The notes below the pieces were generated by a model. The model searched no databases. It was given only the letters and a program-made list of their open reading frames with translations, and was not told the DNA's origin. Below are positions 1 to 64,000 of a DNA stretch of 64,000 nt, one piece after another. Made by a program: the position numbers and the translations under genes. The stretch comes from Pseudomonadota bacterium (GTDB lineage Bacteria > Pseudomonadota > Gammaproteobacteria > Steroidobacterales > Steroidobacteraceae). Location of the stretch: the NCBI GenBank assembly GCA_021792755.1, contig JAJYUA010000002.1, positions 1 to 64,000 of the forward strand, given 5' to 3'. The stretch's first letter is position 1; each line of letters opens with the position of its first letter.

Positions 1-42
1 CTTTTAATCCGCTGGTCGACGGTTCGAATCCGTCACGCCCCA
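1..42 (+). tRNA. tRNA-Lys(UUU), 3' part (5' end outside window)
   Basis: The first 42 bases fold as the 3' half of a tRNA. The anticodon loop is 1-7 with anticodon TTT at 3-5. The T stem GACGG (18-22) pairs with CCGTC (30-34) around the loop TTCGAAT. The acceptor strand ACGCCCC is followed by discriminator A at 42. CCA is not encoded (the next bases are TAA). Anticodon UUU reads lysine codons. The integrase gene starts about 140 bases downstream, so this 3' end is the likely attachment site. The 5' half lies outside the window. Confidence 0.9.
18..42 (+). other. Putative attachment site (attL/attB) in tRNA-Lys 3' end
   Basis: The T arm and acceptor strand of a tRNA directly before a phage/island-type tyrosine recombinase is the classical integration target. 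I did not find a second copy of this segment elsewhere in the window, so the other boundary is outside it or has been lost. This is inferred from position only. Confidence 0.45.
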
Positions 43-179
43 TAAAATAGTCCATTAAAAACAAAGACTTCTGCGACACGCGCAAGAGCCTGTGACGTGC
101 TTGGCACACCGCTGGCACAGTCGGGTGTACAGTGGCGCTTGGTGGTGCACGGTTGTGTACCGTGGAGGGAGGCTGCGAC

Positions 180-1280
180 ATGGCGGCAATCCGCGAGCGC
201 GGTGGCAGGTTTCATGTCCAGGTCCGCATGGCCGGATTCCCGGCGCGCACGGCCACCTTTCCAACGCGTCGGCAGGCCGAGCGGTGGGCCAAGACGATCG
301 AAGCCGAGATGATCGAGGGGAAGCACTTCCGCTCCGTCGAGGCGCGCCGCAGGACGCTCGCAGAGGCGATCGATCGCTACCTGGCGGAGGAGTGACCTCG
401 GAAGAAAGACGCCGCCACGCGCGATATGCGGCTGCGGTGGTGGCGGGAAAAGATCGGGCATCTGAATCTCTCCGATGTGACCGCCGCGATTCTGGTCGAA
501 TGCCGAAATCGTCTCACGCACGAGACCTACACGCGGGCAAAGCCCGGCTCTCCGGGCTCTACGCTCGAGGAGGGCGAGGCGGCGCGCAAGCTGAATCGCA
601 AACCGCAGACCGTCAACCGGTATCTCGCCTACCTCTCGCATGTCTTCACGATCGCGCGTAAGGAATGGCACTGGATCGATCACGATCCGTTTGATGGCGT
701 CGGCAAGTTCAAGGAAGGGCCTGGCCGCGTCCGGTACCTGTCCGAGGAGGAGCGCGAGCAACTGCTCAAGGAGACCGCGAGCGACCCTCATCTGCATACC
801 CTGGTGGTGCTGGCGCTCTCGACCGCGGCCCGCGCTGGCGAACTCCTGGCGCTCACCTGGCGCGATGTCGATCTCAAGGAGGGACGGCTGCTGCTGCGAA
901 AGACGAAGAACAGCCAACCGCGTGCCGTCTGGCTGCACACCGAAACGCTCAAATTGTTGAGCGAGCACGGCAAGGTCCGCCGGCTCGCCGATGACCGCGT
1001 GTTCGTCAATCCAAAGGGCGGCCCTTATAACTATCGCGATCCCTTCGAGGCCGCGTGCAAGGCGGCTGGGGTGAAGGATTTCACGTTTCACGGGTTGCGG
1101 CACTCGGCCGCGACGTACCTCGCCCGGGAAGGGGCAACCGAGCAGCAGCTGAAAGTGATCGGCGGCTGGAAATCGAATGTCGTGTCCCGATACGTACACG
1201 TGGCGACCGAAGACGCTAAAGCAGTGCTCGAAAAGATGAACACTAAAATCCTCGGGAATGCGTCTACGGGTAAGCCATGA
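180..1280 (+). pseudogene. Tyrosine recombinase (phage/island integrase), interrupted by an in-frame TGA
   Basis: Site-specific recombinase of the phage integrase family. The start ATG at 180 follows GGAGG. TGA at 393-395 (codon 72) interrupts the frame, which continues without a shift to the true stop at 1278-1280. The N-terminal piece has the Arm-type DNA-binding look. The long second part has the core-binding and catalytic domains: Arg218 in TAARAGELLAL, the HGLRH box (His304, Arg307, His308) and the likely nucleophile Tyr338 in RYVHV (numbered through the stop). Catalytic residues are intact, so the nonsense codon is probably recent or is a sequencing error. A truncated product from the internal ATG at 426 would lack the N-terminal domain. 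It sits beside the tRNA-Lys target. Confidence 0.85.
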
Positions 1281-1693
1281 ACCAAGAACTGCCAGCAGCT
1301 GCACGCATGTTGCTGAAACGCCAAGATTGGCATGAGACTGAGGATACGACATGTCCGAATGGAGCTTTGGGAAATCCAGCAAAGAAGTATTCACCCGAAG
1401 TGCGTGAGCGGGCGGTATGCCTGTTCCAGGAGCACGTGCACGAGTACCCATCACGATGGGCTGCGATGCAGTCGATCGCCGGGAAGATTGGTTGCACGGC
1501 CGAGACGTTGCGCTCCTGGGTACAGCGAGCCGAGGCCCAGGCCGACTCGACGCGCAATGCAGCGCTGGCGGATCGAGAGCGCCTGAAGCAGCTGGAGCGG
1601 GAGAACGCGGAGCTGAAGCGCGCCAATGAGATCCTGCGCAAGGCGTCGGCGTTTTTCGCCCAGGCGGAGCTCGACCGCCGCGGGAAGTATTGA
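1277..1693 (+). CDS. IS3-family transposase OrfA
   Basis: 138 residues. An N-terminal helix-turn-helix (about residues 33-75, from [12 protein letters not shown] to [11 protein letters not shown]) is followed by a leucine-zipper coiled coil ([19 protein letters not shown]), as in IS3 OrfA proteins. These bind the terminal inverted repeats and multimerise with OrfB. The first 30 or so residues do not look like the family and the true start may be further in. The stop codon overlaps the TTG that opens OrfB (TTGA at 1690-1693). No obvious A-rich slippery sequence is seen there. Confidence 0.85.
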
Positions 1694-2587
1694 TCGCGTT
1701 CATCGGCGCGCATCGAAGCGAGTGCGGGGTCGAGCGGATCTGCGAGCAATTACCGATCGCCCCGTCGACGTATTACGAACACAAGCGCCGGGAGGTCGAT
1801 CCCTCACGCCTGCCGTCTCGCGTGCAGCGCGATGGCGAGCTCACCGGCTCGATCCATCGCGTCTGGGAGGAGAACTTCCGGGTCTACGGTGCGCGCAAAG
1901 TCTGGCGGCAGCTGCACCGCGAAGGCGTTCCAGTCGCTCGCTGCACGATCGAGCGGCTGATGCGCCGAGACGGGCTGTGCGGCGTGGTTCGTGGGCGCAA
2001 GAATCGCACGACCTTCCCGGCGGATGCCGCTGATCGACCGCTGGATCGCGTTCATCGGCAGTTCGTGGCCTCCCGGCCCGATCAACTGTGGATCGCCGAC
2101 TTCACGTACGTCGCCACCTGGATGGGCTCCGTGTACCTCGCCTGCGTGATCGACGTGTTCGCCCGCTGCATCGTGGGCTGTCGCGTGAGCCGATCCATGC
2201 AGGCGGACCTGGTGTTGGATGCTCTGGAGCAGGCGCCGCACGCCCGTCAGGTCGGCAAAGGGCTCATTCATCATAGCGACAGAGGCGTTGAATATCTGTC
2301 CATTCGATACAGCGAGCGGCTCAAGGACGCCGGCGTGCAAGCCTCTATGGGCACCACGGGCGACTCCTACGATAACGCTATGGCCGAAACCATCATTGGG
2401 TTGTTCAAGACAGAGGTGATCCACGCTCGCGGCCCCTGGCGTTCACTGGATGCGGTGGAATACGCCACCCTCGAGTGGGTCGATGTTCAACAGTCGCAGA
2501 CTCCGCGAGCCCATCGGTCATGTGCCACCCGCGGAGCACGAAGCAGAGTACTATCGTCAGCAATCCGGTCCGGCCATCGCGGCCTGA
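1690..2587 (+). pseudogene. IS3-family transposase OrfB, frameshifted near the C-terminus
   Basis: DDE (rve) integrase domain of IS3 transposases. The catalytic Asp residues are in LWIADFTYV and IHHSDRGVEYL and the Glu in MAETIIGLFKTE. It opens with the HTH_21-type region (YGARKVWRQLHREG). The frame runs normally to EYATLEWVD (about 2482). After that the family sequence FNSRRLREPIGHVPPAEHEA continues in another frame to a TGA at 2585-2587. About two bases have been lost in the WVDWFN motif. The unshifted frame would run to 2694 with an unrelated tail. Activity is doubtful. Confidence 0.85.
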
Positions 2588-2627
2588 CCCAAACCCGGAG
2601 CTCTCCGGGATACCCCGGGGCGGTTCA

Positions 2628-2860
2628 ACTTGCGCCTGCGCCACGACGTGGCAATAGATCAAGCGCACGCCGCCACTCTTGCCGCCGCCTTTGATAGACC
2701 AGCGCACCTTGCGCAACCCGCCGGTGCCTGGGATGCCATCGCCCAATTGCGGATGTGCTGCCAGACACCGCTGGAATTGTGCATGGCTTTCTTCGGTCAG
2801 CAGTTCCTTGACTTGCCTGGTAAAGACCGCCGACTCGATGAAGACCCTGGAATCAGATGG
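2628..2860 (-). pseudogene. RelE/HigB-type toxin remnant, cut by the IS3 right end
   Basis: On the minus strand the sequence reads VFIESAVFTRQVKELLTEES and then HPQLGDGIPGTGGLRKVRWS followed by KSGGVRLIYCHVVAQAQ. This is the body of a RelE-superfamily ribosome-dependent mRNA interferase of the GTGGLRK...SGGVR subgroup. The coding sequence stops being toxin-like exactly where the IS3 terminal repeat begins, so the C-terminal third is missing, along with any antitoxin gene. No ATG, GTG or TTG lies in frame upstream before a TGA, so the 5' end is also decayed. Typical intact members are a little over 100 residues. Confidence 0.7.
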
Positions 2861-2992
2861 TACGTCAATGACGTATCAGCGCCCGCGTGCTGCGAGCAGC
2901 CGATGGTGCTTAATCGCGCAGAGATTGGTCTGCGCGCAACGGGAAGCACTTTTGCTGGCCCATCAAAAAAGCCGATATACCTTGAGTTTCGT

Positions 2993-3006
2993 TATATCGA
3001 GATATA
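2993..3006. promoter_or_regulatory. Palindrome upstream of padR, probable autoregulatory operator
   Basis: TATATCGAGATATA is a perfect inverted repeat that ends 10 bases before the PadR start codon, in an AT-rich stretch that also carries a related GATATAC half site about 20 bases upstream. PadR repressors usually bind ATAT-containing dyads at their own promoters. Regulation of padR and of the reductase gene that follows is inferred from this. Confidence 0.5.
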
Positions 3007-3016
3007 TCATAAGACG

Positions 3017-3601
3017 ATGTTCAAGAATCACAGACCCGGTTATGGACGCCGCGCCGTTCGCCCGGAAGATCCGCGGGACCGCGATCGCGACGGCCGCCAT
3101 CATCGCCATCGCGAGCATCGACTCGGCGGCCGTCGCGGCGGACGGCCATTCGATTACGGTGAGCTGCGACTGCTAGTCCTCGCCATGATCGGCGAGCAAC
3201 CCCGCCATGGCTACGAATTGATGAAGACCATCGAGGCCCGAATGGCCGGTAGTTACAGCCCGAGTCCGGGCGTTATCTATCCGACGCTCGCCTGGCTCGA
3301 GGATGTGGGGTACGCCCTGCCATCGATCGGGGACGGCAACCGAAAATGCTATCGGATCACACCGGCGGGCGAAGCCTTCCTCACCGCGAACAGATTCGCA
3401 GTAGATGCGCTGCTGGCACGGCTCAGTGACGCAGACGGGGGCACGCGCGAGGACGTGTCGGATCCGGTCATCCGCGGAATGGAAAACCTGAAAATGGCTC
3501 TGAGACTCAGGATGAGGCGTGGCAACCTCGATGGGGATGCCGCCGCCGCGATTGCCAAGGCACTCGATACCGCGGCACTCGAAATTGAGCGAAGCTATTG
3601 A
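3017..3601 (+). CDS. PadR-family transcriptional regulator
   Basis: 194 residues. Residues 1-45 are rich in Arg, His and Asp (PEDPRDRDRDGRHHRHREH) and probably disordered. The winged helix-turn-helix of the PadR family follows (FDYGELRLLVLAMIGEQPRH, then YELMKTIE, PGVIYPTLAWLEDVG and CYRITPAGEAFL). The C-terminal helix (about 150-194) should form the dimer arm. ATG 3017 was chosen because the PadR sequence starts there and the palindromic operator lies just upstream. The open frame extends upstream but that part is unrelated. An NAD(P)-binding reductase gene follows on the same strand, as often seen for stress-responsive PadR pairs. Confidence 0.85.
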   Translation: MFKNHRPGYGRRAVRPEDPRDRDRDGRHHRHREHRLGGRRGGRPFDYGELRLLVLAMIGEQPRHGYELMKTIEARMAGSYSPSPGVIYPTLAWLEDVGYALPSIGDGNRKCYRITPAGEAFLTANRFAVDALLARLSDADGGTREDVSDPVIRGMENLKMALRLRMRRGNLDGDAAAAIAKALDTAALEIERSY

Positions 3602-3746
3602 ACATCACAAAATGCCGCCCATCAGCATGGCCGAGGTTGAAGCGCCTATGGCTAGTCGCTATCTCGGGCAGTGAATCTGAGATCCATGGGATGTCAGATT
3701 CGGGACGCACTATTCAATCATCAGAAGAGAAGAAGGGAAATCTAGA

Positions 3747-4355
3747 ATGCGTGTTGCTCTCATCGGCGCGACCGGGAATGCCGGTTCGCGGATTTTGAAC
3801 GAGCTCGTCCAAAGAGGTCATCAGGTCACCGCCATCGTGCGCAACCCTGAACGTGTGCCCGCGCTTTCCGGCGTCGTGGCAAAGCAAGGGGATGTTTTCA
3901 ATCAGAATCAGATCGCCAAGCTGGTTGCCGGACACGATGCTGTCATTAGTGCCGTCCACTTCACGGCAAGCGATCCCCACGAACTGATCGGGGCGGTACG
4001 CCAGTCCGGAGTCAGTCGGTATCTGGTGGTGGGCGGCGCAGGCAGCCTCGAAGTCGCCCCCGGCGTCAGGCTGATCGATACGCCCAGAATTCCGCCGGCA
4101 GTCAAGGCCGAAGCATCTGCCGGGGTGACCTTCCTTGATCTGCTGCGCGAGGAACGACAGTTGGAGTGGACGTTCCTGTCGCCTTCCGTGATGTTCATTC
4201 CCGGCACGCGCACGGGAAAATTCCGACTTGGGAAGGATAAACTGCTCAGCAATGAGCAGGGTAGCAGCATCTCTTTCGAAGATTATGCCGTGGCTCTCGT
4301 GGACGAGTTGGAGACACCGCAGCACTCGCGCCAACGTTTCACCGTCGGGTACTGA
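3747..4355 (+). CDS. NAD(P)-binding reductase, NmrA/YwnB-like atypical SDR
   Basis: 202 residues. The Rossmann motif GATGNAGSRIL is at residues 7-17, with VTAIVRNPER (second strand, NADP-type Arg) and GDVFN after it. The fold and length match the NAD(P)H-binding family (NmrA-like, YwnB/YesF type) whose members act as quinone or flavin reductases or redox sensors. The substrate cannot be told. It lies 145 bases after padR on the same strand, so PadR control is plausible. The sequence AGAAGAGAAGGGAAA upstream of the ATG is a purine-rich ribosome site. Confidence 0.8.
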   Translation: MRVALIGATGNAGSRILNELVQRGHQVTAIVRNPERVPALSGVVAKQGDVFNQNQIAKLVAGHDAVISAVHFTASDPHELIGAVRQSGVSRYLVVGGAGSLEVAPGVRLIDTPRIPPAVKAEASAGVTFLDLLREERQLEWTFLSPSVMFIPGTRTGKFRLGKDKLLSNEQGSSISFEDYAVALVDELETPQHSRQRFTVGY

Positions 4356-4546
4356 TTCCAATGCGCGCAACTGACCTGAGTCCAGACTTTGCGATCAGTT
4401 TGGACCTGGAGAAACAGTGGCTTTGCTGAGCCTGCGCGAGGCGCAGGTGGTCGCCAAATTTGGCCCTTGGGCGCAATTTGGCACAGTGAGAGCCAATGCC
4501 GGCCAACAGCGACCGACAGCCTTTCGCTCGCAATGCTTCGGTTCGA

Positions 4547-5767
4547 TTAGATGGCTGCGCGTTTGATCTGCCTGTCGATTGCTTCGCGGACTTCTGCGGG
4601 CAACAAATCCTTCGCTGCGTGATCACGCCAAGCATCCACGATGTGGGCCGATGTCTCCTGCGCAATCGTCCATAGCTGGTTGACCGACAGACGTGCCTTG
4701 TCTGCGAAGCGGCGCACCTGATCGGGCGTGATTTGGCTGATGTTCTTCTCGCCACCGAAGTTGAGGGCCAGATTGTCCTTCGGGAGGTAGGGGACCGTCG
4801 CCACCAGATCATAGGCGGGTGACAGAACGGGGACCCGGCTGTCCGGGTAGAGCAGGGTCCAGTTCTTGAGATGCATGTCACCATTGCCGGTCAGCACCGT
4901 GAAGACCAACCGCCGCATGAATTCGTGGACAGCGCCCGCACCCGCCTCGGCAGCGAGCACGGCGGCGATATTGGCGTAATTGCGTCCTTTGTACTTGTCG
5001 TCCGGATAGATGCCGAATACTTGGGCGAAGTCTTCCATGTGCACGCGGCCTCCGTGTGCCTTGCGGTCGAAACGGCGGACGGCAAGCGCCTGAACGCCTA
5101 CGCATTTCATGTCTTCAGGCACGCCAGCGATCTCGTCGACCGGCAGCAGTCGGATCTCGGGTACGTCGATACCGATACTGCGCGCAAGCTCCATCATCGC
5201 GTATTCATTTTCAGCAATGGCTGGATAATGGGGCGACGGCAGCTTAACGATCCACGAGCCGCCGATGCCGTTGGCCGGTATCGTAAGATGTCCCTTGTCC
5301 TTCACAATCGCGGAAAACTTCATCTGCACGCCTGCCAGCGAGAATTTCAGTGGGGCAGGGGCATTATCCGTACCGCCGTCTTTCTCGACCTTCGGCTCCG
5401 GCGCCCATTTGTCGTCGAGCGGTTCGACCGTGACGGCTCCGGGCAGATCGGCGCCTAATTGCCAGAGGAGGATGAACTCCGGTCCGGGCTTCACGCCCGC
5501 TCTAGCCGCCAGGTAGTCGCGCAAGGCACCTTCCGGCAGCAGATTGGAAAAAAAAGCTGGCAGGCGCATCGCTGTCGGTTTCACCGTCGTCACCAAACCA
5601 GAAGCGCCCTTATAGGACAGGCTTAGCGTCGGTCGGTTGGTGTCCTCGACATAGGCCTCATCGAAGGCAAAAAGATATCTGTCACCGGAAAGGCGGTTGA
5701 TGACGCCGATCCGTGTGCCGTGGAGGAGGACAGCGAGCGCGGCTGGCTGTTTGGTGGAGCCGCTCAT
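4547..5767 (-). CDS. hipA: HipA-family serine/threonine kinase toxin
   Basis: 406 residues with a complete HipA layout. The N-terminal HipA_N subdomain (VLLHGTRIGVINRLSGDRYL to LLPEGALRDYLAARAGV) is followed by the P-loop-like segment AGVQMKFSAI, catalytic Asp297 in GNGDMHLKNW and metal-binding Asp320 in AYDLVATVPYL. In E. coli HipA phosphorylates glutamyl-tRNA synthetase and halts translation. The target here is unknown. It is translated from an ATG overlapping the stop of the upstream antitoxin gene by four bases (ATGA), so the two are co-expressed. It looks intact, unlike the other mobile genes around it. Confidence 0.9.
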   Translation of the reverse strand: MSGSTKQPAALAVLLHGTRIGVINRLSGDRYLFAFDEAYVEDTNRPTLSLSYKGASGLVTTVKPTAMRLPAFFSNLLPEGALRDYLAARAGVKPGPEFILLWQLGADLPGAVTVEPLDDKWAPEPKVEKDGGTDNAPAPLKFSLAGVQMKFSAIVKDKGHLTIPANGIGGSWIVKLPSPHYPAIAENEYAMMELARSIGIDVPEIRLLPVDEIAGVPEDMKCVGVQALAVRRFDRKAHGGRVHMEDFAQVFGIYPDDKYKGRNYANIAAVLAAEAGAGAVHEFMRRLVFTVLTGNGDMHLKNWTLLYPDSRVPVLSPAYDLVATVPYLPKDNLALNFGGEKNISQITPDQVRRFADKARLSVNQLWTIAQETSAHIVDAWRDHAAKDLLPAEVREAIDRQIKRAAI

Positions 5768-6132
5768 GATGCGTCACCACCATCACCACCACCATCACCA
5801 CCGCCATCATCATCATCGTCGTCGGCAGCATAGAGCGGGCGCTCGTCGGTTTTGCGAGTGTGGCTGTCACGCACCAGGGCGTTGACAGCAGGAACGAGGG
5901 ACTGTGGCACCAGAACCAGATCCATGCCGAGCACCCGCACCAGATCGAGCAAGGTATCGAATCGCGGCACGATACGGCCGGTCTCAATACCGGAGATATG
6001 GGTCTGGGGAAGACCTGCGTGCTTTCCGGCCTCGGTCTGGCTCCAGCTACGGCGAAGGCGGGCCGCTTTCAGCTCCCGACTGATGGTCTCAGGTAGGCGG
6101 TCCATGCGGACTGGCTTTATATGCGAGTTCAT
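5764..6132 (-). CDS. hipB: HipB-like antitoxin (XRE helix-turn-helix) with Asp/Gly repeat tail
   Basis: 122 residues. The XRE/Cro-type helix-turn-helix covers about residues 15-75 (LRRSWSQTEAGKHAGLPQTH, GIETGRIVPRFDTLLDLVRV). It should repress the operon and neutralise HipA. The last 20 residues are a run of Asp and Gly (ADDDDDDGGGDGGGDGGDAS) encoded by a GAT/GGT triplet array, unlike typical HipB C-termini. The tail overlaps the hipA start. The gene starts at ATG 6132, just downstream of an AT-rich promoter region. Confidence 0.88.
   Translation of the reverse strand: MNSHIKPVRMDRLPETISRELKAARLRRSWSQTEAGKHAGLPQTHISGIETGRIVPRFDTLLDLVRVLGMDLVLVPQSLVPAVNALVRDSHTRKTDERPLYAADDDDDDGGGDGGGDGGDAS
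5768..5823. repeat. CAY/CRY trinucleotide repeat inside hipB 3' end
   Basis: On the plus strand about 18 near-perfect triplets CAC/CAT/CGC/CGT run in a row. Read on the minus strand they give the poly-Asp/Gly tail of the antitoxin. Such an array is prone to slippage by whole triplets, which would change tail length without breaking the frame. Confidence 0.8.
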
Positions 6133-6134
6133 CT

Positions 6135-6225
6135 ATGTGATCCCTCCATAGATAATATCGCATATATCCAATTGAGTTGCAATATGTGACATTAGCTAAA
6201 TTGGACTGAGGTAGCTAAATTCACA
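6135..6225 (-). promoter_or_regulatory. hipBA promoter/operator region with direct repeats
   Basis: This AT-rich stretch lies directly upstream of hipB. It contains the direct repeat TAGCTAAATT at 6193-6202 and 6212-6221 (19 bases apart) and several ATAT/GATA-rich segments. I do not see the E. coli HipB operator spacing TATCC-N8-GGATA. The repeats are candidates for antitoxin binding by position only. Confidence 0.4.
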
Positions 6226-6229
6226 TATA

Positions 6230-6511
6230 ATGGTGTTCGGCGGACGGATAGCGCAGCAGCGGTCCGCTGACCGAGTGCCTGAACCTGCTTCCAGGCGGTC
6301 ACCCGCCGAGGAGCTGAATCTCAGCGGTCCCCATGACAACTCAGACGTAAATTGGGAGATCACCGCCAGGGACGTTCAGAAAATTCTGACCGCAGCCCAG
6401 CTCGCTGAGTTGAACCCGGCCCTGACGGAGGCAACTCTGCGCCGGTGGATTTTCAACGCTGAGAGCCGCGGCTTTGCCAAATGCTCGGTTCCAATTCGCG
6501 GGCGTGTCTAG
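6230..6511 (+). pseudogene. Helix-turn-helix (excisionase-like) protein remnant
   Basis: The frame gives a first part without recognisable features, then ITARDVQKILTAAQLAELNP, ALTEATLRRWIFNAESRGF and AKCSVPIRGRV followed by a stop. This matches the start of small DNA-binding proteins that in related form continue with a beta-wing and an FxxWL-type end. Here the coding sequence stops right after RGRV, so the C-terminus is probably lost. The N-terminal 40 residues may be noncoding. It is a low-confidence assignment in a region of mobile debris. Confidence 0.35.
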
Positions 6512-6569
6512 CTCGCATCATTCGTGCACGGTGCGATGTTGGGACAGATCACTCCGGGTAGCCGGCTTT

Positions 6570-6581
6570 GGGGGGGGGGGG
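6570..6581 (+). repeat. Homopolymer of 12 G
   Basis: A run of twelve G lies between the HTH remnant and the IS1380 remnant, outside any intact gene. It may be a slippage-prone site or an assembly uncertainty. Confidence 0.7.
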
Positions 6582-6730
6582 CAGAGGCAGTTCTCGATGA
6601 CCGATCGGTGGCTTACCGACGTTTTTTATGTGCATAACCGTTGATTTATGCCAACATCGGTGTGCTGTGGGCGAGCCAACTCCTCATCGAAGGTCGATGA
6701 CGAGTGCAGAGCGAGGATATCGAGGTGTTG

Positions 6731-7840
6731 CTACGCCGGCACGGCGCCCACCGAGCGGGCGATGCGCAGCCAGTCGCAGAGGTAGGGAGAGGATTGCGGC
6801 AGGTGCAACACGATGCGCCGCACGGAACGCTCGATCCAGACGCCGAGCTTCAGGAACCGCTCACGCAGGGTGCTGACTTGGGCAGTCGCACACTCGCTGC
6901 CGCGGGCGCTCAGGCGCAACTCCTGCATCAGAACGTAGGCGGCGGCGGTGAGCAGGACCCGCAGCTGGTTGGCCAGAAAGCTCGTGCAGCTGGTGCGGTC
7001 GATCTCAAGGCCGTGGTGAAGCTCTTTGATCCTGTTCTCGATCTTGCCGCGACCGCAGTAGACCTTCTTATACAGATGCCGGGGAGAGCCTCAGGTTGGT
7101 CACCACGAAGCGCTCATTATCCTTCGGCTCCCGGCCCTCCAGGCGCACCACTTCCGCCTTGATCAGCACGCGACGCTTGCGGCCCTTCCAGCTCTTGGCC
7201 GCGCAGCGCGTCTCGCCAAACACGTTCGCGGTCTTGCCGCGACGTTTCGAGAGCCGTCGCGCCCGGCCCATCCGCCGCTGGGCACGGCGCTTCAAGACCT
7301 TGTTTTCCGCCATGCCGATGATGTAGTCGACCTTTGCCTCATCCTCCAGGAAGTTCAACAGCTCCGGACCGCCAAACCCACCGTCGAGCCGAACGAGGAT
7401 GCGCGCCTTGGGGAACGTCGCCCGCAGCCGCTCGATCACACTCTCGGCCAGCCCCTCGCCCATGCGGTAAAGATCCGCCCGACGCGGGGCGTTCTCAAAG
7501 CCCGAGAGCGTCGGCTGCGAAGCCAGCGCTGCACCCGTCAGAGGATCGCGCCCGATCAGCAGCTTTTGGATAGGGTCCTCGGCCAACCGCGCCGCATCAT
7601 TGCAGTCGGCGTAGCCGCACGCGATCCCGAACAGTCGCTGTCGGACCAGGTCCCGGATCGAGTGCTCCACCTTGCCAGCCTGCCGACCGTCACTGATGCA
7701 GGCGGCGCGGCGGAATAACGCGGTGCAAGGGCTGTAGGAGGGCGAGAATGACGCTGTGCGCCTCGATGCGCTCGCGCGCGGTGAGGTCGACCGGGCGGAG
7801 TTTGTCCGAGCGGGGTTCGACCGCAGGCATGGCTGCGCAT
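6731..7840 (-). pseudogene. IS1380-family transposase, broken
   Basis: The central part on the minus strand is a clear IS1380 (DDE, DUF4277/Transposase_DDE) sequence: KVEHSIRDLVRQRLFGIACG, LVRLDGGFGGPELLNFLEDE, VDYIIGMAENKVLKRRAQ and ERFVVTNLRLS. At about 7085 the frame shifts. The family sequence continues in another frame as HLYKKVYCGRGKIENRIKEL, then HGLEIDRTSCTSFLANQLRV, to the natural end near 6731. The N-terminal 60 or so residues are also out of frame or replaced (a frame from ATG 7830 stops early). Two lesions mean no active enzyme. I could not define terminal repeats. Confidence 0.8.
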
Positions 7841-7888
7841 TGCCGGCCCGCATGGGACTCAAAGCAATATCGCCGTGTTTATAAGAGA

Positions 7889-7923
7889 AATTTATAAGAC
7901 TCCCGGGAAAGTATTATTTCCGC
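7889..7923 (+). promoter_or_regulatory. 35-bp repeated upstream element, copy A
   Basis: This is one of three related 35-bp sequences in the window. All three share AATTTAT, AG at positions 9-10, TCCC at 13-16, and TTATTTCCG at 26-34. Copy A matches copy B (23918) at 29 of 35 positions without gaps, and TGCTCTA follows at the same distance in both. It lies 147 bases before the LLM oxidoreductase start and points towards it. It may be a regulator binding site or a promoter core: TATTAT could be a -10 box, but no good -35 is visible. Confidence 0.65.
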
Positions 7924-8070
7924 GCTGTCATGAAGTGCTCTATTTTTTCAGCATCAGTAGGCGTGATGCGCGCCTCGGGCTGAGATTGCAGTCGGCAAGC
8001 ACGTGCATCGCTTGCCAGAAGCCCGACCGAAGCGAATTGGGCGGAAGCGGTCGCCAGGAGCAATGCAACC

Positions 8071-9111
8071 ATGAGATTCGGCATTTCATTGACGTTTTCC
8101 AATCCCAAGGAAACGTTCATTCCCTATTCGCGCCTGATGGAAAGCCAGATTGCCCAGTCGGTGCTCGCGGAAGATGTGGGGTTCGATCATGTGTGGGTGG
8201 CCGAACATCACGGCAGCGAGCACTACTTTCCCGCGGCGATGTCGACTCTGGCGGTGCTCGCCACGCGCACGCGCCGCGTACGCCTCGGCAGCTACATCGT
8301 CGTCATGCCGCTGTATCACCCGATTCACATCGCCGAGCAGGCGGCGATCGTCGACCTGTTGTCGAACGGGCGCCTCGAGCTCGGCCTGGGGATCGGCAAC
8401 TTCCAGGATGAGTTCGAGGCCTTCGGCATCTCCCGCAAGGAGCGCGGCTCGCGCATGGAGGAGGGCCTGCAGGTGATCGCCGGCCTGTGGGAGCAGAAGA
8501 GTTTTTCCTTCTCCGGCAAGCACTTCAACCTGAAGAATTTCAGCCTGGTGCCGCGGCCGGTGCAGCCCAGGGCACCGATCTGGATGGCGGGCAATGCGCC
8601 GCGTGCGATCGACAGGGCGGCCCGGTTCGGGTACCACCTGGCGGGCTCGGGCACGGGCTTTGATCTGTACGAGCAGAAGCTGCGCGAGCACGGCCGCGAT
8701 CCCGGTCAATTCAACAAATCGATGATCGTGTGCATGCTGCTCGCCAACACACGCGAAGAGGCGTGGCGGCGGGCCGGACCGGCGATGCTGAGCTTCCTCG
8801 GCTACTACAAGGCCGAGTTCGACCGACATCCGGACTTCGAGATGTTTCGCAAAAAGCCCGGCGGTTATTTCGGCGTGGATCCATTGCCCGATTCCCGGGA
8901 CGTCGAAAGCCTGAAGAAGCTGAACTTCCTCGGCTCGCCGTTCATCATCGGCACGCCGGACGATGCGCTGGAGGCTTGCGGGAGGATCCAGCAACTCGGC
9001 ATCACCCATCCGGTGCTTTCCCAACATTTCGGCGGAATGGATCCGGCGTACAGCGAGGATACGATCCGACTGATGGGCCAGGCGGTGATCCCCGCCTTTC
9101 GCGACCGGTAA
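8071..9111 (+). CDS. LLM-class flavin/F420-dependent oxidoreductase
   Basis: 346 residues of the bacterial luciferase-like TIM-barrel family. The signature runs MRFGISLTFSNP, then GFDHVWVAEHHGSEHYFPAA, ATRTRRVRLGSYIVVMPLYH and LELGLGIGNFQDEFEAFGI. The AEHH motif resembles FMN/F420-using alkanal monooxygenase-like enzymes with substrate channels for hydrophobic compounds. Whether it uses FMN or F420 cannot be settled from motifs. F420 biosynthesis genes follow directly on the same strand, which makes F420 reasonable. A CAGGAG ribosome site precedes ATG 8071. Copy A of the repeated element lies upstream. The substrate is unknown. Confidence 0.88.
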   Translation: MRFGISLTFSNPKETFIPYSRLMESQIAQSVLAEDVGFDHVWVAEHHGSEHYFPAAMSTLAVLATRTRRVRLGSYIVVMPLYHPIHIAEQAAIVDLLSNGRLELGLGIGNFQDEFEAFGISRKERGSRMEEGLQVIAGLWEQKSFSFSGKHFNLKNFSLVPRPVQPRAPIWMAGNAPRAIDRAARFGYHLAGSGTGFDLYEQKLREHGRDPGQFNKSMIVCMLLANTREEAWRRAGPAMLSFLGYYKAEFDRHPDFEMFRKKPGGYFGVDPLPDSRDVESLKKLNFLGSPFIIGTPDDALEACGRIQQLGITHPVLSQHFGGMDPAYSEDTIRLMGQAVIPAFRDR

Positions 9112-9396
9112 ACAGGCTGCATGAGCGCGGTCGAGGGCTCGGGCGCCGGCCGGTGCCCCGGGGTGAGCGACTGGCAGACGCCGGTGCGGCCGCAATGGCG
9201 CATGCGCTGGCGGCGGCCGGGCCGGTGATGGCAGAGGGCGCGCAGGGCATACCGGAGGCGCTGGTGCGCGGGTCCGGTTGCGATGCATCACCCTGCGATG
9301 CGACCGGCGTGGGCCGGCCGCCGGCCGAGGAACTGTTCCCGTGAGTGTCACAGTTAAGGGTCTGACTCGTTCCGTGCCGCTTCGGCAAGGCGGGCG

Positions 9397-10014
9397 ATGA
9401 GCTGCTGGGCGCTGGTTCCGGTCAAGGCGCGTGCCGAGGGCAAGTCGCGTCTGGCGCCGGTGCTCGATCCGCCCGCGCGGATCGCGCTGGTACGGTCCAT
9501 GCTGGACCATGTCTTGGGCGTGCTGGCGGCGGCACCCGGCGTCGATCATGTGGCGATCGCCAGCCCGGAGCGCGACCTGGTATCCGCGGACATTCACCTG
9601 CTGCCAGAGCGGGGTCGCGGACTGAACCGGGCGTTGGGCAGTGCGGTAGCGGCGCTGAGGCGTCTTGGTGCACGCGAAGTGCTGGTGCTGCCGGGCGATC
9701 TGCCATGCGTGGGTACGGACGATGTGGCGGTGCTGCTGGCGCAGATGCGCGCCGGCGGTTGTGCGCTGGCGAGCGATCGGCAGGGCACGGGCACCAATGC
9801 GATTGCGCTTGATTTGCAGCGGCTCGGCCCGGCGGGGTTTCGATTTCTGTTCGGCCGCAACAGCTTTGCTCGCCATGCTCGCCAGGCGTGCGCGCTGGGA
9901 TTGGGCCCGCAGATCGCTCGACGACCCGGTCTGGGCTTCGATCTGGATGAACCGCAGGCGCTCAGCGCCTTCAAGACCGTGCATCGACCCGATGCGATTA
10001 GGCAGGCTTCATGA
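9397..10014 (+). CDS. cofC: 2-phospho-L-lactate (or 3-phosphoglycerate) guanylyltransferase CofC
   Basis: 205 residues of the CofC/FbiD nucleotidyltransferase family: N-terminal ALVPVKARAEGKSRLAPVLD, then EVLVLPGDLPCVGTDDVAVL and SDRQGTGTNAIALDL, with RNSFARHARQA near the end. It activates a three-carbon phospho-acid with GTP, the first committed step of building the F420 side chain. In the proteobacterium Paraburkholderia rhizoxinica the enzyme prefers 3-phosphoglycerate, giving 3PG-F420. Which substrate is used here cannot be decided by eye. Its TGA overlaps the ATG of fbiC (ATGA at 10011-10014), so the two are co-translated. Confidence 0.92.
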   Translation: MSCWALVPVKARAEGKSRLAPVLDPPARIALVRSMLDHVLGVLAAAPGVDHVAIASPERDLVSADIHLLPERGRGLNRALGSAVAALRRLGAREVLVLPGDLPCVGTDDVAVLLAQMRAGGCALASDRQGTGTNAIALDLQRLGPAGFRFLFGRNSFARHARQACALGLGPQIARRPGLGFDLDEPQALSAFKTVHRPDAIRQAS

Positions 10015-12389
10015 GCACGTGGCAGAGGATACGCGATCGGTCCGCACTGGGCGGGGGGCTGTCGGGCGAGGAGGCGCTGAGCCTGCCCGCCATGCCGCTC
10101 GAAGCCCTGATGGAGGTGAGCGAAGCCCTGACGCTCGAGGGCTTCGGCCGCACGGTGACCTATTCGCGCAAGGTGTTCATCCCGCTGACGCAGCTCTGCC
10201 GCGACGTCTGCCACTACTGCACCTTCGCCAAGGCGCCCGGGAAGCTGGCGCGGGCCTATCTGTCGGCGGACGAGGCGGTGGCGATTGCGCGGGCCGGGGC
10301 GCAAGCCGGCTGCAAGGAAGCTCTGTTCACGCTCGGCGACCAGCCGGAGCTGCGCTACGCCGCCGCGCGTCAGGCACTCGAGGCAATGGGCTTTGCGAGC
10401 ACCCTCGAGTATCTGGCGCATGTCGCGCAGCGGGTCCAGCAGGAGACCGGGCTCCTGCCCCATCTCAATCCCGGCGTGATGTCCCGCGAAGACATCGAAA
10501 AATTGCGCCGGGTGTCGGTCTCGATGGGCTTGATGCTGGAGACGGCCGCGACACGGCTGTGCGCCAAGGGAGGGCCGCATTTCGGCTCGCCCGACAAGGC
10601 CCCGGCGGCGCGTCTGGCGACGCTCAGCGCGGCCGGTGAGGCGCGGGTGCCCTTCACCACGGGCCTTCTGGTCGGGATCGGCGAGACACGGACCGAGCGC
10701 ATCGAAGCCTTGCTGGCGCTGCGTGAGATTCAGCAGCGCCATGGACACATCCAGGAGGTGATCCTGCAGAACTTCAAGCCCAAGCCGGGCACGCGCATGG
10801 CGAATGCGCCGGAGCCTGCGCTCAGCGAGCACCTGTGGACCATTGCGGCGGCGCGCCTCATCTTCGGCAGCGCGATGAGCCTGCAGGCGCCGCCCAACCT
10901 GCAGAGCGACCTCGCCGCGCTCATTAGGGCCGGAGTCAATGACTGGGGCGGGGTGTCACCGGTAACGCTCGATCACGTCAATCCCGAAGCGCCCTGGCCA
11001 CAGCTCGATGCGCTGGCACGAAAGACGGCGGACGCCGGCCGCGTGCTGCTCGAGCGTCTGGCGATCGCGCCCGCCTATGCACGCGCCGCCGAGCGCTGGG
11101 TGGACTCGACTCAGGCGAGACCGGTCGTGCACAGGACCGATGCACGAGGTCTCGCACGGGCCTGCGGCTGGATCACCGGTGCCGCCATGCCGGTGCCCGC
11201 CTATGCGCATCAGTGGCTGCGCGGCGGCAGACCCTCGGCCTCGACCGCGGCGATCCTGGCGCGTGCCGAGGACGGCGATGACCTGAGCGAAGAGCAGATC
11301 GTGGCGCTGTTCGGCGTGGACGGTCCGGACCTCGGCGCGCTGATCGGCGCCGCCGATGCGCTGCGCAGCCGCGTCGCCGGCGAGACCGTCACTTTCGTGG
11401 TCAACCGCAACATCAACTACACCAACATCTGCCTCTACAAATGCGCGTTCTGCGCCTTCGCCAAGTCCGGCTCGCGCGCCATGCGCGGGCCGGCCTACCG
11501 GCTCGACCTGCGGCAGATCGCCGCGCGCACCCGGGAGGCCTGGGAGCGCGGTGCCACCGAGGTGTGCCTGCAGGGCGGCATCCATCCGGACTACACCGGC
11601 GAGACCTACCTCGACATCGTGCGGGCCGTGAAGACCGCGGTTCCGGCCATGCACGTGCACGCCTTCTCGCCCCAGGAGATCACCCATGGCGCGCGCACTC
11701 TGGGGCTGTCACTCGATGACTACGTTACACGGCTGGTGCAGGCGGGGCTTTCGACCCTGCCGGGCACCGCGGCGGAGATTCTCGATGATGAAGTGCGCGC
11801 CGTCCTCTCTCCCGACAAGATCAATACCGAGGAATGGTTCGCGGTGATGCGGGCAGCCCATGGCGCAGGCCTGCAATCGACCGCCACTATCATGTACGGT
11901 CATGTGGATCGGCCCTGGCACTGGGCGCGCCATCTGCTGCGCATTCGCGAGCATCAGAAGAGCTTTGGCGGCTTCACCGAGTTCGTGCCCCTGCCGTTCG
12001 TGCACATGGAAGCGCCGATGTGGAAAAAGCGCGCCGTGCGGCCGGGCCCGACATTCCGCGAAGCCGTGCTCATGCATGCGGTGGCGCGCCTCGTGCTGCA
12101 TCCGCACATCGTCAACGTCCAGACCTCCTGGGTGAAGATGGGCGCCGGCGGAGCCGCCTTCTGCCTGCAGGCCGGAGCGAACGATCTTGGCGGGGTGCTG
12201 ATGGACGAGTCGATCACCCGCGCCGCCGGCGGCCTCAATGGCCAGGAATTCGACACCACCCGCATGCGCGCCCTGGCGAGCGCAATCGGTCGCGATGCGC
12301 GCCAGCGCACCACCCTGTATGGCGAGTTGCCGCGATACCGCGAGCTGACGCGGGACAGCTGCAGCGGCGCGAGCTGCGAGCAGCGATGA
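10011..12389 (+). CDS. fbiC: 7,8-didemethyl-8-hydroxy-5-deazariboflavin (FO) synthase, fused CofG-CofH
   Basis: 792 residues with two radical SAM domains, as in actinobacterial FbiC rather than the separate archaeal CofG and CofH. The CofG half has CRDVCHYC (Cys63, 67, 70) after VTYSRKVFIPLTQL. The CofH half has CLYKCAFC (Cys474, 478, 481) after VVNRNINYTNI, then EVCLQGGIHPDYTGETYLDI and HVHAFSPQEI. Each cluster binds a 4Fe-4S that cleaves SAM. Together they join tyrosine and the ribityl-diaminouracil to form FO, the F420 chromophore. Both cysteine triads are intact. The gene overlaps cofC. Confidence 0.96.
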   Translation: MSTWQRIRDRSALGGGLSGEEALSLPAMPLEALMEVSEALTLEGFGRTVTYSRKVFIPLTQLCRDVCHYCTFAKAPGKLARAYLSADEAVAIARAGAQAGCKEALFTLGDQPELRYAAARQALEAMGFASTLEYLAHVAQRVQQETGLLPHLNPGVMSREDIEKLRRVSVSMGLMLETAATRLCAKGGPHFGSPDKAPAARLATLSAAGEARVPFTTGLLVGIGETRTERIEALLALREIQQRHGHIQEVILQNFKPKPGTRMANAPEPALSEHLWTIAAARLIFGSAMSLQAPPNLQSDLAALIRAGVNDWGGVSPVTLDHVNPEAPWPQLDALARKTADAGRVLLERLAIAPAYARAAERWVDSTQARPVVHRTDARGLARACGWITGAAMPVPAYAHQWLRGGRPSASTAAILARAEDGDDLSEEQIVALFGVDGPDLGALIGAADALRSRVAGETVTFVVNRNINYTNICLYKCAFCAFAKSGSRAMRGPAYRLDLRQIAARTREAWERGATEVCLQGGIHPDYTGETYLDIVRAVKTAVPAMHVHAFSPQEITHGARTLGLSLDDYVTRLVQAGLSTLPGTAAEILDDEVRAVLSPDKINTEEWFAVMRAAHGAGLQSTATIMYGHVDRPWHWARHLLRIREHQKSFGGFTEFVPLPFVHMEAPMWKKRAVRPGPTFREAVLMHAVARLVLHPHIVNVQTSWVKMGAGGAAFCLQAGANDLGGVLMDESITRAAGGLNGQEFDTTRMRALASAIGRDARQRTTLYGELPRYRELTRDSCSGASCEQR

Positions 12390-12542
12390 GAGCGGCGCAG
12401 CGCACGCCCGGACGGAGCAATTTCGCCACAGGTACTCGACGCATGCCCCACGGCGGCGCGCGCCTCGGGGCGCAAGGCATGGCGGAAACGGCTGATCAGG
12501 AGGAGCCGCGTGAACGACACCCGGGTACCGTAAGGGCGGCCC

Positions 12543-12962
12543 GTGCGCAGCGTGATCATGGCAGGCGCGCGCTACGATACCGGAAAGAAGGTCCCGCCCC
12601 CGGTCGAGGGCTTCAGCGCACAACCCGATGCGCGCATGATCCGGAAAGGACTGCCGGACGCCGAAGACCTGCTGGTGTTTGACAACGAGGCAGAGCGCGG
12701 ACATTTGCCGCTCGACCCTGCAGCGGTGTGCGGCGCGCGCGCGCTCGGGATCGATCCGGCGACCCGGCGGGACAGGCGGCGGTACGTCGGCACGAAGCGA
12801 ACGCTCTTCAGCCCGTTCATCGGCGCCGCCCGGCGGCTTGCCAATGCAGACACGCTGATCGGCGGGGGGACCCGGGCCCGGCTCGTCCGCGTGAGTGCCG
12901 CGGCAAAGGGCATCCGGCAGCACCTGCCGCCCTTTGCCGGCAGAGGCTGGGCACGCTCATAG
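12543..12962 (+). CDS. Hypothetical protein between fbiC and the EthD-like gene
   Basis: 139 residues from GTG 12543 (or ATG 12558). I do not recognise the family. It is rich in Arg, Ala and Gly and has no signal peptide, membrane segment or known motif. Codon third positions are strongly G/C like the neighbours, and the gene would fit the gap in the same direction. That is the only support: reverse-strand frames over the same place are also open, as is common in high-GC DNA. Confidence 0.3.
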   Translation: MRSVIMAGARYDTGKKVPPPVEGFSAQPDARMIRKGLPDAEDLLVFDNEAERGHLPLDPAAVCGARALGIDPATRRDRRRYVGTKRTLFSPFIGAARRLANADTLIGGGTRARLVRVSAAAKGIRQHLPPFAGRGWARS

Positions 12963-13003
12963 CGGGCCGTCGGAAGATGCGCAGAGCCGAAGAGGAAACC
13001 AGC

Positions 13004-13783
13004 ATGGGCCATCCGCCGCAGCGGCTGCTCAAGAGCATCGTGATGCACGATATCCCGATGGACGCGATCGCCGCCATGGAGCGTTGGTACTACAAGGATC
13101 ATTCGCCCGAGGTGGTGCGCCGCTTCGGCCCCTGGCAGGCGCGCCATGATTCCTACCTTCCGGTGGATGCGCCGGCCGAGGCGCGCGCCTACGGCTTCTA
13201 CAACTGGAGGGTGACCGAGGGCTGGTGGCGGGAATTGCCCCGGCCCGGCCCGCAGGGGAACCTGTGCTTCACGCTGCCGCCGGTGTGGCCCAGGGTTGCG
13301 ACCTGTTTTATTCCGTGGCAGCCGACCGAGGACTTTATCGGACACGATGTGTCTGTCGGACAGAAGAACGTGCTGCGTTGGTATGTCCTGATGAGGTATC
13401 CGAGGGGTGTGCGCTTCGAGGACGCGGAGGAGTGGTTTCTGAAGACCCACGTGCCGCAGGTCAAGCGGCAGCGCGGATTGTGGCGATTCTTCAGCTACCG
13501 CACGCTCAGGGAGCCGCGGGCACTGCCGGGCAACTGGCCGCCCGCAGCCACGCCGCCGGCCGGCAGCGTCATGGCGCAGTGGGATCGTGTGTGTGAGCTG
13601 TGGTATGAGTCCTTCGCCGACTGGCGGCACGCGGTGATCGAGGCGCCGCCTGCCTATACCGTGCCGCCGTGGGCCACCTATGGCTGTTACCCGTTTCTCG
13701 ATCCCTGGGTGGATTTCGTCAGCTCCTTTCTGCTGCAGCGGCCGACGGACGAATTCCTGCGGGATGCGCGCGGCTATGGTTGA
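13004..13783 (+). CDS. EthD-like (dimeric alpha+beta barrel) protein
   Basis: 259 residues. The first half has an EthD/Dabb-type pattern (LLKSIVMHDIPMDAIAAMER, then WYYKDHSPEVVRRFGPWQAR, DSYLPVDAP), and a related pattern recurs around 125-160 (VLMRYPRGVRFEDAEEWFLK, THVPQVKRQRGLWRFFSYRT), suggesting two ferredoxin-like repeats. EthD-type proteins accompany oxidative degradation systems, often with unknown biochemical roles. ATG 13004 follows GAGGAAACCAGC. It sits between fbiC and fgd on the same strand. A role with the F420/LLM chemistry is inferred from position only. Confidence 0.6.
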   Translation: MGHPPQRLLKSIVMHDIPMDAIAAMERWYYKDHSPEVVRRFGPWQARHDSYLPVDAPAEARAYGFYNWRVTEGWWRELPRPGPQGNLCFTLPPVWPRVATCFIPWQPTEDFIGHDVSVGQKNVLRWYVLMRYPRGVRFEDAEEWFLKTHVPQVKRQRGLWRFFSYRTLREPRALPGNWPPAATPPAGSVMAQWDRVCELWYESFADWRHAVIEAPPAYTVPPWATYGCYPFLDPWVDFVSSFLLQRPTDEFLRDARGYG

Positions 13784-13893
13784 GGGCGGCCTCGGCAGCC
13801 CGCAGCCGGTGCAGGTCATGGCGGGCGGCGCATCGCGGCTGAGCGGCGGCAATGACGGAAACGGATCGCATGCGGACAAGTATGAGGTGCATC

Positions 13894-14898
13894 ATGTTGA
13901 AACTGGGTTATAAGGCGTCGGCCGAGCAGTTCTGCGGCAAAGAACTGCTCGAGTACGGCGTGATCGCCGAGCAGGTGGGCCTCGATTCGGTGTGGATCAG
14001 CGATCATTTTCAGCCATGGCGGCACAGCGGCGGCCAGGCGCCGTTCTCGCTCGCCTGGCTCGGGGCGCTCGGCGCGAAGACCTCACGGGTGCTGATGGGC
14101 ACCAGCGTGCTGACACCGACGTTCCGCTATCACCCCTCGATCGTGGCGCAGGCGTTCGGCACCCTTGGCGCGATGTTCCCCGGCCGCGTGGCGCTCGGCA
14201 TCGGCACCGGCGAGTCGCTCAATGAAGTGCCCTCGAGCGGCATGGCATGGCCGGAGCAGAAGGAGCGCACCGCGCGATTCAAGGAGGCCGTGGAGCTGAT
14301 CCAGAGGCTCTGGCGGGAGGAGCGCGTGACCTATGAGGGACGCTTTTACCGTACCGATAGGGCCACGATCTACGAGCGTCCGCAGGGCAGCGTGCCGATC
14401 TATGTGGCCGGTGCCGGCCCGCTCATGGCGAAGTTCGCCGGCGAGCATGCGCAGGGCTTCATCTGCACCAGCGGCAAGAACTGGAGCCTGTACAGCGAGA
14501 CCCTGCTGCCGAACGTCGACGCGGGTCTGCAGAAGGCCGGGCGGTCGAGCCAGGACATCGAGCGGATGATCGAGATCAAATTGTCGTTCGATCTGGACCG
14601 GCAGCGGGCGCTGCAGGACACGCGCCTCTGGGGCGCGCTCGCCTTGACGCCGGACGAGAAGATGAACGTGCAGGATCCGCTGCAAATGGAGAAGCTCGCC
14701 GACGGGCTGCCCATCGAGCGCGCCGCCTCGCGCTGGATCGTGAGCGACGATGCCGGGGAAATCCTCGAGAAGCTTCGTCCATACCTCGAGCTCGGCTTCA
14801 CGCACCTGGTGTTCCACGCTCCGGGTCCGGACCAGGCGCGGTTCCTGCGGCTGTTTTCGCAGCATGTGGCGCCGAGGCTGCGCCAGGCCTTCGGCTGA
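13894..14898 (+). CDS. fgd: F420-dependent glucose-6-phosphate dehydrogenase (FGD)
   Basis: 334 residues, nearly the length of M. tuberculosis FGD1 (336) and very similar along its whole length: LKLGYKASAEQF, SDHFQPWRHSGGQAPFSLAW, VLMGTSVLTPTFRY, GTGESLNE, LVFHAPGPDQARFL. Known FGD1 residues are kept: Asp37/His38 and Trp42 (FGD1 39/40/44), Glu107 (109), and the phosphate-binding Lys195, Lys256 and Arg280 (198, 259, 283). It should oxidise glucose 6-phosphate to 6-phosphogluconolactone while reducing F420 to F420H2. ATG 13894 was chosen because of GAGGT five bases upstream and the fit to FGD1; ATGs further up give 14 extra residues. The gnd gene follows 52 bases later. Confidence 0.93.
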   Translation: MLKLGYKASAEQFCGKELLEYGVIAEQVGLDSVWISDHFQPWRHSGGQAPFSLAWLGALGAKTSRVLMGTSVLTPTFRYHPSIVAQAFGTLGAMFPGRVALGIGTGESLNEVPSSGMAWPEQKERTARFKEAVELIQRLWREERVTYEGRFYRTDRATIYERPQGSVPIYVAGAGPLMAKFAGEHAQGFICTSGKNWSLYSETLLPNVDAGLQKAGRSSQDIERMIEIKLSFDLDRQRALQDTRLWGALALTPDEKMNVQDPLQMEKLADGLPIERAASRWIVSDDAGEILEKLRPYLELGFTHLVFHAPGPDQARFLRLFSQHVAPRLRQAFG

Positions 14899-14950
14899 GC
14901 CGCGTCCGCAGTCTGTGCCGTAACGGAAAAATGGGCGAGGAGATCTGCAG

Positions 14951-15937
14951 ATGCAACTGGGTATGATCGGCCTGGGCCGCATGGGCGCGAACATGGTTCG
15001 GCGCCTGATGCGCTCGGGACATGATTGCGTCGTATATGACGTCGACGGCGCGGCCGTCGACCGGCTTGCGGCCGAAGGGGCCACGGGCGCGAGGACGCTC
15101 GATGAGCTCGTCGCCCGGTTGACCCCGCCGCGCGCGGTCTGGCTGATGGTTGCGCACGGCGCAATCACCGAGACGAGCGTACGCGAGATGAGGTTGCGCC
15201 TTGCCGCCGGTGATGTGCTGATCGACGGCGGCAACAGTTTTTACCAGGATGACGTGCGTCGCGCCGCCGAGCTGCGCGAACGGGGCATTGCCTATCTCGA
15301 TGTCGGCACGAGTGGCGGGATTGCCGGGCTGGAGCGCGGCTACTGCATGATGATCGGTGGGGAGCGGGCGGCATTCGAGCGGCTCGACTCTGTTTTCGCC
15401 TCTCTCGCGCCGGGTGGCGGGCAGATCGTGCGCACCCGCGGCCGGCAAGCGCGCGACCCGCGCATCGAGCGCGGCTATCTGTATTGCGGCCCCGCCGGGG
15501 CGGGTCATTTCGTCAAGATGATTCACAACGGCATCGAATACGGCATGATGCAGGCCATGGCCGAAGGATTCGACATCCTGCGCAACGTGTCCAAAGGGAG
15601 CGTTCCCGAGGACCGTCGCTACGATCTGGATCTCGCCGACGTGGCCGAGCTCTGGCGTCGGGGCAGCGTCGTCGCGTCGTGGCTGCTGGATCTGGCGGCC
15701 GAGGCGCTGGTCGAGGATCCTCAGCTGGCCGGCTTTTCCGGGGTGGTCGAGGATTCGGGCGAGGGCCGCTGGACGGTGCAGGCGGCGGTCGAGGAAGCCG
15801 TGCCGGCCGAAGTGCTGACCGCCGCGCTCTATGCGCGGTTCCGCTCGCGCCAGGAGCATACCTTCGCCGAGAAGATGCTCTCGGCGATGCGCGCGAAATT
15901 CGGCGGTCACAAGGAGCCGGCGCTGCCGCGGCGCTGA
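14951..15937 (+). CDS. gnd: 6-phosphogluconate dehydrogenase, decarboxylating (short, NAD-type)
   Basis: 328 residues, the short form (GndA/YqeC type, TIGR00872-like) rather than the 470-residue NADP enzyme. The Rossmann motif is [15 protein letters not shown], followed by [30 protein letters not shown], the active-site segment [20 protein letters not shown] (Lys, His, Asn) and a C-terminal helical domain. It converts 6-phosphogluconate to ribulose 5-phosphate and CO2. Short forms usually prefer NAD. Placed directly after fgd with a GAGGAG ribosome site, it completes an oxidative pentose phosphate branch whose first step feeds F420. Confidence 0.9.
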
Positions 15938-16073
15938 GCACGCGGGCCGCGGCGGTCTCGCCGCTCAGGGCATGACCGGGGCTGAGCAGGCCGAGCGCCG
16001 GTGCCGCGAGCCGATCGAGGCCGCCGCCTTCCGGCGGCACGCGCAGGATCCGCGCATGTCAGCCCTGCAGCGG

Positions 16074-16694
16074 CTACGTGACCCGAAATACCCGAATGAC
16101 GACCGCGCGTTGCTCCACCGGCAAAGGATGGAGTGTGCCGATGAACAGGGATTTATTCAGCCACTCGTAGCGTCCGCCCACCGCCGCCTCGAATTTCGGC
16201 TGCGTTCGCACATAGCTCGGCTTCGCCGTCGGGGACGCCCCTGGAACGATCAGGCCGCTGTTGATGATATAGATGAGCTCGCCGTCATCGGCGCGCAGGG
16301 CATAGCGAGCGCAGATTTCCGTCACGCCATCGGGACGCACGAGCTGCGTGTCCTGTCCCTCGTCGAGCACCTCGCCGGACAGCCTGGGACCGTGGAACCG
16401 TCCGCCGGTGATCGGAATGATGCGCCGCAGTCCGTAACTGACCCGCCCGAAGCTGATCACCGGGGCGATGCTGACCGTGGCCTGGAACACGAATTCCAGG
16501 CCAGGGGTGTGGAAATCCTCCTGCATGTGTCCAGGCTCGAGCCGTGCCGCCGTGGCCGAAGCGCGGCCGATGCTTTCGGCGAACACGGCGGCCGATGCCA
16601 CCGCGGCCGCCACCACGGAGCGCCGCGACACGCTTACTCCGGGTGGGCCGGCGTCGCCTGCTCCCGCAGTCGAGTCTGAATCATTCGCCGCCAT
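16074..16694 (-). CDS. DUF3237 protein with Tat-like signal
   Basis: 206 residues from ATG 16694 (GGAG nine bases upstream); a TTG start would add ten residues. Residues 20-50 form a twin-arginine-like signal (SRRSVVAAAVASAAVFAESI, cut after ASA). The mature part is a DUF3237 beta-barrel: LEFVFQATVSIAPVISFGRV, RIIPITGGRFHGPRLSGEVL, GVTEICARYALRADDGELIY, and the C-terminal EWLNKSLFIGTL. The biochemical function of the family is unknown. The gene faces the opposite way from its neighbours and has copy C of the repeated element about 260 bases upstream pointing at it. Confidence 0.82.
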   Translation of the reverse strand: MAANDSDSTAGAGDAGPPGVSVSRRSVVAAAVASAAVFAESIGRASATAARLEPGHMQEDFHTPGLEFVFQATVSIAPVISFGRVSYGLRRIIPITGGRFHGPRLSGEVLDEGQDTQLVRPDGVTEICARYALRADDGELIYIINSGLIVPGASPTAKPSYVRTQPKFEAAVGGRYEWLNKSLFIGTLHPLPVEQRAVVIRVFRVT

Positions 16695-16956
16695 CAGCGC
16701 GCGCTCCGGTGTGCACGCCGGCAAGTCTGCCGGCTCATCCGGCCTGATCGGGCGGTTGGCGATTGAGCGCTGGCTATCGTCATGGTGTCACTCTCCGAGG
16801 CCCGGTGTCGCCGTGCCCTGCGGGCAAAACAGGTTGTTTCGCTCACGGGCCGCCGGCGTCGGGGTACGTGCAGTCTTGCAACATCGGCGCGCGGACTTGC
16901 CGCCCGCAGAGGTCGCGAACAGATCCGTGGCGGAACATAAATCGGATCGCGGTCGG

Positions 16957-16991
16957 ACGGAAATAATGAATGGCGGGGATGCTCATAAATT
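16957..16991 (-). promoter_or_regulatory. 35-bp repeated upstream element, copy C (reverse orientation)
   Basis: Read on the minus strand this matches copy B at 27 of 35 positions, and 24 positions are the same in all three copies. It begins AATTTATGAGCATCCC and ends TTATTTCCGT. Outside the core it shares GCTCAT just upstream and CCACGG 27 bases downstream with copy B, which argues for common ancestry. It points at the DUF3237 gene, whose start is 262 bases away. The surrounding 16695-17162 interval holds no convincing gene. Confidence 0.62.
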
Positions 16992-17162
16992 CTGCCGATG
17001 AGCGGGCAGTTGACGTCCAGTTAGAATGAGTGGCGCCGAATACGCTGGGCGTTCGCCGGCGAACCGGCGGTCATCCGGGAGCGCGCGAGCGATCGGCGGG
17101 GCAACCACGGTCACCTGCCGCCCCGGAGAAATGATTTCGTCGTAAATCGATGGAGATGCCCG

Positions 17163-18224
17163 ATGCTGTCACGACGCGATTTCATGCTTCTGTCCGGCGC
17201 GGCGGCAGCCGGCGCGGGCCTGCCAAGGGCCGCAGCGGCATTCGCCGCGAAGGATTCCGTGTCAGACGTCAATCCAATGACGCTCGTGAATCCGGAGTTC
17301 CGCAGCGCCTTGGAAAAATTGCCGCACCAGGGCAGGTTCGGTCCTATCACACGGGCCAATCTGCCAAAGCTCCGCGCGATGATGAACGAGTTCACGGCAC
17401 CCGTTCGGCGCAGCCCGAAAGTCGTCAGGCGCCTCGTTCCGGGTTTCGATGGAGATCCGAATGTACCGGTCTACGTGATCGGTGCCGAACCGGGTGGGAC
17501 CAAACCCGCCGTGCTGCACATTCACGGCGGCGGCTTCATTGCGGGCAGCGCGCGTGGCATTTTGCGGTTCACTCAGCACATCGCTGCGACCTGCGGCTGC
17601 GTGGTCGTGGCGCCAGAGTATCGGCTTGCGCCCGAGACACCATTCCCGGGGCCCGTGGACGACAATTACGCCGCGCTCCTGTGGATGCACACGCACGCAC
17701 GCGAGCTTGGCATCGACCCGGATCGAATCGCCATCATGGGGGAAAGTGCCGGCGGCGGCCTCGCTGCGATGTTGGCGATAGCCGCGCGTAATCGGGGTCA
17801 GGTCCCGGTCGCATTTCAGGTCCTGATCTATCCCATGCTCGATGACCGAACGGGCTCGACTCGCTCGGTGCCCCGCTTCATGGGTCAGTTCATCTGGACA
17901 CGGCAGAACAATCGATTCGGATGGAGTGCGCTGCTCGGGGAGCCCGCCGGCAGCGTGAACGTTCCGCCCGGCTCCGTGCCCGCCCTGGTGAGCAATCTGG
18001 CCGGGCTGCCGCCGACATTCATCGGGGTCGGCTCGATCGATTTATTTGCGAATGAGGACATCGAATACGCCAGACGACTGATGGATTCGGCCGTGCCGAC
18101 GGAACTGCTCGTGATCCCGGGCGCTTTCCACGGCTTTGATTTCGTGGCCCCCCATGCCATATTGTCGCAAGAGTTCAGGCACGCGTGGCAGAATGCCCTG
18201 CGGCGCGCATTCGCAACAGCCTGA
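17163..18224 (+). CDS. Secreted HSL-type alpha/beta hydrolase (esterase)
   Basis: 353 residues. A Tat signal opens the protein (SRRDFMLLSGAAAAGAGL, probable cut after AAA around residue 28). The catalytic domain is of the hormone-sensitive lipase type: the oxyanion-hole HGGGF near residue 121, the nucleophile elbow GESAGGG with Ser195, and likely acid and His in GSIDLFANED and GAFHGFDF. It should cleave small acyl esters outside the cytoplasm. GGAG precedes ATG 17163. It heads a same-strand run of exported hydrolases (GH9-like, type B esterase, TonB receptor, GH39). Confidence 0.88.
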   Translation: MLSRRDFMLLSGAAAAGAGLPRAAAAFAAKDSVSDVNPMTLVNPEFRSALEKLPHQGRFGPITRANLPKLRAMMNEFTAPVRRSPKVVRRLVPGFDGDPNVPVYVIGAEPGGTKPAVLHIHGGGFIAGSARGILRFTQHIAATCGCVVVAPEYRLAPETPFPGPVDDNYAALLWMHTHARELGIDPDRIAIMGESAGGGLAAMLAIAARNRGQVPVAFQVLIYPMLDDRTGSTRSVPRFMGQFIWTRQNNRFGWSALLGEPAGSVNVPPGSVPALVSNLAGLPPTFIGVGSIDLFANEDIEYARRLMDSAVPTELLVIPGAFHGFDFVAPHAILSQEFRHAWQNALRRAFATA

Positions 18225-18485
18225 CCGCTCGCAGTCGAATTGCGGAGCGATGTCGCCTCACCGAGGCATCCCCACGAGCATGTCGCCGCCGGCCGTGCAG
18301 TCCGCGGCGACAATCCTCGCGCCGCGGACGCCCGCGCGAGTCGGCATCGACGATGTTCGGCATGCGGCTGGGCACGCCGGCGTCGATCGTGGATCGGTGG
18401 GACGCCACGCGTCCGAGAGCGCAGGCGACGGCGGCGCTTGCGCAGGCACGGAATTCAATCCGCTACTACAGTGAACGGGGGTGGC

Positions 18486-21400
18486 ATGTCTGACAGGAAT
18501 GGTGTCGAGAAAAGCCGGTTGACGCGCCGGCAACTGCTGCAGGGAGCGTCGCTGCTGGCGCTGCCCGTTCGCCCGATCTGGGCGGAGGCGAAACCGGCTG
18601 CCGCTGCGGCCGCGGCGGCAAACCCAGCCCCAGCTTCAGTCTACTCCTGGCCGGTTCGGGCGCTGCTCGAGCCGGATCTGCGCTATTCCCTGGATGCGCG
18701 CGAGCTGACGAAGCGGGTGACGGGCTCGCTCGTCATAGACGACATGGAGCACGACAGAGGTTGGGTGGCATCCAACGTCGTGCAACTGAGCTACACCGAG
18801 GATCGAGCCAGGCAGGGGCGCCGATCGCTGCGATTCTCCGTGCAGCAGCTCAACATGCAATACGTGCGCGCCTCGCGGCGGCCGAACGGATCGTTCAGCG
18901 GCAGTGCGCCACTGTTCGACTTTCTGCCGTATGCGGCCTGGGCGCGCCTGCCGTTCAGTGAGCCGCAGGATTGGAGCGCCTTTAACCGGCTGTCCCTGTG
19001 GTGCTATGTGCATCCGATGGGCGATCCGGTGACGTGTGTTTCGCTGCAACTCATTTGCGAGGGTGCGCCGGCCGGTCCCTGCGATCCGGTGGCGGTGCAT
19101 TATCTGTCCGGGATGAAGCAAGGAGAATGGAATTTTCTCTCCTGGGAATTCCCGGAAATGCGGCGCGACAGAGTGATCGCGCTGGAGCTGTTCCAGCCGA
19201 TAGCAGGACTGCCGTTTCGCAAGGCGCGAAGTCGACTGACCTATGATCTTGACCAGCTTCGCCTCGAGAAGATCGAGGCGGAGCAGGTCGAAGGCTGGCA
19301 GATCGCGCCGCACACGCTCTCATTCAGCCACCTGGGTTATGGTGTCGGCGCGCGCAAGCTCGCCTTGGCGGGCAGCGACGGTCCACGCAGCCTCACGCTG
19401 TTCGATGCCGAGACCGGACGGACGATCACCGAACTCCACGCCGCGGACATGCAGACTCCTCTGGGCCGCTACGCGGCCTTTGACTTCAGCCACATCACCC
19501 GGCCCGGCCGCTACCGGCTGCGGTCGGAGCAGGCGCAGACCGAGAGCTTCACGATCGATGACCATCCATGGCGCCCGCTCGTGGAGGCGACCCTGAACGC
19601 GTACTACGGGCTGCGCTGCGGTTTCGCGGTTCCGGGCGCGCATGATGCGTGTCACTGCAACGTATTTGTGCAATACAAGGGAGACAGACGAGTCGTGGGC
19701 GGTGGCTGGCACGATGCCGCCAATCTCACCCAGCATCCGGACAACACGGCGATGTCCGTATGCGCGCTGCTCGATTTGTCCGACGCGCTTCGTGTCTGCG
19801 ACCCGCAGCTCTCGGCGCGCGCGCTCGAGGAGGCGCGGTGGGGTCTGGAGTGGATCGTGCGCATGCGGTTCGGTCCGGGGCTGCGCTGCCTGGCGGGCGA
19901 ATACAGCTACTTCACCGAGACGATCCCCGGTACCTTGGGCGAGGTGGTGCAGGAGAACGTGGGCTCGGACACGTTCAAGAATCTGACCGCGGCACTGGCG
20001 GAAGTGCGCGGCGCACGCGCCGTGTCGAAAGATGATCCGGGTCTTGCGGCAACGCTCCTGCGCGCGGCCGAGGAGGATTTTGCCTCGGTGCTGCGTGACA
20101 GATCCGGGCCACCGGCGCAGGGCCCGGCGGTGCCGAACTGGAACGTCGTTCCGTGGCAGAACGAGGCCGGGTACATCGCCTTGACCGCCCTGGAGCTCTA
20201 TCGGGCTACCCGGGAGCCGCGCTATGCCGGCGAGGCGGTGCGATTCGCGCGCTGGGTGCTCGAGCTGCAGGAGTTTCGCTTCCTGGAGGGTGCGGCGGTC
20301 ACCGGGTATTTCTATTCTGACGCCGCTCGAACCCGGATCCTGCACGAATTGCAGCGCACCAGCGGAGCTCCGAACAGCTTCGAGGAGGGGGCGTTGCTCG
20401 CCTACCAGGCGCTGTGCGAGGAACTGCCGGATCACCCGGAGTGGATAAACTGGTATGCCGGGCTGGTCGCGTACTCGGAGTACTTCTGTCGCACGGGCTC
20501 ACGGGCATCGGCACCGTTTGATGTAGTGCCCGCGGCGGTGTGGCGGCGGACAGATCTGGATGCGCCCATTCCGGCGGACCTGCTGGCGCAGCGGCCGTGG
20601 ACGGGCCCGAATGCGGTATACCCGAGTCCCGTGACGCAAAGCCTGATTCGCCAGCAGATGCGCGAGCAATACCAGGCGGCAACCTACCTGTCCGCAGGCC
20701 AGCGTCTGCGTGTGTTTCCGTTGTGGACCGATCACGTCCGGCACGGTGCCAGTTGCGTGCACCTGACCAAGACGCTGGGGCTCGCCGCGGCGGCGCAGGG
20801 GCGCAGGCGAGCGGATCTGTCCGATCTCATCGTGCGCCAGCTGCAGTGGGAAATCGGCGGCAATCCCTTCTCCCGCTCCCTGGTATACGGGGTGGGCTAC
20901 AACTGGTGGCAGAATTTCACGGTCTCACTGCCGAATCTGGTCGGCGGTGCCCCGGTGGGCATGAACTGCTATCGTGGCGATGCGCCGGCCTGGGGAAACA
21001 ATGCGGTGTTTCCCTACAAGGAAATCTGGGTCCTCTCGAGCGCCCGATGGGCGGCCAACCTCGCCCGGGTTCCCGGTTGTGTGAGCGTGGCGGGCGTCGC
21101 CCCGCAGGGCGCGCGGTTGCGCAGGGTCTCAACGGGTGAGATCACCGTGGTGCACAAAGGTCACTTCGAGCTGACGTTGCCCGCGGATCGGTATGAGCTT
21201 CACTACGGCGCCTTTTCCCGCGAGTTGTCGCTGCTCGACGGCGGGCGGTACCGACTGGATCTCGATCCCGCACGTGCAATCGATCTCAAAGTCTCCGCCA
21301 GCCAGACTGCACCTGACACGGTGTGCCTGCGCATCGAGGCACGCGGGGTGGGCACCCGAAGCATTGCGTTGCGCGTGAGCAACGGTCGAGTCCAAAGTAC

Positions 21401-21584
21401 CCTGCTCACGATCAGTCTGGGCTCCGGGGGCGTTCGCGAAATCGAATGCCCGCTGACAGTGCTGGACCCGCAGCGGCCCTGGGTCGTGGTTGCCATACCC
21501 GATGGGCGTGTCGGCGAAGGCGTGGAGGCATTCGGCACGGTCGCGGCGCTGCGCGAGATGGGTCGTGCCGTTGCTGCGGGGTAA
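18486..21584 (+). CDS. GH9-like glycoside hydrolase with Ig-like domain, Tat-exported
   Basis: 1032 residues from ATG 18486; the frame is open further upstream but the Tat signal (LTRRQLLQGASLLALPVRPI) fixes the start. Domains: a beta-sandwich region with DDME (about 75-275), a cellulase N-terminal Ig-like domain (about 278-365, LSFSHLGYGVGARKLALAG), the GH9 (alpha/alpha)6 barrel (about 370-870) and a C-terminal beta domain. The acid is probably Glu846 (FPYKEIWVLSSARW). The normal GGWxDAGD motif reads GGWHDAANLTQ: Asp410 is kept but the position of the catalytic base Asp is Asn413. Activity may be altered or lost. The substrate is unknown; beta-glucans are typical for GH9. Confidence 0.82.
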   Translation: MSDRNGVEKSRLTRRQLLQGASLLALPVRPIWAEAKPAAAAAAAANPAPASVYSWPVRALLEPDLRYSLDARELTKRVTGSLVIDDMEHDRGWVASNVVQLSYTEDRARQGRRSLRFSVQQLNMQYVRASRRPNGSFSGSAPLFDFLPYAAWARLPFSEPQDWSAFNRLSLWCYVHPMGDPVTCVSLQLICEGAPAGPCDPVAVHYLSGMKQGEWNFLSWEFPEMRRDRVIALELFQPIAGLPFRKARSRLTYDLDQLRLEKIEAEQVEGWQIAPHTLSFSHLGYGVGARKLALAGSDGPRSLTLFDAETGRTITELHAADMQTPLGRYAAFDFSHITRPGRYRLRSEQAQTESFTIDDHPWRPLVEATLNAYYGLRCGFAVPGAHDACHCNVFVQYKGDRRVVGGGWHDAANLTQHPDNTAMSVCALLDLSDALRVCDPQLSARALEEARWGLEWIVRMRFGPGLRCLAGEYSYFTETIPGTLGEVVQENVGSDTFKNLTAALAEVRGARAVSKDDPGLAATLLRAAEEDFASVLRDRSGPPAQGPAVPNWNVVPWQNEAGYIALTALELYRATREPRYAGEAVRFARWVLELQEFRFLEGAAVTGYFYSDAARTRILHELQRTSGAPNSFEEGALLAYQALCEELPDHPEWINWYAGLVAYSEYFCRTGSRASAPFDVVPAAVWRRTDLDAPIPADLLAQRPWTGPNAVYPSPVTQSLIRQQMREQYQAATYLSAGQRLRVFPLWTDHVRHGASCVHLTKTLGLAAAAQGRRRADLSDLIVRQLQWEIGGNPFSRSLVYGVGYNWWQNFTVSLPNLVGGAPVGMNCYRGDAPAWGNNAVFPYKEIWVLSSARWAANLARVPGCVSVAGVAPQGARLRRVSTGEITVVHKGHFELTLPADRYELHYGAFSRELSLLDGGRYRLDLDPARAIDLKVSASQTAPDTVCLRIEARGVGTRSIALRVSNGRVQSTLLTISLGSGGVREIECPLTVLDPQRPWVVVAIPDGRVGEGVEAFGTVAALREMGRAVAAG

Positions 21585-21700
21585 TGGCCCGGCTGTTTAC
21601 CGCGTCACGTGCCGATGAGATGGCAGGCTTCCCTGTTGCGCATGACGATGAGATGCTGATGGGTGTTCGCTCACTGATCCTGGATCTGCGAGGCCTCTCG

Positions 21701-23368
21701 ATGAATGCAAAAGACCGACAGATCCGGCGGGTGCGAGGCTTGAGGGCGTGCGGGACGATGCTGGCGGCGCTCACGGTGGGTATGGCGCACGGGCTGGTCC
21801 CGGCGCGGGCCGCAGCCGATCCCCTGGTGGCGCGGATCGAGGGCGGGCTCGTTCGGGGGCGGATCCAGCGCGGGGTGATCGCATTCAAGGGCATTCCGTA
21901 CGCGGCCCCGCCGGTGGGCGCACTGAGGTGGGCGCCGCCGCAGCCGGTGAGAGCGTGGAACGGGGTACGTCCGGCATTCGCCTACGGCTCTGACTGCATG
22001 CAGGTGCCTTTCCCGGGCGATGCGGCGCCGGAGCGGACGGTGCCGAAGGAGAACTGCCTGTACCTCAATGTCTGGCGCCCTCGAGGCGTCTCGGCGCACA
22101 ACCTGCCGGTGATGGTGTGGATCTATGGCGGCGGCTTCGTCAACGGCGGAACCTCCCCGGCGGTGTACAACGGCACCGCCTTCGCCCGCGATGGCGTGGT
22201 GCTGGTCAGCTTCAACTATCGGCTGGGCAACTTCGGATTCTTCGCGTTTCCGGGACTTGCCCGCCAGGATCGCGGACAGATGCTCGGCGACTATGCCTTC
22301 ATGGATCAGCTGGCGGCCCTGAGGTGGGTACGGCACAACATACGTGCCTTCGGCGGTGACCCGCACAATGTCACGGTCTTTGGCGAGTCGGCGGGGGGCA
22401 TGTCGGTGAACAATCTGTTGATGAGTCCGCTCGCGAAGGGACTGTTTCAACGGGCCATCATCGAGTCCGGCGGCGGACGTCCGCTCTTTGCGGAGCGCCC
22501 CCTCGCCGGTTCGCCGTCCTCTGCCGAGGCGATGGGCGTGCGGCTCGCCCGACACTTCGGCATAGAGGGAGTGGGACTGCGCGCGCTCGCGCATCTTCGG
22601 GCCCTGCCAGCCTCCCGGCTGGTCGAAGGGCTGAATATGGGGACGATGATGGCAGCGGAAAAGAACGGTTACGTCGGGGGGCCGATTCGATTCGATTCTC
22701 TGTATCAGGGGGAGCCGACCCAGGTGTACGCCGAACACCCGGAACTCGGCAACCACGTCCCGGTGATGATCGGGGCGAACAGCGGCGATCTCAGCATTCT
22801 GCAGGCGAAATCTCTCCGGGCCCTGTTTGCGATGTTCGGGCCGAAGGCCGCACAGGCGCGCGCCGCGTTCGATGCCAGCGGGCGGTTGACGCTGCAGCAG
22901 GCTGCCTGGCGGGTCGGCGGCGCTCTGACGATGATCGAGCCGGCACGAGCCGTCGCGCGTGACCTGTCATCCCGCGGTCAGCCGGTGTACGAATATCGGT
23001 TCTCATACGTCGCGACGTCGATACGTCATACACCGGTCGGGAAGCTCGGCGCGATGCATGCCTCGGAGATTCCCTACGTGTTTGATACCGTGCGCGCGCG
23101 TTACGGCGATCAGACCAGTGCGCAGGACGAGCGCGTGGCGCGGCAGATGCATGCCTACTGGGTGGCCTTTGCGAGGACGGGCAAACCGGACCCGAAGGGC
23201 CTCCCGCCGTGGCCGCGCTACCGCACGCGCACCGACCGGTTGATGAACTTCACGGACGGCGGTCCGGTGCCGGAGGCCGACCCGTGGCGGACCCGCCTCA
23301 ATCTCGCCGAATGGTACTCTGAGCGACGGGAGACCGCGCGCTCCTCGCACACGCCGGCGGCGCACTGA
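21701..23368 (+). CDS. Carboxylesterase type B, secreted
   Basis: 555 residues from ATG 21701, which gives a signal peptide (GTMLAALTVGMAHGLVPARA). An in-frame ATG at 21584 overlaps the GH9 stop and would add 39 residues, so translational coupling is possible. Family motifs: GIPYAAPPVGALRWAPPQP, ENCLYLNVWRP, the oxyanion YGGGFVNGG, nucleophile Ser230 in FGESAGGMSV, and a His in the segment LGAMHASEIPYVFD. It cleaves carboxylic esters of alcohols, often aromatic or acetylated plant compounds. It lies in the exported hydrolase run just after the GH9-like gene. Confidence 0.88.
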   Translation: MNAKDRQIRRVRGLRACGTMLAALTVGMAHGLVPARAAADPLVARIEGGLVRGRIQRGVIAFKGIPYAAPPVGALRWAPPQPVRAWNGVRPAFAYGSDCMQVPFPGDAAPERTVPKENCLYLNVWRPRGVSAHNLPVMVWIYGGGFVNGGTSPAVYNGTAFARDGVVLVSFNYRLGNFGFFAFPGLARQDRGQMLGDYAFMDQLAALRWVRHNIRAFGGDPHNVTVFGESAGGMSVNNLLMSPLAKGLFQRAIIESGGGRPLFAERPLAGSPSSAEAMGVRLARHFGIEGVGLRALAHLRALPASRLVEGLNMGTMMAAEKNGYVGGPIRFDSLYQGEPTQVYAEHPELGNHVPVMIGANSGDLSILQAKSLRALFAMFGPKAAQARAAFDASGRLTLQQAAWRVGGALTMIEPARAVARDLSSRGQPVYEYRFSYVATSIRHTPVGKLGAMHASEIPYVFDTVRARYGDQTSAQDERVARQMHAYWVAFARTGKPDPKGLPPWPRYRTRTDRLMNFTDGGPVPEADPWRTRLNLAEWYSERRETARSSHTPAAH

Positions 23369-24547
23369 GAACGCATCGGGGCGAATAACGGAGCGCGCCG
23401 GCGCTCGGGCGCATCCGCCCCCGGCGCCACTCTGGCTCAGGCGTACACGTCGGGCCGCTGCAGCGGCTGCTCTCGGTCCGATTGCCGTGCACGTGGCGGT
23501 CGGGCGGTACCATCGGATCATCGAACGGGGCCTCATTCCCGCTCGCATGCTGCCCGGGCCGTCATCGAGGCGGTGGGTCGGTCCGGGTGAACCTCCTGCG
23601 TTGATGGAGGCGTGAAGCCCGGATGAGCTGCAGCGCCGATGCCGCAGGGTGATCGAGCGAGTGATCGGCCGTTTGCCACCGTCGATCGAGCCGCAGGCGC
23701 GGGGTCACCGCGCTCGCCGTGCAGCGATGGCATCCAACTGGAGCGAGGTCGCCAGAACGAGGTGAAATCACGGCCGCCGTGGCCGACGCCGCCGATGCCA
23801 GCGGGACTTTCGCGTTCAGGGGGATCGGCAGCGACGCGAGCGACATTGGCGGCTGCGGCCGGCCTGCCTCAGGCTCATTCCCTGACATTCAAGGCCGGCA
23901 GATTTGCTCATAAAATAAATTTATAAGCATCCCGGATAAGTGTTATTTCCGTGCAAAGGAAATGTGCTCTAGATTTCTCCACGGAGCCGCAGAGATTCCG
24001 AGAGACGGTCGAGTCGCCGGACATGACGGTGAGTCAAATTTCAGCAGTGCAACCGCGCGAGCTTTCCAGACCAATGCGCAACCGGTCCGCACGCCCCCCG
24101 GCTGCGGGCGACGGCATCGCGCTTCGGGCGCTGGAATGACTTGCGGCAAGTGCTGCGGCGCTGCTCGCAGCAACGGGGGCGCGGGGGAAAATCTGTCGTT
24201 TGAGCGCCTCTTCACGGCTGACGGCCGGGACCGGCGCACGTTCACCGCCGTGCTCGGCGGCGGGTAGCTGCCCCCCACAAGGGCCGCCCGCAGGTCGCAC
24301 AGGGGTGCAGGAAATATCACATGCAGAGCATGACGGCCGAAAAACTCGTTCCAGTGCCTGCTCGCCTGCATGTGGCGCGAGGCGGCAGGCGGCTGTGTCG
24401 CGCGCAAGGACCTGAAGTCTCGCGGGACGCGGTCCACGGCCGGATGAGGCACCCCGAGTGCCAGGGCTACCGCCACGGCCGGCGGCGGATGCGCCGGGAT
24501 CGATCGGATTCATCACTTACCATCATCTACTTCGACGAGGGGGATCA
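23369..24547 (+). other. 1.2-kb noncoding interval upstream of the TonB receptor
   Basis: I see no convincing gene here. Short open frames exist on both strands but have no family resemblance and no ribosome site. The stretch becomes AT-rich only at 23905-23990, where copy B of the repeated element lies. From there to the TonB receptor start are 596 bases of GC-rich sequence that could be a long leader. Confidence 0.5.
23918..23952 (+). promoter_or_regulatory. 35-bp repeated upstream element, copy B
   Basis: Second plus-strand copy, matching copy A at 29 of 35 positions and copy C at 27. TGCTCTA follows 13 bases after the end of TTATTTCCG, exactly as in copy A, and CCACGG follows as in copy C. 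It points at the TonB-dependent receptor gene (start 596 bases downstream, no intact gene between). Confidence 0.65.
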
Positions 24548-26869
24548 ATGAAAGAGACCCGCTACACACTGCTCACCGGAGGCATCGCCTGTCTGGCCAT
24601 CATGGGCGATGGCGCCGCTCAGGCCCGTAACGCGCCGCCGAGTCCCGTTCAGGCGAACCCTGCGGCCGTGCTGCAGGAGATCGTGGTCACGGCTCAGAAG
24701 CGTGCCGAGCCTCTGCTGGACGTGCCGGAAGCGGTCCAGGTGGTGAGCAGCGAGCAATTGCGCGAGCAGCACATCACCAACATCTCGACGCTGAGCGAGA
24801 CGACTCCGGCGCTCGAGATCGCGCAGGCTTTTGGCAGTCCCGGTGGCGGGGCCATGATCAGAGGCATCGGGACGCAGTCATTTACAAACTCCGCCCAGGG
24901 AGCGGTGGGCATCGTCGTCGACGGGGTCGAAGAGGGCAACGTCAACATCAGCGACCTGTTCGACGTGAAGAGCGTCCAGGTGCTCGAGGGCCCGCAGGTG
25001 ACCCTCTACGGACTCGGCTCCTCGGCCGGCGTGATCGTCATCACCACCAATGCGCCGAATCCGAAACGGTTTGCAACGGACTGGCACTTGTCCTATGCGC
25101 ACAAGGGAACGGCGGGCTCGGAATTCGGGCAGCGCACGATTCAGGGCATGGTGAACGTGCCGCTCACGGCGGATTCGGCGATTCGCGTGGCGATGATGAT
25201 GGACAATTACCGGGGCGTTCAATACAACGCCTACACCGGCAGGCAGGGTCTGGCGGAAAACTATTCCGGGCGGATACGGTATCTGTGGAAGATCTCCAGG
25301 AAGCTGAAACTGAACGTCATGGCCGACCTGCAGAGGGAAGTTCAGCACGGCCCTACGGGTGAGTCGTCGTTGGCATCGTTCAATTACGTCTATGCGGATC
25401 CGGCGCTCACCGCGGAGCTCGCGCAATGCGGCATCACGCCCGGGTTTGCGAACCAGGCCAGGTGCGAGAACCACCCGCAGCAGTTCAGCGACACGAACTA
25501 CGGCCTCGCCGTCAAGATGGCCTATGACTTCGGGGGCGGAACGCTGACGTCGATCACGGCGTATCGTCGCGATCAAAGCGGGCCGTTTTCCAATGATATC
25601 CAGGCCGTGCCGCAGGAGATCCCGCAGATCTACACCATCGGGCGGATGGGCGCGCAGGACCAGTTCTCGCAGGAATTCACGGTGGTATCGAATCCGGGGG
25701 AGAAGCTCGGATATACCGCAGGGCTCTTTTACAACAACTACACGACTCTGGGGTACAACATGCCGTGGGAGTTTTCCCATGTCACCTTTCCGTTCAACCC
25801 GCCCGGTGAGGTCGGGTCGCCGGACCCGTACACGGAAACCAGCATGAAGCAGACGGCGGCGTATGGCCAGTTGACGTATCACCTGACGCACGCGTTTTCC
25901 GTCATCGGCGGTCTGCGGTACACCTACGAGACGGTCAATGATTTTGACTCGCCCCTCGGGCTGCAGCCGTTCGCTCCGAATAATGTCGGCGCAGCGTCTC
26001 TGACCCTGGTGGCGCACAACGTGTCGGGGACGGCGGGTGTGCGCTACGAGATCAATCGCCACTGGACGACGTATGCGACGGTCACCAGGGGCTATGTGGG
26101 ACCGCAGGCCGAGGCGGCGACGGCGGCCACGCCCGGCGCCCTCATCCCGGCGGAGGTTCCCACCTCGTACGAGATCGGAGCCAAGGGGATGGTCTGGCAG
26201 AACAGGCTGTACCTGGCGGGCGACCTGTTCGATGAAAAGGTGCGCAACTACCAGGGGCAGACCTGTTATCTCACCCCGTTCGGCTCGTTGCAGTGCGTGC
26301 CGAGCTCGGTGAACATCACGACCAAGGGTATCGAGCTGAACGCGGATGCGCGGCCGCTGCCGCACTGGCACCTGACGGCCGGTTACATCTACGACAAGGC
26401 GGTCTATCCGCCGGGCTACCAGGGCGAGAATCCCAATGCTCTGGTGGGCGCCAATACGACGCTGCCGATGGGCGGCATGCAGCTGGTCAACGTGCCGCGG
26501 GACAAGTTCACCCTCTCCACGGAATACACGATTCCGCTCGGCAGGGTGATGGCTTTCGTCGGGACGACTGCGGACTACAAGTCCAAGCTGCGTCTCGGGC
26601 CGAGTCCCGATCCGAGGTTCGTGTATCCGGCGCACTGGACGGTCGGGGCACGCCTCGGCGTGCGCGGCATGAACGATCGCTGGTCGGTCGACCTGTTCGG
26701 ACGGGATCTGAACAATGCGCATCAGCCGGTGACGCTGTTTGGCGGCCCGGCGTTCGTGCCGGCCGGGGTGGATCCGGCGTTTCCCAACGGAGCGGTGTCG
26801 GGAGTGTCGGGCTGGATCGGCCGCTCGTCGCTGCGAGAGGTGGGCATTTCCATGAGCATGCGCTACTAG
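24548..26869 (+). CDS. TonB-dependent outer-membrane receptor
   Basis: 773 residues. Signal peptide 1-25, then a TonB-box-like start (LQEIVVTAQKRAEPLLDVPE) and the plug domain (SSEQLREQHITNISTLSETT, GGAMIRGIGTQSF, GIVVDGVEEGNVNISDLFDV, VQVLEGPQVTLYGLGSSAGV). The 22-strand barrel fills the rest (for example GKLGYTAGLFYNN-like strands and SVIGGLRYTYE). It ends with the aromatic-terminated strand EVGISMSMRY, as outer-membrane barrels do. It takes up a large or scarce substrate with energy from TonB. The substrate is not readable, but the neighbours are glycoside hydrolases and esterases. GAGGGGGATCA precedes ATG 24548. Confidence 0.93.
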   Translation: MKETRYTLLTGGIACLAIMGDGAAQARNAPPSPVQANPAAVLQEIVVTAQKRAEPLLDVPEAVQVVSSEQLREQHITNISTLSETTPALEIAQAFGSPGGGAMIRGIGTQSFTNSAQGAVGIVVDGVEEGNVNISDLFDVKSVQVLEGPQVTLYGLGSSAGVIVITTNAPNPKRFATDWHLSYAHKGTAGSEFGQRTIQGMVNVPLTADSAIRVAMMMDNYRGVQYNAYTGRQGLAENYSGRIRYLWKISRKLKLNVMADLQREVQHGPTGESSLASFNYVYADPALTAELAQCGITPGFANQARCENHPQQFSDTNYGLAVKMAYDFGGGTLTSITAYRRDQSGPFSNDIQAVPQEIPQIYTIGRMGAQDQFSQEFTVVSNPGEKLGYTAGLFYNNYTTLGYNMPWEFSHVTFPFNPPGEVGSPDPYTETSMKQTAAYGQLTYHLTHAFSVIGGLRYTYETVNDFDSPLGLQPFAPNNVGAASLTLVAHNVSGTAGVRYEINRHWTTYATVTRGYVGPQAEAATAATPGALIPAEVPTSYEIGAKGMVWQNRLYLAGDLFDEKVRNYQGQTCYLTPFGSLQCVPSSVNITTKGIELNADARPLPHWHLTAGYIYDKAVYPPGYQGENPNALVGANTTLPMGGMQLVNVPRDKFTLSTEYTIPLGRVMAFVGTTADYKSKLRLGPSPDPRFVYPAHWTVGARLGVRGMNDRWSVDLFGRDLNNAHQPVTLFGGPAFVPAGVDPAFPNGAVSGVSGWIGRSSLREVGISMSMRY

Positions 26870-27183
26870 GTCCGGGCGGCAGGTACGGATCGAGGCATCG
26901 TGTGGCGATTCGCAACAGGCGGAGCGGCGGAGCGGCGGGGCGGCGGGCGCGGCGATGGCGTTTGCGCCGCTCGGGCCGCGTCGCGGGCCGGATCGCTGCT
27001 GTTTGAACGGGCGCGGCGACGCTGCGCCTATTGAGGCAAGCTGCAGGGGGTACCATGTCGTTTCGGCTCATCGCAAAAAGCCCGTCGACTCGCACGGCAG
27101 GCATGTGGCTCGCCATGCCGGGATGGCGCAGTTTGGACAGCAATGGCGGCGGATGCACGCCCGAGCCCTTTGGGGGCTGCGCG

Positions 27184-28785
27184 ATGCCGCCGCAGGGCCG
27201 ATTTTCCCGGGTCGCGGCCAGTGCGCTGGCGCTGTTCATGATGAGCGGTGCGGCGCTGGCCGCAGCGCAGCCGGGCGCGGTATCGGTTGTCGTGGTCGAT
27301 GCGCGGTCCGACGCCGGAGCGCTCAAGGCGCTGCGGGGCGTGAACGGTGCTCCGAACCTCACGTTCCTCGGCAGCTCCCCGTTGCTGCCGATGCCGCTGC
27401 TGAATGAGACGCGCGGCTACCTGGCGGCGCACGTCAACTTGGTGCGCACTCACGATTCCGGCGGTGTCGGTGATATCGATTCAAACGTGGGCAATCTCCC
27501 GCCGCTCATTCCGGAGCCGGCCGACAAACGGGCGGCAATCGCAGCCGCCATCGAGCGCAATGTCATCTTCAGGAATCTCGGGGCAAATCCGGACAATCCG
27601 GCGAGCTATCATTTCGGTCCGACGGACAAGCTGATCGAAGGGATCAGGCGAATCCATGCGCAGGTGCTGTTTCGCCTCGGCCGCAGCGGCATGACGACGG
27701 CGCCGCCGCCGGCGAACGTGGCGCGCTACGCCGACATCATCCGACATATCGTGCTGCACTACGATCGGGGGTGGGATCATGGCATGCATGATGCGGTGAA
27801 ATACTGGGAAGTCTGGAACGAGCCCGATCTCGGCAAGATCTTCTGGCGTGGCACGCCGCAGCAGTATTACGCACTGTATGCCGCGGCGGCTCGTGCCGTG
27901 AAGTCGGCCGATCCGCACGCGCAGGTCGGGGGACCGGCCATCGCGCTGGTGAACCAAAAGACAGCCTATCGACAGGGATTTCTGGCTTTCGTGCGCGCGC
28001 ACCATCTGCCGCTGGATTTTTTCTCCTGGCACTGGTACTCGGTCGGCGCCGATGACCCGTATCAATTTGCGGAGATTGCCCGCTCGCAGCGCGCGTTGCT
28101 CGATCGCTATGGCTTCACGCATACCCGCAGCTTTCTGGATGAATGGAATTACGATTTCAGGCAACTGCACACGACGCCGCCGATCCAGGTGGCGAGCTTC
28201 GTGGCGAGCGCTCTGATCTACATGCAGTATGCGCCGATCGATCAGAGCGCCATCTACCGGGCCGACCACTTCTTCAATGTCTCGGGCACGCCGCGCACGC
28301 CGAGCGGCCAGGTGCTCATCGACTTCGGCGCGCTGGTTGACACACCCATTCGGCTGCGCAGCAGCGGCACAGACCACGACGGCTTCGCGGTGCTCGCGGC
28401 CCGAAACGCCGACGGCAGCCGGATTCGCGTGCTCGTCAGCAACTATCAGATCCCGGCCGCTGACATGGGGCCGCGCCGCGGCGGCCTGGTGTGGCATGTG
28501 GATCATCTGTTCAGCATGCGCATCCTGCCGCGCCGCAGCGTGCATTACCCGCCGGTGCGTCGGTACGAGTTGAGCGTGCGTCATCTGCCGGCGGGTCGAT
28601 ACCGCTTCATTCGCCAGCGGCTCACGGCCGCGGGTACGTCGACCATGCAGCGCGTGCTGCGGGTGAGCGGCACAATCCGGTTGGGCTTTACGCTGCCTGC
28701 GTACGTCGTAGACGCCATCGAAATCGTGCGGCTGCCGGCTCGCCGGCCGCCGGCCGCCCAGCGAGCGGCCGACAGCGGCAGGTAG
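27184..28785 (+). CDS. GH39-like glycoside hydrolase, secreted
   Basis: 533 residues from ATG 27184, the start giving a clean signal peptide (VAASALALFMMSGAALAAAQ). In-frame starts further up add unrelated sequence. The TIM-barrel holds the acid/base Glu213 in YWEVWNEPDL and the nucleophile Glu320 in SFLDEWNYDF, spaced as in GH39 enzymes. FFSWHWYSVGADDPY and the C-terminal beta-sandwich (about 430-525) also fit. GH39 includes beta-xylosidases and alpha-L-iduronidases and also acts on some plant glycosides. It lies between the TonB receptor and a LysR gene on the same strand. The interval 26870-27183 holds no other gene. Confidence 0.85.
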   Translation: MPPQGRFSRVAASALALFMMSGAALAAAQPGAVSVVVVDARSDAGALKALRGVNGAPNLTFLGSSPLLPMPLLNETRGYLAAHVNLVRTHDSGGVGDIDSNVGNLPPLIPEPADKRAAIAAAIERNVIFRNLGANPDNPASYHFGPTDKLIEGIRRIHAQVLFRLGRSGMTTAPPPANVARYADIIRHIVLHYDRGWDHGMHDAVKYWEVWNEPDLGKIFWRGTPQQYYALYAAAARAVKSADPHAQVGGPAIALVNQKTAYRQGFLAFVRAHHLPLDFFSWHWYSVGADDPYQFAEIARSQRALLDRYGFTHTRSFLDEWNYDFRQLHTTPPIQVASFVASALIYMQYAPIDQSAIYRADHFFNVSGTPRTPSGQVLIDFGALVDTPIRLRSSGTDHDGFAVLAARNADGSRIRVLVSNYQIPAADMGPRRGGLVWHVDHLFSMRILPRRSVHYPPVRRYELSVRHLPAGRYRFIRQRLTAAGTSTMQRVLRVSGTIRLGFTLPAYVVDAIEIVRLPARRPPAAQRAADSGR

Positions 28786-29309
28786 CCGCGGGGTGCGTGT
28801 ACAGCGCCCTCGAGCATTCCGATGCGCGATGTGGGTGAAGGCTGATCGCAAGCGCGGATTGCGGCACGCGAGCACAACGGCCGCCCGGAGCCGGGAGGCC
28901 GGTCGCTGCGGGCGGCCGTTCAATGGTCCGGGCAGGGGGCGCTATGTTCCGCTCAAGCAGCCTTGGGGCTGACCGGCGCGATCTGCTTGCGCGGGAGCGG
29001 CGGTATCGGGCACTGAAGAGTGCCTCGGCCATCCTGCGGGGGCAAGGGCGCGGAGGCCACCTCGAGGCGGGATCTGCACGCTCTTCACTGCGCCAGGGGC
29101 CGGGTTCCGTCCTGCAAGTCCGCTGCCGCCCGCGTTTCTCCTTGTCTTTCCAAGACTTGGCGGCCTGTTAGCGCGGCGCTCGCCGCCGGATTCCGTCGCC
29201 GTCCCGAAGCGGCACTTGCCTGTCTGCCTTGGGGTTGAGATGCTGCCGAGGCGATGGCTGGCGCCACGACGGCAATGTGCCGCTGGGCGAGCGGCGCCGG
29301 GGGGGCGGG
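28786..29309 (+). other. Noncoding interval between GH39 and lysR
   Basis: GC-rich, no recognisable protein in either direction, and no copy of the 35-bp element. The only candidates are short open frames without ribosome sites. Confidence 0.4.
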
Positions 29310-30218
29310 ATGGACTTCAAGCGACTGAGATGTTTTCTGGCCGTGGCCGAGCAGCAGAGCTTTACCAAGGCCGCTGCGGCGATGTTTATGACCCAGCCTG
29401 CCATCAGCCAGCAGGTCGCTGCGCTTGAGCGGCAGTTGCGGGCGACCCTTTTCCTGCGCAACACCCATTCGGTCCGGCTCACGCGCCAGGGCGTGCTGTT
29501 CAAGGAAACGATTTCCAAGATGTTTGTGGAATACGATGCCGCGATCAGTCGCATGCGCGCGATGGAGGCCGGGGTGGTCGGGGACCTGACCGTCGGGTTC
29601 ATCGGCGCCAGCGAGACCCATTGGCTGCCGGATTGCATCAACCGGTTCCGCGCGGACGTGCCGGATATTTTCATCGAGCTGAAGCGGTACAGCTTGGTGG
29701 AGCTCGCCCGGGCGCTGGAGGAGGAGCAGATCGACGTCGGCTTTACGCTGTCGGTCGGGCTGGCGGACAATTCGGCGCTGGCCACCCACACCATGCACCT
29801 CGGGAATGCAGTGGTGGTCATGCGGCCCGACCATCCCCTGGCCAGCCGCCGCAAGCTGACGTTCGGGGATCTGAAGGACGAGCGGTTCGTCCTGGAAGCG
29901 AACCTCGACCAGTCCTCCGTGCTCAAGCATCTGGAAATGAACTGTGCGAGGCACGGATTTACCTTGAGGATCGCCCAGTGGGCCACGGATTTCGAGACCA
30001 TCCTGGCTAAGGTGGAAGCGGGCGTCGGAATCTCGGTACTGTCGGCACACCTGGTGGGGTTTCATCCCAACTACAGGATTCACTGCGTTCCCATGCACGG
30101 CGAGGGCACCGAGGTATCGGATGTCATGGTGTGGAAAAAGCAGGGTCACAATCCGCTGGTGCAGAAATTTGTGAAATTCGTCAAGAACGTCGCACCCGCC
30201 GAACCGCACGCGCGCTGA
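29310..30218 (+). CDS. LysR-family transcriptional regulator
   Basis: 302 residues. The N-terminal winged HTH is classical (MDFKRLRCFLAVAEQQSFTK, AAAAMFMTQPAISQQVAALE, LFLRNTHSVRLTRQGVLFKE). The effector domain follows from about residue 90 (GDLTVGFIGASETHWLPDCI, RPDHPLASRRKLTFGDLKDE). ATG 29310 sits at the exact family start. It lies between the GH39-like and GH106-like genes, all on the plus strand, and may control this glycoside locus. Its ligand is unknown. It could be the factor that reads the 35-bp element, though those sites do not show the usual T-N11-A dyad clearly. Confidence 0.9.
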   Translation: MDFKRLRCFLAVAEQQSFTKAAAAMFMTQPAISQQVAALERQLRATLFLRNTHSVRLTRQGVLFKETISKMFVEYDAAISRMRAMEAGVVGDLTVGFIGASETHWLPDCINRFRADVPDIFIELKRYSLVELARALEEEQIDVGFTLSVGLADNSALATHTMHLGNAVVVMRPDHPLASRRKLTFGDLKDERFVLEANLDQSSVLKHLEMNCARHGFTLRIAQWATDFETILAKVEAGVGISVLSAHLVGFHPNYRIHCVPMHGEGTEVSDVMVWKKQGHNPLVQKFVKFVKNVAPAEPHAR

Positions 30219-30878
30219 GGGCGCCCCGGCAGGCGGGGTGCGAAGGGGCCCGAGCTGGCGCATCGGACGGGGGCGCGTGCGCCCCGAGGCGTCAGGGCGA
30301 CCGCACGGTGAACGCTTGCGCCCCCGGGGGGGGGGCCGCAGCCGCCCGCCCCGGCAAGCCGGCGCTCATCTTCCCGTGTCCGCAGCAGGCGGCGCGCGCG
30401 GCGCTGCCCAGCCTCCTCGGCGGGCGGCATCGCCGGTTTGCAGCGCCGTCGCGGCTTCATTGCGAAGGCGGCGTGCGGCGCTGCCGAAGGCTACCGAGGA
30501 CTTGCGGCAGCGCAGCGGAAAGAGTATACCTTAACTTGCATTACGGTACAGTAGCACCGTATCGCGATACACATTGAATCGAAGGGCACCGAACATGCCG
30601 AGCCTCGCCGGCGTCGCCGGCGCAGGTCATCCCGGCACGATCCCGGCGCACCACACCGCCGGCCCGACGTCCTTGCAGGCGCGCTCTTAGAGCGGAAACG
30701 TGCGAACTCGGCATCGAGGTTCTGCAGGGTAGTACGGCAAGCTGGCGACGATTGCGTAGGCAGCTCCGAGCGCGGGCCGCTCGGGCCGCGGAGGACTATG
30801 CGTTGACGGCATCGATTTCAGTCGGCGAATCGCGCATCAGGCGTCAATCGCCGACTGCTCGAACACAGGGGTGAATGG
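30219..30878 (+). other. Noncoding interval upstream of the GH106-like gene
   Basis: No convincing gene. The only structured part is the AT-richer segment around 30525-30585 that carries the two dyads listed separately. Downstream of it about 290 bases separate the dyads from the GTG start. Confidence 0.45.
30543..30570. promoter_or_regulatory. Adjacent dyads upstream of the GH106-like gene
   Basis: TACGGT (30543-30548) and ACCGTA (30557-30562) form an inverted repeat with an 8-base spacer, and TATCGCGATA (30561-30570) is a perfect palindrome overlapping its right arm. They sit in a short AT-richer stretch in otherwise GC-rich noncoding sequence, 309 bases before the gene. A regulator site is likely, the protein unknown. 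Confidence 0.45.
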
Positions 30879-33800
30879 GTGCGATTGATGACGCGAAGAC
30901 TCTGGGGGTGGGCTGTGGCGGGTGCGCGGCGTCGGCCTTCGCGGGCGGGCAAAGTCGTCCGCCGTCTGCGCAGCTTTTTTTGCAGGATAGATAACGCGGC
31001 CGGCGAACGCGTCTCGACCGCCGGGCGCGCATGTGCGTTCGCGACCGCCCTTGTCATTGTCGGCGGTATCGGCGCCGGCGTCGCATCCGCAAGTACACCA
31101 CTTCGCCGCGGTTTCGAGTCTCCTCCCAGATCGGCACGCCCGCGGATCTGGTGGCACTGGATGAATGGTAACCTCACCGAGCGCGGCATTCGAAAGGATC
31201 TGCAATGGATGCATGGCATCGGAATCGGCGGCGTGAACGTGATCCCGGTGTCCATCTTCACACCCCGCATCGTGAAGCGACCGATGATCTACATGACGCC
31301 GCGGTGGAAGCGCGCGTTCCGCTACGCCGCGCGCATCGCTGGACGAGACGACATGGAATTGTCCATAGACTCTTCTCCCGGCTGGAGCGAGACGGGCGGT
31401 CCCTGGGTGAGGCCTGCACAGGCAATGAAAAAGCTCGTATGGACTGCGACTATCATCCGCGGTGGGCGGCCGTACCACGGGCGCCTGCCGCTGCCGCCAT
31501 CGAATACCGGGCCGTTTCAGGATGCGCGACTGCACGGCGGATTGCTGGGTGCGCCGCGGTATGCACACCTGAGATTCTACCGCGACAGCATGGTCATCGC
31601 GTATCGTGCGCCGGTGCTCGATCCGCTGCCCGCGACGGCCCGGTCGGCATCGGCAGCTCTCGGCGCCCGGGCGATTGCCGAGTTGTCCGACGGAAAACTG
31701 ACCGATGGAGTGACCTTGCCGGCGCGGAACGGTCAGTCGTGGCTCGAGCTCGGCTACGCACGACCCGTCGTCCTGCAGGGAGTGACGCTGGCGGCGTCGT
31801 GCGTCGGAATGCCGAACATGGTGATCGCGGTCTATGTGAGTGCGAATGCGCTCACCTGGAGGCGTGTCGCAACCATCAGCCCCGGAGCTGGACAGATTCT
31901 CGGCGCCGTCTTCCCGGAGCAGACCGAGTCCTTCGCTCCGGTTACGGCGCGATACGTTCGCGTCGTCATGCGGCGCGCGCCGTCGCCGCATAGCGATTTT
32001 GGCCCGTCATTTTCGTACAACGCCCGCGGCGCGGTGCCGCTGAGCTCGCTCATGCAGTCTGCGCATCGAAAAGCGCCGGTGACGCGGGCGTTCAAGATTC
32101 ATGAGCTCGTGTTGCATTCGCTGGCAACTGTCAATCAATTCGAAGCCAAGGCCGGCTTCCGTATTGCCGCAAACTATTACGCCTTGATCTCCCATGACCC
32201 TGTTGCGCCACATACCGTGGTAAATCCAAATCGTGTCGTAAACCTCACGGCGCGCATGAGCCGATCCGGCGTCTTGAGCTGGACACCGCCACGGGGGAAT
32301 TGGGTGGTGCTGCGCTTTGGATACTCCCTTGAAGGCACGACAAACCACCCGGCGCCCGCCGGCGGCACTGGACTGGAGGTCGATAAGCTCAGTCGGGCCG
32401 ACGTCAAATCGTACATGGTGCACTACCTGAGTCTGTTTCGCGCGATCACAGGCCCGTTTGGACGAGGCAGCGTGAGCGCTTTCACGGCGGATTCGACCGA
32501 GGTGGGCATGCAAAATTGGACAGCGCATCTCCTGGCCGACTTCGAGCGTCTGCGCGGCTACAATCCCATTCCGTGGTTGCCTACGCTGACGGGCGTGGTC
32601 GTGGGCAGCCGCGCCGAGAGCGATAAATTCCTTTGGGACTTTCGCCATACGATCAAGGAGCTTCTCGCACGCAACCACTACCGGGAAATACAGCGGGTCG
32701 CCCATGCAGATGGTCTGGTGACGTACGGTGAAGCTCTCGAGGACCACCGGCCCACATTCGGCGACGACATGCAGATGCGCCAGTATACGGATATTCCCAT
32801 GGGCGCGATGTGGATGTATCCGGCGGGGAAGCGACCGTACGCGACGTATGTTGCGGATCTAAAAGGCGCGGCGTCGGTCGCTCATGTGTACGGCAAGAAG
32901 CTGATCGGGGCGGAGTCGCTGGATTCGGTAGACCAACCTTGGGCGTTCGCGCCGCGGCAGCTGAAACGGGTGGTGGACGAGGAATTTCTCCTGGGCGTGA
33001 ATCGCGTCGTGATTCACGAGTCCGCGGAGCAACCAATCGATCGCCCTCCCGGCTTTTCCCTCGGATTCTTCGGACAGATGTTCAACCGTCTCGACACCTG
33101 GGCGCCGCAAGCGGCTCCCTGGATCCGCTACCTTTCGCGCTGCTCGTACCTTCTGCAGCAGGGGCATTACGCCGCCGAGATCGCGTATTTCTACGGGCAA
33201 GCCGCACCGCTCACCGGGATCTTTGGCAACAAAAGGATAGACGTTCCGCCGGGATACGGGTTCGATTTTGTCGACCCGAACGCGCTGATTTCGAAGTTGA
33301 GCGTCGAGCATGGTCGAATCGTCACCAAGTCCGGAATGAGCTACCGCTTGCTCTATCTGGGCGGCACGAGCCGATGGATGACGCTGCGGGTGCTGAGGAG
33401 AATCGACACACTTGTGTCTGATGGGGCGACTGTTGTGGGTAGGCGCCCCCTCGGCTCGCCGAGCCTGAAGGACAATCCCGTCAAATTCGCCGCGCTGGCG
33501 CAGCGCCTGTTTGGAGGTCCGGGCGCCGCGCCGATCCGCGCCGTCGGCAGGGGCGTCGTCTTTACCGGCGGGTCGTTGCGGTTTGCATTGAGAAAGTTGC
33601 GGATACAGCCGCAATTCGAATACAGGAGCTCGAGGGGCGATGCCAGAGTGCGGGCGACAGAACGTATTTTGGGCGAGGACGGGTACCTGTTTTTCGTCAG
33701 TAACAGATCGAATCGGCGGGCGCGGATAACGGCGAGTTTCCATGTGGCCGGATACTCTCCGCAGCTGTGGAACCCCGTCAACGGACACATCGCGTCGGTG

Positions 33801-34424
33801 AGCTATCGTATTTCACGCGGCCGCACCCGGGTGCCATTGTCACTGGCGCCGTATGGTTCGGAATTCATCGTGTTTCGCGAGCCGGCAGCAACCAAGGCGC
33901 TGCAGTTGCCTGCGGCACCGCCAAGCAGGGCGCTCGCTCTGCACGGTCCGTGGAGCATTGCGTTTCAGCCGCACCGTGGCGCGCCCGCGAAGATCGTTGT
34001 GCGACATCTGCAGTCGTGGACGAGAAGCGAAATTGCGGGCGTGCGGTATTTTTCGGGCACTGCGACTTATACGCGCACTTTTGAGTTTCAGCCGCGTTCG
34101 CCGGCCGGCAAGGTCTTCCTCAACCTCGGCAACGTCGATGAGCTTGCAGATGTGCGGTTGAATGGCCGGCAGGTCGGGATAGTGTGGACACCGCCGTTTC
34201 GACTAAATGTGACTCGCTATGTGCATCCGGGGAACAACAGGTTGTCCGTGGCGGTGACAAACCTCTGGGTCAACAGGCTCATTGGGGATGCGCAGCCGGG
34301 AACGAAGGAAAAGTATACCTTTACCATCCTTCCGACCTACCAGCCTGACGCGCCGTTGCGACGATCGGGACTTCTCGGGCCGGTGTCGGTGCAAGAACAG
34401 GCCGGTGCGCGCGCGGGGCAATAG
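30879..34424 (+). CDS. GH106-like alpha-L-rhamnosidase, secreted
   Basis: 1181 residues from GTG 30879 (AGGGG seven bases upstream); ATG 30888 is an alternative. A signal segment lies unusually deep (residues 50-72, ACAFATALVIVGGIGAGVAS). The mature protein starts with PRIWWHWMNGNLTERGIRKD and QWMHGIGIGGVNVIPVSIF, typical of GH106. It continues with an inserted beta domain, the barrel segments FTADSTEVGMQNWTAHLLAD, GEALEDHRPTFGDDMQMRQY and KLIGAESLDS, and a C-terminal jelly roll (LNLGNVDELADVRLNGRQVG, GNNRLSVAVTNLWVNRLIGD). GH106 enzymes release terminal L-rhamnose from pectic side chains or plant glycosides. It fits with the esterases and receptor upstream. Confidence 0.85.
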   Translation: MRLMTRRLWGWAVAGARRRPSRAGKVVRRLRSFFCRIDNAAGERVSTAGRACAFATALVIVGGIGAGVASASTPLRRGFESPPRSARPRIWWHWMNGNLTERGIRKDLQWMHGIGIGGVNVIPVSIFTPRIVKRPMIYMTPRWKRAFRYAARIAGRDDMELSIDSSPGWSETGGPWVRPAQAMKKLVWTATIIRGGRPYHGRLPLPPSNTGPFQDARLHGGLLGAPRYAHLRFYRDSMVIAYRAPVLDPLPATARSASAALGARAIAELSDGKLTDGVTLPARNGQSWLELGYARPVVLQGVTLAASCVGMPNMVIAVYVSANALTWRRVATISPGAGQILGAVFPEQTESFAPVTARYVRVVMRRAPSPHSDFGPSFSYNARGAVPLSSLMQSAHRKAPVTRAFKIHELVLHSLATVNQFEAKAGFRIAANYYALISHDPVAPHTVVNPNRVVNLTARMSRSGVLSWTPPRGNWVVLRFGYSLEGTTNHPAPAGGTGLEVDKLSRADVKSYMVHYLSLFRAITGPFGRGSVSAFTADSTEVGMQNWTAHLLADFERLRGYNPIPWLPTLTGVVVGSRAESDKFLWDFRHTIKELLARNHYREIQRVAHADGLVTYGEALEDHRPTFGDDMQMRQYTDIPMGAMWMYPAGKRPYATYVADLKGAASVAHVYGKKLIGAESLDSVDQPWAFAPRQLKRVVDEEFLLGVNRVVIHESAEQPIDRPPGFSLGFFGQMFNRLDTWAPQAAPWIRYLSRCSYLLQQGHYAAEIAYFYGQAAPLTGIFGNKRIDVPPGYGFDFVDPNALISKLSVEHGRIVTKSGMSYRLLYLGGTSRWMTLRVLRRIDTLVSDGATVVGRRPLGSPSLKDNPVKFAALAQRLFGGPGAAPIRAVGRGVVFTGGSLRFALRKLRIQPQFEYRSSRGDARVRATERILGEDGYLFFVSNRSNRRARITASFHVAGYSPQLWNPVNGHIASVSYRISRGRTRVPLSLAPYGSEFIVFREPAATKALQLPAAPPSRALALHGPWSIAFQPHRGAPAKIVVRHLQSWTRSEIAGVRYFSGTATYTRTFEFQPRSPAGKVFLNLGNVDELADVRLNGRQVGIVWTPPFRLNVTRYVHPGNNRLSVAVTNLWVNRLIGDAQPGTKEKYTFTILPTYQPDAPLRRSGLLGPVSVQEQAGARAGQ

Positions 34425-35301
34425 GTAGCCGGCGTGCTGCCGGGGCGCGTCGCAGCTGCCGATGGCGGCAAGCCGGCGGTTACGCGCAGCATATTTGCAA
34501 GGGACGGCCGGCTCGGTGAGCGGATCCGTCGCCTCGGCGCAATTCGCCCATCGGGCCGAGCATCCCGGGCGCGCCGGCATGGCGGGCACCGCGGGCGCGA
34601 GAACGGCTGGCGACTCTCGGGCTCAACCCCGGTTGTTGACAAGCGCCGCCCGCCGGTTCACGATGTTGGTTCGGTCGGATGCCGCTCAATTTTTCGGTGC
34701 TGCCGCGCAGACGCGCTGGGTTCGGGTCGGCCTGCGGTGTGGGTGCGGGATGCGAACAGAATGGCGCACAACGTCAAGAGCCCTCCGTGATGGATGAGAT
34801 AGCGATGGTCGGCATGCGCGCATCCTCGTTGGAAGCCGCGGTAGGCGCCGGCTGCCTCGCGCAGGCGCAGATACCGGCGTCGTGCGGCGTGCGTCGCCTC
34901 GGGCGCGACCCGTTCGCGGGCAGGATGGCGCTGAAGAGGACCGCCGGCCGCCTGCCCGAGCGTTCGGAGCTGCCTCGGCGAGGCGATCACGGGCGGCGGC
35001 GGCGGCACGCACGCAGTTCGCCGTTTCAGCAGCCGGTGCCAACGGTGAGGCGGCCGACTGTCATGGCCATTGCGAGCGGCGGTGGCGTTGATGCCGTCGC
35101 GGCCGCCGGCTTTGAACCGCAGCAACTCTTTACCCGTCCGCCGGCACTGCCGGGGACCGGTGCAAGGTCGGGGCTGAGCGATCTTCGCGCCGGCGCGCTC
35201 GCCAACTCGGCCGCCGCGGGGGCGCCGAGCTCGCTCTTGAGGCTCGGCAAGCGACGCTGCTCGGCCGGCGGCGCGGGGATCGGGTTCGGCGGGCCGGTCG
35301 A
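34425..35301 (+). other. 880-bp interval between GH106 and cofE
   Basis: Several long but overlapping frames are open here on both strands, as expected in very GC-rich DNA. None shows a family, signal or clear ribosome site, and amino acid composition is Arg/Ala/Gly-rich and low in aromatic residues. I consider it noncoding or decayed. Confidence 0.4.
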
Positions 35302-36063
35302 TTGCGCTCCCTGACGCTCAGCGCTTTGCCGGGAATCGGCGAGATCAATCCGGGCGATGACCTGGGCGGGGTGCTTTGCGGGACGCTCACCGCCCTTGGA
35401 ATGACGCCCCGGGCGCGCGATGTGCTGGTCGTCACGCAAAAGGTGGTCTCGAAGGCCGAGGACCGCTACGTGAGCCTCGACACCGTGCAGGTATCCGCGC
35501 GCGCTGCCGAGATCGCCGCGGCGACGGGCAAGGATCCGCGACTGGTCGAGCTGGTGCTGGCCGAGTCGACCGAGGTGCTGCGCGCCAAGGAGAGGAATGT
35601 ATTGATCGTGCGCCATCGGCTGGGGTTTGTCATGGCCAATGCGGGCATCGATTGCTCGAACGTGCCGGGCGCGCAGCGCGTGCTGCTGCTGCCGCGCGAT
35701 CCGGACAGCTCCGCTGCAAGACTCCGCGCTTCGGTCGCGGAGCGATTCGGCCTCGAGGAGTTCGGAGTCGTCATCTCCGACAGCTTCGGGCGCCCATGGC
35801 GCAAGGGCGTCACCCATGTGGCGCTTGGCGCGGCCGGGATTCCGTCGCTTCTGGACCGGCGCGGCGAGCAGGACCGGGGTGGTCGCAGGCTGCAGGTCAC
35901 CGAGGTGGCCATGGCGGATCTGCTCGCCTGCGCAGCCGGTCTTCTCATGGGAGAAGGCGCCGAAGGGCTTCCGGCGGTGCTCATCCGCGGATTCACCTGG
36001 ACGGCCTCGAGCACACCCGCCAGTGCCCTGATTCGTCCAATCGAGGAGGACCTTTTCCATTGA
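35302..36063 (+). CDS. cofE: Coenzyme F420-0:L-glutamate ligase CofE
   Basis: 253 residues from TTG 35302, chosen because the family opening (LTLSALPGIGEINPGDDLGG) starts there; no strong ribosome site is seen. Motifs follow the family: DVLVVTQKVVSKAEDRYVSL, GFVMANAGIDCSNV, VVISDSFGRPWRKGVTHVAL, EVAMADLLACAAGLLMGEGA. It adds one or more L-glutamates to F420-0 with GTP. Unlike actinobacterial FbiB it has no C-terminal FMN/nitroreductase-like domain, so it resembles the archaeal and proteobacterial stand-alone form. Its TGA overlaps the start of cofD. Confidence 0.92.
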   Translation: MRSLTLSALPGIGEINPGDDLGGVLCGTLTALGMTPRARDVLVVTQKVVSKAEDRYVSLDTVQVSARAAEIAAATGKDPRLVELVLAESTEVLRAKERNVLIVRHRLGFVMANAGIDCSNVPGAQRVLLLPRDPDSSAARLRASVAERFGLEEFGVVISDSFGRPWRKGVTHVALGAAGIPSLLDRRGEQDRGGRRLQVTEVAMADLLACAAGLLMGEGAEGLPAVLIRGFTWTASSTPASALIRPIEEDLFH

Positions 36064-37019
36064 GTCCGCAGACCGAAGCCGCTGACGGCCAGGTCGTTGC
36101 GCTCACGGGAGGCATCGGCGGCGCGAAGCTTTGTCTCGGGTTGCAGCGGATCCTGCCCCCGGGGGCACTGCGGGTGATCGTCAACACCGGCGATGACTTC
36201 GAGCACCTGGGGCTCGCCATCTGTCCGGACCTCGACACCACTCTGTACACGCTCGCCGGGCTCGCCAATGCGCAGCTCGGCTGGGGACGCAACGAGGAGA
36301 CCTGGACCTTCCTGCGGGTGCTGGAAAGCCTCGGCGGACCGACCTGGTTCAGGCTGGGCGACGCTGATCTGGCCTTGCACGTGGAAAGAACGCGCCGCTT
36401 GCGAGCTGGAGAGACTTTGACCTCCGTGACGAGCGATCTGAGCCGGCGTCTCGGTGTTTGCTCTGAGATCATGCCGATGAGCGATCAGCCCGTGCGCACC
36501 ATGGTGGACACGACCGACGGCGAGCTCGCGTTCCAGGAGTACTTCGTACGCCGGCGCTGTGAGCCGGCAGTGATCGGCCTGCGGTTCTGCGGAGCCGATC
36601 ACGCCCAGGTAGCCGAGGCGGCGGCGCAGGCGTGTCGTGCTCCGTCGCTGCGGGCGATCCTGATTGCACCATCGAACCCGTATCTCAGCATCGACCCGGC
36701 GTTGGCCATTCCAGGCATGCGGGAAGCCCTGCGTGCCGGTGGCGTTCCCGTCATCGCGGTCACCCCCATCGTCGCGGGCACGGCGGTCAAGGGTCCGACC
36801 GCGAAGATCATGCGCGAGCTGGGCCTGTCGCCCTCGCCGCTCACCGTCTGCGAGCATTACCGCGGGCTGATCGACGGCTTTGTGTTGGACGAGAGGGATG
36901 CGCGGCTCGCGGCGGCCATGGACCTGCCCGTGCGGCTGTGCGATACACTGATGCAGACGATCGAGGACCGCGAGCGTGTGGCGCGCTGTGCGCTCGAGCT
37001 CGCAGCGGATCTTGCGTGA
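36060..37019 (+). CDS. cofD: 2-phospho-L-lactate transferase CofD (FbiA type)
   Basis: 319 residues starting at TTG 36060, which overlaps the cofE stop (TTGA), so translation is coupled. Family motifs: VVALTGGIGGAKLCLGLQRI, VIVNTGDDFEHLGLAICPDL (nucleotide and FO binding), DLALHVERTRRL, MSDQPVRTMVDTTDGELAFQ, APSNPYLSIDPALAIPGMRE, and PTAKIMRELG. It transfers the phospho-lactyl (or phospho-glyceryl) unit made by CofC onto FO to give (dehydro/3PG-)F420-0. With cofC, fbiC and cofE this completes the core F420 pathway in the window. Confidence 0.93.
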   Translation: MSPQTEAADGQVVALTGGIGGAKLCLGLQRILPPGALRVIVNTGDDFEHLGLAICPDLDTTLYTLAGLANAQLGWGRNEETWTFLRVLESLGGPTWFRLGDADLALHVERTRRLRAGETLTSVTSDLSRRLGVCSEIMPMSDQPVRTMVDTTDGELAFQEYFVRRRCEPAVIGLRFCGADHAQVAEAAAQACRAPSLRAILIAPSNPYLSIDPALAIPGMREALRAGGVPVIAVTPIVAGTAVKGPTAKIMRELGLSPSPLTVCEHYRGLIDGFVLDERDARLAAAMDLPVRLCDTLMQTIEDRERVARCALELAADLA

Positions 37020-37437
37020 GCGGCGTGCGCGCCGGGTGAGGTCGGGACGCGCGCGCGGTGTCTGTCAGCGCAACGCCGGATGGGGCTCGTGGCGAGCATG
37101 CCCGGCCAAGTCGTGTCGGTACTGCGCCGGATGTGCGGCCCGGATCAGGCGCCGGTCGCGGCCGGCGCCGCCGTGAGCGGCTCGGGCACCGGACGGGTGC
37201 GGTGCGGCCAGGCACCGGGGCAAGGCCACAAGGCTTGCGGGAACGCGAAGGCGGCTTCGAGGCCGGCGTCGCGAAGGCGCCTCGGAGGGGCTGCGGGATC
37301 GAGGTTGAGGATGAGATCCTGCGCCTCGAGTGCGGTGGCCAAGTGTTCCCCGTCCTTTTCCGGGCGCACTTGCGGACCCGACCGTCCGGTGAGCCGGTAT
37401 GCTATGCGCTCCACGGACCTGAGTTAAGGTGTCTGCC

Positions 37438-38133
37438 ATGACCTACACCTTCGCGCCGCCCCCTGTCGTCAGCGTGCCCGTCATAGGCTCGGGGGCGCGT
37501 TTCCCCGTCCACCGCATCTACTGCGTGGGCCGCAACTACGCCGAGCACGCCAGGGAGATGGGTCAAAGCGCGAGCGACCCGCCGATGTTCTTCCTCAAGC
37601 CCGCCGATGCGGCCCTGGTGATGGAAGCGGGGCGGACCGCAGAGCTCGCCTATCCGGGACTCACTCACGATCTGCATCACGAGGTCGAGCTGGTGGTGGC
37701 GCTCGGGGAGGGCGGCCGCAACATCGCGCAGCAGGAGGCCCTGCGGCACGTTTTCGGCTATGCCGTCGGACTCGACATGACCCGTCGCGACCTGCAGGGG
37801 CAGATGAAGAAGCGGGGCGGACCGTGGGACATCGGCAAGGCGTTCGATCACGCCGCGCCGATCGGACCCATCACCCCCGCGGCGCAGGCCGGTGAGATCA
37901 CCGGCGCCGAGATCACCTTGCACGTCAACGGCGAGCTTCGCCAGCACGGGTGGCTGAGCCAGATGATCTGCAGCGTGCCGGAGATCATCGCACAGCTGTC
38001 GGCGGCCTGGCAGCTCGCGCCCGGCGACCTGATCTATACCGGCACGCCCGCGGGTGTCGCCGCGGTGCAGCCCGGCGACGCGCTGGAGGCTCGTGTCGGC
38101 GGCCTGGAAACCTTACACGTGCGCGTCGTCTGA
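37438..38133 (+). CDS. Fumarylacetoacetate hydrolase-family protein (fumarylpyruvate hydrolase-like)
   Basis: 231 residues from ATG 37438 (AAGG nine bases upstream; GTG 37429 is in frame). FAH fold: IYCVGRNYAEHAREMGQS, PPMFFLKPADA, HHEVELVVALGEGGRNI (metal-binding Glu residues), YAVGLDMTRRDLQGQMKKRG, and the end DLIYTGTPAGVAAVQPGD. The closest family type is the fumarylpyruvate hydrolase NagK / acylpyruvate hydrolase YcgM group, which splits acylpyruvates in aromatic ring degradation. The 37020-37437 interval upstream holds no convincing gene. Confidence 0.87.
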   Translation: MTYTFAPPPVVSVPVIGSGARFPVHRIYCVGRNYAEHAREMGQSASDPPMFFLKPADAALVMEAGRTAELAYPGLTHDLHHEVELVVALGEGGRNIAQQEALRHVFGYAVGLDMTRRDLQGQMKKRGGPWDIGKAFDHAAPIGPITPAAQAGEITGAEITLHVNGELRQHGWLSQMICSVPEIIAQLSAAWQLAPGDLIYTGTPAGVAAVQPGDALEARVGGLETLHVRVV

Positions 38134-38165
38134 GCGGCCCCGGCTCCGGCACCCTCGCGGTTTGC

Positions 38166-39371
38166 CTACACCCGCTCGAGCGCCAGCGCGATCCCCTGTC
38201 CGACGCCGATGCACATGGTGCACAGCGCGCGCTTGGCTCCGGTGGCCTGCAATTGATTGATGGCCGTGGCGACCAGCCGCGCCCCGCTCGCGCCGAGCGG
38301 ATGGCCGATCGCGATGGCTCCGCCGTTGGGATTGACGTGCTCGGCCGCATCGGGCAGCCCCAGCTCTCGCAGCACCGAGAGCGACTGAGCCGCGAAGGCT
38401 TCGTTGAGCTCGATGACATCGAAGTCGGACAGCTTCAGTCCCGTGCGCTCGAGGAGCTTGCGGGTGGCCGGCACCGGCCCGATCCCCATGATGCGCGGCG
38501 GCACGCCGGCAACCGCGCTCGCGATCACGCGGGCGCGGGGCGTGAGGCCGAACCGCCGGGCAAGCTCTTCGCTCGCCAGCAACACGGCGGCGGCGCCATC
38601 GTTGATTCCCGAGGCATTGCCGGCGGTGACCGAGCCCTCGGGGCGCACGACACCCTTGAGCCTCGCCAGGGTTGCCAACGAGGTGTCGGGCCGGGGATGC
38701 TCGTCGGTCTCGATGCGCTGCGGCTCCTGCTTCGGCCGGGCGATCACGACCGGGGAGATTTCCCGTGTGAAGAACCCGCGCGCCTGGGCTCGCGCATACC
38801 GTTGCTGACTGCGCAAGGCGAAGGCGTCCTGATCCTCGCGCGAGATGCCCCGTTCGGCCACCAGGTTCTCGGCCGTCTGGGCCATGGAGTCGATGCCGAA
38901 GCGCCCCTGGATGAGCGGGTTGACGAACCGCCAGCCGATGGTGGTGTCCTCGAGCCGTGCGCCGCGCTCGAACGCTCCGCTCGCCTTGCCCATCACGAAC
39001 GGCGCGCGTGTCATGCTCTCGACTCCTCCGGCGATGCAGAGCTGTGCCTCGCCCGTGGCGATGGCGCGGGCGGCGATGGCTACTGCGTCCAGGCTCGAGC
39101 CGCAGAGCCGGTTCACGGTCGAGGCCGGCACGCTCTCGGGCAGTCCGGCCAGGAGCACCGCCATGCGCGCGACGTTGCGATTGTCCTCGCCGGCCTGGTT
39201 GGCACAGCCGTAATAGACGTCATCCACCCTTGCCCAGTCGACGCCCGCGTGGCGCTCGGTGAGCGCGCGGATCGGGAGGGCCCCGAGGTCGTCGGTGCGC
39301 ACGGCTGCGAGGGCTCCTGCGTATCGGCCGAAGGGAGTGCGGATCGCATCGCAGATGAATGCTTGAGTCAT
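38166..39371 (-). CDS. Acetyl-CoA acyltransferase (thiolase; beta-ketoadipyl-CoA thiolase-like)
   Basis: 401 residues. Thiolase motifs are intact: nucleophile Cys in STVNRLCGSSLDAV (near residue 91), GGVESMTRAP, and the C-terminal NPNGGAIAIGHPLGASGARL and LCTMCIGVGQGIAL with the second catalytic Cys and the His. Overall it resembles PcaF-type beta-ketoadipyl-CoA thiolases, but the substrate cannot be fixed by eye; it could serve fatty-acid or aromatic degradation. Start ATG 39371 fits the family (MTQAFICDAIRTPFG). It is divergent from the reductase gene at 39538. Confidence 0.9.
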   Translation of the reverse strand: MTQAFICDAIRTPFGRYAGALAAVRTDDLGALPIRALTERHAGVDWARVDDVYYGCANQAGEDNRNVARMAVLLAGLPESVPASTVNRLCGSSLDAVAIAARAIATGEAQLCIAGGVESMTRAPFVMGKASGAFERGARLEDTTIGWRFVNPLIQGRFGIDSMAQTAENLVAERGISREDQDAFALRSQQRYARAQARGFFTREISPVVIARPKQEPQRIETDEHPRPDTSLATLARLKGVVRPEGSVTAGNASGINDGAAAVLLASEELARRFGLTPRARVIASAVAGVPPRIMGIGPVPATRKLLERTGLKLSDFDVIELNEAFAAQSLSVLRELGLPDAAEHVNPNGGAIAIGHPLGASGARLVATAINQLQATGAKRALCTMCIGVGQGIALALERV

Positions 39372-39537
39372 GAATAGTGTCCAACTTAATGAAAAATAAA
39401 TAATTATTGACCGGCTCCCGCCGCGCTGCGAGGCGGGACGCGCCAACCGCCATTCACGCCGGAGGCTGCGGTTTCCCCAATCGTCTCCCGAGCCCGAGCG
39501 CCGTTACAATAGCGCCTCGTCGATCCGGAATACCCGC
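39372..39537. promoter_or_regulatory. Divergent promoter region, AT-rich core
   Basis: The gap between the divergent thiolase and reductase genes has an AT-rich block (TTAATGAAAAATAAATAATT around 39388-39407) next to the thiolase start, unlike the GC-rich surroundings. It should hold the minus-strand promoter. I cannot assign -10 and -35 boxes with confidence. Confidence 0.4.
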
Positions 39538-40551
39538 ATGCCGCATTTCAAGGCTCTTCGCGTCCATCAGGGGTTGAACGGCCGCTTCGTCTCGCTCGAG
39601 TCCGTCTCGCTCGATGAGCTGACCGCGGGCGAGGTGGTCGTCCGAGTCGCCTATTCCGGCCTGAACTACAAGGATGCGCTCGCGATCACCGGCAAGGGCG
39701 CCATCATGCGAGCCTATCCGCGCACTGCGGGCATCGATCTTGCGGGGGTCGTCGAGCACAGTGAGCATGCCGCCTTCAAGGCGGGGGATCGGGTGCTCGC
39801 CACGGGCGCAGGGCTTGGAGAGTGGCTGGACGGCGGGCTCGCCGAATACGCTCGCCTTCCTGCGCAGGCCCTGGTGCCTCTGCCGGCGTCGCTTACCCTG
39901 TTCGATGCCATGGCGCTCGGCACGGCCGGGTTCACGGCGGCCCTGGCGCTGACGCGCATGCTGGAGAATCATCAGTCGCCCGAGCTCGGCCCGATCGCCG
40001 TCACCGGCGCCACGGGCGGGGTCGGCGGCATCGCTCTCGGTCTTTACAAGCAGGCGGGCTTTGCCACCGTGGCGATCACCGGTAAGACCGGCGTCGAGGG
40101 ATATTTGCACACGCTCGGCGCCGACCGGGTCATCGAGCGCCAGCATCTTGACTTCGGCAGCAAGCCGCTCGGGCAGGCGCTCTGGGGCGGGGCGGTGGAC
40201 AGCCTCGGCGGAGAGGTGCTCACCTATCTCACGCGCACGGTGAAGCCCTGGGGCAACATCGCCTGCATCGGACTCGCCGAGTCCCCGGTGCTCAACACCA
40301 CGGTGATGCCCCTGATCCTGCGCGGGGTGAGCCTGCTCGGCATCCACTCGGTGGAGGTGCCGAGGGACTGGCGGCTCAAGGTGTGGGAGCGGCTCGCCGG
40401 GCAGTGGAAGCTGCCCGATCTGAAGGGGCGCATCGTCAGAGCGGTCATCGACCTCGAGGAGGCGCCGCTTGCGTGCAAGGAGCTGATCGCCGGGCGGGCG
40501 CGCGGCCGGTACGTGATCCGCCTCGCCGGCGAGGACCTCGGACCGTCGTAA
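39538..40551 (+). CDS. Acryloyl-CoA reductase/YhdH-family MDR oxidoreductase
   Basis: 337 residues of the zinc-independent medium-chain reductases of the YhdH/AcuI group: MPHFKALRVHQGLNGRFVSL, YSGLNYKDALAITGKGAIMR, YPRTAGIDLAGVVEHSEHAA, the NADPH loop VTGATGGVGGIALGLYKQAG, GADRVIERQHLDF, and LLGIHSVEVPRDWRLKVWER. AcuI reduces acryloyl-CoA to propionyl-CoA with NADPH. No zinc-binding Cys cluster is seen. It is divergent from the thiolase gene, with a small DUF1496 gene downstream. Confidence 0.88.
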   Translation: MPHFKALRVHQGLNGRFVSLESVSLDELTAGEVVVRVAYSGLNYKDALAITGKGAIMRAYPRTAGIDLAGVVEHSEHAAFKAGDRVLATGAGLGEWLDGGLAEYARLPAQALVPLPASLTLFDAMALGTAGFTAALALTRMLENHQSPELGPIAVTGATGGVGGIALGLYKQAGFATVAITGKTGVEGYLHTLGADRVIERQHLDFGSKPLGQALWGGAVDSLGGEVLTYLTRTVKPWGNIACIGLAESPVLNTTVMPLILRGVSLLGIHSVEVPRDWRLKVWERLAGQWKLPDLKGRIVRAVIDLEEAPLACKELIAGRARGRYVIRLAGEDLGPS

Positions 40552-40574
40552 CGCTGAGCGCGAGGAGGTATCCA

Positions 40575-40832
40575 ATGGCACGAGACCCTCTGGCTTTCAT
40601 TCCCCGGGTACCGCCGCAGCTCGGCGCCGCCGACCCGGAACGGCGCAATTCGCCGCTCGAGACCGACCCCGCAGAGGTGTTCGAGCTGCTGCGCGAGCAG
40701 GTCGGCGACGAGGCCGGGTGCTGCTACTTCAACGACGTGCGCTACGCCAACGGCGATGAGGTGCTGAGCGGCAGCACGCGGCTGCGCTGCGAGCAGGGCA
40801 TCTGGGTCGAGGTAGGGGCTCGAAAGCCCTAG
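40575..40832 (+). CDS. DUF1496 small protein
   Basis: 85 residues with an excellent ribosome site (GAGGAGG seven bases before ATG 40575). The C-terminal half has the DUF1496 pattern GCCYFNDVRYANGDEVLSGS, LRCEQGIWVEVG. The function is unknown. It lies 23 bases after the reductase gene, so it is probably in the same transcript. Confidence 0.72.
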   Translation: MARDPLAFIPRVPPQLGAADPERRNSPLETDPAEVFELLREQVGDEAGCCYFNDVRYANGDEVLSGSTRLRCEQGIWVEVGARKP

Positions 40833-40926
40833 GCTGCCGCCCGAGCGGCGGCGGCGCGACTCGCGCGCGGCCCGGTCCGCGGCTATGCTTGCCGCCGCGT
40901 GTCTAAAATGAGGACGGGCGCTTCAA

Positions 40927-42543
40927 GTGACGCAAGAGCGGGCGGTTCCCCCGGGCGGGCGCGGCGAAAGACTCAACACCCGGGCCGCCGGCGTGATCGC
41001 CTTGGCGGTGCTCTGCAGCCGGGTGCTCGGCCTCGTGCGCTGGATGGTGTTCGGGGCGCTGTTCGGCGGCGGGCGGCTGATGGATATCTACATCACCGCG
41101 TTTCGTATTCCCAACCTGTTGCGAGACCTGGTGGCCGAAGGGGCGCTGTCGACCGCCTTCGTCACGACCTTCAGCAAGACGCTCCTGCGCGAGGGCGAGC
41201 AGTCCGCCTGGCAGCTCGCGAACAAGGTGCTGACGCTCGCGGTGATCGCGCTCAGCGTGGTGGTGCTGGTCGGCGTCGCGCTCGCGCCGTGGCTGGTGGC
41301 GTTGCTCGGGTGGGGTTTCAGCCCGGCCAAGGCCGCCCTCACCGTCGAGCTCACGCGGATCATGTATCCGTTCATCCTGATCGTGTCGCTCGCGGCGCTC
41401 GTGATGGGCATGCTCAACGCGCGCAACGTGTTCGGCATGCCGGCGATGGCCTCGAGCTTCTTCAATCTGGCTACCATCATCACCGGGGCGGGGCTTGGTT
41501 GGTGGCTCGATCCGCACTTCGGCCCCAAGGCCACGGTGGGTCTGGCGCTGGGGACTCTGATCGGGGGCTTCGCGCAGCTCGGTGTGCAGTTGCCGTCGCT
41601 GCGGCGCTTCGGGTACCGGTTCCGTCCGGACTTCCGCTGGCGCGATCCGGGGGTCAAGGCCATCTTGCTCATCATGGGGCCGTCGGTCATTGCCGCGAGC
41701 TCCGTTCAGGTGAACGTGGTGGTGAATTCTGCGTTCGCCTCGCTGATGGGCAATGGGCCGATCACCTGGCTCTCGTACGCCTTCCGGCTGATGCAGTTTC
41801 CGCTCGGCATGTTCGGTGTGGCGCTCGGCACCGTGGCGCTGCCCATGCTCTCGCGCATGGCCGCGTCGGGAAATCACAGCGCGTTTCGCAGCGAGCTCGC
41901 CCGTGGCATGCGCATGGTCTTCGTGATGACCGTGCCCGCGGCCGTCGGGTTGATCGTGCTCGCCGCGCCGATCGTGTCTGTGTTGTATCAGCACGGACGG
42001 TTCTCGGCCGCCGATGCGGCCGAGACCGCCTCGGCGCTGCGCTTCTACGCTCTGGGGCTGTGCGGATACGCCGCGCTCAAGGTGCTCGTCAACGCCTTCT
42101 ACGCGATCGACCGGCGCAAGACGCCCATGATGGTGAGCCTGGGGGCGATGGGACTGAATCTGCTGCTGTGCTGGTTGTTGACCGTGCGCCTTCACTGGGG
42201 GCCGAAGGGGCTCGCGTTCTCCACCGCATGTGTCGCCACCACGAACTTCCTGGTGCTGTACGCGCTCATGCGCCGCCACCTCGGACGGCTCGAGTCCCGC
42301 GCCATGCTCGCCATGCTGGCGAAGCTAGGCCTCGCCTGCGGGGCGCTGGCGCTCATCTGCTGGGGCGGCTCGCACTGGCTGCTCGCCGACTGGGCGCTCG
42401 AGCGGTTCTGGCCCAAGCTCGGCGCTCTGATGGCGGTCATCGCGGCCGGCGCCGGCGCGTTCTTCGGAAGTGCGATGCTGCTGGGCATCGAAGAGGTGCG
42501 CGAGATCACGCTCGTCGTGCGGCGTAAACTGCATGCTAGGTGA
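40927..42543 (+). CDS. murJ: Lipid II flippase MurJ (MviN)
   Basis: 538 residues, all alpha-helical membrane protein with about 14 transmembrane segments. The MurJ start is typical: VLGLVRWMVFGALFGGGRLM, DIYITAFRIPNLLRDLVAEG, ALSTAFVTTFS. GNGPITWLSYAFRLMQFPLG and FYAIDRRKTPMMVSLGAMGL are also family-conserved. It moves undecaprenyl-linked peptidoglycan precursor to the periplasmic face of the inner membrane. It starts at GTG 40927. Confidence 0.95.
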   Translation: MTQERAVPPGGRGERLNTRAAGVIALAVLCSRVLGLVRWMVFGALFGGGRLMDIYITAFRIPNLLRDLVAEGALSTAFVTTFSKTLLREGEQSAWQLANKVLTLAVIALSVVVLVGVALAPWLVALLGWGFSPAKAALTVELTRIMYPFILIVSLAALVMGMLNARNVFGMPAMASSFFNLATIITGAGLGWWLDPHFGPKATVGLALGTLIGGFAQLGVQLPSLRRFGYRFRPDFRWRDPGVKAILLIMGPSVIAASSVQVNVVVNSAFASLMGNGPITWLSYAFRLMQFPLGMFGVALGTVALPMLSRMAASGNHSAFRSELARGMRMVFVMTVPAAVGLIVLAAPIVSVLYQHGRFSAADAAETASALRFYALGLCGYAALKVLVNAFYAIDRRKTPMMVSLGAMGLNLLLCWLLTVRLHWGPKGLAFSTACVATTNFLVLYALMRRHLGRLESRAMLAMLAKLGLACGALALICWGGSHWLLADWALERFWPKLGALMAVIAAGAGAFFGSAMLLGIEEVREITLVVRRKLHAR

Positions 42544-42610
42544 GCGCGCAGCGGGGCTCGGCCGGCACGCGAGCCCCTCGCACCCAGGCACACTTAAGGA
42601 GTCGAGTCAC

Positions 42611-43303
42611 GTGAGCAGTCCCCTGAAACGATCGCTTTGCCTGCTCGGGGCGCTGGTGCTGATGGGCGCGGGCGGCCGCGCCTCGGCCCAGACCTACTAC
42701 GAGCAGACGTTCCGGCCCTGGCAGCCCCTGCACTGGCATGTGGAGGCCGGCTACAGCCCCACCCTGGGACAGACCTCGAAGTACCTCGATGGCGGCTGGA
42801 CGCTCGGCGGCGGGCTTACCTGGCAGCCGAGCCGCGGTACGCCGCTCGCCCTGCGGGCCGATCTCGATTACAGCTATTTCTACGCCACGCGCAACCTGAT
42901 CGCGCTCAACGAGCAGGCCGACCAGATCCAGATCGACAACGGCTACGGCGAGGTGTTCGGCCTGAACGTCGATGGTGAGTGGCGTACCCGGCTCGGCCCC
43001 ATGACGAGCGCTTTCTTCCTCGCCGGAGTGGGGGTGAATCACCGGCGCATCGCGCTGACGCAGACCGTCGCGTTCGGCAGCTACTTCTGTGATCCTTACT
43101 TCGGGTACTGCGACTACGGGCTGGTGCCGGGGCAGGTGGTGGTGGCGAGCGACGATACCACCCGCTTCGGCTGGAACGCCGGAGCGGGTCTTGACTTCAG
43201 CCTGCGCGACGGTCAGACCTTTTTCGTCGAGGCTCGCTACATGCGCCTGCAAACGCCTCAGCCGACGGAGTTCCTGCCGATCACGGTGGGGCTGCGGTTC
43301 TGA
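42611..43303 (+). CDS. Outer-membrane beta-barrel protein
   Basis: 230 residues from GTG 42611 (GGAG eight bases upstream). A signal peptide ([20 protein letters not shown], cut after SAQ) precedes alternating beta strands typical of an 8-stranded barrel: [60 protein letters not shown]. It ends with the strand [10 protein letters not shown], with the C-terminal Phe recognised by the Bam machinery. It has two Cys in [11 protein letters not shown]. The specific role is unknown. Confidence 0.8.
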
Positions 43304-43337
43304 AGGGCGGGCCGCGGTTCGGAGTAGTCTTTCTGCC

Positions 43338-44221
43338 GTGGCCGAAGTACTCGGGGCTTTCCATCGAGCCGTCGCACGTTGGTTCGAGCGCGCCTTTCAG
43401 GCGCCGACACCGGCCCAGGCGCAAGCGTGGCCGGCTATCCTCGCCTCGCGCCACAGCCTCATCGCCGCTCCGAGCGGCTCGGGCAAGACGCTCGCGGCGT
43501 TCCTCGCCGCGAGCGATCGGCTCGTGCGGGAAGGGCTGGAGGCAGGCGGCCTGCGCGAGGAGACGCGCATCGTGTACGTCTCGCCCCTCAAGGCGCTGTC
43601 GAACGACATCCGGCGCAATCTCGAGGAGCCGCTCACCGGGATACGCGAGGAGCTCGGCGCCCTGGGGCTCGCGGATCTGGACATCCGCACCTCGGTGCGC
43701 ACGGGCGACACCGCGCAGCGCGAGCGCAACGGCATGCGGCGGCGCCGCAGAGCGATGGCGTGGAGCTCGCGGCCAGAACCCTGTTGCGCCGGTGGGGCGT
43801 GGTGTTTTGGCGGCTGCTCGCGCGCGAGGCGCCGTGGCGTGACCTGCTCGCCTGCTACCGGCGACTCGAGGCGCGCGGGGAGATCCGCGGCGGCCGCTTC
43901 GTCGCCGGCGTCTCGGGTGAGCAGTTCGCCGCGCCGGAGGCGGTGGGGCTGCTGCGGGGGATGCGCGGCCGGCCGCGCGAGGGCGCCTATCTTTCCCTGT
44001 CCGCGGCCGATCCGCTCAACCTGCTCGGTATTCTCACTGCGGGGCCGCGGCTGCCGGCGCTCGCCGGCAATCGCCTGCTCTTCCGCGACGCAGTGCCGGC
44101 GGCAACTCTTGCCGGAGGCGAGCTGCGCTTTCTCGAGACGCTCGATCCGGCCGCGCAGTGGCAGGCGCGCAATGCGCTGCTGCGGCGCCAGGTACCGGCG
44201 GCGCTCACCGACATCGTCTGA
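43338..44221 (+). pseudogene. Lhr-family ATP-dependent helicase, large internal deletion
   Basis: The N-terminal 135 residues are Lhr-type ([20 protein letters not shown], Walker [55 protein letters not shown]). At about 43740-43755 the sequence jumps, in another frame, to the C-terminal Lhr region: [60 protein letters not shown], to a stop at 44221. Roughly a thousand residues holding the DEAH box and helicase C-terminal domain are missing. The product cannot be an active helicase. Confidence 0.88.
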
Positions 44222-44352
44222 GCGGTTGTGCAGCCGAGCGCTGCGCGGGCCGGGCTCCCGCCCGCGAGGCGACCGGCACGGACGGCCGCGAAGCTGCTAA
44301 AATTCGCGTTTTTATACCGCGTCCGGCCCGCGCCGGGCTCGTAAGGATGTCC

Positions 44353-45411
44353 ATGGCACTGAAGATCATGATTCTAGGGGCGAACGGCTTCATCGGCAGC
44401 GCGCTCACCGCTGCGATCCTGCGCCAGCGCGACTGGGAGGTCTACGGGATCGACCTCGCCGACAACAAGCTCGGCGAGCTTCCCAGGAACGAGCGCTTTC
44501 ACTTCGTCGAGGGCGACATCACCATCAACAAGGAATGGGTGGAGTACCACGTCAAGAAGTGCGATGTGGTGATGCCGCTGGTGGCGATCGCGAACCCCGC
44601 GCAGTACGTGACCCATCCGCTTAAGGTCTTCGAGCTCGACTTCGAGGCCAACGTCGATGTGGTGCGCCACTGCGTCAAGTACGGCAAGCGCCTGATCTTC
44701 CCCTCGACCTCGGAGGTGTACGGCATGTCCGCCGATGCGGTGCTCGATGAGGAAGCGAGCCCGCTCGTCTACGGTCCGATCAACAAGCAGCGCTGGATCT
44801 ACGCCGCCTCCAAGCAGCTGCTCGACCGGGTGATATACGCCTACGGGGTGCACGAGGGGCTCGACTACACGCTGTTTCGCCCGTTCAACTTCATCGGGCC
44901 CAACCTCGACAACATCGAGGAGCCCAAGGAAGGCAGCTCGCGCGTGTTCACGCAGTTCCTTTCCAACGTGCTTTACCGCCGGCCGATCAAGCTGGTCGAC
45001 GGTGGGCGGCAGAAGCGCTCGTTCACCTACATCGACGATGCGATCGAATGCCTTCTCACCATCATCGAGAACGAGGACGGGCGGGCCTCGCGCGGCATTT
45101 TCAACATCGGCAATCCGGACAACTGCGTCTCGATCCGCGAGCTCGCCGAGCGCACCATCGCGATCGCGCAGGAGTTCCCGGAGCTGCGCGAGGTGGCCAG
45201 GGCGACCGAGATCATCGAAGTCTCGGCCGGGGAGTACTACGGCAAATATTACCAGGACATCCAGGTGCGCGTGCCGGCGATCGAGGCGGCGCGGCGCGTG
45301 CTCGGCTGGAGTCCGAGCACGGACCTCGACACCGCGATCCGCCGCACCATCGACTACTACGTCAAGCTCGGCAGCTTCAGCGGCCGCGCCGGCGAGCAGC
45401 CCGGCCTGTGA
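44353..45411 (+). CDS. UDP-glucuronate dehydrogenase/decarboxylase (ArnA C-terminal half, stand-alone)
   Basis: 352 residues from ATG 44353 (TAAGGA upstream; ATG 44347 also in frame). Extended SDR fold: ILGANGFIGSALTAAILRQR, VEGDITINKEWVEYHVKKCD, FPSTSEVYGM, the YxxxK pair in RWIYAASKQLLDRVIYAYG, and TLFRPFNFIGPNLDNIEEPK with PIKLVDGGRQKRSFTYIDDA. This is the ArnA dehydrogenase domain, which oxidises UDP-glucuronate to UDP-4-keto-L-arabinose with loss of CO2. In E. coli it is fused to the formyltransferase; here the two are separate genes, 4.6 kb apart. It opens the arn cluster. Confidence 0.92.
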   Translation: MALKIMILGANGFIGSALTAAILRQRDWEVYGIDLADNKLGELPRNERFHFVEGDITINKEWVEYHVKKCDVVMPLVAIANPAQYVTHPLKVFELDFEANVDVVRHCVKYGKRLIFPSTSEVYGMSADAVLDEEASPLVYGPINKQRWIYAASKQLLDRVIYAYGVHEGLDYTLFRPFNFIGPNLDNIEEPKEGSSRVFTQFLSNVLYRRPIKLVDGGRQKRSFTYIDDAIECLLTIIENEDGRASRGIFNIGNPDNCVSIRELAERTIAIAQEFPELREVARATEIIEVSAGEYYGKYYQDIQVRVPAIEAARRVLGWSPSTDLDTAIRRTIDYYVKLGSFSGRAGEQPGL

Positions 45412-45657
45412 GGCAGCGCTGCGGCGCGGCGCACTTGCGCGGGCGCTCGAGAAGATGATGTCATTGCCACCTTTCAGGCCGCCTCCCCGGGGGCGCCGGA
45501 TCGCGGCGAGCGATCTCAGTGCGTTGCTCGCAGGCGCGAGGGCCCCGGAAAACTGCCGGGAACGGTTGCGGCGCACCCCGGGAGCGAGCGCGCAAAGGCG
45601 CAGTGCGAGCCGGGTCTCGGCGGGCGATCCAGCCATCCTGCGCAGCAGGGCGAGGCC

Positions 45658-47343
45658 ATGAACGGAGCACGTACCGGCTTCAGGTGGTGGGCGTGGGTGC
45701 TGCTCGCGGGCTGCTGGCTGCTCACGCTGCAGGTGCGCCCCATGCTCGATCCCGACGAGGGCCGCTATGCCGAGATCCCGCGCGAGATGCTCGTCAGCGG
45801 CAATTGGGTGACCCCGACCCTCGATGGGCTGAAGTACTTCGAGAAGCCGGCGCTGCAGTATTGGGCGACCGCCGCCGTTTACTCGCTGTTCGGGGTCAGC
45901 AACTGGTCCTCGCGCATCTGGACGGTCGGACTCGGATTCGGCTGCCTGGCGCTCATCTACGCGTGGCTCGCGCGGCTCTACGACCGGCGTTCGGCGATGA
46001 CGGCGGTGGCGCTGCTCGCGATGAGCCCGTACTTCGGGGTCATCGGCCATCTCGATCTGCTCGATGCGGGCTTGACCTTCTGGCTGACCGCCATGGTGCT
46101 CGCGTACACGCGCGCGCAGTGCGCCGAGCCGGGCTCGGGCGCGGAGCGCAACTGGATGCTGTTGTCGTGGGCGACGGCCGCGCTCGCCTTGCTCACCAAG
46201 GGGCTGGAGGTGTACGTGCTGGCGGGACTCGCGCTCATCGCCTATACGGCGCTCGAGCGCGACGGGCGGCCGTGGCGGCGCCTGCACGCGGGGCTCGGGG
46301 TGCCGCTGATGGTGGCGATCGGGGCGCCTTGGTTCATCCTCGTGTCGGTGCGCAACCCGAGTTTCGCCCACTACTTTTTCATCGACCAGCACTTCGAGCG
46401 CTTCCTCACCGATCGGGCGAGGCGGATCGAGCCGTGGTGGTATTTCATTGCACTGCTGGCGGCAGGGGCCTTCGCCTGGCTCGTGCCGCTTGCGCGCGCG
46501 GCACGCTCGGCGTGGCACGAGGCCGGCCCCGTGCCGTATTTCAAGCCGCTGAAGTTCCTGCTACTTTATTGCGGGCTGACGGTGGTGTTCTTCTCCTTTT
46601 CGGACTCGAAGCTCGCGACCTACATTCTGCCGGTGTTCCCGCCGCTTGCGGCGCTGACGGGCGTGGCGGTGGCAAAGCGTCCCGGGAGCCTGGAGCGTGC
46701 GGCCTGGGCCGCCGCAGGACTGACGCTGTTCGTGGCCGGGGGGCTGCTGGTGTATTCGCAGCACCGCAACGGCCTCATCCCCGCGCAGGCGATCGCGTGG
46801 GCGGTCGCGGCGGCGCTTGTCGCCCTGATCGCGGTGGCGGTCTCTTGGGGGCGCAATCGACCCCTCAGCTCGCCGGCCGCGGTCGGGAACGGGGTCGCAG
46901 CCGGGGCCACGGCGGCAGCACCGGGCGGGCTCATCCGCCCGCTCGTCTTCGCGCTCCTGTACATCTTCGCGTGGCAGGCGCTGCTGTGCGAGTACACGGT
47001 GATTCCGCCGTCCCGCTCGGCGTATCAGCTGGTCCAGCAAGTCAAGCGCGACGTGCATCCCGGCACCGCGCTCTACAGCGTCGGCCAGTATCGCCAGACC
47101 ATCCCACCCTACCTGCACCGGCTGTTGACCCTCGTCAGCTACAAGGGCGAGCTCGGCTTCGGAGAGCGTCTGCAGCCGGGGCTCATGACCGCGACGCCTC
47201 GGCAGTTCGTGCAGCGCTGGGACAAGAGCCACGATGCCATCGCGTTCTTCAGCCCGCAGGCCTGGCAGAAATACCGCAAGCAGGGATTGCCGGGACGGGT
47301 GCTCGCGCGGGATGGTTTCACGGTGGCGGTGGGCAGGACATGA
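45658..47343 (+). CDS. arnT: 4-amino-4-deoxy-L-arabinose transferase ArnT
   Basis: 561 residues, GT83 family, an inner-membrane glycosyltransferase with about 12 transmembrane helices and the conserved first loop LDPDEGRYAEIPREMLVSGN, then WVTPTLDGLKYFEKPALQYW. It moves L-Ara4N from undecaprenyl phosphate to lipid A in the periplasm, lowering the negative charge and giving resistance to polymyxin and cationic peptides. The C-terminal soluble domain follows about residue 450. Its stop overlaps the ATG of the next gene by ATGA. The 246-base gap before it holds only a weak 68-codon frame. Confidence 0.92.
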   Translation: MNGARTGFRWWAWVLLAGCWLLTLQVRPMLDPDEGRYAEIPREMLVSGNWVTPTLDGLKYFEKPALQYWATAAVYSLFGVSNWSSRIWTVGLGFGCLALIYAWLARLYDRRSAMTAVALLAMSPYFGVIGHLDLLDAGLTFWLTAMVLAYTRAQCAEPGSGAERNWMLLSWATAALALLTKGLEVYVLAGLALIAYTALERDGRPWRRLHAGLGVPLMVAIGAPWFILVSVRNPSFAHYFFIDQHFERFLTDRARRIEPWWYFIALLAAGAFAWLVPLARAARSAWHEAGPVPYFKPLKFLLLYCGLTVVFFSFSDSKLATYILPVFPPLAALTGVAVAKRPGSLERAAWAAAGLTLFVAGGLLVYSQHRNGLIPAQAIAWAVAAALVALIAVAVSWGRNRPLSSPAAVGNGVAAGATAAAPGGLIRPLVFALLYIFAWQALLCEYTVIPPSRSAYQLVQQVKRDVHPGTALYSVGQYRQTIPPYLHRLLTLVSYKGELGFGERLQPGLMTATPRQFVQRWDKSHDAIAFFSPQAWQKYRKQGLPGRVLARDGFTVAVGRT

Positions 47344-47711
47344 AGTGGGGGGCGTTTGCGTTTCTCTTCGGCGGCGTGCTGCTCAATGCGTTCGCCCAGC
47401 TTGCCCTGAAGGCGGCCACCGATGCCACCGGCCCGCTGGCGGGCGGGGAAGGCCCGATCGTGCGCCGCCTGATCGAGCTCGCGAGCGTGCCCTGGCTGTG
47501 GGTGGCACTCTCCCTTTATGGCGTGTCCGTGATCGTGTGGCTGATCGGCCTCTCGCGGGTGCCGGTGAGCCAGGCTTACCCTCTGCTGTCGCTCGGCTAT
47601 GTCATCATGCTGGGCCTTGCCTGGTGGCTGTTCGGCGAGGTGCCGACCGTGCAGCGCGTGGTGGGAATCGTCGTGATCATGCTCGGCGTGGCGCTGGTGG
47701 CGCGCTCCTGA
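47340..47711 (+). CDS. Small four-helix flippase subunit (ArnE/ArnF-like, EamA/SMR type)
   Basis: 123 residues with four transmembrane segments: AFLFGGVLLNAFAQLALKAA, VALSLYGVSVIVWLIGLSRV, PVSQAYPLLSLGYVIMLGLA, VGIVVIMLGVALVARS. In enterobacteria ArnE and ArnF form a heterodimer that flips L-Ara4N-undecaprenyl phosphate to the periplasm. Only one such gene is seen in the cluster, so it may act as a homodimer. It overlaps arnT. Confidence 0.85.
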   Translation: MKWGAFAFLFGGVLLNAFAQLALKAATDATGPLAGGEGPIVRRLIELASVPWLWVALSLYGVSVIVWLIGLSRVPVSQAYPLLSLGYVIMLGLAWWLFGEVPTVQRVVGIVVIMLGVALVARS

Positions 47712-47739
47712 GGCGCCGGGATCGAGACAGGATGCGACA

Positions 47740-48867
47740 ATGAAGCCGATGTTGCCGTTTACCCGCCCGACCCTCGACGAAGAGACTCTGCAGGAAGTGC
47801 TCGGGGTGCTGCGCTCGGGCTGGCTCGCGAGCGGCCCCAAGGTCAAGGCGTTCGAGGCGGCGCTGTCGGATTACTTCGGCGGCCGGCCGGTGCGTACCCA
47901 GACCTCGGCCACCGCCAGTCTCGAGCATGCGCTGCTCGTCTGCGGCATCGGCAGCGGGGACGAGGTGATCGTTCCGGCGATGAGCTTCGTGGCCACGGCC
48001 AACGTCGTGGCGCGCGTGGGAGCACGGCCGGTGTTCGTCGATGTGCAGCTGGAGTCTCGCAACATCGATCTCGATCAGGTCGAGGCGGCCATCACCCCGC
48101 GCACGCGCGCCATCCTGCCGGTGCATTTCGCCGGGCTGGCGGTGGATCAGGACAGACTCTATGCCATCGCCGAACGGCACCGGCTGCGGGTGATCGAGGA
48201 CGCCGCGCAGGCCATCGGCGCCTCCTTCCGCGGGCGGCGCATCGGCAGCTTCGGCGATCTGGTGTGTTTCAGCTTTCATCCGAACAAGAACATCACCTGC
48301 ATCGAGGGCGGCGCGGTGGTCGGAGGCTCGCCCGAGGAGGTGCGCGAGCTCGAGCTGCACCGGTTCCACGGCCAGGTGAGGAGCGGGCCCGAGGAGCTCG
48401 ATACCCTGTTTGCGGGCGGCAAGGCGAACCTCTCGGATGTCGCCGCGTGCATCGGCCTCGGGCAGCTGAAGCGCCTGGAGGAATTCAACGCGCGCCGCCG
48501 CGTGCTCGCGGCCCGCTACTTCGAGCTTTGGCGGCAGGATCCGCCGCTGAGCCTGCCGGCGCGCGGCGAGGAAGGGCACAACTGGCACATGCTCACGGCA
48601 CTGCTGCCGCTCGAGCGAGTGAAGCTCACGCGGCGGCAATTCATCGAGGCCATGGCGCAGCGCGGCATCGGGGTGGGCGTGCACTATCCGGCCATGCACC
48701 TGTTCAGCGCGTATCGTGCGATGGGGTATCACGAGGGACAGTTTCCGAACGCCGAGCGCATCGGCCGCGAGACGGTGACATTGCCGCTGTTTCCGGCCAT
48801 GGAGATCGCCGATGTCGATCGTGTCGTGGAAGCGGCGACGGATCTGTTGCGGGGGGCGCTGCGTTGA
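47740..48867 (+). CDS. arnB: UDP-4-amino-4-deoxy-L-arabinose aminotransferase ArnB
   Basis: 375 residues of the DegT/DnrJ/EryC1 PLP aminotransferases. The PLP lysine is Lys183 in SFHPNKNITCIEGG, with PFTRPTLDEETLQEVLGVLR at the start and LPVHFAGLAVDQDRLYAIAE, VIEDAAQAIGASFRG upstream of the lysine. It makes UDP-L-Ara4N from the 4-keto sugar with glutamate as donor. The stop overlaps the start of arnC. Confidence 0.93.
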   Translation: MKPMLPFTRPTLDEETLQEVLGVLRSGWLASGPKVKAFEAALSDYFGGRPVRTQTSATASLEHALLVCGIGSGDEVIVPAMSFVATANVVARVGARPVFVDVQLESRNIDLDQVEAAITPRTRAILPVHFAGLAVDQDRLYAIAERHRLRVIEDAAQAIGASFRGRRIGSFGDLVCFSFHPNKNITCIEGGAVVGGSPEEVRELELHRFHGQVRSGPEELDTLFAGGKANLSDVAACIGLGQLKRLEEFNARRRVLAARYFELWRQDPPLSLPARGEEGHNWHMLTALLPLERVKLTRRQFIEAMAQRGIGVGVHYPAMHLFSAYRAMGYHEGQFPNAERIGRETVTLPLFPAMEIADVDRVVEAATDLLRGALR

Positions 48868-50045
48868 GCGCGACCGTCTCGGTCATCATCCCCGTCTACA
48901 ACGAGGAGGCCGGCCTGCAGCAGCTCTTCGAGCAGCTCTATCCGGTGCTCGATGCGCTCGGGCGCCGCTACGAGGTGATCTTCGTCGACGATGGGAGCCG
49001 GGACCGCTCGGCGGCGCTGCTGCGCGAGCAGTTCGAGCGCCGGCCGGATGTCACACGGGTTGTCCTGCTGACCCGCAACGCCGGGCAGCACATGGCGATC
49101 CTCGCCGCCTTCGCACAATCGCGCGGCGACTATGTGATCACGCTCGATGCGGACCTGCAGAACCCGCCCGAGGAGATCGGCAAGCTGGTGAGGGCGATGG
49201 ACGAGGGCGCCGATTATGTCGGCACCATTCGCGTGCGGCGCAAGGATGTCTACTGGCGCAAGGCCGCATCGCGCCTGATGAACCGGATCCGCGAGCGCAC
49301 CACGCGCATCCGCATCACCGACCAGGGCTGCATGCTGCGCGGCTATCACCGCAGCATCGTCGATGCGGTCAACCGCTGCGTGGAGGTGAGCACCTTCGTG
49401 CCGGCGCTCGGCTACACCTTCGCGCGCCACCCGGTGGAGATCGAGGTGGCGCACGCCGGGCGCATCGCGGGCGAGTCGAAGTACTCGATGTACCGGCTGA
49501 TCCGCCTGAACTTTGATCTGCTGACGGGCTTTTCGGTCGTGCCGCTGCAGATCTTCACCATGGTGGGCATGGTGGTCGCGCTGATCTCGCTCGCCTTCGT
49601 GGCGGTGCTCGCGTTCCAGCGCATCTTCATCGGCCCGGAAGTTCAGGGCGTGTTCACCCTGTTCGGCCTGGCGTTTTTCTTCATCGGCGTGCTGCTGGTG
49701 AGCGTCGGGGTGGTGGGCGAGTATGTCGGGCGCATCTACGAGCAGGTGCGCCAGCGGCCCCGCTACACCATTGCCGCGGTGCTGGAAGAGGGCGGCCTCG
49801 CCGGGAGCGAGGAGTTCGACCTCGATGCGCTGCAGCCGGTGCCCAAATCGGTCGATCACACGGAAATGCTGCGCGCCGAGCACGAGGTGGGTGAGTCGCA
49901 AGGCGGCGAGCGGGCCGGCAGGGTGGCGCGCATGCGCGCCACGGCCGGGCAGGATGATCACACCGGACCCGGCGCGCGGCAGGGCGAGCAAGGCGCGCTA
50001 GCCCCGGCGCCGCGCCCGAATCTTGGCAGCGGGGAGCGTCGGTGA
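48864..50045 (+). CDS. arnC: Undecaprenyl-phosphate 4-deoxy-4-formamido-L-arabinose transferase ArnC
   Basis: 393 residues starting at TTG 48864 overlapping the arnB stop. GT2 domain: VSVIIPVYNEEAGLQQLFEQ, VIFVDDGSRDRSAALLREQF, ITLDADLQNPPEEIGKLVRA, RITDQGCMLRGYHRSIVDAV, with two C-terminal transmembrane helices (TMVGMVVALISLAFVAVLAF, FFFIGVLLVSVGVVGEYVGR). It attaches Ara4-formyl-N to undecaprenyl phosphate. About 65 residues of a low-complexity tail (GESQGGERAGRV and onward) extend it beyond the usual 320-330 residues. Its stop overlaps the next start. Confidence 0.92.
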   Translation: MSATVSVIIPVYNEEAGLQQLFEQLYPVLDALGRRYEVIFVDDGSRDRSAALLREQFERRPDVTRVVLLTRNAGQHMAILAAFAQSRGDYVITLDADLQNPPEEIGKLVRAMDEGADYVGTIRVRRKDVYWRKAASRLMNRIRERTTRIRITDQGCMLRGYHRSIVDAVNRCVEVSTFVPALGYTFARHPVEIEVAHAGRIAGESKYSMYRLIRLNFDLLTGFSVVPLQIFTMVGMVVALISLAFVAVLAFQRIFIGPEVQGVFTLFGLAFFFIGVLLVSVGVVGEYVGRIYEQVRQRPRYTIAAVLEEGGLAGSEEFDLDALQPVPKSVDHTEMLRAEHEVGESQGGERAGRVARMRATAGQDDHTGPGARQGEQGALAPAPRPNLGSGERR

Positions 50046-50968
50046 GGACCGCAAGGGCGGTGGTGTTCGCCTACCACGATGTCGGGGTGCGGTGCCTCAA
50101 GGCGCTCCTCTCGGCCGGGGTGCAGGTGCCGCTGGTCGTGACGGCGAGGGACGATCCGAACGAGACCCGGTGGTTCGCGAGTGTCGCCGAGACGGCGCGC
50201 GACTACGGTCTGGCGCTCATCGCACCCGATGAGGCCAACACCGCGCAGATCGAGGAGCAGGTGGCGGGGGCGAAGCCGGACTTTCTCTTCTCGTTCTACT
50301 ACCGCTCCATGCTCGGCGGGCCGATGCTCGCCTGCGCCCGGCGCGGAGCGCTCAATATCCACGGATCGCTGCTGCCGAAGTACCGAGGGCGCGCGCCCGT
50401 GAACTGGGCCGTCTTGAACGGCGAGCGCGAAAGCGGCGCGACGCTGCATTACATGGTGGCCCGGGCCGATGCCGGTGACATCGTCGATCAGCTCGCCGTG
50501 CCCATCCTCGCCGACGATGATGCGCGCGAAGTGTTGGCCAAGGTGACCGTCGCCGCCGAGATCGTGCTCGCGCGGTCGCTGCCGGCGCTGCTCGAGGGCA
50601 ATGCACCGCGGCGCCCGCAGCCCCTCGAGCCCGGGCAGTACTTCGGACGGCGCCGGCCCGAGGACGGACGCATCGACTGGACGTGGCCCGCCGTGCGTAT
50701 TCACAACCTGGTGCGGGCCGTCGCCCCGCCATTTCCCGGCGCGTTCACCGACGCCGGGGGGAAGCGATTGTGGATTCATCGCACGCGTGTGCAGGGGACG
50801 AGCGGCCCGCCCGGACCGGCAACCCTGTTTGGCGAGCACGGAGCCTGCTACGCGGCGTGCGGGGACGGGGGGGTGCTGAGGATCCTGGCGGCGGCCGACG
50901 AGAACGGGCCGGTGGATCTGGCGCAAACGGCTCGCCGATGGCAGCTGAAGCCCCTGCTGATGGGGTGA
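50042..50968 (+). CDS. UDP-L-Ara4N formyltransferase (ArnA N-terminal half, stand-alone)
   Basis: 308 residues from GTG 50042. Formyltransferase fold of ArnA and methionyl-tRNA formyltransferase: AVVFAYHDVGVRCLKALLSA, SFYYRSMLGGPMLACARRGA, the catalytic NIHGSLLPKYRGRAPVNWAV (Asn, His) and GATLHYMVARADAGDIVDQL (Asp), then the C-terminal OB-like part. It formylates UDP-L-Ara4N with N10-formyl-tetrahydrofolate. It is not fused to the dehydrogenase, which lies at the other end of the cluster. Confidence 0.92.
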   Translation: MRTARAVVFAYHDVGVRCLKALLSAGVQVPLVVTARDDPNETRWFASVAETARDYGLALIAPDEANTAQIEEQVAGAKPDFLFSFYYRSMLGGPMLACARRGALNIHGSLLPKYRGRAPVNWAVLNGERESGATLHYMVARADAGDIVDQLAVPILADDDAREVLAKVTVAAEIVLARSLPALLEGNAPRRPQPLEPGQYFGRRRPEDGRIDWTWPAVRIHNLVRAVAPPFPGAFTDAGGKRLWIHRTRVQGTSGPPGPATLFGEHGACYAACGDGGVLRILAAADENGPVDLAQTARRWQLKPLLMG

Positions 50969-50995
50969 TCGCTTTCCCGAGGAGGTGCGAACTTT

Positions 50996-51892
50996 GTGAG
51001 CACGATTGCTCTGAAGATCGACGTCGATACGTACCGCGGGACGCTTGAGGGTGTACCGCGGCTGGTTCTCGCTCTCGAGCGTGCTGGAGCAAGGGCGACG
51101 TTCCTCTTCAGCTTGGGCCCCGATCACACCGGGCGCGCGCTCAAGCGCGTGTTCCGTCGCGGCTTTCTCGGCAAGGTGCGCCGCACTTCCGTCGTGAGTC
51201 ACTACGGCTTGCGAACGCTTCTCTACGGAGTGCTGCTGCCGGGGCCGCACATCGGCAGGCGCTGCGCCGGGGTGATGCGGGACGTGGCGCAACGCGGCTT
51301 CGAGGTCGGCATCCACACGTATGACCACATCAAGTGGCAGGACGGGGTGGCCCGGGCCGGCAGGGCATGGGCCAGTCGGCAACTCGAGCTCGCGCGGGAC
51401 GAGTTCGTGCGCGTGTTCGAGCGAGAGCCCGGCACTCATGGAGCGGCCGGCTGGCAGGTCAATCGCCATGTGCCGGAGCTGGAGGCGGCGATGGGGTTGC
51501 AGTACGCCTCGGACACGCGTGGGACGGGTCCTTTCATCCCGGTCGTGGAGGGCAGGGAAATCGGCGTCTTGCAGCTGCCGACCACTTTGCCGACGCTCGA
51601 TGAGCTGATCGGCCGGGAGGATCTCGCGGGCGAGGAGCCGGTCGATCACCTGCTGTCGCTCACCGAGGGGGCGGCGGACCAGGTGTTCACGCTGCATGCC
51701 GAGCTCGAGGGCGGCGCGTACCTGGCCGGCTTCGAGCGGCTGCTGCGCGAGTGGCAGTCGAGGGGGCACAGGCTGACCGATCTTGCGACCTACGCCGCGT
51801 CGCTGGATGTTGCGCGCCTGCCGCGCAGCCGGATCGAGGCCGGGACGGTGGCGGGGCGTGCGGGGACGTTGGCGGTGCAGGGTCAAGCATGA
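50996..51892 (+). CDS. arnD: 4-deoxy-4-formamido-L-arabinose-phosphoundecaprenol deformylase ArnD
   Basis: 298 residues from GTG 50996 (GAGGAGG upstream). NodB-type polysaccharide deacetylase fold: IALKIDVDTYRGTLEGVPRL (metal Asp), RATFLFSLGPDHTGRALKRV, GFEVGIHTYDHIKWQDG (metal His pair), GWQVNRHV, LQYASDTRGTGPFIPV, and DQVFTLHAELEGGAYLAGFE. It removes the formyl group before flipping. It is the last arn gene; its stop overlaps the following quinone reductase start by ATGA. Confidence 0.92.
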   Translation: MSTIALKIDVDTYRGTLEGVPRLVLALERAGARATFLFSLGPDHTGRALKRVFRRGFLGKVRRTSVVSHYGLRTLLYGVLLPGPHIGRRCAGVMRDVAQRGFEVGIHTYDHIKWQDGVARAGRAWASRQLELARDEFVRVFEREPGTHGAAGWQVNRHVPELEAAMGLQYASDTRGTGPFIPVVEGREIGVLQLPTTLPTLDELIGREDLAGEEPVDHLLSLTEGAADQVFTLHAELEGGAYLAGFERLLREWQSRGHRLTDLATYAASLDVARLPRSRIEAGTVAGRAGTLAVQGQA

Positions 51893-52884
51893 ACATACCG
51901 ACCTTGATGACTGCGATCGAGATCGCCCGGCCCGGTCCGCCGGAGGGGCTGCGCGCCGTGCAGCGCCCGGTGCCGGAGGTCGGCGCGCACGAGGTACTGA
52001 TTCGCGTGGCGGCCGCGGGGGTCAATCGCCCTGACCTGATGCAGCGTCAGGGGCACTATCCGCCGCCGCCCGGAGCGAGCGACATCCCGGGGCTGGAGGT
52101 GGCGGGGGAGGTGGTGCGGCTGGGCGCCGCGGTGCAGACCCCGGCGTTGGGATCGCGCGTGTGCGCGTTGGTGGCGGGCGGAGGCTATGCCGAGTACGTG
52201 GCGGCGCCCGCGACGCAGTGCCTGCCCGTGCCGGGGAAGCTCTCGCTCGAGGAGGCCGGGGCGCTTCCGGAGACGGTGTTTACCGTCTACTACAACGTCT
52301 TTGAGCGGTCACGGCTGCAGCCCGGCGAGTGGCTGTTGGTTCACGGCGGATCGAGCGGCATCGGTGTCACGGCCATTGTGCTCGCCAAGGCCCATGGCGC
52401 GCGGGTCATCGTCACCGCCGGCAGCGCCGAGAAGTGCACCGCCTGCCGCGAGCTCGGTGCGGATGGGGCGATCGAGTACACGCGCGAGGATTTCGTGGCG
52501 GCCACCCTGGCGGCGACCGGGGGCCGAGGGGCCGATGTCATTCTGGACATGGTGGGCGCCGACTACGTGGCCCGCGATATCGCCGCGGCGGCGCCGGAGG
52601 GGCGCATCGCGGTGATCGCGACCCAGCGCGGCCGCGAGGCGAAAATCGACCTGCGGGACCTGATGATCAAGCGCTTGATGCTGGGCGGCAGCACGCTGCG
52701 CCCGCTGTCCGTGCAAGCGAAGGGCCGGCTCGCCGCGGGGCTGCGCGAGAAGATCTGGCCGCTCTTCGAGTCGAAGTCGCTTCGCCTGCCCATCCATGCG
52801 GCCTTCCCGCTCACCGAGGCGGCCCGGGCGCACGCGCTGATGGAATCCGGCGGCCACATCGGCAAGATCGTGCTGAGGGTCTAA
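51889..52884 (+). CDS. NADPH:quinone oxidoreductase, PIG3-type MDR
   Basis: 331 residues. Zinc-free MDR fold: VLIRVAAAGVNRPDLMQRQG, YPPPPGASDIPGLEVAGEVV, LPETVFTVYYNVFERSRLQP, WLLVHGGSSGIGVTAIVLAK, and MIKRLMLGGSTLRPLSVQAK. It reduces quinones by NADPH. ATG 51889 overlaps arnD; ATG 51907 (MTAIEIARPGPPEG) fits the family start better, so the first six residues are uncertain. It is co-transcribed with arn genes by position, with no functional tie known. Confidence 0.9.
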   Translation: MNIPTLMTAIEIARPGPPEGLRAVQRPVPEVGAHEVLIRVAAAGVNRPDLMQRQGHYPPPPGASDIPGLEVAGEVVRLGAAVQTPALGSRVCALVAGGGYAEYVAAPATQCLPVPGKLSLEEAGALPETVFTVYYNVFERSRLQPGEWLLVHGGSSGIGVTAIVLAKAHGARVIVTAGSAEKCTACRELGADGAIEYTREDFVAATLAATGGRGADVILDMVGADYVARDIAAAAPEGRIAVIATQRGREAKIDLRDLMIKRLMLGGSTLRPLSVQAKGRLAAGLREKIWPLFESKSLRLPIHAAFPLTEAARAHALMESGGHIGKIVLRV

Positions 52885-53342
52885 CGCAGAGGCAACTCCG
52901 TCGTGCGGGTGACGGTGCGCATGGCGAAGCTCGAGTGCACGCGCACCACGCTCGGCAAGCGGGTGAGGTGCTGGCTGTGGATGCGCTCGAAGTCGGCGAG
53001 GTCGGCCACCACGACACGCAGCAGGTAGTCGTGCTCGCCCGTCATGAGGTAGCACTCCATGACCTGGGGGATCTTGCGCACCGCGGCCTCGAAGGCCTCG
53101 AGGCCCGACTGGCTCTGCCGGTCGAGGGTGATGCTCACGAACACGTTGACCGGGTAGCCGCACTTTTGCTGGTCGAGCAGTGCGGTGTACCCCTCGATGA
53201 GGCCGGCTTCCTCCAGAGCCTTCACCCGGCGCAGGCAGGCCGATTCCGAGAGGCTCACCTCGCCGGCGAGCTTGGCATTGGTGAGGCGCGCATCCTGCTG
53301 CAGACGGCGCAGGATGGCGTGATCGTAGCGATCCAGTTCCAT
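52881..53342 (-). CDS. Lrp/AsnC-family transcriptional regulator
   Basis: 153 residues from ATG 53342 (family start MELDRYDHAILRRLQQDARL). N-terminal HTH (TNAKLAGEVSLSESACLRRV) and C-terminal RAM ligand-binding domain (VNVFVSITLDRQSQSGLEAF, VMECYLMTGEHDYLLRVVVA, FERIHSQHLTRLPSVVRVHS). It is divergent from alanine dehydrogenase, the arrangement of AldR/BkdR-like regulators that activate ald in response to alanine. Its 3' end overlaps the end of the quinone reductase by four bases. Confidence 0.92.
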   Translation of the reverse strand: MELDRYDHAILRRLQQDARLTNAKLAGEVSLSESACLRRVKALEEAGLIEGYTALLDQQKCGYPVNVFVSITLDRQSQSGLEAFEAAVRKIPQVMECYLMTGEHDYLLRVVVADLADFERIHSQHLTRLPSVVRVHSSFAMRTVTRTTELPLR

Positions 53343-53351
53343 ATGCGCAAT

Positions 53352-53385
53352 ATTCTGCCATATTTCAGTTTTTGAGCAGCAGAAT
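53352..53385. promoter_or_regulatory. Inverted repeat between lrp-type gene and ald
   Basis: ATTCTGC (53352-53358) and GCAGAAT (53379-53385) form a perfect 7-base inverted repeat with 20 bases between, about three helical turns centre to centre in an AT-rich stretch. Lrp-family proteins bind repeated dyads in such divergent regions. This is the probable operator for the regulator and for ald. Confidence 0.5.
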
Positions 53386-53484
53386 CCGCCTATACCCGCG
53401 GTCCCCGGCCCGGTATTTCGCAAGTCTCCTCCAGCCCCTCCTCCCTAAGCTGTACGGCAGTCTTCACCTGGGGGAAACGCATCC

Positions 53485-54594
53485 ATGCGTATCGGTGTTC
53501 CACGCGAGATCAAGGTTCATGAATATCGGGTCGGGCTCGTCCCCGCCGGGGTCCGCGAGCTCACCGCCGCCGGCCACGAGGTGCTGATCGAGACCGGCGC
53601 AGGCGCCGGCATCGGCATCTCGGACGTAGACTATCGAGCCGCCGGTGCGGCGATCGCCAGCGCTGCGGCCGAGGTGTTCGAGCGTGCGGACCTGGTGGTG
53701 AAGGTGAAGGAGCCGCAACCGGCCGAGTGCGCCCTGCTTCGCGGCGGGCAGATGCTCTTCACCTACCTGCACCTCGCGCCGGACCCCCAACAGGCGCGCG
53801 CGCTGATGAAATCCGGCGTCACGGCCATCGCCTACGAGACCGTGACCCGTCACGGCACACTGCCGCTGCTGACGCCGATGAGCGAGGTGGCCGGGCGCAT
53901 GTCCGTGCAGGTCGGCGCCACCTGTCTGCAGAAGGCCAACGGCGGGCGCGGAGTGCTGCTCGGCGGGGTGCCGGGCGTACCGCCGGGGAAGATCGTGATC
54001 CTCGGCGGCGGTGTGGCCGGTACGCACGCGGCGCAGATGGCCGTGGGCCTGCACGCCGATGTGACCGTGGTCGACCGATCGGTCGAGCGGCTGCGCGAGC
54101 TGTCGGCTCAGTTCGGCTCCTCGCTGCGTACGGCGTACTCGACCACCGAGGCCATCGAGCGGCTCGTCAAGGGCGCAGACCTGGTGATCGGCGCGGTGCT
54201 GATCGCCGGAGCCGCGGCGCCGAAGCTGGTGACGCGGGCCATGCTCTCGAGCATGCAGCCCGGATCGGTGCTGGTCGACATCTCCATCGACCAGGGCGGC
54301 TGTTTCGAGACCAGCCGGCCGACCACGCACGCCGAGCCCACCTTCGTCATCGACGGGGTCGTGCACTATTGCGTTGCCAACATGCCGGGCGCCGTGGCGC
54401 GCACCTCGACGTTCGCCCTGACCAATGCGACGCTTCCCTATGTCAGGATGCTGGCCGATCACGGCTGGGAAGCGGCGCTTGCGCAGGATGCGGGCCTTGC
54501 GATGGGGCTCAACGTGCACGCCGGCGGCATCACCCATCCGGCGGTGGCCCAGGCGCTCGGGGTGCCGCCGGCCGCCTCGCCGCTCGCTCGATAG
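53485..54594 (+). CDS. ald: Alanine dehydrogenase
   Basis: 369 residues, normal length. Motifs: MRIGVPREIKVHEYRVGLVP (substrate Arg), LVVKVKEPQPAECALLRGGQ (catalytic Lys), FTYLHLAPDP (catalytic His), the NAD loop VILGGGVAGTHAAQMAVGLH, VDISIDQGGCFETSRPTTHA. It interconverts L-alanine with pyruvate and ammonia. The divergent Lrp-type regulator is probably its activator. Confidence 0.95.
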   Translation: MRIGVPREIKVHEYRVGLVPAGVRELTAAGHEVLIETGAGAGIGISDVDYRAAGAAIASAAAEVFERADLVVKVKEPQPAECALLRGGQMLFTYLHLAPDPQQARALMKSGVTAIAYETVTRHGTLPLLTPMSEVAGRMSVQVGATCLQKANGGRGVLLGGVPGVPPGKIVILGGGVAGTHAAQMAVGLHADVTVVDRSVERLRELSAQFGSSLRTAYSTTEAIERLVKGADLVIGAVLIAGAAAPKLVTRAMLSSMQPGSVLVDISIDQGGCFETSRPTTHAEPTFVIDGVVHYCVANMPGAVARTSTFALTNATLPYVRMLADHGWEAALAQDAGLAMGLNVHAGGITHPAVAQALGVPPAASPLAR

Positions 54595-54646
54595 CCGGCG
54601 GATCGCCCAGAGGCGCGCCGATGAGGCCGGCGGCGAGGGCGGCCCG

Positions 54647-54671
54647 AGGCGCGCAAAAGTCGCGCCTTCTT
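54647..54671 (+). terminator. Putative intrinsic terminator after ald
   Basis: AGGCGCG (54647-54653) pairs with CGCGCCT (54661-54667) around the loop CAAAAGT, followed by TCTT. The T tract is short, so termination strength is uncertain. Confidence 0.5.
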
Positions 54672-54847
54672 GGGCGAGGGCGGCGCGAGGCGCGGCACCG
54701 GTACGCCTCGCGCCTGGACTGAGGACGGTTAACTGCGTGTAACTCCTGGCGCAGCCGCCGCTCCTGCCGGTAGGCTACGCAGCGTCTCGCGCGGGCGACC
54801 CGGATCGAGTCATCCCGCGGGGCGCCTGCACACTACAAGGAGCCCCC

Positions 54848-55432
54848 ATGCGACCAAGAAAGCTCGTTCTGCTGCTTGCCCTGCTGGGGCTCTGCGGCAC
54901 AGCCCTTGCGAGGCCCGTCACCTACGTGTGCGATCCGGCGCATACGCATCCCAGCTTCGCGGCGGATCACTTCGGCGGGCTGTCCGTCTGGCGTGGCCTG
55001 TTCACCAGGACGCGGTGCACCATCGTCATGAACCGCCAGGCCCGCACGGGCACCGTGCATGTGACCGTCGAGACCGCCTCGGATGATTTCGGCAACAGAC
55101 AGCTCGACAAGGACGCACGGACCACCCCGACATTGCTCGATACGGCCAAGTACCCGACCGCCACCTACATCGGTCGCTTGGCGGACTTCGTGCACGGCTC
55201 GCCCACCCGGGTGATCGGCAGGTTCACCCTGCATGGGGTGACGCGGCCGCTCACGCTCACGATCCGCCATTTCGAGTGCAAGGAAATCCCGATGTTCCAT
55301 CAGTACCGCTGCGGAGCGGATGCCGTCTCGGAGTTCGATCGGGCCAAGTACGGCATGACCTTCGGCAAGGCGTTCGGGTTCCAGATGTGGGTGCGCCTGA
55401 AGATCCAGGTCGAGGCCGTGAGACGGAAGTGA
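54848..55432 (+). CDS. YceI-family periplasmic protein
   Basis: 194 residues. A signal peptide (KLVLLLALLGLCGTALARP) precedes the YceI lipocalin-like barrel: TYVCDPAHTHPSFAADHFGG, ASDDFGNRQLDKDARTTPTL, KYPTATYIGRLADF, GRFTLHGVTRPLTLTIRHFE. YceI proteins bind isoprenoid or other amphiphilic ligands such as ubiquinone; the precise role is not known. AAGGAG precedes ATG 54848. Confidence 0.9.
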   Translation: MRPRKLVLLLALLGLCGTALARPVTYVCDPAHTHPSFAADHFGGLSVWRGLFTRTRCTIVMNRQARTGTVHVTVETASDDFGNRQLDKDARTTPTLLDTAKYPTATYIGRLADFVHGSPTRVIGRFTLHGVTRPLTLTIRHFECKEIPMFHQYRCGADAVSEFDRAKYGMTFGKAFGFQMWVRLKIQVEAVRRK

Positions 55433-55527
55433 ACGTGAGAGCCTGATCACATAGCCCGAAAATCTGACCCTCGGCGGCGCTTCGGACGGCCGGCGGGCGG
55501 TGTATTGTGTAGACTGCGTCCACCGTC

Positions 55528-56355
55528 GTGAAGAGTATGCGCATGTCTCACATCGCCGACGCCGACTTGCTCGAAGGCCTGCTGGGGGTGGCCCACGCGG
55601 CCGGCCGGGCGGCGCACGCGGTCTATGAGAGCGGGTTCGCGGTCGAGCACAAGGCGGACCAGTCTCCGGTCACCGAGGCCGACCGTGCCTCGGAGGCCAT
55701 CATCCTCGAGCACCTCGCACGCCTCGCGCCCGACATCCCGGTGGTGGCCGAGGAGTCGGTCGCGGCCGGGCACATCCCGCAAGTCGGCGAGGCGTTCTTT
55801 CTGGTCGATCCGCTGGACGGCACCAAGGAGTTCATTCACCGGCGCGGGGAGTTCACCGTCAATGTCGCGTTGATCCGGCACCGGCGGCCCGTGCTCGGTG
55901 TGGTCTACGCGCCGGTCGGCGGAATGCTCTATGCGGGCGATGTCGTCACGGGGCAGGCCTTGCGCTGTCGCCATCTCACCGGTGAGGCAACAGCCGGGTC
56001 GCGCGAGAGCCTGCACGTGCGGGCGGTCCCCGCGGAGGGAGTGACCGCCGTGGTGTCGCGCTCGCACTCCACCCCGGAGACGGAAACCTATCTGCGCCAC
56101 TACACCGTGCGCCACCGCGCCTCCGTCGGCTCTTCGCTGAAGTTCTGCCTGGTGGCCGCGGGCGAGGCCGATCTGTATCCGAGGCTCGGCCCGACCATGG
56201 AGTGGGATACCGCCGCCGGGCACGCGGTGCTCGCGGCGGCGGGCGGGCGGGTGCTCGCCCCGGGCGGGGGGGCGCTGTTGTACGGCAAGCCGCAGTTCCG
56301 CAACCCTTTCTTCATCGCCGCCGGGCCGCTCGAGCTCGCCCCGTTGCCGGTCTGA
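55528..56355 (+). CDS. cysQ: 3'(2'),5'-bisphosphate nucleotidase CysQ
   Basis: 275 residues from GTG 55528; ATG 55537 or 55543 are equally possible. Inositol monophosphatase fold with metal sites: ADQSPVTEADRASEAI, PVVAEES, FLVDPLDGTKEFIHRRGEFT, and ATMEWDTAAGHAVLAAAGG-like GPTMEWDTAAGHAVL. It hydrolyses PAP to AMP, removing a by-product of sulfate assimilation. It sits directly before cysD and cysNC, completing the sulfate activation set. Confidence 0.92.
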   Translation: MKSMRMSHIADADLLEGLLGVAHAAGRAAHAVYESGFAVEHKADQSPVTEADRASEAIILEHLARLAPDIPVVAEESVAAGHIPQVGEAFFLVDPLDGTKEFIHRRGEFTVNVALIRHRRPVLGVVYAPVGGMLYAGDVVTGQALRCRHLTGEATAGSRESLHVRAVPAEGVTAVVSRSHSTPETETYLRHYTVRHRASVGSSLKFCLVAAGEADLYPRLGPTMEWDTAAGHAVLAAAGGRVLAPGGGALLYGKPQFRNPFFIAAGPLELAPLPV

Positions 56356-56361
56356 TCGCTC

Positions 56362-57288
56362 ATGAGCACCGATACCCTGTCCCGGGCGCGGCTCTCGCAG
56401 CACCTGAAGCGCCTCGAGGCCGAGTCGATCGGCATCCTGCGCGAGGTGGCCGCCGAGTTCCGCAATCCGGTGATGCTGTACTCGATCGGCAAGGACTCCG
56501 GGGTCCTGCTGCATCTGGCGTTGAAGGCGTTCTATCCCTCCAAGCCGCCGTTTCCGCTGCTGCATATCGACACGGGCTGGAAGTTCCGCGACATGATCCG
56601 CCACCGCGATGAGATCGTGAAGCGTTACGGGGTGAAGCTGCTCGTGCACACCAATCCGGAGGGGCTCGCGCGCGGCATCAATCCGATCACCTCCGGCTCC
56701 CGGCTCCACACCCAGGTGATGAAGACCGAGGCGCTGAAGCAGGCGCTCGACAAATGGGGCTTCGATGCCGCCTTCGGCGGCGCGCGGCGCGACGAGGAGA
56801 AGAGCCGAGCGAAGGAGCGCATCTTCTCCTTCCGCTCCGCAGGACACGTCTGGGACCCGCGCAACCAGCGCCCGGAGCTCTGGAACCTCTACAACACCAG
56901 GATCAGCCAGGGCGAGACGATCCGGGTGTTTCCGCTCTCGAACTGGACGGAGCTCGACATCTGGCAGTACACGCGCGCCGAGGACATCCCGGTGGTGCCG
57001 CTGTACTTCGCCGCTCCGCGGCCCGTGATCGAGCGCGATGGCCAGCTCATCATGCGCGACGACGAGCGCATGCCCTTGCGGCCGGGCGAGCTCGAGCGCG
57101 TGCGCATGGTGCGGTTCCGCTCCCTCGGCTGCTATCCGCTCTCGGCCGCGATCGAGAGCACCGCCGCCACGCTCGATGCGATCATCGCCGAGATGCTCGC
57201 GACGCGCACCTCGGAGCGCTCGGGGCGGCTCATCGACACCGACGAGGCGGCCTCGATGGAGAAGAAGAAGCGTGACGGGTATTTCTGA
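56362..57288 (+). CDS. cysD: Sulfate adenylyltransferase subunit 2 CysD
   Basis: 308 residues. PP-loop ATPase: [80 protein letters not shown], and [17 protein letters not shown]. With CysN it makes adenosine 5'-phosphosulfate from ATP and sulfate. It lies six bases after cysQ and twelve before cysNC. Confidence 0.96.
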
Positions 57289-57300
57289 GGAGCCGCTGCC

Positions 57301-59196
57301 ATGACCTCAGGCGCGCATCCGGAAGTGACTGTGGGCGCGGGCGGCGCGGGCGGGCCGCAGAAGGAGCTGCTGCGCTTTCTCACCTGCGGCTCGGTGGACG
57401 ACGGCAAGTCGACGCTCATCGGCCGGCTGCTCTACGACACCCGCCTCATCCTCGAGGATCAGCTGGCCGCGCTCGAGCGCGACAGCCGCCGGCACGGTAC
57501 CACGGGCGAGGAGCTCGATCTTGCGCTGCTCGTCGATGGCCTTCAGGCCGAGCGCGAGCAGGGCATCACCATCGATGTGGCGTACCGGTTCTTCTCCACG
57601 CCGCGCCGCGCCTTCATCGTGGCGGACACCCCGGGGCACGAGCAGTACACACGCAACATGGCCACCGGCGCCTCCAACTCGCAGGCCGCCGTGATCCTGA
57701 TCGATGCGCGCAAAGGCGTGCTCACCCAGACGCGCCGGCACAGCTACATCTGCTCACTGCTCGGCATCAAGCACGTGGTGCTCGCGGTGAACAAGATCGA
57801 CCTCGTGGACTACTCCGGCGAGCGCTTCCACCACATCGTGGGCGATTACCTGGGGTTCGCCCAGGCGCTGCAGTTCAGCTCGATCACCCCCATACCGCTG
57901 TCGGCGCGCTACGGCGACAACGTCATCCACCGCTCCGAGCAGATGCGCTGGTACGAGGGGCCGACGCTGATCGAGCACCTGGAGGCGCTCGATGTGACCG
58001 AGGGGCTGGACGAGAAGCCGTTTCGCTTCCCGGTGCAGTGGGTGAATCGCCCCAATCTCGACTTCCGCGGCTTCTCCGGCACGGTTGCCTCGGGTGTGGT
58101 GCGTGCGGGCGATCGCGTAGTGGTGGCGGCCTCGGGCCGCGAGAGCACCGTGGCGCGAATCGTCACGGCGGACGGGGATCTGGCCGAGGCGCGCGCGGGC
58201 GATGCGGTCACGCTCACTCTGACCGATGAGGTGGACGTCGCCCGGGGCGATGTCCTCGCCCTCTCGCACGAGCGCCCCGAGGTGGTCGATCAGTTCGCCG
58301 CGCAGGTGCTGTGGATGATCGAGGAGCCGATGCTGCCCGGGCGCTCCTACCTCATGCGCATCGGCACCCGGTTCGTGCCGGCGCGGATCACCAGCCTCAA
58401 GCACAAGACCGACGTCAACACCCTCGAGCACATCGCCGCCAAGACGCTCGCGATCAACGAGATCGGCTTCTGCAATCTCGGCACGGCGAGCCCGGTGGCC
58501 TTCGATCCCTACGGCGAGAACCCGCGCACCGGCGCCTTCGTGCTCATCGACCGCTTCACCCATCAGACCGCCGGCGCGGGCATGATCAGCTTCGGGCTGC
58601 GCCGCGCGACCAACATCCACCGCCAGGCGCTGCTCGTCGACAAGGCGGCGCGCACGCGCCTGAACGGGCACCGGCCCGCGATCCTGTGGTTCACCGGCCT
58701 CTCCGGCTCGGGCAAGAGCACCATCGCCAACATCGTCGAGCGCGAGCTGCACGTGCTCGGCGCGCACACTTACATGCTGGACGGGGACAATGTGCGGCAC
58801 GGACTGAACCGCGATCTCGGCTTCACCGATGCCGACCGGGTGGAGAACGTCCGCCGCGTGGGCGAGGTCGCCAGGCTGTTTGTCGATGCCGGGGCGATCG
58901 TGCTGTGCTCGTTCATCTCTCCGTTCCGCGCCGAGCGGCGCATGGTGCGCGAGCTGGTGGAGGCGGGGGAGTTCATCGAGATCTTCGTCGATACCCCGAT
59001 CGAGGAGTGCAAGCGGCGAGATCCCAAGGGCCTGTATGCCCGGGCTCTGGCGGGCAAGATCAAGCACTTCACCGGCATCGATTCGCCTTACGAGATCCCG
59101 GAGAGCGCCGAGATCGTGCTGGAAACGGGCGGCGGTCCGGAGCCGGCCGCGCGCCGCGTGCTCGATGCGCTGCGGGAGCGGCACATCATCGGCTGA
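57301..59196 (+). CDS. cysNC: Sulfate adenylyltransferase subunit 1 / APS kinase fusion CysNC
   Basis: 631 residues. The N-terminal GTPase CysN (about 20-440) has the P-loop [20 protein letters not shown], switch [20 protein letters not shown] and VNKIDLVD. The C-terminal APS kinase CysC (about 455-631) has the P-loop [40 protein letters not shown] and [17 protein letters not shown]. It provides GTP-driven APS synthesis and then PAPS formation in one polypeptide. The fusion is common in proteobacteria (NodQ type). Confidence 0.96.
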
Positions 59197-59351
59197 AGAT
59201 CGGCGCGGGAGGCGGTGTCTGTGAGATCGACCCGAGGAGCGCCGAAGTGGCGCCGGAAAACGCTGTGAGAACGGTGGCCGCGAAGATACGATAGAAGGGG
59301 TGGTGGGAACGGGTACGCTACCCTCACCCGATTGCCCCACCGATAGGCGCC

Positions 59352-61418
59352 ATGGCAACAAACTACCGCCTCGAGGCCGATGTGGCCGTGCTGGAGATCG
59401 ACAATCCGCCGGTCAACGCGCTCAGTCTTCTGGTTCGCGAGGGCCTGGTGCAAGGGATCCGCAGGGCCGCTGCGGACGGAGCGGTCAAGGGCATCGTCAT
59501 AGGCGCCCGAGGCAGCTTTCCGGCCGGCGCCGACATCAACGAGATCGCCAACGGGCTGGCGTTCGCGCCGCCGATCCTGCTCGATGTGCAGGCCGAGATG
59601 GAATCGACCGCCAAGCCCATTGTTGCGGCCATCTGCGGCACCGCCCTCGGCGGCGGGTTCGAGCTGGCTCTCACCTGCCACGCACGCGTGGCCTCGCCCG
59701 ATGCGAGGATGGGGCTGCCGGAGGTGAAGCTCGGGTTGATCCCGGGGGCGGGCGGCACGCAGCGCTTCACGCGCCTGGCGGGCCCGGAGGCGGCGCTGGA
59801 AGCGATCACCTCGGGGATGAACCTGCCGGCGGCCCGTGCGTTGGATCTGGGGTTGATCGATGCGATCGCCGCCGATCCGCTCGCCGAGGCGGCGGCGCTG
59901 GCGCGTTCGCTCGCGAACTCGGGCGGGCCGCTGCGCCTCGCGAGCGAGCGCACCGACAGGATCATGGGGGTGGATCCGGGGCTGATTGCGGCCTGGCGGC
60001 AGAAGCTCGCGAAGCGATACCGCGGTCAGCTCGCGCCCCTTCGCGCCTGCGATGCCATCGAGGCGGCCTGCACCAGGGAGCGTGCCGAGGCGTTCAAGCT
60101 CGAGCGGCAGTACTATCTGGAGTGCCGGGAAAGCCCGCAGCGCAGGGCACTGATGCACGTCTTTCACGCCGAGCGGGAGGCGAGAAAGATCCCCGGCGTG
60201 GGAGCGGATCTCGCCCCGCAGCCGATCCGGCGTGCCGCGGTGATCGGCTCAGGCACGATGGGCGGGGGCATCGCCATGTGCTTCGCGGACGCCGGCATTC
60301 CCGTGACGCTGTTGGACGTATCACGGGAGGCGCTCGCGCACGGCCTCGGGGCGATCCGCGAGCGTTACGCCGCCTCCGTGGCGCGCGGCCGCCTCGCCAA
60401 GGAGAAGGTCGAGTGGGCGCTGTCGCTCATCGGCACGACCACCGAGTACGAGGCGTTGGCGAATGTCGACATCGCGATCGAGGCGGTGTTCGAGGATCCT
60501 GCGCTCAAGCGCGAGATCTTCACGAAGCTCGACCGCCATGCGCCCGCGCACGCCATCCTGGCCACCAACACCTCCTCGCTCGACATCGATACGATCGCCG
60601 CGGCGACCTCGCGCCCGCAGCAGGTGGTCGGGACGCACTTTTTCAGTCCCGCCCATGTCATGAGGCTCCTGGAGAACGTCCGCGGCGCGCAAACTTCCCC
60701 GCAGACCCTCGCCACGGTGATGGCCCTCGCCCGCACGCTCGGCAAGATCCCGGTGCTCGCGGGCAACTGCGACGGGTTCATCGGCAACCGCATGCTGCAG
60801 TACTACGGCGCGGAGGCCGAGCGGCTGCTCGAGGAGGGCGCCACCCCGGAGCAGATCGACCGGGTGATCGAGGCGTTTGGCTTTGCGATGGGGCCGCTCG
60901 CCATGCGCGACCTCGCCGGCAACGACGTCGGCTGGGCCATCCGGCGCAACCGCAGGCTTGCGCCGGACGAGCGCTGGTCGCCCATCCTGCAGAGGATGGC
61001 CGAGCAGGGCCGGCTGGGCCAGAAAAGCGGCCGAGGCTTCTACCGGTATGAGGGTCGCGAGCGTCGCGCCGATCCAGAGGCGCTGGCCCTCATCGAGGCA
61101 GTCTCGCGCGAGCTCGGGATCGAGCGGCGGCAGATCGCCGATGAGGAGATCCTGGCACGGCTCCTGCACCCCCTGGTCAATGAGGGGGCGAAGATCCTGG
61201 AGGAAGGGATTGCTCTGCGCGCCGGCGACATCGACATCGTCTATATCAACGGCTACGGCTTTCCCGCCTACAAGGGCGGACCGATGTTCTGGGCGCAGCA
61301 GGAGGGGCTCGGCAAGATTATCGAGACCATGGAAAAGCTGGCGCCGAGCCACGGGCGTCGCTGGCTGCCGGCGCAGCGGCTGAGACAGGCGGCGGAGAAG
61401 GGCGGCTGGACGTCGTGA
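59352..61418 (+). CDS. Multifunctional enoyl-CoA hydratase / 3-hydroxyacyl-CoA dehydrogenase (FadB/FadJ type)
   Basis: 688 residues. Crotonase domain first (about 1-190: GARGSFPAGADINEIANGLA, FELALTCHARVASPDARMGL, GLIPGAGGTQRFTRLAGPEA), then the 3-hydroxyacyl-CoA dehydrogenase NAD domain (about 295-475: RRAAVIGSGTMGGGIAMCFA, TNTSSLDIDTIAAATSRPQQ, GTHFFSPAHVMRLLENVRG) and two C-terminal helical domains. It does the second and third steps of beta-oxidation. No thiolase gene is adjacent; one is at 38.2 kb. It precedes the PsrA-like regulator and FadE. Confidence 0.93.
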   Translation: MATNYRLEADVAVLEIDNPPVNALSLLVREGLVQGIRRAAADGAVKGIVIGARGSFPAGADINEIANGLAFAPPILLDVQAEMESTAKPIVAAICGTALGGGFELALTCHARVASPDARMGLPEVKLGLIPGAGGTQRFTRLAGPEAALEAITSGMNLPAARALDLGLIDAIAADPLAEAAALARSLANSGGPLRLASERTDRIMGVDPGLIAAWRQKLAKRYRGQLAPLRACDAIEAACTRERAEAFKLERQYYLECRESPQRRALMHVFHAEREARKIPGVGADLAPQPIRRAAVIGSGTMGGGIAMCFADAGIPVTLLDVSREALAHGLGAIRERYAASVARGRLAKEKVEWALSLIGTTTEYEALANVDIAIEAVFEDPALKREIFTKLDRHAPAHAILATNTSSLDIDTIAAATSRPQQVVGTHFFSPAHVMRLLENVRGAQTSPQTLATVMALARTLGKIPVLAGNCDGFIGNRMLQYYGAEAERLLEEGATPEQIDRVIEAFGFAMGPLAMRDLAGNDVGWAIRRNRRLAPDERWSPILQRMAEQGRLGQKSGRGFYRYEGRERRADPEALALIEAVSRELGIERRQIADEEILARLLHPLVNEGAKILEEGIALRAGDIDIVYINGYGFPAYKGGPMFWAQQEGLGKIIETMEKLAPSHGRRWLPAQRLRQAAEKGGWTS

Positions 61419-61502
61419 GATGAGAGCGAGACGGGGGGTATCCGGTCCCGGTCCGGGCTCGGAAGAGAGCACTTGACTGGGGAATAAAATGAACGTATGT
61501 TT

Positions 61503-61516
61503 CAAACAGCTGTTTA
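61503..61516. promoter_or_regulatory. PsrA-type operator next to the TetR start codon
   Basis: CAAACAGCTGTTTA lies 5 bases before the TetR ATG and contains the perfect palindrome AAACAGCTGTTT. It fits the published PsrA consensus of Pseudomonas, (G/C)AAAC-N2-4-GTTT(G/C), except for the last base. It would let the repressor block its own gene and possibly fadE. Confidence 0.6.
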
Positions 61517-61520
61517 AGCC

Positions 61521-62228
61521 ATGAATCAGGCGAAACCATCCATCCCCATCGGGCAGGACGGTCCTGCCGAGCCGAAGTACTCGGAAACCGCCGTCCGTAT
61601 CCTGGATGCGGCCGAAGGGCTGTTCGTGGAGCTCGGCATGGCGGCGACGTCCTTGCGGCTGATCACGCAACAGGCAGGGGTCAACCTGGCGGCGGTGAAC
61701 TATCACTTCCGCTCGAAGGACGCCCTGTTCGAGGCGGTGTTCTTGCGCCGCTTCGGTCCCTGGGCCAGGGCGTGTCTCGAGGAGCTTGATGCCCTGGAGA
61801 GGCGCGTGGCGGGGCAGCCGCAGGCGCTGACCGCCGAGGTGGTGATGAGTTATGTCCGGCCCGCGGTTGCGTTGTCGAAAGACCCGGCTCGCGGGGGCGC
61901 GATGTTCGTGCGGCTGTTCTCGCGCGTGCTGGTGGAAAACCACCGGCAGCTGCGCGAGACGATGTCGCGGCAGTACGGCGATCTCGTGACCCGCTATGCG
62001 CGGGCGCTGGGACGGGCCCTGCCGGGCCTGTCGGAGGAGGAGGTGGAGTGGCGCATGCACCTCGGGTTCAGCGTCATGTTCCACGCCTTCGCCGGCAACG
62101 ACATCCTCAAGGTGTTTGGCCGCTCCGCGGTCTCGGCGCGCGACCCGGACTTGATCGTCAAGCACATGGTGCCCTTCGTGGTCGCCGGCTTGACCTCGCC
62201 CTCCGCGGGCCGCCCGCCGGGACCGTGA
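61521..62228 (+). CDS. TetR-family repressor, PsrA-like
   Basis: 235 residues. The N-terminal HTH (VRILDAAEGLFVELGMAATS, LRLITQQAGVNLAAVNYHFR, SKDALFEAVFLRRFGPW) is very close to PsrA of Pseudomonas, a fatty-acid responsive repressor of beta-oxidation genes that lets go of DNA on binding long-chain acyl groups. The C-terminal part (TetR_C) is all-helical. It is flanked by a FadB-type gene and fadE and has a PsrA-like box before its start codon. A ribosome site is not obvious, and the operator overlaps where one would be. Confidence 0.87.
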   Translation: MNQAKPSIPIGQDGPAEPKYSETAVRILDAAEGLFVELGMAATSLRLITQQAGVNLAAVNYHFRSKDALFEAVFLRRFGPWARACLEELDALERRVAGQPQALTAEVVMSYVRPAVALSKDPARGGAMFVRLFSRVLVENHRQLRETMSRQYGDLVTRYARALGRALPGLSEEEVEWRMHLGFSVMFHAFAGNDILKVFGRSAVSARDPDLIVKHMVPFVVAGLTSPSAGRPPGP

Positions 62229-62300
62229 CTGCGGGCCGACGGTGTCCCCGGATGGCCGACCTGACCGGCATGATGTGTTTGATCGGGGAGATGCCCTTCG

Positions 62301-64000
62301 ATGCTGTCCGCCGCCTTGGGCTTGGTGCTGTTTGGGACTCTGGCCTACTTCCGGGCCGGCATTCTTTATTGGACCCTGGGGCTTGCCGCCTGGCTCGCCG
62401 AGCTCGCTTTCGGGGCGGGCCGCGCCCTCCCCCCGGCCGCGTGGGGCGTGTTCGCCGGCCTTGCCCTGGTCCTCAACGTCCCGCCGCTGCGGCGGTGGCT
62501 GATCGCGCCGCTGCTTGCGCTGTACGCGCGCCTGAAGCCGCCGATGTCACGGACCGAGAAGGAAGCCATCGAGGCCGGCACCGTCTGGTGGGACGGGGAG
62601 CTGTTCTCGGGCAGGCCCGATTGGCGCCGGCTCCTCGCCTTCCCTGAGCCGACGCTTTCGGCCGAGGAGCAGGCCTTTCTCGAGGGTCCGGTCGAGGCGC
62701 TCTGCGCGATGCTCGATGACTGGAAGATCACCCAGGAGCTGAAGGATCTGCCGCCGGAGGCGTGGCGCTTTCTGCGGGCAAACGGCTTCCTCGGCATGAT
62801 CATCGAGAGGAAATACGGCGGACTGGAATTCTCCAACTACGCCCATGCCAAAGTGGTCACCAAGATCGCCACGCGCTCGGGCTCCGCCGCGGTGACCGTG
62901 ATGGTGCCGAACTCGCTCGGCCCCGGGGAGCTGTTGCAGCGCTACGGGACCGAGGCGCAAAAGGACTATTACCTGCCGCGGCTCGCCCGAGGTATCGAGA
63001 TCCCGTGCTTTGCGCTCACGAGTCCCTCTGCCGGCTCGGATGCCGGCTCGATCCCTGACTACGGCCATGTCTGCCGCGGCTCCTACACCGATCCACGCAC
63101 CGGGGAGCGCCACGAGAACGTGCTCGGTATGCGCCTCAGCTGGGAGAAGCGCTGGATCACCCTCGCTCCGGTGGCGACGCTCCTCGGCCTGGCGTTCAAG
63201 CTGTATGACCCCGAGCGGCTGCTCGGAGGGGAGCAGGACATCGGCATCACCTGCGCGCTGGTGCCCGCCGAGCACGAGGGCGTGCGAATTGGGCGCCGGC
63301 ACTGGCCGGGGGGCGCGGCATTCATGAACGGTCCGACCTGGGGTCGGGAGGTGTTCGTTCCCATCGATTGGATCATCGGCGGGCCGCGCTATGCCGGCCA
63401 GGGCTGGCGCATGCTGGTCGAATGCCTGTCGGTGGGACGGTGCATCTCGCTGCCGGCGATGGCGGTGGCCTCGGGCAAGGTGGCGAGCTTCGCCACGGGC
63501 GCCTACGCGCGGGTGCGCGATCAGTTCGGCATGCCGATCGGCCGATTCGAGGGCGTCGATGAGGCGCTCGCGCGCATCGGCGGCTACACCTACCAGATGC
63601 AGGCCGCGCAGGACCTCGCCCTCACCGGACTCGATCTGGGGGAAAAGCCCGCGGTGCTGTCGGCGATCCTCAAGTATCACAACACCGAGCGCATGCGCAA
63701 GGTGCTGAACGATGCCATGGACATACACGGCGGGCGCACGGTCGTGCTCGGACCGCGCAACTACCTGGCGGGGGCCTATCAGACGATTCCGGTGGCGATC
63801 ACCGTGGAAGGCGCCAACATTCTCACCCGCTCCATGATCATCTTCGGCCAGGGCGCGATCCGCTGTCATCCCTTCGTGCTGCGCGAGATGCGCGCTGCCG
63901 AGGCCGGCGACCTGAAGGAGTTCGACCGGGCGTTCACGGCGCACATCGGGTTCGTGGTCTGCAATGTCGTGCGCTCGCTGTGGATGGGGCTCACCGGCGC
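62301..64000 (+). CDS. fadE: Acyl-CoA dehydrogenase FadE (3' end outside window)
   Basis: 566 full codons are present with no stop before the edge. ATG 62301 follows GGGGAG. Two N-terminal transmembrane helices (residues 5-30 and 45-62) are as in FadE (about 800 residues). The acyl-CoA dehydrogenase core follows: [100 protein letters not shown]. It oxidises fatty acyl-CoA to the enoyl-CoA. Regulation by the PsrA-like repressor immediately upstream is expected. Confidence 0.94.

What the first reader, a model, noticed from the sequence alone, without database searches (positions are those of the whole stretch)
9397..15937. F420-linked pentose phosphate module (cofC-fbiC ... fgd-gnd) in a proteobacterium
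The sequence shows cofC overlapping a fused cofG-cofH, and 1.5 kb later a near full-length homologue of actinobacterial F420-dependent glucose-6-phosphate dehydrogenase, with His38, Glu107, Lys195, Lys256 and Arg280 kept, followed 52 bp on by a short NAD-type 6-phosphogluconate dehydrogenase. FGD is the main F420-reducing enzyme of mycobacteria; finding it with gnd and F420 biosynthesis in what looks like a gammaproteobacterium would mean a complete local supply of F420H2 from glucose 6-phosphate. That the pair works as a pathway, and that F420H2 feeds LLM reductases here, is inference.
Basis: partly seen in the sequence, partly recalled or inferred. Interest (0 to 1): 0.85.

Follow-up and report, generated by a model that had tools for sequence, protein, structure and literature searches.

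The report
F420 sugar-phosphate dehydrogenase beside gnd
A bacterium outside the group best known for it carries genes to make the unusual electron carrier F420, an enzyme that should charge F420 from a common sugar phosphate, and the enzyme for the next oxidation of that sugar; such genes were known elsewhere, so this is a good new example rather than a new kind of system.

Summary
In detail: cofC overlaps fbiC, fgd scores above NCBI's F420-G6PDH cut-off with all named active-site residues, and a short gnd follows after 52 bp. Three phosphate-binding residues are kept in 94 of 94 FGD rows and lost in 4 of 4 near paralogues. The surprise shrinks: Fgd is already predicted in Alphaproteobacteria (PMC8498797), and an active FGD beside gnd is published for Rhodococcus jostii (PMC5352752). 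The window's FGD groups with mostly proteobacterial FGDs, not Rhodococcus/Nocardia (joining them only borderline-rejected, p 0.049). The genome also has three zwf and three short gnd. New details: near relatives of this gnd are followed by zwf in 4 of 4 fetched genomes, so fgd stands beside gnd where zwf does elsewhere; gnd lies within 2 kb of fgd in 4 of 86 loci, against 0 of 86 for each of 14 control genes; and 83 of 88 FGDs outside Rhodococcus/Nocardia have Ala where studied FGDs have Gly. Activity, sugar range and F420H2 consumers are untested.

The parts
8071..9111 (+). LLM-class oxidoreductase, candidate F420H2 or FMN user
   Evidence: PF00296 212.7 bits; best NCBIfam model TIGR03619 at 159.2, under its cut-off of 166.9; 94% identical in the sister genome G003, beside the same genes
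9397..10014 (+). cofC, guanylyltransferase of F420 biosynthesis
   Evidence: TIGR03552 128 bits against 105
10011..12389 (+). fbiC (fused cofG-cofH), FO synthase
   Evidence: NF006687 1107.6 bits against 1018; overlaps cofC by 4 bp
13004..13783 (+). ORF of unknown role between fbiC and fgd (open from 12932; weak Chalcone_N match); not clearly part of the module
   Evidence: PF18232 27.6 bits against 25; coding-like G+C by codon position; no match to it reached 45 bits in the sister locus L037
13894..14898 (+). [quoted passage not shown]
   Evidence: TIGR03554 454.4 bits against 420; PDB 5LXE and 3B4Y; active-site residues
14951..15937 (+). short 6-phosphogluconate dehydrogenase (gnd), 52 bp after fgd
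   Evidence: TIGR00872 411.4 bits against 297.2; PDB 4E21, 6VPB, 8IHE
35302..36063 (+). cofE, F420-0 glutamate ligase, single domain
   Evidence: TIGR01916 253 bits against 180.65; PF01996
36060..37019 (+). cofD, phospholactate-type transferase, overlapping cofE (TTG start read by me)
   Evidence: TIGR01819 285.1 bits against 257.45; PF01933

Best explanation
A core F420 biosynthesis set in two places (cofC-fbiC; cofE-cofD) plus a two-gene F420-linked oxidative pentose phosphate unit, fgd-gnd. Fgd is expected to take a hydride from glucose 6-phosphate onto F420; the lactone is opened by a 6-phosphogluconolactonase coded elsewhere (contig C17) or spontaneously; Gnd then oxidises 6-phosphogluconate to ribulose 5-phosphate with NAD(P)+, probably NAD+. 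The net local effect is F420H2 plus NAD(P)H and a pentose phosphate. F420H2 is then spent by F420H2-dependent reductases, of which the two LLM proteins are only candidates. Shown here: gene identities, kept active-site residues, pairing, genome content. Inferred: catalysis, co-transcription, nucleotide preference, consumers. The FGD belongs to a large, mostly proteobacterial FGD group, and its gnd partner to a type that in relatives accompanies zwf.
For: Profile scores over curated cut-offs for all six core proteins. K198, K259 and R283 equivalents in 94 of 94 FGD rows, absent in 4 of 4 near paralogues. An FGD shown to be active, Rh-FGD1 (RHA1_RS43115), lies between gnd and pgi (passage of PMC5352752). 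Nearest non-resident relatives of this gnd are followed by zwf in 4 of 4 fetched loci. gnd within 2 kb of fgd in 4 of 86 loci, against 0 of 86 for each of 14 control genes and for zwf and pgl. Window-type gnd (90% identical) found only in G003 among 57 other genomes of the genus, the next best being 65%, and G003 also carries the window-type fgd beside it. One Pgl-family gene; no Fno found.
Against: No activity, expression or F420 was measured. Three zwf and two further short gnd make the pair dispensable for the pentose phosphate pathway. Ala, not Gly, at the position said to mark strict FGDs. gnd pairing is rare: 82 of 86 loci have no gnd within 2 kb. Of six Rhodococcus/Nocardia FGD plasmid loci viewed, one has gnd directly beside fgd; WAY2 has it one gene away; in one the record carries no annotation. 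The CofE has no second domain for dehydro-F420 reduction, and I did not search for a separate reductase.
Confidence: 0.72

Rival explanations
1. The enzyme is an F420-dependent sugar-6-phosphate dehydrogenase of broader range (FSD-like), oxidising fructose or mannose 6-phosphate as well as G6P, so gnd would handle only part of the flux.
For: At the position where studied FGDs have Gly177 and FSDs Ser (passage of PMC6279831) the window has Ala, as do 83 of 94 rows (8 Gly, 3 Ser). The same paper says phosphate-site residues do not separate FGD from FSD.
Against: Score over the FGD equivalog cut-off; neighbour gnd fits G6P.
Confidence: 0.3
2. fgd and gnd are neighbours by chance on a mobile-element-rich stretch, each working on its own.
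For: Integrase, two transposase ORFs and a HipA/HTH pair lie at 426-7862; pairing is kept only in the sister genome G003 (90-92% identity), which is too close to show selection.
Against: gnd within 2 kb in L101, L103 and L118 as well, with different gnd types, against 0 of 86 for each of 14 control genes; Rhodococcus pairs.
Confidence: 0.15
3. The fgd-gnd unit came as a piece from Actinobacteria.
For: Rhodococcus jostii has gnd-fgd-pgi. Held-together trees are not firmly rejected: FGD p 0.049, gnd p 0.134.
Against: FGD groups with L044, L045, L059 and L078 (100/97) and Rhodococcus/Nocardia FGDs form their own 100/100 group; gene order differs (gnd-fgd there, fgd-gnd here).
Confidence: 0.07
4. 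The locus is a decaying remnant in which F420 is no longer made or used.
For: What look like broken ORFs between fbiC and fgd here and in G003, and a lone cofD fragment in G003; cofE-cofD lie 19 kb away.
Against: All six core genes are full length and over cut-off; codon-position G+C is normal; a second complete fbiC exists.
Confidence: 0.06

Closest known systems
Rhodococcus jostii RHA1 Rh-FGD1 locus (gnd-fgd-pgi, plasmid pRHL3)
   Same: An FGD of the same family (56% identical) directly beside a short, NAD-type annotated gnd; the enzyme was shown to be active
   Different: Gene order reversed, pgi instead of F420 biosynthesis nearby, Gly instead of Ala at the specificity position, gnd only 46% identical
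Alphaproteobacterial fgd-cofE-cofD-cofC operons
   Same: Same FGD group, 65-71% identical; F420 genes close by
   Different: There fgd is joined to cofE (68 of 80 loci have cofE within 2 kb on the same strand); here fgd is joined to gnd and cofE-cofD lie 20 kb off
Mycobacterial FGD1 (PDB 3B4Y)
   Same: Fold family and all active-site residues
   Different: Ala for Gly177; host also lacks a found Fno but has far fewer LLM proteins (3 PF00296 matches; mycobacterial numbers recalled, not searched)
gnd-zwf operons of Bryobacterales MAG G048, G050, G430, G438
   Same: Nearest non-resident gnd relatives
   Different: The neighbour is zwf instead of fgd, in order gnd-zwf

Membership tests
[quoted passage not shown]
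   454.4 against 420 bits, positions 2-331 of 331
FGD | Active-site and phosphate-binding residues (E13, H40, W44, E109, K198, K259, R283 in 3B4Y numbering; residue roles partly recalled) | tested here: met
FGD in the strict sense, against FSD | Gly177 (Ser in FSDs, PMC6279831) | tested here: inconclusive
   Ala, neither Gly nor Ser
FGD | Reduction of F420 by G6P | not testable with these tools
   needs purified enzyme and F420
Short 6-phosphogluconate dehydrogenase (TIGR00872, annotated NAD+-dependent) | Score over cut-off, short length | tested here: met
   411.4 against 297.2 bits, 328 aa
Short 6-phosphogluconate dehydrogenase (TIGR00872, annotated NAD+-dependent) | NAD+ rather than NADP+ preference | tested here: inconclusive
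   YDVD after the Gly motif, where the ten long forms compared have (N)RT; that this marks NAD is recalled. Another NCBIfam model, NF007161, scores higher (469 bits) and is named NADP-dependent
F420 biosynthesis | cofC, cofD, cofE, fbiC (cofG+cofH) present | tested here: met
   all in the window
F420 biosynthesis | Dehydro-F420 reductase where the PEP route is used (recalled) | not tested
   CofE is single-domain; no genome-wide search was made
Fno (TIGR01915) as rival F420 reducer | Presence in the genome | tested here: not met
   0 matches in the own genome; the search rang in 7 of 14 controls, 3 over cut-off

The most novel reading that the evidence does not exclude
fgd has repeatedly and independently been joined to unrelated 6-phosphogluconate dehydrogenases (short ones here, in L118 and in Rhodococcus; long ones in L101 and L103), in this lineage taking the place beside gnd that zwf has in relatives. 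This would mean selection for a dedicated F420-linked oxidative pentose phosphate route whose only F420 reducer is Fgd, run by a large uncharacterised Ala-type FGD group with its own sugar range.
Probability: 0.35. Interest if true: 0.6.

Novelty: new member of a known kind. Interest (0 to 1): 0.4.

Why it matters
The 2021 review says that no F420-reducing dehydrogenase outside Actinobacteria had been studied by experiment in bacteria (PMC8498797, section 23 read whole). This locus offers a compact test case: one expected F420 reducer, one partner, a core biosynthesis set in one window and only two other LLM proteins found in the genome. It also lets one ask why fgd and gnd keep meeting. It does not change what is known of F420 chemistry.

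Tried and rejected
Recent transfer from Actinobacteria: not favoured by the trees, but only borderline rejected. That the window's fgd and the genus's other fgd lineage (G020, G448, G449) are separate gains: they fall apart in the tree, but one clade is not rejected (p 0.119). That window gnd groups with the gnd found 4-9 kb from fgd in four alphaproteobacterial loci (L068, L081, L094, L100): rejected at p 0.034. That fgd is the only G6P dehydrogenase of the genome: wrong, three PF02781 matches over cut-off. That F420H2 feeds FDOR-A enzymes: PF04075 gave nothing, but no control rang either, so this shows nothing. FDOR-B families were not searched. Promoter and terminator scans gave numbers near those of shuffles (1 against 0.9; 6 against 3.7) and say nothing. 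LLM1 and LLM2 match both FMN- and F420-using solved proteins, so their cofactor stays open. No structure prediction was run, as FGD has a solved relative at about 56% identity.

Errors of mine, mended: two of three zwf queries were wrong ORFs, so only the third counted there; correct ones were used. In one search one control protein was out of frame; one search repeated the set with all 14 in frame and the same result. In one search the line 'no hit' lists CofE only because it was counted apart.
Full report
OBSERVATION. The window is contig C21, bases 1-64000, of a genome of 3.76 Mb in 57 contigs, 96.14% complete and 0.09% contaminated. The fgd start is most likely 13894, not 13852. The window's FGD aligns with the solved proteins 5LXE (E 9.5e-133) and 3B4Y (E 2.5e-126) over nearly their whole length. 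With numbering from 13894 the residues are E11, H38, W42, E107, K195, K256 and R280. In an alignment of 98 rows, E13, H40, W44 and E109 (3B4Y numbering) are in every row, while K198, K259 and R283 are in 94 of 94 FGD rows and in 0 of 4 more distant paralogues. These three therefore separate the family from its neighbours.

cofE (35302-36063) and cofD (36060-37019) lie 20 kb downstream and overlap. The window thus holds cofC, cofD, cofE and fbiC. The genome has a second full fbiC on contig C24 (1081.6 bits), near an LLM protein and sugar isomerase-like ORFs and without matches to the window's cofC, cofD or cofE in the 16 kb read.

GENOME CONTEXT. The own genome has three PF02781 (zwf) matches over cut-off, three short gnd over cut-off, one PF01182 match (Pgl family), three PF00296 matches (the LLM at 8071, fgd, and the LLM on C24), and no Fno match, in a search that rang in 7 of 14 control genomes. 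PF04075 gave nothing, but no control rang, so nothing follows. Among 58 genomes of the genus, own included, 11 have fbiC over cut-off. In a search of 40 relatives, own included, 3 had fgd over cut-off: G000, G003, G020. Two more, G448 and G449, were seen beside their fbiC. The other genus members were not all searched for fgd. In 369 genomes drawn from the class, own included, 3 have it.

RELATIVES. The 80 are biased to close relatives. In 68 of these 80, cofE lies within 2 kb of fgd on the same strand, so the usual partner of fgd is F420 biosynthesis. In the genus there are several layouts: cofC-fbiC-fgd-cofE-cofD (G448, G449), cofE-cofD-cofC with fbiC and no fgd seen in the stretch (G001, G002, G428, G441), and the window/G003 layout. 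The window's cofE and cofD are 59-65% identical to those of the fgd-less layout and 51-53% to those of G448 and G449.

TREES. In trees of 98 and 68 FGD rows the window and G003 sit with L045 and L059/L196 (99/93 and 96/90), then L044 and L078 (98/96 and 100/97); Rhodococcus and Nocardia FGDs form their own group (100/100). Holding the window with the latter costs 25.8 log units, p 0.049, which is borderline. In a tree of 46 short gnd, the window and G003 copies stand apart from both resident gnd types of the genus; the nearest is from the Bryobacterales MAG (93/85, not a firm branch); holding the window gnd with Rhodococcus gnd is not rejected (p 0.134), holding it with the four alphaproteobacterial gnd near fgd is rejected at p 0.034. 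Long branches meet in that tree. A gnd 90% identical to the window's was found only in G003 among the other 57 genomes of the genus; the next is 65%.

WHY THE PAIR IS LIKELY FUNCTIONAL. Four near, non-resident gnd relatives were looked at in context (G048, G050, G430, G438): all four are followed by zwf on the same strand. In the window the neighbour is fgd instead. Fourteen other genes of the window gave 0 of 86 within 2 kb each, and 7 matches anywhere; zwf and pgl gave none. Flanks differ in length, and 82 of 86 loci lack such a pair, so the pairing is rare though not random. In Rhodococcus jostii RHA1 gnd-fgd-pgi is annotated, and the paper on that enzyme says it is active and flanked by putative 6-phosphogluconate dehydrogenase and G6P isomerase genes (passages of PMC5352752); that PDB 5LXE is this enzyme is recalled. 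In Rhodococcus sp. WAY2 the order is gnd-glpX-fgd-tkt-tal. The other four stretches viewed show no gene annotated gnd beside fgd; in one of them (DK17) a gnd match lies 1.1 kb upstream of fgd by my own search, and in Nocardia no gene was annotated.

SPECIFICITY. PMC6279831 (passages) reports that strict FGDs have Gly177 and the broader FSDs Ser. The window has Ala, as do 83 of 94 FGD rows; 8 have Gly (six Rhodococcus/Nocardia, L118, L195) and 3 Ser. So 83 of the 88 rows outside Rhodococcus/Nocardia are of an Ala type. I found no experiment on such an enzyme in the passages read, and the review of 2021 says none outside Actinobacteria had been done. Whether the enzyme is strict for G6P is open.

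LITERATURE. The review PMC8498797 (passages; section 23 whole) lists Fgd for many Actinomycetales, Chloroflexi and, with a question mark, Alphaproteobacteria; the word Gammaproteobacteria does not occur in its main text. Searches for F420 with glucose-6-phosphate dehydrogenase, Gammaproteobacteria and metagenome-assembled gave 0 papers; F420 with fbiC and Gammaproteobacteria gave 4, of which I read one passage of PMC8359052 and only listings of the rest. The library lacks most subscription papers; Ney et al. 2017 was not held. So I do not claim that gammaproteobacterial Fgd is unpublished.

VERDICT. A real, well-supported F420 biosynthesis set with an Fgd-Gnd pair. New member of a known kind, with a mild twist in its partner. 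Confidence about 0.72 in the best explanation as a whole; catalysis of a sugar 6-phosphate by F420 is likelier than that, and use of F420H2 by the LLM proteins less likely.

Noticed in passing
L173:6239-8638 (G000 contig C24): A second full-length fbiC in the same genome, near an LLM protein, two ORFs weakly like inosose dehydratase and one like hydroxypyruvate isomerase, with no match to the window's cofC, cofD or cofE in 16 kb; G003 also has two fbiC.
   Followed up: partly
window 12390-13850; L037:8596-9632: Between fbiC and fgd the window and the sister genome differ: an ORF with a weak Chalcone_N match here, two ORFs that look like pieces of one broken gene there. By eye, ORF 12543-12962 resembles one of those pieces; Pfam found nothing in the two pieces scanned.
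   Followed up: partly
window 426-7862: Integrase, two transposase ORFs, and a HipA protein with an HTH partner lie upstream in a stretch of lower G+C (about 0.60-0.63 against 0.65-0.69 for most of the rest), suggesting a mobile segment beside the F420 genes.
   Followed up: partly
L037:14906-15734: In the sister genome G003 a fragment matching the end of cofD and an ORF with a phage-integrase domain lie beyond the LLM gene.
   Followed up: no
L068:12770-19496: In Enhydrobacter aerosaccus a gnd copy lies 4.5 kb from fgd among several ORFs that look like LLM proteins by eye.
   Followed up: no
L044, L059, L103: FGD-bearing contigs titled Bryobacterales, Actinobacteria and Planctomycetota carry FGDs of the mostly proteobacterial group; either gene transfer or misassigned MAG contigs.
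   Followed up: no
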